Assembly: GCA_903869345.1 (NCBI GenBank)
Contig: CAIPYM010000019.1
Span: forward strand, 1 to 36,785
DNA from: an uncultured Pseudomonadota bacterium
Lineage (GTDB): Bacteria; Pseudomonadota; Alphaproteobacteria; UBA9219
Direction of reading: 5' to 3'
Length of the DNA stretch: 36,785 nucleotides
The notes beneath the pieces are model-generated. The model was not told where the DNA came from. It made no database searches and saw only the letters and a list, made by a program, of their open reading frames with translations. A program made the translations under genes and the position numbers. The stretch's first letter is position 1. Each line of letters opens with the position of its first letter. This document shows positions 1 to 36,785 of this stretch, in pieces.

Positions 1-12
1 CGGATGTCGTTC

Positions 13-60
13 GATAGGGGCTTCGTCCTGCTTTGCTGGCCTCCCTGCCCAGCCCCTATC
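13..60. repeat. Perfect 10-bp inverted repeat at left edge
   Basis: GATAGGGGCT (13-22) pairs perfectly with AGCCCCTATC (51-60) across a 28-nt loop. It lies outside any gene I can support. No U-tract follows on either strand, so a standard Rho-independent terminator is unlikely. It may be a REP-like element or a remnant of one. Confidence 0.45.
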
Positions 61-143
61 TTGAATCACACTTCCAGCCCCTTGTGAATCCCGATTCTAC
101 CTCTTCGGAATTTGCTCTAGAATGACGTTTTGGAACGACGGGA

Positions 144-173
144 CTCCCTCCCCCCATATCGTGGGGGAGGGAG
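144..173. repeat. Strong GC-rich hairpin downstream of the 311-aa gene
   Basis: An 11-bp perfect inverted repeat, CTCCCTCCCCC (144-154) and GGGGGAGGGAG (163-173), encloses an 8-nt loop. It lies about 150 bp beyond the stop of the minus-strand gene at 320. Read on the minus strand it could stop transcription, but no clear T-run follows, so this is a structural call only. The rest of 1-319 holds the palindromes listed separately and no supported gene. Confidence 0.4.
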
Positions 174-204
174 GCGTGGAACGGAAACGACGTTTCAACA
201 GGTA

Positions 205-291
205 CCGTCATCCCGGCGCAAGCCGGGATCCCGAGGGATTCTTAACCGCTCTCCCCAGCGTCTCGAGGTCCCGGCCTTCGCCGGGACGACG
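205..291. repeat. REP-like palindromic repeat, family 1 copy A
   Basis: This is a dispersed palindromic element starting CCGTCATCCCGG with an internal hairpin (CCCGGCG-CAAG-CCGGG) and a closing half with GTCCCGG...CCGGGACGACG. The first 48 bases match the copy at 34591 with one substitution. The CGTCATCCCGG core is a familiar palindromic repeat in alphaproteobacterial genomes (known type). It is intergenic. Confidence 0.7.
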
Positions 292-319
292 TTCCTCTGC
301 AATCTCTCTCACTCTCCCC

Positions 320-1255
320 CTACCGCGCGCGGAGGATGTCCGCCGAGCGGAGGAGGGGCGGCGCGTCGGTCGCGCTCGTGCCCCAGTGCGGCAAAAGCCG
401 CGTGTAAGCCGCGTGTAGGCGGGCGGCCCAGGGGCGGCTCGCCCACAGGTCGCCCTCGCGGAGCGCCGTCGCGAAATGATCGCGCACGGGAAGGCGGCCA
501 ACGTCCTGCCGCGCCTCGGCCAGCAGGCGGGCTTTTTCCAAAAAGGCCTCCCCCGGAAGAGCATGACGTTCGGCGATGTGCGCGGCGAGAAGGGCAACTT
601 CATCGGGCGGCAAGATCAAAAGATGCGCCGGGTGCCCAATGGGGAGGGCCTGACGGCGCGTCGCTTCTTGCACAGCGCGATCAATAATGTCGGAGGTGTC
701 GAACGCCGCCGAAATCGCATACGATTCAGCGCCTTGCGTGACATTCTCCAAGGCATTTGCGAACCCGCCAATCGCCAGCAGATCCGCCATGACCCTGGCG
801 ACGCGTGACGTCCCTGTGGCCTGCGTCACAAACAGCGCGGCCTCGGCGTCGACGCGGGCCCGGTGCCGATAAAGGCCCCACAGCTCCCCCAGGGGAGAAG
901 GCATCTCGGACCGAACGGCCAAAAAATCCCGACCCGTGAATCGTTCCGTGTCCCTGTGGTTGCGGCGAAAGCAATCAATCTCGGCGGCGGTGAGGGGAAG
1001 CGCCCCCCCCGCCGAGGCGAACTCCCGCGCCCCGTACCCACACAGGTTGGCGACGGCGCTGCCATCGTCCGCCGACGATTCCGCCGCAAGCGCGGGAGGG
1101 GCTTCACCCCCGTGCCCCCCGGCAGGCTTGCGCCCGCGCAACAGCCATTCCACCAGCGCTTTTTCAGCAAAAAGCCCCGACGTCGGCTCGTCCGTGTTGG
1201 CCGCCGTCCCGGACCGCTCACGGGTTCCCCCGGATGAAAAGGCCAAAAACGACAT
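320..1255 (-). CDS. Uncharacterised 311-aa protein
   Basis: I do not recognise this protein. It is rich in Ala, Arg and Leu, has no signal peptide or membrane segment, and is probably cytosolic and mainly helical. Residues 1-90 are low-complexity and poorly structured. Residues from about 90 on look like a compact helical domain, with a hydrophobic strand-like stretch HLLILPPDEVALLAAH near residue 218. Codon usage matches the GC-rich neighbours. The ribosome site before the ATG at 1255 is weak, and an internal start is possible. It sits alone, divergent from nothing and followed by REP-like palindromes. I can assign no function; the reality of the gene is fairly likely from its length and even codon use, but other frames here are also long and open. 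Confidence 0.5.
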   Translation of the reverse strand: MSFLAFSSGGTRERSGTAANTDEPTSGLFAEKALVEWLLRGRKPAGGHGGEAPPALAAESSADDGSAVANLCGYGAREFASAGGALPLTAAEIDCFRRNHRDTERFTGRDFLAVRSEMPSPLGELWGLYRHRARVDAEAALFVTQATGTSRVARVMADLLAIGGFANALENVTQGAESYAISAAFDTSDIIDRAVQEATRRQALPIGHPAHLLILPPDEVALLAAHIAERHALPGEAFLEKARLLAEARQDVGRLPVRDHFATALREGDLWASRPWAARLHAAYTRLLPHWGTSATDAPPLLRSADILRAR

Positions 1256-1421
1256 TCCGTGTGCGCCCCTGGTTGCAGAACCTCCGAGCGAACAAGAACC
1301 CCAACGATCCTTTGTCAGGCTTCCGGTTAAGTCTTGAGATTCCAGCCCATGATGCGCACTTTAACACATGGCAACTGATTCGTTAAGATTCTGTTTACCT
1401 TTTCGACCTGCGCGAAGGCGA

Positions 1422-1892
1422 TCAAGTCTTTTTGCCGCGGGTGGAGGCCAGGACATCGTCCAGGCTCACCCCCGGTTTGCGGGGGTAGGGGTCCAGCGCA
1501 AGAGCCAACGTCTGCGCAACCAGCTCCCCCAGGTCAATCACGCCGTTTTCAAAGCCGAAGACCTCATCCCCCAGGTCATGACCCTCGGGCGCGTAAAGGG
1601 CCTCAATCGGTTCCGTGAGGGTGGATTCGACGGGCTCCAGCGTGATTACGCACGCCTGAACGACTCGGCCCGTCAGCGTGCCCTGCACGGTCACGCGATG
1701 CCCGGAATCGCGAGCGATGTCCAACCGCGCCTGCAACTGCGGCAAGGCCACAAGTCCAAACCGTTCGGCCAAGGCTTGGCGTTCGGTGGGGGAGGCCACC
1801 ATGTCTTCGACAAGACCGCCCGCGCCGATGCGCTCAACGATCAGCGGACGCGACAACTCGGGGGCAGGCGGTGAAGCAGGGTGAGCGGACAT
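1422..1892 (-). CDS. DUF177/YceD-family protein
   Basis: This 156-aa cytosolic protein has the features of the DUF177 (YceD) family. These are an N-terminal stretch with SRPLIVERI, a middle with VTVQGTLTGRVVQACVITLEPV, and an acidic C-terminal part with the conserved order D-LGELVAQ-LALALDPYPR-PG. In other bacteria members are linked to 50S assembly or rRNA and often sit beside rpmF; rpmF is not seen here. The two cysteines common in the family are reduced to one. I chose the ATG at 1892 because homologous sequence starts with this Met and the upstream extension is shadow of hpnE. It follows hpnE on the same strand, 44 bp after the hpnE stop, so co-transcription is plausible. Confidence 0.8.
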   Translation of the reverse strand: MSAHPASPPAPELSRPLIVERIGAGGLVEDMVASPTERQALAERFGLVALPQLQARLDIARDSGHRVTVQGTLTGRVVQACVITLEPVESTLTEPIEALYAPEGHDLGDEVFGFENGVIDLGELVAQTLALALDPYPRKPGVSLDDVLASTRGKKT

Positions 1893-1936
1893 GGCACGGT
1901 TGAATCCCAAAAAAACGGTGAAAAGAAGAAGCGATT

Positions 1937-3208
1937 CTAGGGTTTCCAGCGAATTACGACCTCGGCGGCACGCATGCCCGAGCGAATCGCGCCCTCCAGG
2001 GTGGAGGGCAGCCCTGTGGCCGTCCAATCGCCCGCCAGCGCCATGTTGCTCCACCCCGCCCACGCGCGAGGCCGCCGCGCGTCTTGGGCGGGCGTCGCCG
2101 CGAACGTCGCACGCTTTTCATGAATGAGGCGGTAGGGTGGCACATGCGCCGGATCCAAATCGTAAAGCCGCGCAATATCCTGCCACAGCCGTTGGGCCAG
2201 TTCGTCCTGATCGGTGGACGCGTACCGATCCGCCGCGCTGACGGTCACGGAGATCACCTCGGCGCGGGCAAAGACCCACTCGGCAAGGCCGCCCAAAAGA
2301 CCCGTCATCCGGAACACGTTACCGTCCGCGCTTTCGGGCGGGACCGTCGCGCGGTAGTGGACGTTCAAAATGCTGCGGAACGAATCCGGGACCACCAACC
2401 CCGGAATCAGATCCGCCGCCACCCAAGCGGGAACCGCCAACACCACCCAATCGGTCGGCGCGAGCTCCAGGGCCGTTGTTCCGAAATCCAGGCGGCGGAC
2501 GACGGGCCCCACCAAGTCCAGAGCCCGCAAGCGGTGCCCGAACAAAACCGGGACCTCCCGTTGACGCAAGACGTTGAGGCACGGGAGCACAAAGGTTTCT
2601 GAAAGCCCAACGCGGGCCGTGCGCGGACGGCACGCAGGAGCCCCGCGCAGCAGGCTTTGCCGGAGAACGTTGGCGAACAACCGCGCCGAAGCCTCTTCGG
2701 GCACGGTGTTGAGCGCCGCCAGCGCCAGGGGTTCCCAAAGCCGCGTGGTCAGGGGCCCCGAAGGAAGGACATCGGTGAGCGTCGCGTGGGTCCGTGCCAG
2801 CCCCAGCCGGAGAATCTGCAGGTAATCCAGCACCCGCGTTCCCGGCACGCGATTCGCCGCCCGAAGCAGGCCGAGGGGGACACGCCCCGACCCCAAACGC
2901 ACCGTCCACCGCATTCCGTCGGCCAGATCCATGAACGGGAAAAGTGCCGCCGAGGGCCCCACGAGTCCGGTGGGGTTTTGCACAAGGCTCAGGTAATCGT
3001 TGATGGCGTCATTGCCAGACAGCACAAGATGCGTACCGTTATCAATGCGGCACCCCAGCGCCCGGTCCATGTAGGATCGGCACCGCCCACCCGCGTAGGG
3101 CGCGGCTTCGTACACCGTGACGTTTTCGCCCACAAGGGCCAGGTGCAGGGCTGCCGAAAGCCCGGCCAGACCCGCTCCGATCACGTGAATGCGACGCTGT
3201 GATGCCAT
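1937..3208 (-). CDS. hpnE: Squalene-forming FAD enzyme HpnE (hydroxysqualene dehydroxylase)
   Basis: HpnE removes the hydroxyl of hydroxysqualene to give squalene, the last step of the HpnC/HpnD/HpnE route to hopanoid precursors (established for the family). The 423-aa protein has the FAD Rossmann motif GAGLAG (residues 11-16), then the phytoene-desaturase-like EAAPYAGGRCRSY motif about 30 residues later. Near the C-terminus it has a second FAD-binding segment around WSNMALAGDWTATGLPSTLEGA, the signature of amine oxidase/desaturase folds. The start at 3208 is preceded by GAGGGGGC; longer in-frame extensions have no support. hpnC lies about 27 kb away in this window, and hpnD is not visible, so the usual hpnCDE cluster is broken up. 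Confidence 0.9.
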   Translation of the reverse strand: MASQRRIHVIGAGLAGLSAALHLALVGENVTVYEAAPYAGGRCRSYMDRALGCRIDNGTHLVLSGNDAINDYLSLVQNPTGLVGPSAALFPFMDLADGMRWTVRLGSGRVPLGLLRAANRVPGTRVLDYLQILRLGLARTHATLTDVLPSGPLTTRLWEPLALAALNTVPEEASARLFANVLRQSLLRGAPACRPRTARVGLSETFVLPCLNVLRQREVPVLFGHRLRALDLVGPVVRRLDFGTTALELAPTDWVVLAVPAWVAADLIPGLVVPDSFRSILNVHYRATVPPESADGNVFRMTGLLGGLAEWVFARAEVISVTVSAADRYASTDQDELAQRLWQDIARLYDLDPAHVPPYRLIHEKRATFAATPAQDARRPRAWAGWSNMALAGDWTATGLPSTLEGAIRSGMRAAEVVIRWKP

Positions 3209-3469
3209 GCCCCCTCGCGTGGAGCTATCTGCTTCCGAAGGCCCGACCCTACCTGCCCCGCGGGAGGGAATCCAGGGATGCCTTCTTCGTGGTCGCATAA
3301 AGGGGAGAATCTTTCCCGTTTCGCCGTCTTCAGAGGGAGGCCCAACTCAACCGTCAGACCGCCACAATGAACCACGGGCCTTGTCGAGGGGGGCGGGAGC
3401 GTTGAAAAACGCGGAGTCCCCTGTTCCCCCCTTCTTTCCTGGAGCGAGATCGGGTATGACGCGCCTGTC

Positions 3470-4492
3470 ATGATGCCTTTCGTCCCTCCTCCCTCGGACC
3501 CCCCCGACCTCACGGTCGTCTTGCCGTTCAACAACGAAGCCGCGAACGTGCACGAGCTTTTCCGGCGGCTGTACCCGGTGCTTGGTAGCTTAAACCTCAG
3601 CTATGAGATTCTCGCGCTGGATGATGGCAGCACGGACGAGACTTACGCTTTGCTGCTGCATGAGCGCTCGCGTGATTTGCGCCTCAAGGTCGTGCGTCTG
3701 GCTCGCCGATTCGGGAAAGAAGCCGTGTTGACGTGCGGGTTGCATTTGGCCTCAGGCCGAGCCGTCGTCACGATGGACAGCGACTTGCAGCACCCGCCCG
3801 AGACGATCCCCGCGCTTGTGGCGGCATGGCGGAACGGCGGCAAGTCCGTCTATGCCTTGCGGCAAGAACGCTTAACGGACACCTGGGCCCATCGTGCGTT
3901 CGCCCAGGCCTTTTATGCCCTGTTTCGACGCATTGCCGAAGTCCAGATTCCCCAAGGGGCGGGGGATTTTCGTTTGCTGGATCGCGCCGTGGTGGAAGCG
4001 ATCAACGCGCTGCCCGAGCGAACACGGTTCATGAAAGGTCTCATGACGTGGGTGGGGTTCCCGCAAGCCTTTGTCCCCTTCACCGTTGCGCCCCGCGTTG
4101 GCGGCACAACCCATTGGGGTTTCATGAATCTCGTGCGGTTCGCGATGGACGGCTTGGCGTCGTTCAGCACGCTGCCCTTGCGAATCTGGACATGGGTGGG
4201 CGGCGCGGTATCCCTTTTTGCCTTTCTCTATGGCCTCTTTCTGACGTTGCGCACGTTGCTGGCCGGGGTGGATATTCCGGGGTACGCCTCGCTGATGGTG
4301 AGTGTGCTGTTGCTCAGTGGACTTCAGCTGGTCGGGCTCGGCATGCTGGGCGAGTACCTGGCCCGCGTGTTCACGGAAGTCAAAGGGCGACCGCTCTACA
4401 TCGTGGCGGAAAGCCAGGGGTTTGATCCGGCTCTTCCCCCGGTACCCACGGGCTCGTCCGTGGGGCCAGTCGCTCGTCCTGGAGCGCGTTAG
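3470..4492 (+). CDS. Membrane glycosyltransferase, GT2 family (GtrB/DPM1-like)
   Basis: This is a 340-aa polyisoprenyl-phosphate glycosyltransferase of the DPM1/GtrB/ArnC type. Such enzymes move a sugar from a nucleotide donor onto undecaprenyl phosphate at the inner membrane. The GT-A domain shows VVLPFNNEAAN near the N-terminus, the donor site DDGSTD and the metal motif DSDLQHPPE, and later GDFRLLDR. Two C-terminal membrane helices follow (about residues 238-265 and 275-300). The ATG at 3470 has a second ATG at 3473. The stop codon touches the gltX start with no gap, so translation is likely coupled. The sugar cannot be told from sequence; O-antigen or lipid A modification are options. Confidence 0.85.
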   Translation: MMPFVPPPSDPPDLTVVLPFNNEAANVHELFRRLYPVLGSLNLSYEILALDDGSTDETYALLLHERSRDLRLKVVRLARRFGKEAVLTCGLHLASGRAVVTMDSDLQHPPETIPALVAAWRNGGKSVYALRQERLTDTWAHRAFAQAFYALFRRIAEVQIPQGAGDFRLLDRAVVEAINALPERTRFMKGLMTWVGFPQAFVPFTVAPRVGGTTHWGFMNLVRFAMDGLASFSTLPLRIWTWVGGAVSLFAFLYGLFLTLRTLLAGVDIPGYASLMVSVLLLSGLQLVGLGMLGEYLARVFTEVKGRPLYIVAESQGFDPALPPVPTGSSVGPVARPGAR

Positions 4493-5914
4493 ATGGCCGT
4501 CATCGTCCGTTTTGCCCCTTCGCCCACGGGGTTTTTGCACATTGGGGGAGCGCGCACGGCTCTGTTCAATTGGCTGTTTGCCCGGCATCACGGCGGACAG
4601 TTTCTTCTTCGCATTGAGGACACGGACCGCGCGCGATCGACACCCGAGTCCGTGAAAACGATCCTGGAGGGCCTGACGTGGCTCGGCCTGGATTGGGACG
4701 GAGAGGCGGTTTCTCAGTTCGCCCGGCGTGAACGGCACGTCGCGGTCGCACACGAGCTTGTCGCTCGGGGCGCGGCCTACCGGTGTTACGCGAGCCCCGC
4801 CGAGTTGGAGGCTCTTCGCGCCGAACAGACCGCCAAGGGGCTTCCCCAACGGTACGATGGCCGTTGGCGCGACCGGCCCGCGTCCGAGGCCCCCCCCAGC
4901 GTCGCCCCCGTGATTCGCCTGAAGGCCCCGCTGACCGGGGAGACAACGCTGCACGATCGCGTAGGGGGCACGATCACCGTTCCCAACAGCCAGCTGGACG
5001 ACATGGTGCTTCTGCGCGCGGACGGCACGCCGACGTACATGCTGGCCGTCGTGGTGGACGATCACGATATGGGAATCACGCACGTCATTCGTGGGGACGA
5101 TCACCTCACGAACGCTTTTCGCCAACTGAATCTTTACACGGCCATGGACTGGACGCCGCCGATGTTCGCGCATCTGCCCCTGATTCATGGGCCCGATGGC
5201 GCGAAGTTTTCCAAGCGCCACGGGTCTCCTGCGGTCCATGATTATGCGGCACTCGGGTATTTGCCCGAGGCGATGAGGAACTACCTTGTTCGGCTTGGAT
5301 GGGCGCACGGGGACGACGAGATTTTTTCGACCGATCAAGCGATTGCGTGGTTTAATCTGGAGGGTCTTGGGGTCTCGCCCGCGCGGTTCGACTTTGCAAA
5401 ACTTAACCACCTGAACGCGCGGTACCTGGCCCAGACCGATGATTCGCGCTTGGCGACGTTGGCCGAGCCGTTCCTGGTGAAGGCCTGGGGGCGTGACCTG
5501 ACCGACGTAGACCGGACGCGGTTCCTCCGCGCCCTGCCCGACCTGAAAACACGGAGTGCGACGCTGGTCGCCTTGGCCGAAAGCGCCCGATTCTACGGCA
5601 TCGCGCCGACGCTTGCGACGTGGGAGCCTAAGGCCCGCGACCTCATGACCCCCGAGGCCCGCACGCGACTCGGCACACTTTTGACGCGTTTGGAGGCCCT
5701 GCCGGAGCCGTGGACGGCGAGCAAGGTGGAGGCCCTGTTTCGCACGTCGGCCGAAGAGCAAGGCCTCAAATTAGGGGTTTTTGCCCAACCGTTCCGCGCG
5801 GCCCTCACGGGGAGCACGGTCTCTCCCCCCATCTTTACGGTGGCCGAGATTTTCGGGAAAAATGAGGTTTTTGAAAGGGTTAAGGCCTCTTTGTCCTTGC
5901 CGGACCTTGCGTAA
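4493..5914 (+). CDS. gltX: Glutamyl-tRNA synthetase
   Basis: This class I aminoacyl-tRNA synthetase charges tRNA with glutamate in the cytosol. The 473-aa length is normal for the non-discriminating bacterial type. The HIGH-type motif HIGG is at residues 16-19 inside PSPTGFLHIGG, with RIEDTDRARS just after. The KMSKS-type motif is KFSKR at 238-242. The catalytic part is followed by an all-helical anticodon-binding half. Alphaproteobacteria often carry two gltX genes, one of which makes Glu-tRNA(Gln) for the GatCAB route; which of the two this is cannot be decided here. It starts directly at the end of the glycosyltransferase gene. The accessory island begins 162 bp downstream. Confidence 0.97.
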   Translation: MAVIVRFAPSPTGFLHIGGARTALFNWLFARHHGGQFLLRIEDTDRARSTPESVKTILEGLTWLGLDWDGEAVSQFARRERHVAVAHELVARGAAYRCYASPAELEALRAEQTAKGLPQRYDGRWRDRPASEAPPSVAPVIRLKAPLTGETTLHDRVGGTITVPNSQLDDMVLLRADGTPTYMLAVVVDDHDMGITHVIRGDDHLTNAFRQLNLYTAMDWTPPMFAHLPLIHGPDGAKFSKRHGSPAVHDYAALGYLPEAMRNYLVRLGWAHGDDEIFSTDQAIAWFNLEGLGVSPARFDFAKLNHLNARYLAQTDDSRLATLAEPFLVKAWGRDLTDVDRTRFLRALPDLKTRSATLVALAESARFYGIAPTLATWEPKARDLMTPEARTRLGTLLTRLEALPEPWTASKVEALFRTSAEEQGLKLGVFAQPFRAALTGSTVSPPIFTVAEIFGKNEVFERVKASLSLPDLA

Positions 5915-6076
5915 CGGAGGTTTTCTCGCCAGGTTTATTTCGAAGGCGCGTTGTTAAGGAAAATTTGAGAGAAAGGGATTAAATTTGGAATGACTTGCAA
6001 GGGTCCTGGAAAGGATTCGGCAAGGGCTCTTCCGTCGGCTTGAGCGTGATGGGAGCAAAACAGGGAGGTCAGTCCC

Positions 6077-6565
6077 GTGGTCGAGTCCGTTTTTTCCCTC
6101 GGCGCAACGCCGCCTTCTTCGCCCGACGAGGACGACGGGTCGTCGCTGTCATGGCAGGAACAGGACGCGCAATTGCGGACCCTTTGGGCGCGGGCGGACA
6201 TGACGCCCGAGGACATCGGACAGGCGCTGGGGCGGACGGTCTCCGCCGTGCGGACTCGGGCGGTGCGGCTGGGGCTTCCTCGCCGCGCCCGGCCGGGGCG
6301 TCCACCCGGTGTGTCGTCACGTCGGGAACGGGCCGCGAATACAGCCCCTCGGGAAAGGCCCCCCGCTTCCACGTCCCCTCATACGGGGGCTTCGGGGGTT
6401 ACACCCTCGGCCGTTCCGCGCCTCACGACTCGCACATGCCTGATGTGCTTGCGGACGTTTTTTTCGCAAGGGCGACACAACCGAATTTGTCCTTCGTGCA
6501 AAGGGTCCGGTGAATACCTCACCGCGTGCGGTTTGCCCGACATCGCTTTTAGGGGGTCGGTCTAA
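6077..6565 (+). CDS. GcrA-like cell-cycle regulator with zinc ribbon
   Basis: This 162-aa protein has an N-terminal GcrA-type helix-turn-helix domain (about residues 25-66: LSWQEQDAQLRTLW, then TPEDIGQALGRTVSAVRTRAVRLGL). It continues with a basic, Pro/Arg-rich linker and a C-terminal four-cysteine ribbon (C121, C124, C138, C141). GcrA of Caulobacter binds sigma70-RNA polymerase at promoters with methylated GANTC (known). The GTG start at 6077 is chosen for its good site GGGAGG at 6063-6068. Its stop overlaps the next ATG (TAATG), so it is translationally coupled to the first DotI-like gene and is probably a local regulator of the island. The start of GcrA proper (MSWTDER) is replaced by a longer N-terminus, so this is a paralog rather than the master regulator. 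Confidence 0.75.
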   Translation: MVESVFSLGATPPSSPDEDDGSSLSWQEQDAQLRTLWARADMTPEDIGQALGRTVSAVRTRAVRLGLPRRARPGRPPGVSSRRERAANTAPRERPPASTSPHTGASGVTPSAVPRLTTRTCLMCLRTFFSQGRHNRICPSCKGSGEYLTACGLPDIAFRGSV

Positions 6566-7200
6566 TGGCTCTTAAGGATGCAATCGTCACGATCCTCAGC
6601 CGCAATGCCTTCTACCGTGATGGCTACAGGCTGCTCTTGCGAATCAGTGTGATTCAAGGGCTTGTCATCGTGCTGCTCGGCGCGTCCATCGTCGCCATGC
6701 TTCTTTCCATGGAAACGCGCTACGTCTATTTCGCAACGACCTCGGACGGGCGCATCATCAGCATTGTTCCACTTGACGATCCGTTTAAAACGCGCGCACA
6801 GGTGATCACGTGGGCCGCGCAGACCGCACAGGCCGTCTTGCGCCTCGGGTACCATGATTTTCGTCCCCGGTTGCAGGATTCGGCGGTGAATTTTACGCCC
6901 ACGGGCTGGGAAAGTTTCACCAAAGCCATGCGTGAGGCTCGCATTCTGGAAACCATTGAGGCTCGCAAGCTGGTGACCACCCTTTCGGTGGAAGCAGCGC
7001 CCGAGATCAAGACCGCCTTCATCAAAAACGGCGTGTACACGTGGTACCTGCAATTCCCCATTCAGATTCGTTTTGAGGGCGATCAAGCCCCGTCACCCAT
7101 TCGCGCTCTGCTGGTTCTGCAGGTCGTGCGTGTGTCCACGTTGCAGAATCCTAACGGCATTGCGATTGAGCAGTGGATTGCTCGTGAGCCCAAAACATGA
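6565..7200 (+). CDS. dotI: Type IVB secretion protein DotI/IcmL (IncI TraM-like)
   Basis: DotI is an inner-membrane component of the Dot/Icm and IncI secretion machines. The 211-aa protein has a short cytosolic N-terminus, one membrane helix at about residues 22-47, and a periplasmic domain. That domain carries family features such as an early ATTSDGRIISIVPLD strand pair, an AQVITWAAQTAQAVL helix and the TPTGWESFTKAM segment. It overlaps the upstream GcrA-like gene by one base of the stop codon and overlaps the next gene by four (ATGA), so the three are one translational unit. Residue pattern and neighbours dotD-dotC-dotB-icmT make the assignment firm. Confidence 0.88.
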   Translation: MALKDAIVTILSRNAFYRDGYRLLLRISVIQGLVIVLLGASIVAMLLSMETRYVYFATTSDGRIISIVPLDDPFKTRAQVITWAAQTAQAVLRLGYHDFRPRLQDSAVNFTPTGWESFTKAMREARILETIEARKLVTTLSVEAAPEIKTAFIKNGVYTWYLQFPIQIRFEGDQAPSPIRALLVLQVVRVSTLQNPNGIAIEQWIAREPKT

Positions 7201-8039
7201 TGCCGTCCGAGCCTCCTTCTCCCGCCGATCCATCGGCGGGTAGGGCCGCAGAGGTGGCCTTGGAGGAGAACAAGGCGGACCCCCTGTCCGCATCGACGAA
7301 AGACTCAGAAGACAAGACAGAATCGCCCGATCCGGCCCTCGATTCCCCCGCTGCTCCTTCAGCGTTTGTCAGGATTCGCCGCACGGTGGTGAGCGTGCTG
7401 AGGGGGGCGCTGAGTCCTTCGGATTTTTCCGAAAAAATCCTGCCCGATGATCGGGACGCCGCGAGGCGGGCGTTTGTTTTTCGCCGTCTGATCATTTGGC
7501 AGGCCGTTTTTATTGGTATCTTGTTGGCCGTGATTGTGTTCGGCGCACCCTTTTTCCGGCCCATCTTGGTGTACCGCGCGTTGACAACCGACAACCGGGT
7601 CATTCCGCTTGTTGCGTTGGACGGGTCGAATCAAACAGACATGGCGATTTTGGGGTGGGCCGCCACCAGCGTGACGGAAGTTCTAACCGTGGGGTTTGGC
7701 GATTTTGATCGCCAAATGTTGCACCAGAAATCCCGCTTTACACCGGACGGATGGGGCAGTTTTCGCGACGCGGTGGTCCAGCAAAAGTTCCGCCAAACGT
7801 TCAAGGATTTTCAGTTGGTGCTGACGACCGTGCCCTCCGATATGCCGCTCATCACGTCCAAGGGCGAAGATCCCGAGACTCAAACGTACCGATGGAACGT
7901 CGAAGTTCCTGTTGTGATGACGTACGTGACCAACAACAACGTTTCGCGGCAGGCACGGGGGCTTGTGAAATTGGTGATCGTGCGGATTCCCCCCCACGAG
8001 AACGTTGAAGGAATCGCCATTCAAAAATGGTCCATGTAA
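7197..8039 (+). CDS. Second DotI/IcmL-like protein with cytosolic extension
   Basis: This is a paralog of the preceding protein. It shares the VYRALTTDNRVIPLVALD, AILGWAATSVTEVL and TPDGWGSFRDAV segments of the DotI periplasmic domain. It is 280 aa because of an extra N-terminal part of about 90 residues, rich in Ser, Pro, Asp and Glu up to residue 55 and probably disordered. One membrane helix lies at about 98-119. In Legionella the partner DotJ is a short DotI homolog lacking the periplasmic domain; here both copies keep it. The four-base ATGA overlap with the first copy fits a heteromeric complex (inference). Confidence 0.82.
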   Translation: MMPSEPPSPADPSAGRAAEVALEENKADPLSASTKDSEDKTESPDPALDSPAAPSAFVRIRRTVVSVLRGALSPSDFSEKILPDDRDAARRAFVFRRLIIWQAVFIGILLAVIVFGAPFFRPILVYRALTTDNRVIPLVALDGSNQTDMAILGWAATSVTEVLTVGFGDFDRQMLHQKSRFTPDGWGSFRDAVVQQKFRQTFKDFQLVLTTVPSDMPLITSKGEDPETQTYRWNVEVPVVMTYVTNNNVSRQARGLVKLVIVRIPPHENVEGIAIQKWSM

Positions 8040-8150
8040 GGCAAGGCCGTCCCGAGTTCATCAAGAGGGTTGTGCCTTGCGGAGGGGAGGATTATACCTG
8101 CTCTCCGTTAGGTCAGGATCAGGCACGTCACACACTCGCACGAGGGATCG

Positions 8151-8645
8151 ATGGTGAGGAGGCAACGGACAGGAGATCTTGCGCTGATCGCGGGCCTTTG
8201 GGTCCTGGCGGGGTGCGCACCCTCGCAGCTTGTCCCCGTCGCGACGGAGGCCGATCTTGTGGGCACCCGAATCGCTCAGGCGTCGGAAAAAGCCGCAAAC
8301 GCGCTGGATTCGCTGGCCGCCATTGAACAGACACGGACCCCGTTGCCGGAGATCGCAGCGGATTACGCAAGCGCGCCTCCCAATTTGCTTCAACCCATCA
8401 CGCTGAACTGGACGGGTCCTGTTGAACAGGTGGCCCAGATGTTGGCAACCCGCGCTGGGTATACGTTCAACGTTTTGGGCGGGCCGTTGCCCGTGCCGGT
8501 GACCGTGACCTTGAACGTTTACGACCGTCCCTTGATTCAGCTGCTGCGGGACATTGGCTTGCAAGTCGGGCAGCGGGCGAGTTTGACGGTGGATGGATCT
8601 TCCGGGGTTGTTGAGTTGCGCTATGCCCCTGTTGACAAGATCTAA
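8151..8645 (+). CDS. dotD: Type IVB secretion outer-membrane lipoprotein DotD (TraH-like)
   Basis: DotD is a small lipoprotein of the outer-membrane core that, with DotC, places DotH in the outer membrane (known in Legionella). The 164-aa protein has a signal sequence ending in lipobox LAGC (Cys22). It carries the DotD features PITLNWTGPVEQVAQMLA and YTFNVLGGPLPVPVTV, a secretin N0-like fold, followed by VYDRPLIQLLRDIGLQVG. The ATG at 8151 has GAGGG just upstream; GTG at 8154 is an alternative. A 111-bp gap separates it from the DotI-like pair. Its 3' end overlaps dotC. Confidence 0.9.
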   Translation: MVRRQRTGDLALIAGLWVLAGCAPSQLVPVATEADLVGTRIAQASEKAANALDSLAAIEQTRTPLPEIAADYASAPPNLLQPITLNWTGPVEQVAQMLATRAGYTFNVLGGPLPVPVTVTLNVYDRPLIQLLRDIGLQVGQRASLTVDGSSGVVELRYAPVDKI

Positions 8646-9504
8646 GCCCTGCCGACGGGCGTTGGCGTTTCTCGCGCTGGCTGCGGTCCTTGGCGCAGGG
8701 GGGGCGATGGCCTCCTCGCCGACGTGGGCCGCCGACGAATCACCGCAGGCCACGGTCTCACCGCCACCACCGGAGCTGCAAAGTTTGCAAGATCGCGAGC
8801 GTCCGGCGGGCGAATCGGCGCGGGCCGACGTCATGGGGCTCCAGATTCGCAACGACGCCTTGCGCGAGGCCGCGTTGTCGTACGGTGCCCGCGGGGGTTT
8901 GGCGCACCGGACGTTTGAAATTCAAAGGCGGCTTGCTGAGTACGACACGAGTCTTGCCAAAATTTATGATTTTGGGCGACTTCTCTTGCCCGCCTCGTCA
9001 GGGCTTCTCATTGAACCGCCTACTGTTTCCGAAGCCCAGCGAGCCGTTCTGGTGGGCGGCGGGGGGCAGGATGCTGCCGTCGCGGACCGTGTCTACCGTA
9101 TCAACCAAAACGCGCGCATCGTGACAGCCCCACGGTCTTGGCACCTTTACCTGGAAAGGGATTGGGGGGCCGTGGATCCTCCCCCGTCCTTGCTTTTGCC
9201 GCGTACAGGCGAAGAGCGTCAACAGTGGCGGAAGTGGGTCCAGGAGGGCTGGCTTGCAGGCCTTCAGCAAGCGGAAGAGACGTTTGAGGCCGACCTTGAT
9301 CGGCTGACGAACGACCTCACCGGCATGGTGCGGTACCGTGAACTGTTGGCACAACGCATGATCTCGGCGCCTTACGCGCTTCAGCAAGACCGTGGTGTGA
9401 CGGGAGGCGGACCTGAAATGCGTGTAGGCGACCGGGGCCTGACCATCACGGGCCCCTCGGCCCTTATCCCCCGGAGCGGGTTGTGGAAAACAATTTCCCG
9501 CTGA
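8623..9504 (+). CDS. dotC: Type IVB secretion protein DotC (TraI-like)
   Basis: DotC partners DotD in the outer-membrane part of the secretion channel. The family pattern is clear along the whole length: LREAALSYGARGGLAHR, a VADRVYRINQNARIVTAPRSW segment, LYLERDW, then WVQEGWLAGLQQAEETF, RYRELLAQRMIS and EMRVGDRGLTIT. I prefer ATG 8623, which gives a normal signal peptide (basic RSKPCRR, then LAFLALAAVLGAGGAMA); an ATG at 8593 in frame would place ten residues ahead of it. Unlike Legionella DotC, no lipobox cysteine follows the hydrophobic stretch, so the protein is probably cut by signal peptidase I. It overlaps dotD by 23 bp and dotB by 22 bp. Confidence 0.88.
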   Translation: MPLLTRSKPCRRALAFLALAAVLGAGGAMASSPTWAADESPQATVSPPPPELQSLQDRERPAGESARADVMGLQIRNDALREAALSYGARGGLAHRTFEIQRRLAEYDTSLAKIYDFGRLLLPASSGLLIEPPTVSEAQRAVLVGGGGQDAAVADRVYRINQNARIVTAPRSWHLYLERDWGAVDPPPSLLLPRTGEERQQWRKWVQEGWLAGLQQAEETFEADLDRLTNDLTGMVRYRELLAQRMISAPYALQQDRGVTGGGPEMRVGDRGLTITGPSALIPRSGLWKTISR

Positions 9505-10715
9505 ACAGCCCGACGGACGAGGAGATTGGCCTTTGGCCCGATGAGCCCTTGCGCGTTCAAGAGCTCCATGTCGATCCCTTGTTGCTCTGGTGTGCGCGTA
9601 AACGTGCGTCAGACATCACCTTGCAGACCGACAGGCCCGCGTACGTGGAAGTGGACGGCATCTTGCATCCCGTGATGGTCCGGTCGCTTGATTCGGCGGA
9701 CATGACCAATATTCTCAACCGTATTTACGGTCCCGATGCACTGGCAAAACTGGCATCAAGCCGTGACTTGGATTTGTCCTACGAAGTGCGTCCCGAACGA
9801 AATGTGCGATTCCGCTTTCGTGTGAACATCACGGCTATTCTCAGCAAGGGGCGTGATTCGGTTCAGATCACCCTGCGCAGCCTGCCCAATTTACCGCCGA
9901 CGTTGCGTGACCTCGGGGTTGAAGAAAAAGTCATCGCGAATTGGTCGCCCCCGCAGGGGCTTATTCTCGTCACGGGTCCCACGGGCAGCGGCAAGACGAC
10001 GCTTCTTGCGGCGGGCTGCCGGATGCTCATTGAACGGCCCGAGGGCTGCGGCAAGCTGCTCACCTACGAAGCCCCCATTGAGTACGTGTACGACGGCATC
10101 ACCGGTGAACGTTCCTTGGTGGCCCAAACCGAAATTCCGCGCCATCTCCCGACGTTTGCGGCAGGGGTGCGCAACGCCCTCCGCCGCAAGCCGAACATCA
10201 TTCTGGTGGGCGAAGCCCGCGACCGCGAGACCGTCTCGGCGGCCATTGAAGCCGGGCAGACAGGTCACCTTGTTTATTCCACCGTGCACACGGTAGGCGT
10301 TGCGGCGACGGTGCGTCGTATCGTGAGTGTGTTCGAACCCAGCGAGCGAACCGAGCGCGCTTACGCGCTCATGGAAACGCTGCGCATGGTTGTCACGCAA
10401 ACGCTGGTGCCCAAAATCGGGGGGGGGCGAATCGGTTTGCGTGAGTACCTGGTGTTCGATGAAACCGTGCGCGAGCAATTGCTTGATCTACCCGTTGAGC
10501 AATGGACAGCAGCGGCGCAAAAATTTCTTCTCCGGTATGGACGGACGATGGAGCAATCGGCCAGCGCCGCCTTTAAAGATGGGCTCATCAACCGCCGGAT
10601 CTACCTCTTGCTGACCAAGGGATTGTCCGTGGACAGTTTCGACGACTCGCCCTTCGCAACCCTACCGCAGGCAATCAGCGAAGATGAAACGCGGGCCTTG
10701 GAAGAGGATACCTAG
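9483..10715 (+). CDS. dotB: Type IVB secretion ATPase DotB (TraJ-like)
   Basis: DotB is the VirB11/PilT-like hexameric ATPase that powers or gates substrate transfer from the cytosolic side. The 410-aa protein has an N-terminal domain, then Walker A GPTGSGKTT at residues 165-173. An Asp-box region follows (LLTYEAPIEYVYD), then Walker B NIILVGEARD and a His box ending in GHLVYSTVHTVG. The GTG start at 9483 lies inside dotC and gives the family N-terminus, with CARKRASDITLQTDRPAYVEV. A run of nine G at 10419-10427 codes for three glycines (313-315); slippage there would cut off the last quarter of the protein. icmT begins three bases after the stop. Confidence 0.92.
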   Translation: MENNFPLNSPTDEEIGLWPDEPLRVQELHVDPLLLWCARKRASDITLQTDRPAYVEVDGILHPVMVRSLDSADMTNILNRIYGPDALAKLASSRDLDLSYEVRPERNVRFRFRVNITAILSKGRDSVQITLRSLPNLPPTLRDLGVEEKVIANWSPPQGLILVTGPTGSGKTTLLAAGCRMLIERPEGCGKLLTYEAPIEYVYDGITGERSLVAQTEIPRHLPTFAAGVRNALRRKPNIILVGEARDRETVSAAIEAGQTGHLVYSTVHTVGVAATVRRIVSVFEPSERTERAYALMETLRMVVTQTLVPKIGGGRIGLREYLVFDETVREQLLDLPVEQWTAAAQKFLLRYGRTMEQSASAAFKDGLINRRIYLLLTKGLSVDSFDDSPFATLPQAISEDETRALEEDT

Positions 10716-10718
10716 CCT

Positions 10719-10994
10719 ATGGACTCGGCGGATCTCCATTGGCGTAATACACAAAAGCCCGTTCGATTCTTCTTTGTGGATGCACGCGCGTTCTTCCCGC
10801 TCTTTATTTTTCTTGTTCATGCCCGATCCTGGACATTTGGCTTGACCATTCTGACACTTTTTGTGTTTTGGTTGATGGAGCGTCGGGGCTTGAGTTTTGA
10901 TTCGGCGCTGCGGGCGCTCCGCGCGTGGCTTGTGGGCGTCAAGCGTCCGGGGGTGAGTCGTCGGGTGCGGCGGCGTTGGGTGGACTACGGTTGA
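10719..10994 (+). CDS. icmT: Type IVB secretion protein IcmT (TraK-like)
   Basis: IcmT is a small inner-membrane protein of the Dot/Icm machine. This 91-aa protein matches the family well: an N-terminal HWRNTQKPVRFFFVDARAF, a membrane hairpin of two helices (about residues 23-53) around HARSWTF, then a basic tail with RALRAWLVG and RRRWVDYG. In IncI plasmids and many T4BSS loci the order DotD-DotC-DotB-IcmT is conserved, exactly as here. It is the last gene of the secretion block; a 226-bp gap separates it from the pilus genes. Confidence 0.9.
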   Translation: MDSADLHWRNTQKPVRFFFVDARAFFPLFIFLVHARSWTFGLTILTLFVFWLMERRGLSFDSALRALRAWLVGVKRPGVSRRVRRRWVDYG

Positions 10995-11019
10995 TCGACA
11001 TGTGAAAATGGCTTGGGAG

Positions 11020-11220
11020 AGCCCTTCAAAGGCCCTTCTGAAGAGCTTGTAAGGGCTTGCCGTAGTCGTTGTCTGGGTATATGGAGGAGGGCAGATTTCG
11101 GCGTCGGCAGACGCGAGTCGGTGCAGGTCGAGAAGGGGCCTGTTTTTAGGGGTATCTTTAGGGTGTTCGTCGAGATTCCTTAACTCGGAGCCCCGACCTC
11201 TCCAGAGGAGTTGAGAGACG
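11020..11220 (+). promoter_or_regulatory. Probable pilus-operon leader region
   Basis: This gap between icmT and the pilus genes has three visible features. The first is paired AGCCCTT (11020-11026) and AAGGGCT (11051-11057) arms, with a second GCCCTT copy at 11032 that could pair alternatively. The second is a weak promoter-like pair TTGCCG (11057) and TATATG (11078) with a short 15-bp spacer. The third is a strong ribosome site AGAGGAG just before the ATG at 11221. Two GANTC sites lie at 11115 and 11174, close to chance expectation. It is the only sizeable gap between the secretion and pilus genes, so an internal promoter here is plausible but not proven. Confidence 0.3.
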
Positions 11221-12234
11221 ATGTATGAATCATCTCCGGTTTTTAGGCGGCAGTTGTTCGTGGGACTCGGTCTTTGTGGACTTGCGATGATTCTGACGGC
11301 GGGACCGACGTTGGCGGACTTTCAGTGGGTTCCTCCACGGATGGCTGCCCCTTCCTCGGCCCGCCCATCGCCGGTTGTTCCTACGTCTCCCGTAAGTGTG
11401 ACGGAATCGGTTCCTTCCAAATCAACCCTTGCGTTCCGTTCCGAGCCTCTTCCCGTTGGAGACACAGCTCAAGAGCCGATCATGACAATTCAGCCGACGC
11501 GCCCCACCGTCAGGCCGTCTGAGACGAATTCAGAGCCAGCTCTGCAGGGGTTTGCCAACCGGGTTCCTCTGGCCGTTGCCCTTCGGCAGGTTTTGCCCGC
11601 CGAATACGCTTTCTCGGTTGATCCGGCTGTGAATCTGGAGACCCTTGTCTCCTGGAAGGGCGGGAAAACATGGCGATCGACCCTGCAAACCCTGTTGTCG
11701 GGCGCGGATCTGACCTTTCATGAGGATGGGAAGATTGTCGTGATTGAGCGGGGGGTGTCTTCGGCTCGTGCTTCGTCGACAGAGAGCCAAGCGCCCCAGG
11801 TGCTTGCACTGCCTTCGTCGGTGGGGGGAAGTCCATCGATTGAGACGTGGCCTTTGCCTTTGGACTCGGCGCGGAGGGGCGGCAAGACAGTGGCGGAGTT
11901 TCCACGGCAACGACAAGGGGGATCTCTGGCGGACAATCCGTCGCCGCTTCCGGGGGCCGATTCATGGACCGCCACCCGAGGGGACACTTTGCGTCAAGTT
12001 GTGGGGGAATGGGCGGCGCGCGCTGGGGTTGAAGTCAGTTGGCAATCGGAATACGATTACCCGCTTCATGCCTCCATTGCGGTGATGGGAACGTTTGAAG
12101 ACGCGGTGCGAACGATTCTCTCTGGTTTTGAAGGCGCACATCCCCAACCGATTGCAACGCTTCATGCCCGCGAAGGGCAATCAGGACAATCCGTTCTTGT
12201 GGTGTCGACTCGCGGCAACGACTACGGCTCCTGA
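11221..12234 (+). CDS. PilL/TcpQ-like type IVb pilus protein
   Basis: This is a 337-aa exported protein. A signal peptide (hydrophobic core about residues 13-30, ending TLA) is followed by a Ser/Pro-rich linker. A first domain (about 105-180) resembles a secretin/TonB short N-terminal domain (VPLAVALRQVLPAEYAFSVD). A second low-complexity linker leads to a C-terminal TcpQ-type domain from about 245, with GDTLRQVVGEWAARAGVEVSW, GTFEDAVRTIL and VLVVSTRG. TcpQ domains occur in TcpQ and in PilL of IncI plasmids, where they help the secretin. It opens the pilus operon, 23 bp before pilN. The exact symbol is uncertain. Confidence 0.75.
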   Translation: MYESSPVFRRQLFVGLGLCGLAMILTAGPTLADFQWVPPRMAAPSSARPSPVVPTSPVSVTESVPSKSTLAFRSEPLPVGDTAQEPIMTIQPTRPTVRPSETNSEPALQGFANRVPLAVALRQVLPAEYAFSVDPAVNLETLVSWKGGKTWRSTLQTLLSGADLTFHEDGKIVVIERGVSSARASSTESQAPQVLALPSSVGGSPSIETWPLPLDSARRGGKTVAEFPRQRQGGSLADNPSPLPGADSWTATRGDTLRQVVGEWAARAGVEVSWQSEYDYPLHASIAVMGTFEDAVRTILSGFEGAHPQPIATLHAREGQSGQSVLVVSTRGNDYGS

Positions 12235-12257
12235 CGCAGAAAAGGGGTAAACTCGAT

Positions 12258-13844
12258 ATGACAAAGCGACCTCTGGTGCTGGCGATGTTCCTTGTGGCCC
12301 TTGTCGGCTGCAACAACGAGAAAGTGCGCACGCTGATTGATGAACGTACGCAAGAAGCTGTGCGGGGCGTCGAAAAAGCTCAAAACCCGGCGCCACCAAA
12401 GAGTTACAATCCGTTGACGATTTCCAATAAAGTGTGGACGGGGGAACTCGCGCTGCGCCTTCGGCGTGGCTTGCCGTTGCCGGCGAAATTTGAGGGCGAT
12501 CGCGGCATCACGCTGGTCGCCGACCGTGCGTTGCCTGCGCGGGAGATTCTGGCCTCTGTTACAGGGCAGACGGGCATTCCCCTCCGACTGGGGGACGGAT
12601 CGGACGGCGACATTGATCGCGAAATACCGATTGCCTACGAAGGGGGCCTTTCGGGGCTTCTGGATTTGCTGGTCGCTCACCTGGGGGGCAACTGGCGCTA
12701 CGACGGGTCGGTGATTACGATCTCAAAGTTTGAGACTCGCGTGTTTACGGTGGAAGCGTTGCCCGGCACCCAGTCCGTCAAGGACGGGGTTGATGAGGAT
12801 CAAGGCAGCCAACAAGGAAGCAGTGGGGGAAGCGGCGGGAGCAGCAGCAGTTCGACCAACAGCCTCAAGCAAAAAACAGAGATGACCGCTGAATTCAAGG
12901 TGTGGGACGAGATTCAGCAGACCGTTGCCGCCATGCTCAACGGCGTCGGGACCGTCATCATTGCACCATCCAGTGGCACGTTGACCGTGACCACGACGCC
13001 GGAAACCATGCGTACAGTTGCCGCGTTTCTGGACGAGGAAAACAAACGCCTCTCACGCCAGATTGCGATCAACGTTGAAGTTTACAAGGTTGAACTCTCG
13101 GAGGGCACAAACTTCAATGTTACGCTTTCCGAGGTTCTGGATCGTCTTGGCGGAACCCGTATGGGCGGGAGTTATGGGAGCGCGTCGACGATGGGACAAA
13201 CGACAGGCTCAGCAAGCCTGAGCGTCAGCATTTTTAACAAAGCATCGCCCGATTCTGTGTTGAAGGCGTTGTCGACCTTGGGCGACACGGTTCAGGTCTC
13301 CCAGTTCCCCATGACAACCCTCAACAACCGTCCCGTGTCCCGGCGTGTTGGGCGGGATAGGTCCTACGTGGCCTCGGTGACAAGCACGGCATCCACGAAT
13401 CTTGTGAGCGCATCGTCAATTTCCGTAACCCCAGGACTCGTTCGTGAGGGGTTTTCGCTGCAGTTAACACCGCGTCTTTTGGACGATGGGCGAATCATCT
13501 TGCAGTATTCCTTGAATATCATTGATGCTGCGGAGTTCAGAACGTTTGGGGGAGGGACCACGGACGCGAACGGGACACCGATTGGGTCCAACCAGCCTGC
13601 CGTCGAATTGCCGGTCATGGCAACACGTCTGTTTGTCCAGCAATCCATGCTCAAAAGCGGAACAACCCTGTTTCTCTCGGGCATTGACGATGAACTCGTA
13701 ACGCAAAGTGCCGAAGGGGTCGGTCATCCCTTTAACTTCCTCCTTGGGGGAGGCTCCAAGAACGCGAAGACGCATTCGATGCTCTTCATCGCGATTACAC
13801 CCCAGGTTTTGGATGTACCGCGTGGCGAAGGGGGGGGGGTCTAG
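12258..13844 (+). CDS. pilN: Type IVb pilus secretin lipoprotein PilN
   Basis: This is the outer-membrane secretin ring through which the pilus passes. The 528-aa protein starts with a lipoprotein signal, lipobox LVGC with Cys18. An N-terminal N0/STN-like domain (about 95-165) is followed by a Ser/Gly-rich stretch (about 178-200). An N1-like domain with VAAMLNGVGTVIIAPSSGTL follows, then a secretin C-terminal domain with VQVSQFPMTTLNNRPVSRRV, FSLQLTPRLLDDGRI and VELPVMATRLFVQQ. This is the BfpB/PilN branch. The last codons contain ten consecutive G (13830-13839), and the stop touches the pilO start. Co-location with pilO, pilP and the ATPase makes the call firm. Confidence 0.9.
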   Translation: MTKRPLVLAMFLVALVGCNNEKVRTLIDERTQEAVRGVEKAQNPAPPKSYNPLTISNKVWTGELALRLRRGLPLPAKFEGDRGITLVADRALPAREILASVTGQTGIPLRLGDGSDGDIDREIPIAYEGGLSGLLDLLVAHLGGNWRYDGSVITISKFETRVFTVEALPGTQSVKDGVDEDQGSQQGSSGGSGGSSSSSTNSLKQKTEMTAEFKVWDEIQQTVAAMLNGVGTVIIAPSSGTLTVTTTPETMRTVAAFLDEENKRLSRQIAINVEVYKVELSEGTNFNVTLSEVLDRLGGTRMGGSYGSASTMGQTTGSASLSVSIFNKASPDSVLKALSTLGDTVQVSQFPMTTLNNRPVSRRVGRDRSYVASVTSTASTNLVSASSISVTPGLVREGFSLQLTPRLLDDGRIILQYSLNIIDAAEFRTFGGGTTDANGTPIGSNQPAVELPVMATRLFVQQSMLKSGTTLFLSGIDDELVTQSAEGVGHPFNFLLGGGSKNAKTHSMLFIAITPQVLDVPRGEGGGV

Positions 13845-15107
13845 ATGCCCTCGGGCGTTGTCACCCTTGGTCGGCATACCTACGCCTCAGGTCTTTACTG
13901 GGAGAACAGTCCGAGCGGCTTTGTCTCCCAGGCGGCTAAGGAAGCGGCGCGGCAGCCGGGGCACCGTGCCTCCCTTTATGCTATACGGCCAGGCAACACC
14001 CGAACGGGGCGTGTGCCTCAGTTTGCCCTGAGTCAAGATACGCCGGACCACCACATTGGTATGCCGTCTTTGGCAGGGTGTTTGGCGAATGAGCAACCGG
14101 GCTCGTGGGTCGGTGCCTTCCAGTTCCGGGAGGGAGTCGCGGTTGTGATTGTGCGCGACGACCTTGTCGTGCCGGATGGTGATATTTTCTTCGAAAGCGC
14201 AAGCGATGCGCGCGACCGTCTTTTGCAAGAAATCGCATTGGGGGGACGGCTCAAGATCTACGCTCCGGAGAGTTGGGGCGTTCAAGGCTCGGATTCGATC
14301 CCCATCAGTTTATTGCTACGGGACCGCAGCGATGTCCGGTTGCGTCCGGTTGAAATTCCGCGCAGTTGGTTCATTGCCCTGGGTGTCAGCGCTGTAGCGC
14401 TTGCGGCGATTCTCATGATTTCGTGGATTTTGCAGCGCATGTCGGCCGCCGAGGAAGCCGAACGTCGTGCGCAGATGCTGGAGCTTGAACGCGCACGTCG
14501 TGCGGCCCAGCAAATGATTCCGCAATTGGTTCAAAAGCCGCCGGAGTACCCGCCGCCTCAACGGGTGTGGGAACAAAAACCCCTGCCCCTGGAATTTGTC
14601 GAATCTTGTCAAAACACCCTGTCGAAGGTGCCGCTTGCGACAGCGGCTTGGCGGATGACCAGTATCGGGTGCGTGGGATCTTCGCTCACCGTCCGTTGGG
14701 GACGAAGCGGTGGTTTTAGCCTTCCTCCACCGGGGGCTTTTGTGAGCGAGACGGGCAGTGTCGCTACGCTTGTCCTGCCTCTTCAAGAGAGCAAGCCGCG
14801 AGGGAAAGAGGACCTGTGGTCGCCGACAGCTCTCACACGGCGTATCCTTGTTCAAAATTGGCCCGGCACCATTGGTCGGGCGTTGGATGATCCGAAGCCT
14901 TTGCCACCGCCGGACTACAAGGGCCCTTGGGACCCTCCGGCTCCGCCGTGGATGAAGCGCTCGTTTTCTTTTTCTTTTGCAGCCTTGCCTTGGGTCCTGC
15001 CGACGTTGTTTGAGGGACTTCCTGGGCTGATTGTCGAATCGTTAGTCGCGGATGGGCCTTCGGGACCGTGGACTGTGGAAGGGGTGATCTATGAAAACCG
15101 TTCTTAA
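13845..15107 (+). CDS. pilO: Type IVb pilin accessory protein PilO
   Basis: PilO of IncI-type pili is an inner-membrane assembly protein linking the cytosolic motor to the periplasmic parts. The 420-aa protein has a cytosolic N-terminal half with a GxxWxxAFQFREGVAVVIVRDD strand pattern and ALGGRLKIYAPESWG. One membrane helix follows at about 175-195 (WFIALGVSAVALAAILMISW). Next come a charged coiled-coil segment (about 200-222) and a periplasmic half of alternating hydrophobic strands. It begins immediately after the pilN stop codon and overlaps pilP by 17 bp. Sequence conservation in this family is low, so gene order contributes much of the evidence. Confidence 0.75.
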   Translation: MPSGVVTLGRHTYASGLYWENSPSGFVSQAAKEAARQPGHRASLYAIRPGNTRTGRVPQFALSQDTPDHHIGMPSLAGCLANEQPGSWVGAFQFREGVAVVIVRDDLVVPDGDIFFESASDARDRLLQEIALGGRLKIYAPESWGVQGSDSIPISLLLRDRSDVRLRPVEIPRSWFIALGVSAVALAAILMISWILQRMSAAEEAERRAQMLELERARRAAQQMIPQLVQKPPEYPPPQRVWEQKPLPLEFVESCQNTLSKVPLATAAWRMTSIGCVGSSLTVRWGRSGGFSLPPPGAFVSETGSVATLVLPLQESKPRGKEDLWSPTALTRRILVQNWPGTIGRALDDPKPLPPPDYKGPWDPPAPPWMKRSFSFSFAALPWVLPTLFEGLPGLIVESLVADGPSGPWTVEGVIYENRS

Positions 15108-15927
15108 AGTTGGGATGGGAACCTTGGCCTTCGCTGCGGTTCTGATCCTGCCAAGCGTTTCCCTGCATGCGCAGGACCTTGCGTCAACGGCCGTGGCTGC
15201 GGAAGCCGCAGCCGTTTTGTCAGCCGTTCCTGCTCAGCCGAGCCCCCCGGCCAACAACAGTCAGGCTACAGTTCCTGCTGGGCCTCTGCCCGGAGAGGCG
15301 TCTTCGGCGGAGATCAAGATGGGGCCTTCTGGGGGAGGCGGGGCGCTTTCTCTGAACCCAGAGGGTTCTGACAAAGCGGAAGATAACCTGTTGTTGGAAG
15401 GGAACACGGATTCGCAGCAGATCCCCGGCTCTGTTCGGAACGTTCTCAAGGATCTTCGAACGTCAACCGAGGGCCTCACGGTTCAGGATCTGAACAAAGC
15501 GCGTGAAGCGTCGTCGCGCCTGGATGCGCTCATTGATATTGAAAAGCGTCTGAACGATTTGGCCACGTTGCGTCAGGAACGTCTGGAGAAGGCGGGGGCC
15601 GCGCTTGGAGCGGCGATTCCTCTTTCGGCGTTGTCCCCTTCTGCGGGGGGAGTGGTCTGTCCGTCAAAACCAACGCCCCCCCCTCCTCCCCCTCCTCCAA
15701 GTTTTAATCCTCAGGTGGAGATGGTGGTAGGTGCACGTGGGCGTTACACGGCGGTGATACGGGTGTTGGAGGATAAAACCGTCCGCGTTCATGAAGGCGA
15801 TATGTTGCCGAACGATCGCCGCGTGCTGTCCATTACTCCGCGGGCTGTGGTGATCTCGAAAGCAGATGGTGGAAGCGAGACCCTCTTGCTGACGGGCGCA
15901 AGCGTTCTTATCGCGGGCAAACATTAA
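15091..15927 (+). CDS. pilP: Type IVb pilus biogenesis protein PilP
   Basis: This is a periplasmic 278-aa protein with a signal peptide (cleavage after SLHAQ or nearby). An Ala/Pro/Ser-rich low-complexity region follows, then a helical segment (about 128-172: LNKAREASSRLDALIDIEKRL). A run of eight prolines at about 190-198 precedes a C-terminal beta domain (from about 205) with VVGARGRYTAVI, VHEGDMLPNDRRVLSI and VVISKADGG. That C-terminal pattern (a short repeat of G-x-A-I-x-x-G followed by R-V-x-x-I) is typical of PilP proteins, which bridge the inner-membrane platform and the secretin. It overlaps pilO and is followed after 76 bp by the ATPase gene. Confidence 0.78.
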   Translation: MKTVLKVGMGTLAFAAVLILPSVSLHAQDLASTAVAAEAAAVLSAVPAQPSPPANNSQATVPAGPLPGEASSAEIKMGPSGGGGALSLNPEGSDKAEDNLLLEGNTDSQQIPGSVRNVLKDLRTSTEGLTVQDLNKAREASSRLDALIDIEKRLNDLATLRQERLEKAGAALGAAIPLSALSPSAGGVVCPSKPTPPPPPPPPSFNPQVEMVVGARGRYTAVIRVLEDKTVRVHEGDMLPNDRRVLSITPRAVVISKADGGSETLLLTGASVLIAGKH

Positions 15928-16003
15928 GGTCTGGCCCCCTTAGTCTCACCCCGCCGCCGCACGACAAAGGTGTGGTTCCGGAGGAAAGGCTGGGCTTGGC
16001 CTA

Positions 16004-17941
16004 ATGCCGAGGGCAAGGGGTTTACATGTGATGAAAGGTCTTGAGGCATCCATCCGGCGCATGCGGGCGCTTTTGGGGTATGCTCCCTCGAAAACACCTT
16101 CTGCACGCCCTGGACGGTCCGAAAAGCCTTTGGGTGTTTCTTCGCCCCCCCCCGTCCGCAAGACACAACGGGTGGAAGTTCCGCTGCCGCCCTTACCGAT
16201 TCGTGAGGACAAGGCCCGCACGGGTTTGGAAAATCCCCCGGTACGCCCCCAAGAAGAGACATCCCTTGGGTCGGACGCTAACGTGGATTTCAAACAGGGG
16301 ATTGTTCTGACAGCCGAGGGGGGCCCCCTCAAGGTTCCTGAGGAATCTCGAACGCTCTGTGCCTTGTTTGATACGGGGCTCTGGGTTGTCAGCTCGGCTC
16401 ACCGAAACTCGCCTTTGATCACGTCGGTTGCTCAGGCCGCAAAGAGGCAGGGCTACCGCGTCGACCCCCCTCGTTACGTCACCCCCACCCAGATTCGCCA
16501 GATTTACACCCATGTGAGCCAACACGAACAGTCCGTGAAGATCGATAACAATGCAACGCGTCGCGCGATTGTCGATATCTTGGAACGCGCAACGGCTGTG
16601 GGAGCCAATGACATTCATATGGAGTCGTCAGACGGCAGGACCCGCATTGATTTTCGGATGGAAGGTTCCCTCCGTCCCCAGGGGACTCTAACGCAACGCG
16701 AAGGGGAACAGATTCTCTCGGCGATTTACGCGCATTCTGTTGGACAATCGGGGGCGACCGCCAACTGGCTCGAACCTCAGGCTGCCATGTTGAGCGCAAC
16801 GGCCTCGGGGCCGGATTCGTTGATGCTGCCCGAGGGAATCATTGGGGTGCGGTGCCAGTGGGTCCCGATCGCGGACGGCGGACGTTACCTGGACATGCGG
16901 CTCCAGTACGACTCGGCGCATCTTTTTGGTGAAAATTTTGTGATGGCCGACGTGGATTCGCTCGGCTTTTCGCAAGAGCAGTTACGAGTCGTTCAGGGGT
17001 TGCGTCAAGTTCCTGGCGGGATGCGGGTCTTCGCAGGCCCCGTGAATCAGGGGAAAACAACCACGTTGCGGGTGACGCTGAATCGGCGCATGGCCGAGAC
17101 CGAGATGCAACTGAACTGTTTGATGATTGAAGACCCCCCCGAAGGGGGGGTGCTGGGGACACGCCAGATTGGTGTTTCGTCGTCCGTGAAAGATGAGCAA
17201 CGCGAGCGCACATTTGTCGAAATCATGCGGTGCACGTTACGTCTGGATCCGGACATCGTGATGTTGGGGGAAGTGCGTGACCTGCAAACGGCACGATTCG
17301 CGTTTCGTCTGGCGTTGACGGGGCGTCAAGTGTACACGACGTTGCACGTCTATTCAGCGCTTGCGATTCCTCAACGCCTTCGGGACATTGGGATCGAGCC
17401 CTATTTGGTCTATGATCCTCTTTTGTTGCGGGGGATGTTCTGCCAACGCCTTGTGCGTACCCTGTGCCCGTCGTGCCGGATCCCTCTGCGGCAGGCTCCT
17501 GCGGAATTAGGTCCCCTTTACAAAGATCTGATACGACGAACACGGGCGGGACTGGCCGTCATGGACGCTGCGCGTGCGGCCACGTTTGATTCGGCGGCAC
17601 CGTACGAGGGACTCACGGAACCCGATCTTCAAAATGTCTATGTTGCCAACCCCGAGGGCTGTTCGGCGTGTTACAAGGGGCGCTCGGGGAGGACCATCTG
17701 CGCGGAGGTCATCGAGGTGGATCAGCAGCTGATGGACTTTCTTCAAGAAAACAGGCAGCCGGAGGCGCGACGCTACTGGTTATCTCCGCAAGGACTGAAG
17801 GGGGTGACGATGCTGTGGCATGCTTTTGAAAAAATGCGCCGTGGAGAAATTTGCCCCGCCGATGTAGAGTTTGAAATAGGTCGCCTTGTGACGGATAAAG
17901 AATTGAGCGAAGTTGAGCAACGCTTGGGGGGGACGGTATGA
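16004..17941 (+). CDS. pilQ: Type IVb pilus assembly ATPase PilQ (GspE/PulE family)
   Basis: This is the motor that drives pilin addition from the cytosol. The 645-aa protein has a Pro-rich N-terminus, an N2-like domain with RATAVGANDIHMESSDGRTRIDFRM, and Walker A GPVNQGKTT (unusual Val-Asn-Gln inside the loop but with GKT intact). The acidic box is IEDPPE, Walker B is DIVMLGEVRD, and the His box is GRQVYTTLHVYSA. A zinc site of CPSC and CSAC follows, as in GspE. The start is uncertain: ATG 16004 has GAGGAAAGG 14 bp upstream, while GTG 16028 and ATG 16031 follow AAGGGG closely. A run of nine C at 16145-16153 lies early in the gene. It overlaps pilR by four bases. Confidence 0.9.
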   Translation: MPRARGLHVMKGLEASIRRMRALLGYAPSKTPSARPGRSEKPLGVSSPPPVRKTQRVEVPLPPLPIREDKARTGLENPPVRPQEETSLGSDANVDFKQGIVLTAEGGPLKVPEESRTLCALFDTGLWVVSSAHRNSPLITSVAQAAKRQGYRVDPPRYVTPTQIRQIYTHVSQHEQSVKIDNNATRRAIVDILERATAVGANDIHMESSDGRTRIDFRMEGSLRPQGTLTQREGEQILSAIYAHSVGQSGATANWLEPQAAMLSATASGPDSLMLPEGIIGVRCQWVPIADGGRYLDMRLQYDSAHLFGENFVMADVDSLGFSQEQLRVVQGLRQVPGGMRVFAGPVNQGKTTTLRVTLNRRMAETEMQLNCLMIEDPPEGGVLGTRQIGVSSSVKDEQRERTFVEIMRCTLRLDPDIVMLGEVRDLQTARFAFRLALTGRQVYTTLHVYSALAIPQRLRDIGIEPYLVYDPLLLRGMFCQRLVRTLCPSCRIPLRQAPAELGPLYKDLIRRTRAGLAVMDAARAATFDSAAPYEGLTEPDLQNVYVANPEGCSACYKGRSGRTICAEVIEVDQQLMDFLQENRQPEARRYWLSPQGLKGVTMLWHAFEKMRRGEICPADVEFEIGRLVTDKELSEVEQRLGGTV

Positions 17942-19035
17942 GCCTGAAGGTTCTTGATCTCGAGAGGGCGTGGCTTCGGTGGCAGTTTCGGACGAGCGCC
18001 CGCACACGTTTCCGTGTGTACCGGAAGCTAGAAGGCATGCTGCGGATGAACGAGGCGTTGTCACGGTGCTTGGATCGTCTTTACATGAACGCCTCTGAGA
18101 TGGGGAAGTACCCTAAACGTCCGGCGGCGGCCGCGTTGCGGGAATGGTTTTTGGCGGACCGGCAGGGTCTTCCTCTGGCCGAATCGGTCATCGGCTGGAT
18201 TCCGTCCTCCGAGCTGTACATGATCCGCGCGGGTGAAGAATCGGGCACGCTGGCGAAGGCGTTGGCCTCCATTCAGGCCATGGGCGCCAAGGCGCGTCAG
18301 ATGCGAGAAGCCGTGATGTACGCCGTGGCTTACCCGACGTTTATGATCATTCTTTTGGGATTTGTTCTTTGGATTTTTGGGGTCCAGCTGATTCAAAACA
18401 TGCGCAAAACAGCACCGCCGCAGGTGGTCGATGCCATGGGGAGCGTCCCCGCCGTTTCTGATTTTATCAGTGAATGGGGACTTTGGTGCGTGGCGGGCGT
18501 TGTTGTTTTTCTGTTGATCATTACGGCTACACTGCCAACCTGGCGCGGGACGTGGCGCATACGGCTGGATCGTTTTCCGCCCTGGTCTTGGTACCGTATT
18601 CTTCAAGGAAGCGGTTTTCTGCTGGGGATCGCAGCGCTTTTAGGGGCGCAAGTGCCGCTCAAGCGGGCGCTGGAGATTCTTGAAAGCAACGCAACTCCCT
18701 GGCTGAAGGAGCGCCTAAGCGCGGCGCGCCAGCAGGTGCTGCGCGGGAGAAACCTCGGCGAGGCGCTGCGCAGCACGGGGTACGATTTTCCGGACCCAGG
18801 AGTCGCTGTTGACTTGGAAATTTTATCCGAACGGGCCGATGTGGGAAGCGTGATTGAGGAAATCACCGAAGATTGGATTCGCGATCAAATTGATCTTTTG
18901 AGAGCCCAAGCAGCGATTGCACGCAACGTCGGTCTTGTCTTGGTGGGGGGAACCATCGCATGGACGATGCAGTCCGTGTTCAACGTTGTGACGGTTGTTG
19001 CGCGTGGAGGTGCCGGTGGTGCTGGAGGTTTTTGA
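17938..19035 (+). CDS. pilR: Type IVb pilus inner-membrane platform protein PilR (GspF family)
   Basis: This is the inner-membrane platform on which the ATPase acts. The 365-aa protein has two GspF-type cytosolic domains, each ahead of membrane helices. The first carries SELYMIRAGEESGTLAKALASI and the second IAALLGAQVPLKRALEIL and AVDLEILSERADVGSVIEEI. Membrane helices are seen at about 135-157 (FMIILLGFVLWIFGVQLIQ), 178-200 and 325-350. It ends in a Gly/Ala-rich tail. The ATGA overlap with pilQ indicates coupled translation. The length is usual for the R64 PilR type. Confidence 0.9.
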   Translation: MSLKVLDLERAWLRWQFRTSARTRFRVYRKLEGMLRMNEALSRCLDRLYMNASEMGKYPKRPAAAALREWFLADRQGLPLAESVIGWIPSSELYMIRAGEESGTLAKALASIQAMGAKARQMREAVMYAVAYPTFMIILLGFVLWIFGVQLIQNMRKTAPPQVVDAMGSVPAVSDFISEWGLWCVAGVVVFLLIITATLPTWRGTWRIRLDRFPPWSWYRILQGSGFLLGIAALLGAQVPLKRALEILESNATPWLKERLSAARQQVLRGRNLGEALRSTGYDFPDPGVAVDLEILSERADVGSVIEEITEDWIRDQIDLLRAQAAIARNVGLVLVGGTIAWTMQSVFNVVTVVARGGAGGAGGF

Positions 19036-19078
19036 CAAAGGGGATGTAGGGGGGCAACGGCGTCGAGGGCTCTCGCAC

Positions 19079-19720
19079 GTGAACCGGTTACGCCGAGGGT
19101 TTACGCTTGCAGAGGTCGCCATCTTGCTGGGAATCGTGGCCTTTGTTTTTGGGGCCGTTTGGATCGCAAGTGACATGGTTTGGCGCAGCTACACACGTGA
19201 CAAGACCTTGCAGCAAATTTTTGCGATCGTGAACAATGTGCGGGAGGTTTATGCTCCCATTGGGCAAGGGACTTTGCCCAACAACGCAGGGACGGCTGAT
19301 GTGACGGCCATTCTTGATGGACAACGGCTTGTTCCCATCGAAATGCGGGTGGATCGCTCCAATGCGGCGGGTAACCTGCGCCATGCCTTAGGGGGGCCCG
19401 TGACCCTTTTGGCGGAAAACACGCCCTCAGGGATCGCGCAAGGCGTTTTGCGCGTGACGTTGGGGGGGCTCAAGGCAGGCAATTGTGTGTATCTTCTGAT
19501 GACCCTGCCCGCAACGTTTCCTGAAGTTGGGATGACGCGGTTGGCGGCCAACAGTACACATTCCGTTGCGATTGATCCGCATAATGTCACACTTCCCTTC
19601 ACGTTTCCCTCCGGGGGGGGAACTGCATCTTCGTTCCCGTTAGCGACAGCAACGACGTGGTGCGATGCAGCCAACGGTGTGAACAACCAGGTGGAATTCG
19701 ATTTTCTTGTCCGTAACTAG
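19079..19720 (+). CDS. Type IVb prepilin 1 (PilS-like)
   Basis: This is a pilin precursor with a short basic leader VNRLRRG cut before Phe (GFTLAEV), giving the invariant Glu5 of the mature protein. A hydrophobic helix follows (AILLGIVAFVFGAVWIA). The mature part is about 206 aa with two cysteines (in AGNCVYLL and TTWCDAANG) that would form the C-terminal disulfide loop. I chose GTG 19079 because GAGGG lies nine bases ahead; starts further upstream overlap pilR and would lengthen the leader to about 35 residues, as in some type IVb pilins. A run of eight G at 19613-19620 is in the gene. No prepilin peptidase gene is present nearby. Confidence 0.8.
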   Translation: MNRLRRGFTLAEVAILLGIVAFVFGAVWIASDMVWRSYTRDKTLQQIFAIVNNVREVYAPIGQGTLPNNAGTADVTAILDGQRLVPIEMRVDRSNAAGNLRHALGGPVTLLAENTPSGIAQGVLRVTLGGLKAGNCVYLLMTLPATFPEVGMTRLAANSTHSVAIDPHNVTLPFTFPSGGGTASSFPLATATTWCDAANGVNNQVEFDFLVRN

Positions 19721-19731
19721 AGGTCTCGGCT

Positions 19732-20358
19732 GTGCGAATCAAAAGGCACCGAAAACACCCCCCCGCCCGCGGCATGACATTGGCCGAAGTCGCGATCGTC
19801 ATGGGGCTCATCGGGCTGCTGCTTGGGGCGCTTTGGTCCTTTGTTCCCCTGGTGTACAGCCGAGCGCAGCAAGAGCAAATGTTTGAGCAGATTCTGTTAA
19901 CAGTTAACAAGATGCGGGGTTTTTACCTCGGGCAGGCCAGGATTCCCTCGGGGCTCACAACAGATACAGCGATTCGCCACGAAATCGTGCCCCCGGAGAT
20001 GGTGCGTGATAAGACCGCGACGACGCTCATTGCAGATCATACGTGGAGCTCACCAGAAACAAGCGGAACGTACACAAACGGAACCTACATTGTGGACGAC
20101 GATCCAGGGGGGACGTCCTCGGGACAGCTTTTCCGTCTTCAGCTGTTGGATCTTCCTTTGAGGATCTGCATGCCCTTGGTGCCGCGTCTGACAGGGATTG
20201 AGGGGCCTTCGGGTATCACGGCGTTGACCATTAACGGAGTCGCCGTTCCGACCCCCACCAAGGTAACGGTTGGGGCGGCTTCAGCGGCCTGTCAAGGCGG
20301 AACCATTCCTCGCACGGACAGGGCAAACGTCATTTTCACGTACCGACTCCGCGATTGA
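19732..20358 (+). CDS. Type IVb prepilin 2
   Basis: This second pilin precursor is 208 aa. The 14-residue basic leader ends RG and is cut before Met (GMTLAEV), the Met-start form common in type IVb pilins such as TcpA. Glu5 is kept, followed by a hydrophobic helix (AIVMGLIGLLLGALWSFV). Two cysteines (LRICMPLV and SAACQGG) fit the usual disulfide. It is related to prepilin 1 in the first 30 mature residues but differs beyond. The GTG start at 19732 follows AGAGG, 11 bp after the previous stop. One of the pair may be the major subunit and the other a minor or tip pilin; the sequence does not say which. It is the last gene of the island and converges on pdhA. Confidence 0.8.
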   Translation: MRIKRHRKHPPARGMTLAEVAIVMGLIGLLLGALWSFVPLVYSRAQQEQMFEQILLTVNKMRGFYLGQARIPSGLTTDTAIRHEIVPPEMVRDKTATTLIADHTWSSPETSGTYTNGTYIVDDDPGGTSSGQLFRLQLLDLPLRICMPLVPRLTGIEGPSGITALTINGVAVPTPTKVTVGAASAACQGGTIPRTDRANVIFTYRLRD

Positions 20359-20432
20359 GCGTCATCGCGGCACGTCGCCCTGGGCGTCGAAACCGGACAC
20401 AGGACCCCTTGTCTTCTGTTGAAAAAACAGGG

Positions 20433-21482
20433 TCAACTGATGTGCGTTTCCACCAGAACGTCTGTTCCAAGCTCGGAAGGGTCGGGCTCGGGGCTGGCTT
20501 GTGCGAACGCGGTGGCCGCAGCGACCTGAGCTTTTACGTCCCGTTCAAGAGCGCTGAAAACATCTTCTTCCACGAGGCCCTGCGCGAGCATCAGGGCCTT
20601 GAGCCGTTCAATCGGATCACGCGACGCGCGCCATTCGTCCACTTCCTCGCGGGTCCTGTACTTGGCAGGGTCGGACATGGAGTGGCCACGGTACCGGTAG
20701 GTCAGGACCTCCAAGAGCACGGGCCCCCCGCCGGAGCGTGCGCGGTCCAGGGCGTCCAGGGCCGCTTCACGAACCGCGAGGACATCCATGCCATCCACGC
20801 GCTGTCCAGGAATCCCGTAAGGTTCGCCGCGTTTGTAAAGGTCCCCCGCAGCGTGGCGCTGAACGCTGGTCCCCATGCTGTATTTGTTGTTTTCCAGCAC
20901 GTAGACAACCGGGAGCTTCCACAGAGCCGCCATGTTGAAGCTTTCGTAAACCTGCCCCTGGTTGGCGGCACCGTCGCCCAGGTACGTCACACAAACGCCC
21001 CCGTCTTGTTTGTAGCGATGCGCGAAGGCAAGCCCCGTGCCCATCGGCACCTGCGCCCCGACGATTCCGTGCCCGCCGAAAAAGTTTTTCTCGCGGCTGA
21101 ACATGTGCATCGAGCCGCCCTTGCCGCGCGAGTACCCACCCTCGCGGCCGAGCAACTCGGCCATGACGCCGCCGGGGTCCATGCCAGCAGCCAGCATATG
21201 CCCGTGGTCGCGGTACGTGGTGATGACCGTGTCGCCTTCCCTCTGGGCGGACTGAAAGCCCACCACGACGGCTTCCTGGCCGATGTAAAGGTGGCAAAAG
21301 CCCCCAATCAGCCCCATGCCGTACAATTGCCCGGCTTTTTCCTCAAACCGCCGAACAAGCAGCATCTCCCGGTAAAGCCGCTGAGCCAAGGCCGAATCAA
21401 GGACCGAAGCCGCCGTCCGTGAGGGCGGCACCACAAGGCGCGCGTGAGGGCTTTTGGGAGGGGGCATCCGGACCTCTCTCAA
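20433..21482 (-). CDS. pdhA: Pyruvate dehydrogenase E1 component, alpha subunit
   Basis: E1-alpha binds thiamine diphosphate and starts conversion of pyruvate to acetyl-CoA. The 349-aa protein has MLLVRRFEEKAGQLYGMGLIGGFCHLYIGQEA, a FGGHGIVGAQVPMGTGLAFAH segment, the ThDP motif GDGAANQGQVYESFNMA ending in LENN, and the YRGHSMSDPAKYRTREEV loop. The size and motifs match the alphaproteobacterial heterotetrameric type. The ATG at 21482 follows GAGAGG. The normal downstream partner pdhB is absent; 74 bp after the stop the pilin gene ends on the other strand. ftsB and eno lie upstream in the usual order. Confidence 0.96.
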   Translation of the reverse strand: MREVRMPPPKSPHARLVVPPSRTAASVLDSALAQRLYREMLLVRRFEEKAGQLYGMGLIGGFCHLYIGQEAVVVGFQSAQREGDTVITTYRDHGHMLAAGMDPGGVMAELLGREGGYSRGKGGSMHMFSREKNFFGGHGIVGAQVPMGTGLAFAHRYKQDGGVCVTYLGDGAANQGQVYESFNMAALWKLPVVYVLENNKYSMGTSVQRHAAGDLYKRGEPYGIPGQRVDGMDVLAVREAALDALDRARSGGGPVLLEVLTYRYRGHSMSDPAKYRTREEVDEWRASRDPIERLKALMLAQGLVEEDVFSALERDVKAQVAAATAFAQASPEPDPSELGTDVLVETHIS

Positions 21483-21490
21483 GGGGAATA

Positions 21491-21524
21491 GCGAATCGCA
21501 ACGTGAAGCAAAACCACGATTCGC
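21491..21524. promoter_or_regulatory. Inverted repeat in the ftsB-pdhA gap
   Basis: GCGAATCG (21491-21498) and CGATTCGC (21517-21524) form a perfect 8-bp inverted repeat with an 18-bp spacer. It starts nine bases upstream of the pdhA start codon. Each arm holds a GANTC site (CcrM methylation motif in alphaproteobacteria). A second small palindrome CCCCTTTGGGG lies at 21531-21541. It could be a regulator site or leader hairpin for pdhA. No known operator is recognised. Confidence 0.35.
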
Positions 21525-21576
21525 GCAAGTCCCCTTTGGGGTGAAGACCCTTATATTCTTTCTTCAGGGGCTCGAA

Positions 21577-21939
21577 TTACTTGTTGCGCTGCAGCAAATC
21601 GCCGTTTTGGGCGCGCAATTCGTCCGTTGGGACCAGAAGGATAACTTCACCGGGTTTTGAGTAATTCAGCCAAAGACGCGACTGTTCATCCAAAAGATCC
21701 GGGTCAAGACGATCGGGTCGTAAAAGTCGGGCCCGGTGTTCCAACGTTGTGCGTTCGTTGTGCAGGGTGTTCAGCAGGTCTTCTTCCACCTGAACCTCGT
21801 GCCGGAGGCGTTGAAGGGCAAACCATCCCCGGTCGCCTTGCAGCGTGTAGTACAGAAAGTACGCGACCACGCAAAGCCCCAGGAAAGAACCCAGCCCATA
21901 GGCGAGAGAAAGGGGCGAAAGACGAAAACGCATGAACAT
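21577..21939 (-). CDS. ftsB: Cell division protein FtsB/DivIC family (septum formation initiator)
   Basis: This is a small bitopic protein of the FtsQBL divisome complex. The 120-aa protein has one membrane helix at about residues 12-32 (LAYGLGSFLGLCVVAYFLYYTL). The G-D-x-G-W-x-x-L-x-x-L motif (GDRGWFALQRL) follows, then a coiled-coil of about 35 residues with heptad Leu/Val and the LLRPDRLDPDLLDEQSR segment typical of alphaproteobacterial members. Its position between eno and pdhA is the classic order in this class. ATG 21939 is used; ATG 21933 is an alternative. Confidence 0.9.
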   Translation of the reverse strand: MFMRFRLSPLSLAYGLGSFLGLCVVAYFLYYTLQGDRGWFALQRLRHEVQVEEDLLNTLHNERTTLEHRARLLRPDRLDPDLLDEQSRLWLNYSKPGEVILLVPTDELRAQNGDLLQRNK

Positions 21940-21995
21940 CAGAGGACAGAGGACAGGAATCGGAGGACAGAAAGCGGAAGACCATTCCTTTCAGC

Positions 21996-22083
21996 CGTCA
22001 TTGCGAGTCCCCGAAGGGGACGAAGCAATCCAGGGCCGTTTGTCCAAAGTCCCCTGGATCGCTTCGCTCCGCTCGCGATGACG
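21996..22083. repeat. REP-like palindromic repeat, family 2 copy C
   Basis: The ends CGTCATTGCGAG and CTCGCGATGACG are inverted. Inside are nested arms such as TCCCCGAAGGGGA and CAATCCAGGG against CCCCTGGATCG. This CGTCATTGCGAG...GATGACG type is a well-known dispersed repeat in alphaproteobacteria and related genomes. It lies between ftsB and the eno stop. A related copy is at 34680-34778 and a damaged one near 24345-24425. Confidence 0.7.
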
Positions 22084-22151
22084 GGGGAGGGGACGGGGCT
22101 CCACAGAACGCCTTGTTTTTTGTCCCGCCCTCTCCCTTAAACGTCTCCGTC

Positions 22152-23453
<1,302 letters not shown>

Positions 23454-23547
23454 TCAAGGACATAAAACAGGAAAGGACTTTAGCACACTCGCGCGACGAA
23501 TCCAGTCCGCCGGTTGGGGCAGAAGCACGTCCTCTGAATCGCACCCG

Positions 23548-24288
23548 TCATCGCCACGCCACGTTGAACCCGCGAGGGATTGGCAGGCGGGCGACGTCCA
23601 CCGTGCGGGACGGCTGCGGCACCTGACCCAAGGTCTTGGCGCCCCACGTGTTGATGCGTTGCAGGGTGTACGTTCCTTGGTAGCCTGCCCGGTCGAGATC
23701 CTGGATGATCCACGCAAGATCGTGTTCGCTGAGCAAGTCCGGGTGGACGGTGGTGCGCACGGTGAACGTAAGCCCCTCGCGCGCCGCAGCGATCAGAAAC
23801 GTGAGGCTTCGGCGAAACGCCGCGCCGTGGCTTGCACGGCCCGTGACGGTGCGTTCCCGCGCAGGGGGAGCCTTGTAGTCCAGCGCGACGGCGTCCACCA
23901 AGCCCGCGTGCCACAGGCTTTCAACCACCTCGGGGCGTGTGCCGTTGGTATCGAGTTTGACCTTGTACCCCCGCGCCTTGGCGCTTTCGGCGATGTGGGG
24001 CAAATCGGGGCAGAGCGTGGCCTCGCCCCCCGACAAGACAACGCCGGTCAGGTTGCCGCGCCGCGTCTCCAGGAACGTCACCAAATCTTCGGGGCTCAGC
24101 GTTCCGGCGTGATCCCGCACAAGGTCGGGGTTGTGGCAGTAGGGACACCGCATCGTGCACCCCGAGAACCACACGATGCACGCAACCTCCCCCGGAAAAT
24201 CCAAAAGCGTGAACGGCGTGAGGGCGGCGGGATGAAAGCGGCTTGTTGAATTTTCTAAAGACGGCGGCATCGCAGCAGGGAGGGTCAT
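23548..24288 (-). CDS. nrdG: Anaerobic ribonucleotide reductase activating protein (radical SAM)
   Basis: This radical-SAM activase puts the glycyl radical on NrdD. The 246-aa protein has the iron-sulfur motif CTMRCPYC (Cys44, Cys48, Cys51) after FTLLDFPGEVACIVWFSG. It also has the SAM-binding GVVLSGGEATL and a KLDTNGTRPE strand. The later VDAVALDYKAP and TVRTTVHPDLLSEHDL are typical of the longer NrdG/pyruvate-formate-lyase-activase-like branch. It lies downstream of nrdD on the same strand, but a SYLF lipoprotein gene sits between them. The ATG at 24288 is used; ATG 24270 is an alternative. Confidence 0.88.
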   Translation of the reverse strand: MTLPAAMPPSLENSTSRFHPAALTPFTLLDFPGEVACIVWFSGCTMRCPYCHNPDLVRDHAGTLSPEDLVTFLETRRGNLTGVVLSGGEATLCPDLPHIAESAKARGYKVKLDTNGTRPEVVESLWHAGLVDAVALDYKAPPARERTVTGRASHGAAFRRSLTFLIAAAREGLTFTVRTTVHPDLLSEHDLAWIIQDLDRAGYQGTYTLQRINTWGAKTLGQVPQPSRTVDVARLPIPRGFNVAWR

Positions 24289-24344
24289 GTCTTACAATCT
24301 GTTGGGGCCCAGAAGAACGTCGGCATGTTGAGAGGTTGTCCCTT

Positions 24345-24425
24345 CACACGTCATTGGGCGATCCAGGGCCACGAGCCTGTCCCCTGGCTGGCTTCGCTCG
24401 CTAAGCTCGCCAGGAGAGGGGATAG
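24345..24425. repeat. Degenerate REP-like repeat, family 2 copy E
   Basis: CGTCATTGGGCGATCCAGGG and CCCCTGG...GGCTTCGCTCGCTAAGCTCGCC resemble the ends and middle of the family 2 repeats, but the closing GATGACG end is lost. It lies between the SYLF lipoprotein stop and the nrdG start. The remaining bases of that gap show nothing else I can name. Confidence 0.4.
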
Positions 24426-24500
24426 CTTCGGAGCGTTTTCATCCATCGTCTCCCCTCTCCCACACCCGATCCCTCCTTCTAGGAAGTCGAGGAGTCCCCC

Positions 24501-25250
24501 TCACCGATCGTGGATTGTTGACGGCATTGCCTTGATGATGGCACGGACAGCAGGAAGGTCTGAACGCGCCGTTTGATCCACAAGGATGCTTTTGGGGGTC
24601 ACACCGAGCCCATAGACCGCTTGATTCCAAGCGTTCCGTGGCGCGATGGCCGATCCATCAAGCGCAACACCGACCAGCAACCCTCTTGACCGCGCGAAGG
24701 CGTAGATATCCGCCTTCAAATCAAGCCCTGTAAAGGCGTACAGATTGGCCTTTTGATCAAGCCTTGCGTTGGAGTCCACGCCTGGATTGGATCCACCGAC
24801 CGCCACCCCCACAGAACCTCCGAGTGTCCTCTGACGATCAAGAAAATTTTTCACGCCGTCTTCTGTCATCACAAGAAGGATCACCTCGGATGACGAGCCA
24901 CCGAACTGCAGACCTAAGCTAAGACCATTGAATGTGTAGAAGGCGGGGGAACTCCATGTCCCAGCAACGTTACGAGCCAGCATCACCCCTTCGCCGTGGA
25001 GCCCTCCCGCGAGGAAGGAAGCCCCCCAAAGGTGTGGAACGATCACAACAGCCCTGGCTCGTCCCATGACATCCATAAATCCCGGATTCTGAGAATCATT
25101 TGCCATGCTTTGCAGTGTGACACGGGCCTCCTCAATCAACTGCTCCGGTTCATGCCCGAGCTCACTCGCGCTACGACAACCGCCGAGCACCAACAAACCG
25201 AAAAGACCGAGAAGACCTAATGTTTTTGTACGTGGCATCCGCCAGAACAT
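24501..25250 (-). CDS. SYLF-domain (Ysc84-like) lipoprotein
   Basis: This 249-aa lipoprotein has a signal with lipobox LGGC (Cys25) after a Leu/Gly-rich core. The rest is one Ysc84/SYLF domain, marked by ARAVVIVPHLWGASFLAGG, GEGVMLAR, WSSPAFYTFNGLSLGLQFGG and SSEVILLVMTEDGVKNFL, then ANLYAFTGLDLKADIYAFARSRGLLVGVALDG. Eukaryotic SYLF domains bind lipids; the bacterial role is unknown. AGGAGG ends five bases before the ATG at 25250. Its base composition is lower in GC than that of nrdD and nrdG on either side, so it may be a later insertion into the nrdDG pair. Function in this place is not clear. Confidence 0.88.
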   Translation of the reverse strand: MFWRMPRTKTLGLLGLFGLLVLGGCRSASELGHEPEQLIEEARVTLQSMANDSQNPGFMDVMGRARAVVIVPHLWGASFLAGGLHGEGVMLARNVAGTWSSPAFYTFNGLSLGLQFGGSSSEVILLVMTEDGVKNFLDRQRTLGGSVGVAVGGSNPGVDSNARLDQKANLYAFTGLDLKADIYAFARSRGLLVGVALDGSAIAPRNAWNQAVYGLGVTPKSILVDQTARSDLPAVRAIIKAMPSTIHDR

Positions 25251-25337
25251 GATCGCCTCCTGGTTGGTTGAACGAACGCACGTCCCTGTAGATCTTGAGT
25301 GAGATACCCGTCAAGTTGTTCCTCAACCCTCCTATTT

Positions 25338-27350
25338 TTATCCTCCGCTACAAGCCTGCACATGCGCTCTGACGGCCTCTTCCACGAAGTGTTGCCGTTC
25401 GCGGTGTTCGCCCTTTTTGCCGATGTTGAAGCTGTCCACGGGGCGGAAGTACCCCATGACGCGCGTCCACACCTGGGTGGTTGAACCGCAATGCGGGCAG
25501 TTGGGTTGCTCGCCGCGCAAATAGCCGTGCGTGTCGCAGACCGAGAACACGGGCGTCACGGTGACGTAAGGCATTTGGTAATTTTCGAGCACGGCTCGCA
25601 GGAACGTCCGGCACGAATCCGCCGATTCAAGCCGCTCGTTCATGTAAAGGTGCAAAACGGTCCCGCCGGTGTATTTGCATTGCAGCTTGTTCTGAAGGTC
25701 GAGCGCACAGAACGGATCGTCCGTGTGGTCCACGGGCAGCTGGCTGCTGTTGGTGTAGTAAATGTTCGTTCCCGAGCCCGCTTGCAAAATGTCGGGAAAG
25801 CGCTTTTTGTCTTCTTTGGCGAAACGGTACGTTGCGCCCTCGGCGGGGGACGCCTCCAGGTTGTAGAGATTCCCCGTTTCTTCCTGGTACGTCCGCAGAC
25901 GGGTCCGCATACGCTCCAGAAGGCGCAGCGAGAGCGCGACGCCCTCGGGGTCCGCGAGGTTATGCCGCCCGCCTGTGAAGTTCAGAACCATCTCGTTCAT
26001 GCCGTTCACACCAATGGTGCTGAAGTGATTGCGGAACGAGGACAGGTACCGCCGTGTGTACGGGTAAAGCCCCCGCTCAAAGAGCGTCGTGACAAACGCC
26101 CGCTTCTTTTCGAGCGTGCTCTTGGCCATGTCCATGAGCCGGGCGATCTCGGTCCCCAGCCCCTCTTCGTCGCCCGCAAACCGGTAGCCGAGGGCCGCCA
26201 TGTTCAGCGTGACGACCCCGATGGAGCCCGTCATTTCCGCCGAGCCAAACAGCCCGTTACCGCGCTTTTGCAGTTCGCGCAGATCCAGCTGCAAGCGGCA
26301 GCACATGCTCCGCACCGCGCCGGGTTTGTAGGCCTCCGGGTTGGGCGTGCGCGTCCCGTCCTCGCCGCGCGTGTACTGGCTGCCGATGAAGTTCTGAAAG
26401 TACGAGCTGCCCACCTTAGCGGCGTTTTCGAAAATCGCGTCGGCGATCGGGCCTTCCCACGCGAAGTCTTCGGTGATGTTGACCGTCGGAATCGGGAACG
26501 TGAACGGTTGGCCCGTGCTGTCACCTTCCGTCATCACGTCGTAGTAGGCCAGGATGATTTGCGCCATCTCCGGCGCAAAGTCGGCGTACGTCATCTCGGT
26601 CAGGCTTGTGATCCCCGGACGACGCCCTTGCGCGGTGGCCAACAGATCCTGACGCTTACCCAGCCGCGCGAACAGGTGATCGGCCCCGGCCATAGGAGCT
26701 TGCGTCCGGAGATCGTCCGGCACCGTGATGTCGAACGTGATGTTCGTAAAGGGTGATTGGCCCCACCGTGCCGGGACATTCAGGTTGTAGACAAATTGCC
26801 GGACGGCTTTGCGCACGTCCTCGTAGGACAGCTGATCCCGGAAAACGTAAGGCGCCAGGTACGTGTCGAACGAACTGAACGCCTGGGCCCCGGCCCATTC
26901 GGATTGCAGAATGCCAAGGAAGTTTGCCATCTGGCCCAGCGCTTCCCGGAAGTGCCGGGGCGGACGGCTGGACACGCGTCCCGTCACGCCGTTGAACCCT
27001 TCGGCCAACAGTTGCCGGAGGCTCCAGCCCGCGCAGTACCCCGCGAGGCTATCGAGATCGTGGATGTGGTAGTCGCCCTCGCGGTGCGCGCGGCCTTCTT
27101 CGGCGGTGTAGACTTCATCGAGCCAGAAGTTTGCAATCACCTTGCCCGCGAGGTTGTTGACGAGACCCGCGTGGCTGTACCCCACGTTGGCGTTCGCGTT
27201 GATGCGCCAGTCGGCCTTCGAGAGGTATTCGTCCACCGTGTCCGAGCAATCAATGCGCGTGCCGCTGCCTTCATGGGGGCGCCGCTTGGGAGCCTGAAGC
27301 GTCTGCAGCGGGGGAAACGCGATGACCGTGGCGGCAGCGTTATCGGGCAT
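25338..27350 (-). CDS. nrdD: Anaerobic ribonucleoside-triphosphate reductase (class III)
   Basis: This glycyl-radical enzyme makes dNTPs without oxygen. The 670-aa protein lacks an N-terminal ATP-cone. It starts with a short leader, then TVDEYLSKADWRINANANVGYSHAGLVNN. The active-site region is AVRSMCCRLQLDLRELQ. The C-terminal zinc site is Cys605-x2-His608 and Cys618-x2-Cys621, and the radical Gly is about residue 633 in VMGYFRPVDSFN. The start at 27350 (with GGAGG before it) is chosen because the 80 residues upstream in frame contain the regulatory DNA and have no family match. The upstream region has paired NrdR boxes. Its activase nrdG is downstream. Confidence 0.95.
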   Translation of the reverse strand: MPDNAAATVIAFPPLQTLQAPKRRPHEGSGTRIDCSDTVDEYLSKADWRINANANVGYSHAGLVNNLAGKVIANFWLDEVYTAEEGRAHREGDYHIHDLDSLAGYCAGWSLRQLLAEGFNGVTGRVSSRPPRHFREALGQMANFLGILQSEWAGAQAFSSFDTYLAPYVFRDQLSYEDVRKAVRQFVYNLNVPARWGQSPFTNITFDITVPDDLRTQAPMAGADHLFARLGKRQDLLATAQGRRPGITSLTEMTYADFAPEMAQIILAYYDVMTEGDSTGQPFTFPIPTVNITEDFAWEGPIADAIFENAAKVGSSYFQNFIGSQYTRGEDGTRTPNPEAYKPGAVRSMCCRLQLDLRELQKRGNGLFGSAEMTGSIGVVTLNMAALGYRFAGDEEGLGTEIARLMDMAKSTLEKKRAFVTTLFERGLYPYTRRYLSSFRNHFSTIGVNGMNEMVLNFTGGRHNLADPEGVALSLRLLERMRTRLRTYQEETGNLYNLEASPAEGATYRFAKEDKKRFPDILQAGSGTNIYYTNSSQLPVDHTDDPFCALDLQNKLQCKYTGGTVLHLYMNERLESADSCRTFLRAVLENYQMPYVTVTPVFSVCDTHGYLRGEQPNCPHCGSTTQVWTRVMGYFRPVDSFNIGKKGEHRERQHFVEEAVRAHVQACSGG

Positions 27351-27456
27351 AAAGACCTCCGGATGAAGAGAGAACAGAGCAGAGTGCGGAGCCCCGTACG
27401 AACACACGGGAAGGCACCCAGGAAAAGGGGGCTGACATTCCTGCAAGCGACACGTC

Positions 27457-27504
27457 CCACTATATACGGAGAGAGGCCCCCCGCCCAGACACAAAATGTA
27501 GTGT
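27457..27504 (-). promoter_or_regulatory. Paired NrdR boxes upstream of nrdD
   Basis: NrdR is a zinc-finger/ATP-cone repressor of ribonucleotide reductase genes that binds two 16-bp boxes about three helix turns apart (known). ACACAAAATGTAGTGT at 27489-27504 fits the consensus at 14 of 16 positions. A weaker box at 27457-27472 (CCACTATATACGGAGA, 11 of 16) has its start exactly 32 bp away. The boxes lie 107-154 bp before the nrdD start. Counts were made by eye against the remembered consensus acaCwAtATaTwgtgt. Confidence 0.75.
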
Positions 27505-27514
27505 GTCGGAGACC

Positions 27515-27552
27515 TTTCCCCACAAAACGCCCCAAAGGATTTTCCCCACAAA
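27515..27552. repeat. Twelve-base direct repeat TTTCCCCACAAA
   Basis: TTTCCCCACAAA occurs at 27515-27526 and again at 27541-27552, with starts 26 bp apart, just upstream of the NrdR boxes relative to nrdD. The form resembles a poor DnaA box (TTATCCACA with two changes), but I do not claim DnaA binding. It may be a site for an activator. Confidence 0.5.
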
Positions 27553-27554
27553 TT

Positions 27555-27778
27555 GACTCGGAAGGCGAGAGGATTCCGCGCCCTAAACACACGATGCGCC
27601 CGAGAAATATTCCTGGTTCGTTCCGAGTTGTTGTGTCTTTTTTTGATTCGAGTCCGGTTTCAGACGACTCGGTGTCCCGAATCGGCGGGACCGTGGCACG
27701 GGAGCGAATCACGGCGGGACTCCTTGGCCCTCTCCGCTCGAGACACGTCCTCGGGATTCAATCGTTTTGCCCTGAATC
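27555..27778. promoter_or_regulatory. Dense cluster of ten GANTC sites between nrdD and the 5-FTHF cyclo-ligase gene
   Basis: GANTC sites start at 27555, 27572, 27645, 27650, 27666, 27679, 27706, 27718, 27755 and 27774. Chance expects about one in this length. GANTC is the CcrM methylation target and GcrA promoter mark in alphaproteobacteria. Four of them lie in nested arms (GATTCGAGTC at 27645 against GACTC at 27666 and CGAATC at 27678). The stretch 27351-27776 holds no gene. The boundary at the cyclo-ligase stop is 27777. Confidence 0.6.
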
Positions 27779-28376
27779 AACCGATCAGTCCGCGCTCGGT
27801 CACAACAGCGTTCAGGCGCTCATCGTCGGGTGTCAGGGGCACTGCGGGGATTTCTTGCGCCGCATACGCCAAACCAACCGCCGTCACGGAACCCTCTGAA
27901 CGCAGGCACCGAAGGGAACGGTCGTAAAACCCACCCCCCTGGCCCAGCCGCCCGCCGCGCCGATCAAACGCGACCAGCGGCACGAGCAGCCAACGGGGGG
28001 TGAGGACCTCGGCGTCGGAACGGGGCTCCGGAATGGTCAAAGATCCTGGCTGCAACACATCCCCCGGAGTCCACGCGCGAAACACGAGCGGCTGATCCCT
28101 GGCAACCACAACCGGCAAACAGAGCCGGTGCCCAACCGAGGCCAGCGATTCCGCGAGAGGACGGGGGTCGATCTCGTCCCCCACCGGCACGTAAAGCGCA
28201 ACGGGGCCTTCCACCGTCGCGGGAGGAAAAGCGGCACAAAAAACCTCACGCAAGTCCTTGGCCGCATCGGGCAACGCCGCCTGTGCAACGCGCCGCGCTT
28301 CCCGCGCCTCGGCCCGCAAACGGGTTTTGAGGGCGAAAGTTTTGGAAGAGGAGGAAGAGAACGCATACCCTGTCAT
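27777..28376 (-). CDS. 5-formyltetrahydrofolate cyclo-ligase
   Basis: This enzyme uses ATP to turn 5-formyl-THF into 5,10-methenyl-THF in the cytosol. The 199-aa protein shows a basic N-terminal helix (LKTRLRAEAREARR), VALYVPVGDEIDPRPLAESL, and the signature WLLVPLVAFDRRGGRLGQGGGFYDR. It ends with the usual VGLAYAAQE and PLTPDDERLNAVVTERG. In many bacteria it follows the 6S RNA gene (ygfA/ssrS order in E. coli), and a 6S-like structure lies just upstream here on the same strand. Confidence 0.92.
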   Translation of the reverse strand: MTGYAFSSSSSKTFALKTRLRAEAREARRVAQAALPDAAKDLREVFCAAFPPATVEGPVALYVPVGDEIDPRPLAESLASVGHRLCLPVVVARDQPLVFRAWTPGDVLQPGSLTIPEPRSDAEVLTPRWLLVPLVAFDRRGGRLGQGGGFYDRSLRCLRSEGSVTAVGLAYAAQEIPAVPLTPDDERLNAVVTERGLIG

Positions 28377-28461
28377 GGTGATGTCCTGAGGGAATTACTG
28401 CCCGATTTTAAAGGCTATATGCGTTCCCATAATAGGGGGCTCGGGAACAGCATCAGAAAGA

Positions 28462-28610
28462 GGGACCTTGAACGGTCCGGCGGAGGGTGCGGACCTCGGG
28501 CGCAACGTCAAGGATGTCGCTTTCGCTCCCCCGCCTCCGGCGGCGCTCCGCGTCCTTGACTCCGCGCCCTGTTGGCCCGCCTTTCGCTCCGCCATGCCGT
28601 TCAAGGTCTC
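28462..28610 (-). ncRNA. ssrS: Candidate 6S RNA
   Basis: A long rod-like hairpin about 149 nt long. The closing stem is GACCTTGAACGG (28464-28475) with CCGTTCAAGGTC (28597-28608), followed by GGCGGAG/CTCCGCC, an asymmetric bubble (28486-28497 and 28570-28586), GGGCGC/GCGCCC, and GTCAAGGA (28507-28514) with TCCTTGAC (28553-28560). The apical region is GC-rich. This is the architecture of 6S RNA, a regulator of sigma70-RNA polymerase that mimics an open promoter. It lies directly upstream of the 5-formyl-THF cyclo-ligase gene on the same strand, its typical location. The strand is inferred from that gene; ends are approximate. The rest of 28377-28673 shows nothing else. Confidence 0.65.
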
Positions 28611-28673
28611 TCCCGTTCTCGGCCCGTCACCTGATCTGCGCGAATGCACACAAAACGGGATTGGTGTTTTTTA

Positions 28674-29294
28674 TCAACAATCGTTCATACTGGAGGCCAA
28701 ATCATTCATGAGAGACTCGGTCCCAATCTCCAAGGTTTCGAGCCAATTGATGAGGCGCTCGATTCGTTCGGAAAAATGGCGCATGTCCGCAAGGCCCACG
28801 CCAGAGGGGATTGAGGGGCCGCCTTTGTTGTTGTGTGCGTAGCGGAAGGCTTCGCCATGGGGGTCCATTGCCGACAGGTCACACAAATAACCCGTAACCT
28901 CCTCCTCTTGAAGCAAGGGCTTCCATCCCGCCAAGCGTATGATTGTAGCAAGCCTTGGCTGTAGATTCTTCCACAGAAAATCCAGGTTGTGGCCTCGAAG
29001 ATGCTTTTTTTCGTCACTGGTCAAGGGGTGTAAGTCCAGAAAGGGACATCGCTGGATCAACCCTTTCAGCATAATCTCGATATGATGGCGGTAGAGAAAG
29101 ACAATCGGGTAGATGAGAAAATCTTGGCCCGACCTTTCTTCCAAGACCTTTTCGACAAGGAATCTCGCTCCGCGAAGGTAGCCTTCAGCGTAAGCCCCAG
29201 CGAACGAACTTGCCCGCCCGCCAAAACAGGCATTATCACGCCAATTCGGTACATCCCCTCGCCAAAGGCTGTCTTTCCGGCGTGAGGAGGACAC
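28674..29294 (-). CDS. HEPN-like protein of unknown function
   Basis: This 206-aa cytosolic, mainly helical protein has a pattern I recognise from a widespread unnamed family. Near the N-terminus is FLIYPIVFLYRHHIEIMLKGLI (R-x-H and K in one helix), then RGHNLDFLWKNL. Later DPHGEAFRYAHN precedes a C-terminal helix with SERIERLINWLETLE. The R-x-H motif and fold pattern resemble HEPN domains, many of which are RNases in toxin or defence systems; this is a suggestion, not a result. Base composition is less GC-rich than the neighbours, a hint of transfer. No antitoxin-like partner is visible: one neighbour is the 6S RNA, the other a DUF4167 gene. Confidence 0.72.
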   Translation of the reverse strand: MSSSRRKDSLWRGDVPNWRDNACFGGRASSFAGAYAEGYLRGARFLVEKVLEERSGQDFLIYPIVFLYRHHIEIMLKGLIQRCPFLDLHPLTSDEKKHLRGHNLDFLWKNLQPRLATIIRLAGWKPLLQEEEVTGYLCDLSAMDPHGEAFRYAHNNKGGPSIPSGVGLADMRHFSERIERLINWLETLEIGTESLMNDLASSMNDC

Positions 29295-29317
29295 ATCCCA
29301 AACCCCGGAAAAAATCC

Positions 29318-29956
29318 CTACCGCCGTGCGACCAGGGGCTCGGCCAGCGAGGAGGACGAGTCGTCGTCCCCGGCGGAAAAGAAGGGGTCGTTCGGCGATC
29401 CGGTGCGGAAAGAGGTTTCCTCCCGCTCGGAAGGTGCACCGAAGGGGCTGCCCTCACCTCCTCCGCTCGGCGGGGACGAAAACGTGCTGACGGCAGGCGG
29501 CAGAGAGCTCTCGCGCATCCGGCCTTCGGGGGAATCCCCCATCCCGCGACCTCCGCCCGAGGGAGCCCCCGGCGGCATCGTTCCCGGCAAGGGCGGAGAG
29601 GTTGGAGCGTGGGCCCGTTGTTCGGCGATCGTCGCTTCGTTGATGGCCTCGCAGATGCGGTAATAATGTTCGGCGTACTGCAGGTAACTCTCGGCGGCGA
29701 CGCGGTCCCCGGCGGTCGTGGCGTCGCGCGCAAGCTGTTGGTAACGCGCATGAACCTGCTCGGCGTTGCCGCGCACGCGAACCTCGGGGCCGTTGCTGTC
29801 AAACACCTGATGGCGCAGGCTGGAGGCCGAACGCGGGCGTTGATCGCTGACGTAATTCCGGGGCCCAGGGACGTTGTAGGGCGCACCGCCGTTGCCGCCA
29901 CCAGGGTGCCGGCTGCGAGGGCGTCGGTTGTTGTTGGGGCCGCCTTGCCTGATCAT
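29318..29956 (-). CDS. DUF4167-domain protein
   Basis: This 212-aa protein has a basic, Asn/Arg/Gly-rich N-terminus (PNNNRRPRSRHPGG) and the DUF4167 core (about residues 45-108: FDSNGPEVRVRGNAEQVHARYQQLARDA, then GDRVAAESYLQYAEHYYRI). A long Pro/Ser/Gly-rich tail follows. This family is almost limited to alphaproteobacteria and has no known function; the basic start suggests nucleic-acid or ribosome contact (inference). The start at 29956 has no strong ribosome site. It commonly lies near prmC and prfA in this class, but those are not seen. Confidence 0.88.
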   Translation of the reverse strand: MIRQGGPNNNRRPRSRHPGGGNGGAPYNVPGPRNYVSDQRPRSASSLRHQVFDSNGPEVRVRGNAEQVHARYQQLARDATTAGDRVAAESYLQYAEHYYRICEAINEATIAEQRAHAPTSPPLPGTMPPGAPSGGGRGMGDSPEGRMRESSLPPAVSTFSSPPSGGGEGSPFGAPSEREETSFRTGSPNDPFFSAGDDDSSSSLAEPLVARR

Positions 29957-30182
29957 GCGTCATCGTCCTTCAGCGCTGGAGATCCCGGACACGCTCGCGG
30001 GCCTCGGCCCGATTCTTGCGTGTCCATCGCTTGGCCTGCCCTTCCTTCCGTCCTGCTCAACAGGGATCTGCCGACGAAAAGGTCTCCCGACTCGCGGGGG
30101 CCGATGCGCACGAAGGATAAGCCGCTTTCCGCGACTCGAGCAACAGGTTTTTAACCCCCGGCGCAATCTTCACGATGCGCTC

Positions 30183-30210
30183 TTGCAAACCACGCTGGGG
30201 ACTGTATGAT
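30183..30210 (+). promoter_or_regulatory. Promoter of tRNA-Gly
   Basis: TTGCAA (30183-30188) and TATGAT (30205-30210) with a 16-bp spacer make a sigma70-type promoter, about 52 bp before the tRNA. A GC-rich start-site region (CCGCGC) follows, as in stable-RNA promoters. The remaining bases of 29957-30182 contain no gene I can support; 29960-30166 is open on the minus strand but shows no family features. Confidence 0.55.
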
Positions 30211-30261
30211 CCGCGCTCTGGAAACGGCTTGCCCTGCTTTTGCGGGATACGGTCGCCGGAT

Positions 30262-30336
<75 letters not shown>

Positions 30337-30430
30337 TTCCCAGTCGTTGAACGGGCTGTCGCGTGCCCGACTCCTTCATCCATCGTTGGCGTTGAAGAGT
30401 CCTGGGGGGACGTGGTAGGCAGGAGCCTCC

Positions 30431-31390
30431 ATGCGATCCTTTGCATCTCGACCTCCCGCTAAACCGCCCGTTCCGTGGGGGCTCACTGAGCGTGAGGCGC
30501 CATGGGCGGAACCCGAGACAATCGCCAGCGGCAAGAACGCGAGCACCGAGAATTTCCCCGTAGGGTCTTTTTTGCTTCGCGCCGACATTCGCCCGCACGT
30601 TCACGCCTTTTACCTTTTTGCGCGTGCGGCGGACGACATCGCAGATAACCCCTTGCTCGATCCTGCCGTCAAAATCGAACAGCTGGAGGCTTTGGGGCAC
30701 GCTTTGACGCGGGGTGAGAGAGGGCGGAAGCCCAAGCCTGTCCCCGCGTGCGTGGCACCTTTGAAGGCGAGCCTGGCCTTGACGGGTGTCCCACCGCAAC
30801 ACGCGCTGGATCTTTTAACAGCTTTCAAACGTGATGCCGTTCAGACTCGTTACCTGACCTGGAACGACCTGATGGACTATTGCCGTTTTTCGGCTTCCCC
30901 CGTCGGACGGCACGTCCTGGCCCTGCATGGGCTTGGGGAGGCTCTTTGGCCCGCGAACGATGCCCTGTGTTCGGCTCTGCAGGTCATCAACCATGTTCAA
31001 GATTGTGCGGACGACTACCGCGAGGTGGATCGCGTTTACATCCCCTTGGACCTTTTCACGGTGTGCGGAAGCGACCCTGCGAATCTTTCCGGCGAGGCCT
31101 GCACCCCGGCCCTTCGGTCGGCTCTTGATGCAACGCTGGAGCTAACCGCGCAACTTGTGAAAGAAGCCCGACGTTTTCCGGGACTGATCCCCGATCGGCG
31201 TCTGCGGGCCGAGGTGTCTGTCATCGTGACCTTAGCCGAGGAGCTTGTGAGGCTTTTGCGCGTTCGCGACCCTCTCTGCGATTCGGTGAAACTCGGGCCG
31301 TTTCGCATGCTGTGGGCCGTGGCGAAGGGCCTGGTGCGGGGAATCGGGGGAGGGTCAACAAGCAAAAACCTTTCTTCCACCCCTGACTGA
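30431..31390 (+). CDS. hpnC: Hydroxysqualene synthase HpnC (squalene/phytoene synthase family)
   Basis: HpnC turns presqualene diphosphate into hydroxysqualene, which HpnE then reduces to squalene (known for the hopanoid pathway). The 319-aa protein has the HpnC-specific lead ASGKNASTENFPVGSFLL, the first aspartate motif DDIAD (68-72) after FYLFARAA, and the second DCADDYREVDRVYIP at about residue 197. The order fits a class I isoprenoid synthase with an all-helical fold. AGGAG lies before ATG 30431. HpnD, expected next to it, is not in the window. Confidence 0.9.
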   Translation: MRSFASRPPAKPPVPWGLTEREAPWAEPETIASGKNASTENFPVGSFLLRADIRPHVHAFYLFARAADDIADNPLLDPAVKIEQLEALGHALTRGERGRKPKPVPACVAPLKASLALTGVPPQHALDLLTAFKRDAVQTRYLTWNDLMDYCRFSASPVGRHVLALHGLGEALWPANDALCSALQVINHVQDCADDYREVDRVYIPLDLFTVCGSDPANLSGEACTPALRSALDATLELTAQLVKEARRFPGLIPDRRLRAEVSVIVTLAEELVRLLRVRDPLCDSVKLGPFRMLWAVAKGLVRGIGGGSTSKNLSSTPD

Positions 31391-31431
31391 CGAAGAGGTC
31401 AATCAACGGGACTCGCGGTTTTGAGAAGCAC

Positions 31432-32268
31432 GTGATCATGACATCTTGCCATTGCCTCCCTCAATCTCTTCCCCAAGAGCTCCAACACTATCTGGACCAC
31501 GTGGTCCGAAAAACAACCGAGCTTCTGCCTCATAAAGTTGTGTCGATTATTTTGCACGGTTCATGCGCGATGGGGTGTTTTCATCCTCCTAAAAGCGATG
31601 TTGATATCCTCGTGATTGTGGAAGATTTACGCCTTAAAGAGCGGGGCGATCTTTTTTGTTTATTCAAAGAACTTCACGCCCAAAGACCCTATGTGGGGGG
31701 GCTTGAGGTGAGTGCCGTGCGGATCGATCACGCTCAATCCCCCGTTCACCCGATGCCCTTTCTGGTTCACTGGAGTGAAGGAGTCACGGCGACCCCCTCG
31801 TATTTGGACTCCGCAACCCTACCGTTCGATGAAGACCTTATCGCGCACTTTATGGTGGCCAAGCACCGTGGTTTTGCTCTTTACGGGGCCGATCCTCGTT
31901 GTGTGATCGGGGATATGGCGTGGTGTGATTACGTTTCGTCGGTGCGGGCTGATATCGCGTGGATTCTTCAGGATCGGAACATCCTCTCGACGCCGTTTTA
32001 TGCCGTCTTGAATCTGTGTCGTTGGTTAATGATGACGTCGTCCAAAGGGATGGGGGTTGTCAGCAAAGAAGAGGCCGGGGAATGGGGGCTGCACGCTCTT
32101 CCTGGGGACCATCAGGAGATGATCGCCCAAGCTCTACACGCTTACCGCTCCGCCCATGCTGTTTCTGTTGAAAACAGACGATCCGCTGGGTTGGATTGGG
32201 ATTCCTCCAAATTATTAGCGTTCAAAAAGTACGTTGAAGAGAGCAATCTGTGGGCCCGAAAACCTTAA
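31432..32268 (+). CDS. AadA-like nucleotidyltransferase
   Basis: This 278-aa protein resembles streptomycin/spectinomycin adenylyltransferases (ANT(3'')/ANT(9), AadA type). The nucleotidyltransferase motif is LHGSCAMGCFHPPKSDVDILVIV, that is GS followed by D-x-D for metal binding. The DUF4111-like C-terminal half contains LNLCRWLMMTSSKGMGVVSKEEAGEWG, which matches the family order of R-x-L-x-T followed by S-K-x-x-A-x-x-W. It probably adenylylates a small molecule; whether it confers drug resistance is unknown. Codon use is clearly less GC-rich than hpnC and fabG, which suggests horizontal gain. The start at 31432 has an alternative ATG at 31438. Confidence 0.82.
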   Translation: MIMTSCHCLPQSLPQELQHYLDHVVRKTTELLPHKVVSIILHGSCAMGCFHPPKSDVDILVIVEDLRLKERGDLFCLFKELHAQRPYVGGLEVSAVRIDHAQSPVHPMPFLVHWSEGVTATPSYLDSATLPFDEDLIAHFMVAKHRGFALYGADPRCVIGDMAWCDYVSSVRADIAWILQDRNILSTPFYAVLNLCRWLMMTSSKGMGVVSKEEAGEWGLHALPGDHQEMIAQALHAYRSAHAVSVENRRSAGLDWDSSKLLAFKKYVEESNLWARKP

Positions 32269-32447
32269 CTGCACTCCCTGCGCCCCGAAAAGTGAAGAGA
32301 CTTTTTTCCTTCTGAATCCCCGCTGAATTCTTGACCCCTGGGGAGCTCTCCGTTATGCCCGAGATGGGGCCTGGGCGATCCGTTGCGCGTCCGACGGTTT
32401 CCCTCTTGCCCCGATGTCCCTCCCCCTCGCATCAGGAACCTCCGACC

Positions 32448-33188
32448 ATGGCGGACCTTTCCAGCAAGAACGCCCTCATCACCGGTGCGTCGGGCGGCCT
32501 CGGCCAAGCGCTCGCGCGGGGACTTCATGCCGCAGGGTCGCGCGTGGTCCTGACCGGCACGCGCCGTCCGGCCTTGGAAACGTTGCAAGCCGAGCTCGGG
32601 GAAGGTGCGTTTGTGGTCACCAGCGACCTGGCCGACCCGGAATCGGCACCGCGCCTGGTGCGCGAGGCCGAGGACGCGCTGGGCGGCGGGGTGGATATCC
32701 TCCTCAACAACGCGGGCCTCACGCGCGATGGCTTGGCGCTCCGCCTGAAGGACGAGGATTGGCAGACGGTGCTCGATGTCAACTTGTCGGCCCCGTTTCG
32801 TCTGTGCCGCGCGGTCCTTAAGGGCATGATGGGTCGCCGTTGGGGACGCATCATCAACATCACCTCGGTTGTCGGCGTCACGGGCAATGCCGGGCAAAGC
32901 AATTACGCGGCGGCCAAGGCGGGTCTGATCGGCATGACCAAATCGCTCGCGCAGGAAATGGGACCGCGTGGAATCACCGTGAACGCCCTCGCGCCCGGAT
33001 TCATCGTCACGCCCATGACCGACCGTTTGCCGGAGGATCGCCGTCAAGCGCTGTTAAAGGCCATTCCCGTTGGTACGTTCGGCACGCCCGAGGACATTGC
33101 CTCCGCCGCCGTTTTCCTCGCCAGCTCCGCCGCACGGTACATCACCGGCCAAACGTTGCACGTCAACGGCGGCATGGCGATGGTGTAA
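32448..33188 (+). CDS. fabG: 3-oxoacyl-ACP reductase FabG (SDR family)
   Basis: FabG reduces 3-oxoacyl-ACP with NADPH in fatty acid synthesis. The 246-aa protein has the Rossmann motif TGASGGLG near residue 13, LLNNAG, the catalytic Ser in INITSVVGVTGNAGQ, and Tyr/Lys in SNYAAAKAG. It ends with FLASSAARYITGQTLHVNGGMAMV, which is standard for FabG. The start at 32448 is preceded by AGGAA; an upstream in-frame extension of 39 residues has no family match. The fab cluster partners (fabD, acpP) are not adjacent. Confidence 0.93.
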   Translation: MADLSSKNALITGASGGLGQALARGLHAAGSRVVLTGTRRPALETLQAELGEGAFVVTSDLADPESAPRLVREAEDALGGGVDILLNNAGLTRDGLALRLKDEDWQTVLDVNLSAPFRLCRAVLKGMMGRRWGRIINITSVVGVTGNAGQSNYAAAKAGLIGMTKSLAQEMGPRGITVNALAPGFIVTPMTDRLPEDRRQALLKAIPVGTFGTPEDIASAAVFLASSAARYITGQTLHVNGGMAMV

Positions 33189-33214
33189 TCCCACCGACCC
33201 CATGAAGTGACCGA

Positions 33215-33237
33215 TCTCCGCCGAGCGGTTGCGGAGA
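33215..33237. repeat. Small inverted repeat after fabG
   Basis: TCTCCGC (33215-33221) and GCGGAGA (33231-33237) form a 7-bp stem with a 9-nt loop, 27 bp past the fabG stop. No T-run follows, so a terminator function is possible but weak. It lies in the gap between convergent fabG and ispDF. Confidence 0.3.
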
Positions 33238-33346
33238 AGAACGCCTTGTTGGACCAGGTGTTACGGACCGCAGAGCGAAGGCTTTGGCGTCCTTCTTGAT
33301 GCTTCGCCCTACGCCCGCGCGTATAAGGCGGAAGGCTGAGGAACCT

Positions 33347-34525
33347 TTACGTCTCCTGGAACCGCAAGGTCGCAACGGCTTGGGCCGCAAGGCCTTCACT
33401 GCGCCCCGTAAACCCGAGGCGCTCGGTCGTCGTGGCCTTCACGTTCACGCGGTCCGGGGTGATTTCCAAGAGCGCGGCCAAACGCTCCACCATCTGGATC
33501 CGGTGGGGGCTAAGACGCGGCTGCTCCCCGATCAAGGTCACGTCCACGTGGGCGATGATCCCGCCGCGTTGGTGAACAAGGCTCACCGCGTGGCTCACGA
33601 ATCGGGCGCTGTCGCAGCCCCGCCATTGCGGGTCGCTGGGCGGAAAATACGTACCGATGTCCCCCGCCCCCAGCGCCCCCAGAAGCGCATCCACCACCGC
33701 GTGCAGGATCACATCGGCGTCCGAGTGACCTTCGAGGCCGTGCGTGTGCGGCACGTCAATCCCGCCCAGGCGAATCGTGCCCTCGCCGGGAATCAGGCGA
33801 TGAACGTCAAACCCGAGGCCCGTCCGCACATCGCCGAACGATTGCCCCAACAGGCGGGCCGCACGGCCCAAATCATCAGGGTTGGTGATCTTCATGTTGT
33901 CCGCGTTGGAAAGAACGAGCATCACGGGGATCCCGCCCCGCTCGGCGACGGCGGCATCGTCCGTCAAAGCCTGCCCCGCCGCCGCGCGGTGAGCGGCCAG
34001 AATCGCCGGAAAGTGAAATCCCTGCGGCGTGTGCGCCTGCCAAAGCCCCGCGCGATCCACGGTCCCCGCCACCGTCGTCGCGCCCGCGCTTGCGCGTTTC
34101 AGGGTATCCACGAGCGGCTTGGCAGCCAGCGCCGCAGGTACCTCGTCGAGCGCCTTGATCACCGCGCTGATGGTCGCCGCATCAATCAGGGGGCGTGCGG
34201 CGTCGTGAATGAGGACCCTCGCCGGAGCCCCCTCGGGCCGAAGGGCCAAGGCCTCCAAGCCGCAAAGCACGGAATCCTGACGCTCCGCACCGCCCGCGAT
34301 GGGCGGGGGCACATCAAGCCCCGCCAAGGCCACATCGTAGAGAGCCCTGTGCGCAGGGTTAATAACAACGTGCACGGCCTGCACGCCGGGGTGCCCCTGA
34401 AACGCGAGCACGGTCCGACGGATCAGCGCCATACCCCCAAGCGGCTGGTACTGCTTGGGAATCGACCCACCGAATCGGCTGCTGGATCCCCCCGCGACAA
34501 TCAGAGCAACACAAGAAGGGGGCAT
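33347..34525 (-). CDS. ispDF: Bifunctional IspD/IspF enzyme (MEP pathway)
   Basis: This single 392-aa chain holds two MEP-pathway enzymes that make isoprenoid precursors. The IspD part (about 1-225) makes CDP-methylerythritol and has VALIVAGGSSSRFG, the PKQYQPLGG motif, IHDAARPL and WQAHTPQGF. The IspF part (about 230-392) makes the cyclic diphosphate and has GLGFDVHRL, GGIDVPHTHGLEGHSDADV and, near the end, NVKATTTERLGFTGRSEG. This fusion is typical of alphaproteobacteria. ATG 34525 is chosen because the IspD family starts just there; the 24-residue extension upstream runs into a non-conserved repeat-flanked region. It supplies precursors for the squalene genes hpnC and hpnE in this window. 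Confidence 0.95.
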   Translation of the reverse strand: MPPSCVALIVAGGSSSRFGGSIPKQYQPLGGMALIRRTVLAFQGHPGVQAVHVVINPAHRALYDVALAGLDVPPPIAGGAERQDSVLCGLEALALRPEGAPARVLIHDAARPLIDAATISAVIKALDEVPAALAAKPLVDTLKRASAGATTVAGTVDRAGLWQAHTPQGFHFPAILAAHRAAAGQALTDDAAVAERGGIPVMLVLSNADNMKITNPDDLGRAARLLGQSFGDVRTGLGFDVHRLIPGEGTIRLGGIDVPHTHGLEGHSDADVILHAVVDALLGALGAGDIGTYFPPSDPQWRGCDSARFVSHAVSLVHQRGGIIAHVDVTLIGEQPRLSPHRIQMVERLAALLEITPDRVNVKATTTERLGFTGRSEGLAAQAVATLRFQET

Positions 34526-34590
34526 GAAGGGTTGATCCTTTAATATCCTGCGGCACGGCAGGGATTCTCCGTTTTGCCCCGTCCCCTTCA

Positions 34591-34660
34591 CCGTCATCCC
34601 GGCGAAAGCCGGGATCCCGAGGGATTCTTAACCGCTCTTCCAGGCCCCTCAGGGTCCCGA
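34591..34660. repeat. REP-like palindromic repeat, family 1 copy B
   Basis: CCGTCATCCCGGCGAAAGCCGGGATCCC and the next 20 bases match copy A at 205 with one substitution (A for C in the loop). The second arm (CAGGGTCCCGACAAG) is degenerate compared with copy A. It lies between ispDF and the secreted protein gene. Confidence 0.7.
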
Positions 34661-34679
34661 CAAGACAAAAGAACCGCCC

Positions 34680-34778
34680 TTGCGAGCCCCCGAAGGGGGC
34701 GCAGTCATCCACCTCCGGCCCTTTCCGTTCGACCGAAAGGGGGTGAGCTGGATCGCTTCGCTCCGCTCGCGATGACGG
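34680..34778. repeat. REP-like palindromic repeat, family 2 copy D
   Basis: TTGCGAGCCCCCGAAGGGGGC at the left end and GATCGCTTCGCTCCGCTCGCGATGACGG at the right end resemble copy C at 21996; the right-hand 28 bases include a near identical GGATCGCTTCGCTCCGCTCG run. The middle has an extra CGGCCCTTTCCGTTCGACCGAAAGG hairpin. Copies B and D are directly adjacent. Confidence 0.65.
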
Positions 34779-34815
34779 ATTCTACAGACCGTCCTCTGTC
34801 CCTTGTCTTCTCCCC

Positions 34816-36540
34816 TTACGGCTTCTCCATCAGGAATCGTGGAAAGACGCTCGGAAGAGGTCCTTGCAATTTCTTGTTGTACACATTCTTCCCCGCTTCC
34901 TCGATCAGCTTGGCCAAATCCGAGGCCGAGACCTGAACGACCCCGTCTTTCGTTCCCGGTTGCCCCTTATGTGGCGCGAGCGCCGACCCCGGCGCACTGA
35001 TGCTCTGTGTCGTTGACCTTTGTTGATTCGGATCCACAACCGCTTCGTCGCCCATGAGGCTTGTGGGCACCGTCGTTCCCGCGGAATTATGGGGCAGGGT
35101 GTTCAGCAAAAGTGTAGCTTGAACCATATCCCTCTCAAGGCGATCCCGCATACCCGTGTAGCGATCACACTGTTTTGCACACTCTTCTACCGCAATATCA
35201 ATGCCTGGGGTACCATGGATCATGATTTTTGTCTTATCCTTGATGGACGTAAAGACGCAATAATCGCAGGCCCCCTTCAAGACTTCCATGTAGGATGGAA
35301 GCTGTTTGTTGTTCTTGTCCATCAGAGGACTCGGAAGGAAAATATGGGGTTGTCCGGGCGTTCCTCCCCCTGTTTGTGGATCATCTGAACTCGCCGTTTC
35401 ATTGACAGCCGTGAGGGCATAGACGAACTGGGGGATGTAAGTGCAAGCGTTCTTCCAGCCGCTGTCCGTACCGTTGGCAACATACTGGTCTTCACACGAA
35501 AAGCGTGTATTGTACATCACCGCCCGCAGACAGGCGAGCATGGCTTGGTTGGCTCTAAGGTAGTCAATATCCCAGACTGTACGCGCCGGCAGGGACTGCG
35601 GCGAGTAGCCTGTTGGTATCTGGCCGACAAAACCGGATCCCGTGGTACAGCGGGTGATCAGTTCATAAAACAGCATCTCAGCGTCAACGTTCGACCCCGC
35701 GGGTTTGTTGAGTCCATATGTTTTGCCGTCGGTTTGAAGTCCTATGGGGGGAAAAACAGGGGGGCTTCCGCCAAACCCATTGTTCAAAAGGATGTTTACA
35801 ACCGACGTGGCTATGTGCGCGGCCCCTTCGTAAGGCTTATTGCTGCCGCCTGCCGATACACGCTGAAGCGAGGCCTGAATAATCCGATCGCCCGCTTGCC
35901 CCCCCTCCGTCCATGCAACGGGAGAAGTGGGCGAAATAACGGCCGGATCTTCGGTGTTCGTGACACGGGCCAAGGCCGCCATGGAAGCGGCCAAATCGAG
36001 AAGATCCTTGGCAAGCTCCCCCTTGTAAACGCTTGCCGCAAGCAGGGCCGCGATAGCCTCAGCTCTTTCGGCAAGAATACGCAAAAGAATTTCCCGCGCC
36101 TTATCCGAACACACAACGACCAGAACACCTTTGGGAAGATCAGTGATAGGGACCGTGCCCTGGGCAGCAGCAATCCGGGAGGCCATCTGTTGGTTGTGCG
36201 CGATGCTTTCAGTCGATGCTGCTTGCCCTTTCAGATTAAGAATGCCCAAGAATTTGTCCAATTCCATCTTGCGGGCATCGGCGTCTTTGAGGGTAAGCGC
36301 TTTGGCCAATTCGTTGGACTTCGTTGCAACCCATTCGAGTTCTTGCCTAGCAAATCTGTACGCCGCCAAAGCAGCCTGTGCGATATCTCCAAAGAAAATC
36401 GCCCATCCCGATTCATCCGCGTAGGCCGTTCTCGGCGAGGTGATCGTGAAACAGGATCCAAGAAGAAAAAGGATCACCACAAAGCGAATCCTTTTCCGTA
36501 GGTCGCTTTTTTCGCCTGGCTTGTTCACGTGTTCTCGCAT
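34816..36540 (-). CDS. Secreted cysteine-rich protein of unknown function
   Basis: This 574-aa protein is exported by a Sec signal (basic SDLRKRIRF, then VVILFLLGSCFTITS, cut near AYA). The N-terminal third is helical (QAALAAYRFARQELEWVATKSNELAKAL). It has nine cysteines after the signal, several in pairs (CDYC, CAKQC), which suggests a disulfide-held periplasmic or secreted protein. I do not recognise a family. The layout (signal, helices, Cys-rich body, Ser/Thr-rich tail) recalls T4BSS periplasmic proteins such as IcmX in general terms only. GGAGG lies six bases before the ATG. The composition is lower in GC than the surroundings. A gene upstream on the same strand ends 55 bp away, so they may share an operon. 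Confidence 0.72.
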   Translation of the reverse strand: MREHVNKPGEKSDLRKRIRFVVILFLLGSCFTITSPRTAYADESGWAIFFGDIAQAALAAYRFARQELEWVATKSNELAKALTLKDADARKMELDKFLGILNLKGQAASTESIAHNQQMASRIAAAQGTVPITDLPKGVLVVVCSDKAREILLRILAERAEAIAALLAASVYKGELAKDLLDLAASMAALARVTNTEDPAVISPTSPVAWTEGGQAGDRIIQASLQRVSAGGSNKPYEGAAHIATSVVNILLNNGFGGSPPVFPPIGLQTDGKTYGLNKPAGSNVDAEMLFYELITRCTTGSGFVGQIPTGYSPQSLPARTVWDIDYLRANQAMLACLRAVMYNTRFSCEDQYVANGTDSGWKNACTYIPQFVYALTAVNETASSDDPQTGGGTPGQPHIFLPSPLMDKNNKQLPSYMEVLKGACDYCVFTSIKDKTKIMIHGTPGIDIAVEECAKQCDRYTGMRDRLERDMVQATLLLNTLPHNSAGTTVPTSLMGDEAVVDPNQQRSTTQSISAPGSALAPHKGQPGTKDGVVQVSASDLAKLIEEAGKNVYNKKLQGPLPSVFPRFLMEKP

Positions 36541-36595
36541 GATATCCTCCGTTTTAACCTGGCATCCAAGCCCCTTGGCAATTCACGCTGCTTCC

Positions 36596-36785
36596 CTATC
36601 GCGTGCTCCATCGCTTGAAGGCGTCGCGCAGGGATTGAGGTGTGAAAAGACCTGACGTGGCATCTGTCGCCCCGGCCGTGATCGCGCGCACCGTCTTGGG
36701 GACAATGCCGGTTGCAATGTCCAACGGCTGCGGCGAGTACCAGAGCATATCGTTCAACGAAACCCCGTCGCACGCCTGCGTCTGC
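36596..36785 (-). CDS. C-terminal part of an unknown protein (cut by window edge)
   Basis: An open frame runs from the window edge to a TAG stop at 36596-36598 on the minus strand. It encodes the last 62 residues of a protein, including NDMLWYSPQPLDIATGIVPK and TSGLFTPQSLRDAFKRW. No start codon is inside the window. No family is recognised. It lies immediately before the cysteine-rich secreted protein gene and is likely co-transcribed with it. Confidence 0.55.
   Translation of the reverse strand, partial: QTQACDGVSLNDMLWYSPQPLDIATGIVPKTVRAITAGATDATSGLFTPQSLRDAFKRWSTR

What the first reader, a model, noticed from the sequence alone, without database searches (positions are those of the whole stretch)
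6077..20358. Chromosomal type IVB secretion core joined to a type IVb pilus operon
Seen: on one strand, DotI, a second DotI-like protein, DotD, DotC, DotB and IcmT, then PilL/TcpQ-like, PilN, PilO, PilP, PilQ, PilR and two prepilins, mostly with overlaps. Known: this pairing occurs on IncI plasmids such as R64, where the pilus aids mating. Inference: here it is between gltX and pdhA with no relaxase or plasmid genes, so it may be a domesticated machine for DNA uptake, killing or host contact. It may be a system not previously studied in this group.
Basis: partly seen in the sequence, partly recalled or inferred. Interest (0 to 1): 0.75.

Follow-up and report, generated by a model that had tools for sequence, protein, structure and literature searches.

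The report
Predator-lineage injection machine with pilus
This chromosome of a Micavibrio-like bacterium (a group that includes bacteria living off other bacteria) carries a complete conjugation-type injection machine whose parts sit beside genes for a gripping pilus; the same pair is inherited across almost the whole order with no sign of a DNA-transfer enzyme in this genome, so it is a strong, testable candidate for how these cells latch on to and inject their targets.

Summary
Window 6565-20358 (+) encodes DotI, a second DotI, DotD, DotC, DotB, IcmT, then PilL, PilN, PilO, PilP, PilQ, PilR and two prepilins, all intact; a conserved HTH gene (6077-6565) leads the cluster. The window is a whole contig of a 1.74-Mb, 99% complete genome of the Micavibrio order. 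The rest of the type IVB secretion system (T4BSS) is elsewhere in that genome, scattered among housekeeping genes: DotA, DotF, DotG, DotH, DotM, DotO and two DotL. It has a prepilin peptidase and no PF03432 relaxase. So it is no remnant and shows no sign of a plasmid or ICE. In relatives one ~40-kb locus holds nearly everything. DotC occurs in 27 of 33 genomes of the order, PilN in 28; in 17 they lie 3.8-5.4 kb apart. DotB, DotO and PilQ trees keep the order together, apart from IncI plasmids. Best reading: a vertically inherited, relaxase-less, conjugation-type T4BSS plus type IVb pilus that grips neighbouring cells and injects protein, most likely into bacterial prey. Machine and pilus are shown by homology; substrate and target are inferred. 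A 2022 paper already counted such T4BSS in seven marine Micavibrionales; the pilus linkage and order-wide inheritance I did not find described.

The parts
6077..6565 (+). GcrA-like helix-turn-helix protein, probable regulator of the cluster
   Evidence: PF07750 1.9e-5, just under cut-off; 47% identical over 134 aa to the gene that precedes DotI in G018; same gene before DotI in G001, G005, G009, G017, G018
6565..7200 (+). DotI/IcmL/TraM, inner-membrane component
   Evidence: PF11393 4.1e-43, NF038072 5.5e-46
7197..8039 (+). second, full-length DotI-like protein
   Evidence: PF11393 5.8e-30; a second DotI also in G001, G005, G009, G017 and G018
8151..8645 (+). DotD/TraH lipoprotein (lipobox LAGC)
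   Evidence: PF16816 1.6e-29; N-terminus read
8593..9504 (+). DotC/TraI outer-membrane component; signal peptide but no lipobox
   Evidence: PF16932 2.9e-73; solved DotC 3.5e-38; lipobox scan
9483..10715 (+). DotB/TraJ ATPase, Walker A GPTGSGKT
   Evidence: TIGR02524 1.1e-121; solved DotB 6geb 1.3e-108
10719..10994 (+). IcmT/TraK
   Evidence: NF038220 87 bits against a cut-off of 40
11221..12234 (+). PilL-like protein with STN and TcpQ domains
   Evidence: PF10671 5.5e-15, PF07660 3.9e-5
12258..13844 (+). PilN, type IVb pilus secretin lipoprotein (LVGC)
   Evidence: TIGR02520 1.3e-77; solved BfpB 4e-52
13845..15107 (+). PilO2 pilus accessory protein
   Evidence: PF06864 6.5e-20
15091..15927 (+). 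PilP pilus biogenesis protein
   Evidence: TIGR03021 1.5e-9, above cut-off
16004..17941 (+). PilQ pilus assembly ATPase; Walker A GPVNQGKT, a signature of this lineage
   Evidence: PF00437 7.4e-51; solved BfpD 3.6e-68; motif comparison
17938..19035 (+). PilR, inner-membrane platform protein
   Evidence: PF00482 1.6e-22
18995..19720 (+). prepilin 1 (likely start GTG 19079; cleavage LRRG/FTLAEV)
   Evidence: sequence; clusters with the pilins of relatives
19732..20358 (+). prepilin 2 (cleavage PARG/MTLAEV)
   Evidence: PF07963 5.1e-4; clusters with the pilins of relatives

Best explanation
The window holds the DotI-DotD-DotC-DotB-IcmT part of a complete, chromosomal, conjugation-type T4BSS, joined to a type IVb 'thin pilus' operon. 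Mechanism. (1) PilQ and PilR assemble a pilus of the two prepilins, cut by the peptidase on contig C8, through the PilN secretin, and hold a neighbouring cell (inferred from R64, Tcp and Bfp). (2) DotC, DotD and DotH form the outer-membrane core, DotF and DotG span the envelope, DotI, DotA and IcmT sit in the inner membrane, DotB and DotO supply energy, and the DotL-DotM coupling complex picks substrates (homology to Dot/Icm and Tra). (3) With no relaxase of the R64 kind in the genome, the cargo is most likely protein injected into the gripped cell rather than the cell's own DNA (inferred). (4) Given the Micavibrio kinship and the precedent of a T4BSS that kills bacteria, the target is most likely another bacterium, prey or rival (inferred). 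Shown: parts, completeness, order-wide conservation, linkage, clade-wise inheritance. Not shown: assembly, cargo, target. My confidence in the machine is about 0.95, in contact-dependent protein delivery about 0.65, and in bacterial prey as the target about 0.45.
For: Gene identities. Rest of the T4BSS in the same genome: DotH, DotG and DotF on C14, DotM C76, DotO C8, DotL on C22 and C1, DotA C76, prepilin peptidase C8. No PF03432 relaxase in the genome. Contiguous locus in G005, G009, G017 and G018. DotC 27/33, PilN 28/33, DotA 29/33 of the order, DotM 28/32, DotH 22/26; DotC and PilN 3.8-5.4 kb apart in 17 genomes. Clade-wise inheritance: PilQ 100/100 with G133, DotO 97/99, DotB 90/96. Intact Walker A motifs in DotB, DotL, DotO and PilQ. 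Housekeeping neighbours. Precedent: a T4BSS of Pseudomonas putida kills bacteria by contact (PMC9519443).
Against: No effector, substrate or target identified. Only one relaxase family was searched. Relaxases occur in other genomes of the order, so mobilisation in trans is possible there. M. aeruginosavorus ARL-13, the cultured predator, was reported to have no type IV secretion system (PMC3189940); its genome was not available here. G021, listed as 100% complete, has no DotC, DotH, DotM, DotO, DotL or close PilN. Whether this MAG is a predator is unknown.
Confidence: 0.62

Rival explanations
1. Conjugation or mobilisation system: the chromosomal T4BSS and pilus transfer DNA, perhaps mobilising small plasmids whose relaxases come and go in the order, as IncI/R64 does.
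For: Same core genes and partly the same gene order as IncI (DotI-DotH-DotG-DotF-TraQ, and DotD-DotC-DotB-IcmT). Relaxases in about half of the order's genomes. Same linkage on the Acidovorax plasmid pACP3.1 and plasmid-borne T4BSS with relaxases in alphaproteobacteria.
Against: No PF03432 relaxase in this genome. Dot genes dispersed among housekeeping genes, with no plasmid or integrase genes seen in the window. Clade-wise inheritance.
Confidence: 0.15
2. Protein injection into a eukaryotic host (amoeba, ciliate, flagellate), as Dot/Icm of Legionella and Coxiella does; the bacterium would be a protist associate.
For: DotB is closer to Legionella DotB than to IncI TraJ (48% against 30% identity). 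Other small-genome alphaproteobacterial lineages carry it. The 2022 paper on a choanoflagellate symbiont reads such T4SS as host-association traits (PMC9418006).
Against: Gene order is conjugation-like, with a thin-pilus operon. No eukaryotic-like effectors were searched for. The order's cultured members prey on bacteria (PMC3189940).
Confidence: 0.18
3. Inert remnant of an old plasmid or ICE.
For: The locus is broken up over several contigs in this genome; G021 and G022 lack parts.
Against: Every frame intact, Walker A motifs kept, full set present, conserved across three families.
Confidence: 0.02

Closest known systems
IncI/R64 tra-trb-pil system (MPF_I conjugation); compared with pKMi025_2, NZ_CP091653.1
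   Same: DotB, DotC, DotD, DotF, DotG, DotH, DotI, DotO, DotA and IcmT counterparts, TraQ-like gene, PilL, PilN, PilO2, PilP, PilQ, PilR and pilins; DotI-DotH-DotG-DotF-TraQ order
   Different: Chromosomal and dispersed here; no NikB-type (PF03432) relaxase; no PilM, PilT, PilU or PilV in the pilus operon; two DotI; DotC without lipobox; PilQ Walker A GPVNQGKT; only 23-32% identity where tblastn matched
Dot/Icm T4BSS of Legionella and Coxiella
   Same: DotB (48% identical to that of L. adelaidensis; 6geb); DotC matches solved Dot/Icm DotC; no relaxase of the IncI kind
   Different: Short DotG (493 aa in G018, 580-aa frame here); thin-pilus operon attached; IcmS/IcmW chaperones and effectors not looked for
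kib T4BSS of Pseudomonas putida IsoF (PMC9519443)
   Different: kib has a shown effector-immunity pair; none is known here; its genes were not compared here
Acidovorax carolinensis plasmid pACP3.1 locus (NZ_CP021363.1)
   Same: DotC-DotB-IcmT followed by TcpQ-PilN-PilO2-PilP-PilQ-PilR-pilin, almost the window's order
   Different: Plasmid with ParM and a MOBP relaxase; 22-43% identity for DotB, DotC, PilN and PilQ
pT4SSi noted in seven marine Micavibrionales (PMC9418006)
   Same: Very probably the same T4BSS, in the same order, scored as relaxase-less
   Different: Counted only; the text passages found mention no pilus linkage, gene layout or inheritance in Micavibrionales

Membership tests
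Type IVB secretion system (Dot/Icm-Tra, MPF_I) | DotB, DotC, DotD, DotI and IcmT | tested here: met
Type IVB secretion system (Dot/Icm-Tra, MPF_I) | DotG, DotH, DotO, DotL-DotM coupling complex and DotA in the same genome | tested here: met
   DotH, DotG C14; DotM and DotA C76; DotO C8; DotL C22 and C1
Type IVB secretion system (Dot/Icm-Tra, MPF_I) | Intact ATPase Walker A motifs | tested here: met
   DotB GPTGSGKT, DotO AQPGAGKS, DotL GTTGSGKT twice
Type IVb pilus (R64 thin pilus / Tcp / Bfp) | PilN secretin lipoprotein, PilO2, PilP, PilQ, PilR | tested here: met
Type IVb pilus (R64 thin pilus / Tcp / Bfp) | Prepilins with cleavage site G/(F or M)TLAE and a prepilin peptidase in the genome | tested here: met
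   PF01478 on C8, 5.7e-10
IncI conjugative system | MOBP relaxase (NikB type, PF03432) | tested here: not met
   no match in G000; other relaxase families not searched
IncI conjugative system | Carried on a plasmid or ICE | tested here: not met
   window is a 36.8-kb contig of housekeeping genes around the cluster; other dot genes lie beside ispG, tyrS, recG, glmS, ftsZ (some names from reading the sequence)
IncI conjugative system | PilV tip adhesin with shufflon, PilU peptidase in the pil operon | tested here: not met
   only two prepilins (208 and up to 241 aa) follow PilR, then pdhA
Dot/Icm effector-translocating system | Translocated effectors and IcmS/IcmW chaperones | not tested
   needs effector assays; no chaperone search was made
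Micavibrio order (GTDB Micavibrionales) | Placement of the genome | tested here: met
   G009, same family as G000, has the contig length of DYDA01000004.1 'Micavibrio sp. IMS_BF'; order name by inference

The most novel reading that the evidence does not exclude
In Micavibrionales a vertically inherited, relaxase-less conjugation machine plus type IVb pilus is the attack apparatus: the pilus grips prey and the T4BSS injects the proteins that let an epibiotic predator drain it, a predation system unlike those described for Bdellovibrio.
Probability: 0.35. Interest if true: 0.87.

Novelty: new variant of a known kind. Interest (0 to 1): 0.57.

Why it matters
How epibiotic predators breach and drain prey without entering it is an open question, and the cultured Micavibrio genome paper found here concluded that there was no type IV secretion system (PMC3189940). 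A complete T4BSS joined to a gripping pilus, conserved across almost the order, gives a concrete set of genes to delete and image. It also shows that IncI-like pairing of injection machine and pilus is a chromosomal trait in several alphaproteobacterial lineages and not just a plasmid trait.

Tried and rejected
IncI origin: DotB, DotO and PilQ trees do not place the order with IncI, but the IncI rows are long branches, so this is not proof of the converse. Dead remnant: rejected by intact frames and full gene set. Loss of the DotO Walker A: a first strict pattern missed it; the alignment shows AQPGxGKS, canonical. VirB5/TrbJ-like tip adhesins: relatives carry families of secreted, Cys-rich ~500-aa proteins between DotL and DotD (A1; G018's copy is a remote relative, 91% probability, and has a weak TrbJ match), but the model is poor (pLDDT 60.5) and Foldseek gave no hit under E 0.05; CagL appears at Z 4.0 among unrelated helical proteins, so no claim. 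Window 34816-36540 as a member of that family: 7% probability, model pLDDT 36, not supported. Promoter and terminator scan: no excess over shuffles. Base composition: cluster 58.9% GC against 60.4% for the window, uninformative. M. aeruginosavorus ARL-13 could not be checked: no held genome of the order is a single 2.5-Mb contig.
Full report
What is there. The window is the whole contig C19 (36,785 bases) of a 1.74-Mb genome in 76 contigs, 99.3% complete. Between gltX (4493-5914, +) and pdhA (20433-21482, -) lies one + strand cluster with gaps mostly of a few bases or overlaps. A GcrA-like helix-turn-helix gene comes first, then DotI, a second full-length DotI, DotD, DotC, DotB and IcmT, then after 226 bases PilL (STN and TcpQ domains), PilN, PilO2, PilP, PilQ, PilR and two prepilins. 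Solved relatives agree: DotB (6geb, 1e-108), DotC (4e-38), BfpB for PilN (4e-52) and BfpD for PilQ (4e-68). The prepilins carry type IVb cleavage sites, LRRG/FTLAEV and PARG/MTLAEV.

The rest of the machine. They do, in the same genome: DotH with DotG and a DotF-like gene on C14, DotM and DotA (140 bits over the joined frame, cut-off 100) on C76, DotO at the start of C8, and two DotL on C22 and C1. A prepilin peptidase is on C8. Their neighbours are housekeeping genes: ispG beside DotO and tyrS beside DotL by profile; recG, ftsZ, glmS, pgk and tolB nearby by reading the sequences (from my own knowledge of these families). No relaxase of family PF03432, the NikB type, is found in this genome; other relaxase families were not searched.

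Relatives. In G005, G009, G017 and G018 nearly everything lies in one stretch of about 35-50 kb: HTH gene, DotI, DotI, DotH, DotG, DotF, TraQ-like genes, DotO, DotM, DotL, a transglycosylase and a thioredoxin-like gene, DotD, DotC, DotB, IcmT, PilL to PilR and pilins; in G009 DotO-DotM-DotL precede the HTH gene. The window genome has this layout broken into pieces.

Prevalence and linkage. In the 33 held genomes of the order DotC is in 27, a close PilN (E at most 2.5e-35) in 28 and DotA in 29; DotM is in 28 of 32 searched and DotH in 22 of 26. Of 25 genomes with both DotC and PilN, 19 have them on one contig and 17 within 3.8-5.4 kb. G021 has no DotC, DotH, DotM, DotO, DotL or close PilN though listed as 100% complete; its sister G017 carries them in one 40-kb stretch, so a single deletion or an assembly gap would explain it. 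Outside the order 9 further genomes among the 385 drawn from the class have DotC. G133 and G249 have the pilus operon next to DotC, DotB and IcmT; three genomes of one family have only a PilL-like gene there in the stretches read.

Descent. Trees of DotB, DotO and PilQ keep the order together: PilQ 100/100 with G133, DotO 97/99, DotB 90/96; groups such as G001-G009 and G017-G019-G023 recur as the kinship predicts. IncI, M. tundrae p2 and other plasmid rows fall outside, but several are long branches, so only 'not close to IncI' is safe. All PilQ of the lineage share the Walker A GPVNQGKT against GPTGSGKS or similar elsewhere, and DotC has a signal peptide without lipobox where IncI TraI has LTGC. 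Walker A motifs of DotB, DotL and DotO are canonical.

How it most likely works. By homology the T4BSS core spans the envelope and DotL-DotM feed it; the pilus extends through its own secretin and holds a neighbour, as the R64 thin pilus does in liquid mating (established knowledge). Without a relaxase of that kind in the genome the cargo is more likely protein than the cell's own DNA. The inference that the target is bacterial rests on three things: the order's cultured members feed on bacteria, a relaxase-less system is kept by descent, and a T4BSS is known to kill bacteria by contact (PMC9519443). None of this is a test. A protist target and plasmid mobilisation in trans stay open.

Known or new. 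A 2022 paper counted relaxase-less T4SS of this type in seven marine Micavibrionales (PMC9418006), so presence is prior art. The 2011 genome of M. aeruginosavorus ARL-13 reported no type IV secretion system (PMC3189940); I could not check that genome. The pilus linkage is known from IncI plasmids and is also on an Acidovorax plasmid. What I did not find described, in an open-access library only, is the order-wide chromosomal pairing, its inheritance by descent and its break-up in this genome. I therefore call it a new variant of a known kind.

Noticed in passing
window 16004-17941 and PilQ of G001, G004, G005, G009, G013, G017, G018, G133: Walker A of the pilus ATPase PilQ is invariably GPVNQGKT in this lineage, against GPTGSGKS and the like in all other PilQ compared.
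   Followed up: partly
window 34816-36540 (-): Orphan secreted 574-aa protein with several cysteines; no Pfam hit and no relative in the fetched loci. It resembles in outline the secreted proteins near DotL in relatives, but homology is not supported.
   Followed up: partly
L051:3038-9113, L039:7299-11777, L053:16460-19683: Tandem paralogous secreted ~450-540-aa proteins (alignment A1), two to four copies per genome and only 22-46% identical to the first row, between the DotL region and DotD; candidate surface or tip proteins of the machine.
   Followed up: partly
G000 C22 (L169:873-3326) and C1 (L170:6041-8059): Two intact DotL coupling proteins in the window's genome, each 63-64% identical to G018 DotL; the other genomes tested show one.
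   Followed up: no
G021:C3:24706-31124: Two DotA-like genes remain in a genome that lacks the rest of the T4BSS and the close PilN; the same pair lies apart from the main locus in G017.
   Followed up: no
L045:7577-9886: A GT4 glycosyltransferase and a Wzy/O-antigen-ligase-type protein sit inside the T4BSS locus of G018, and similar genes in G005 and G009; possibly pilin glycosylation.
   Followed up: no
window 30262-30336: tRNA-Gly (gcc) on the same contig; no integrase was noticed near it.
   Followed up: no
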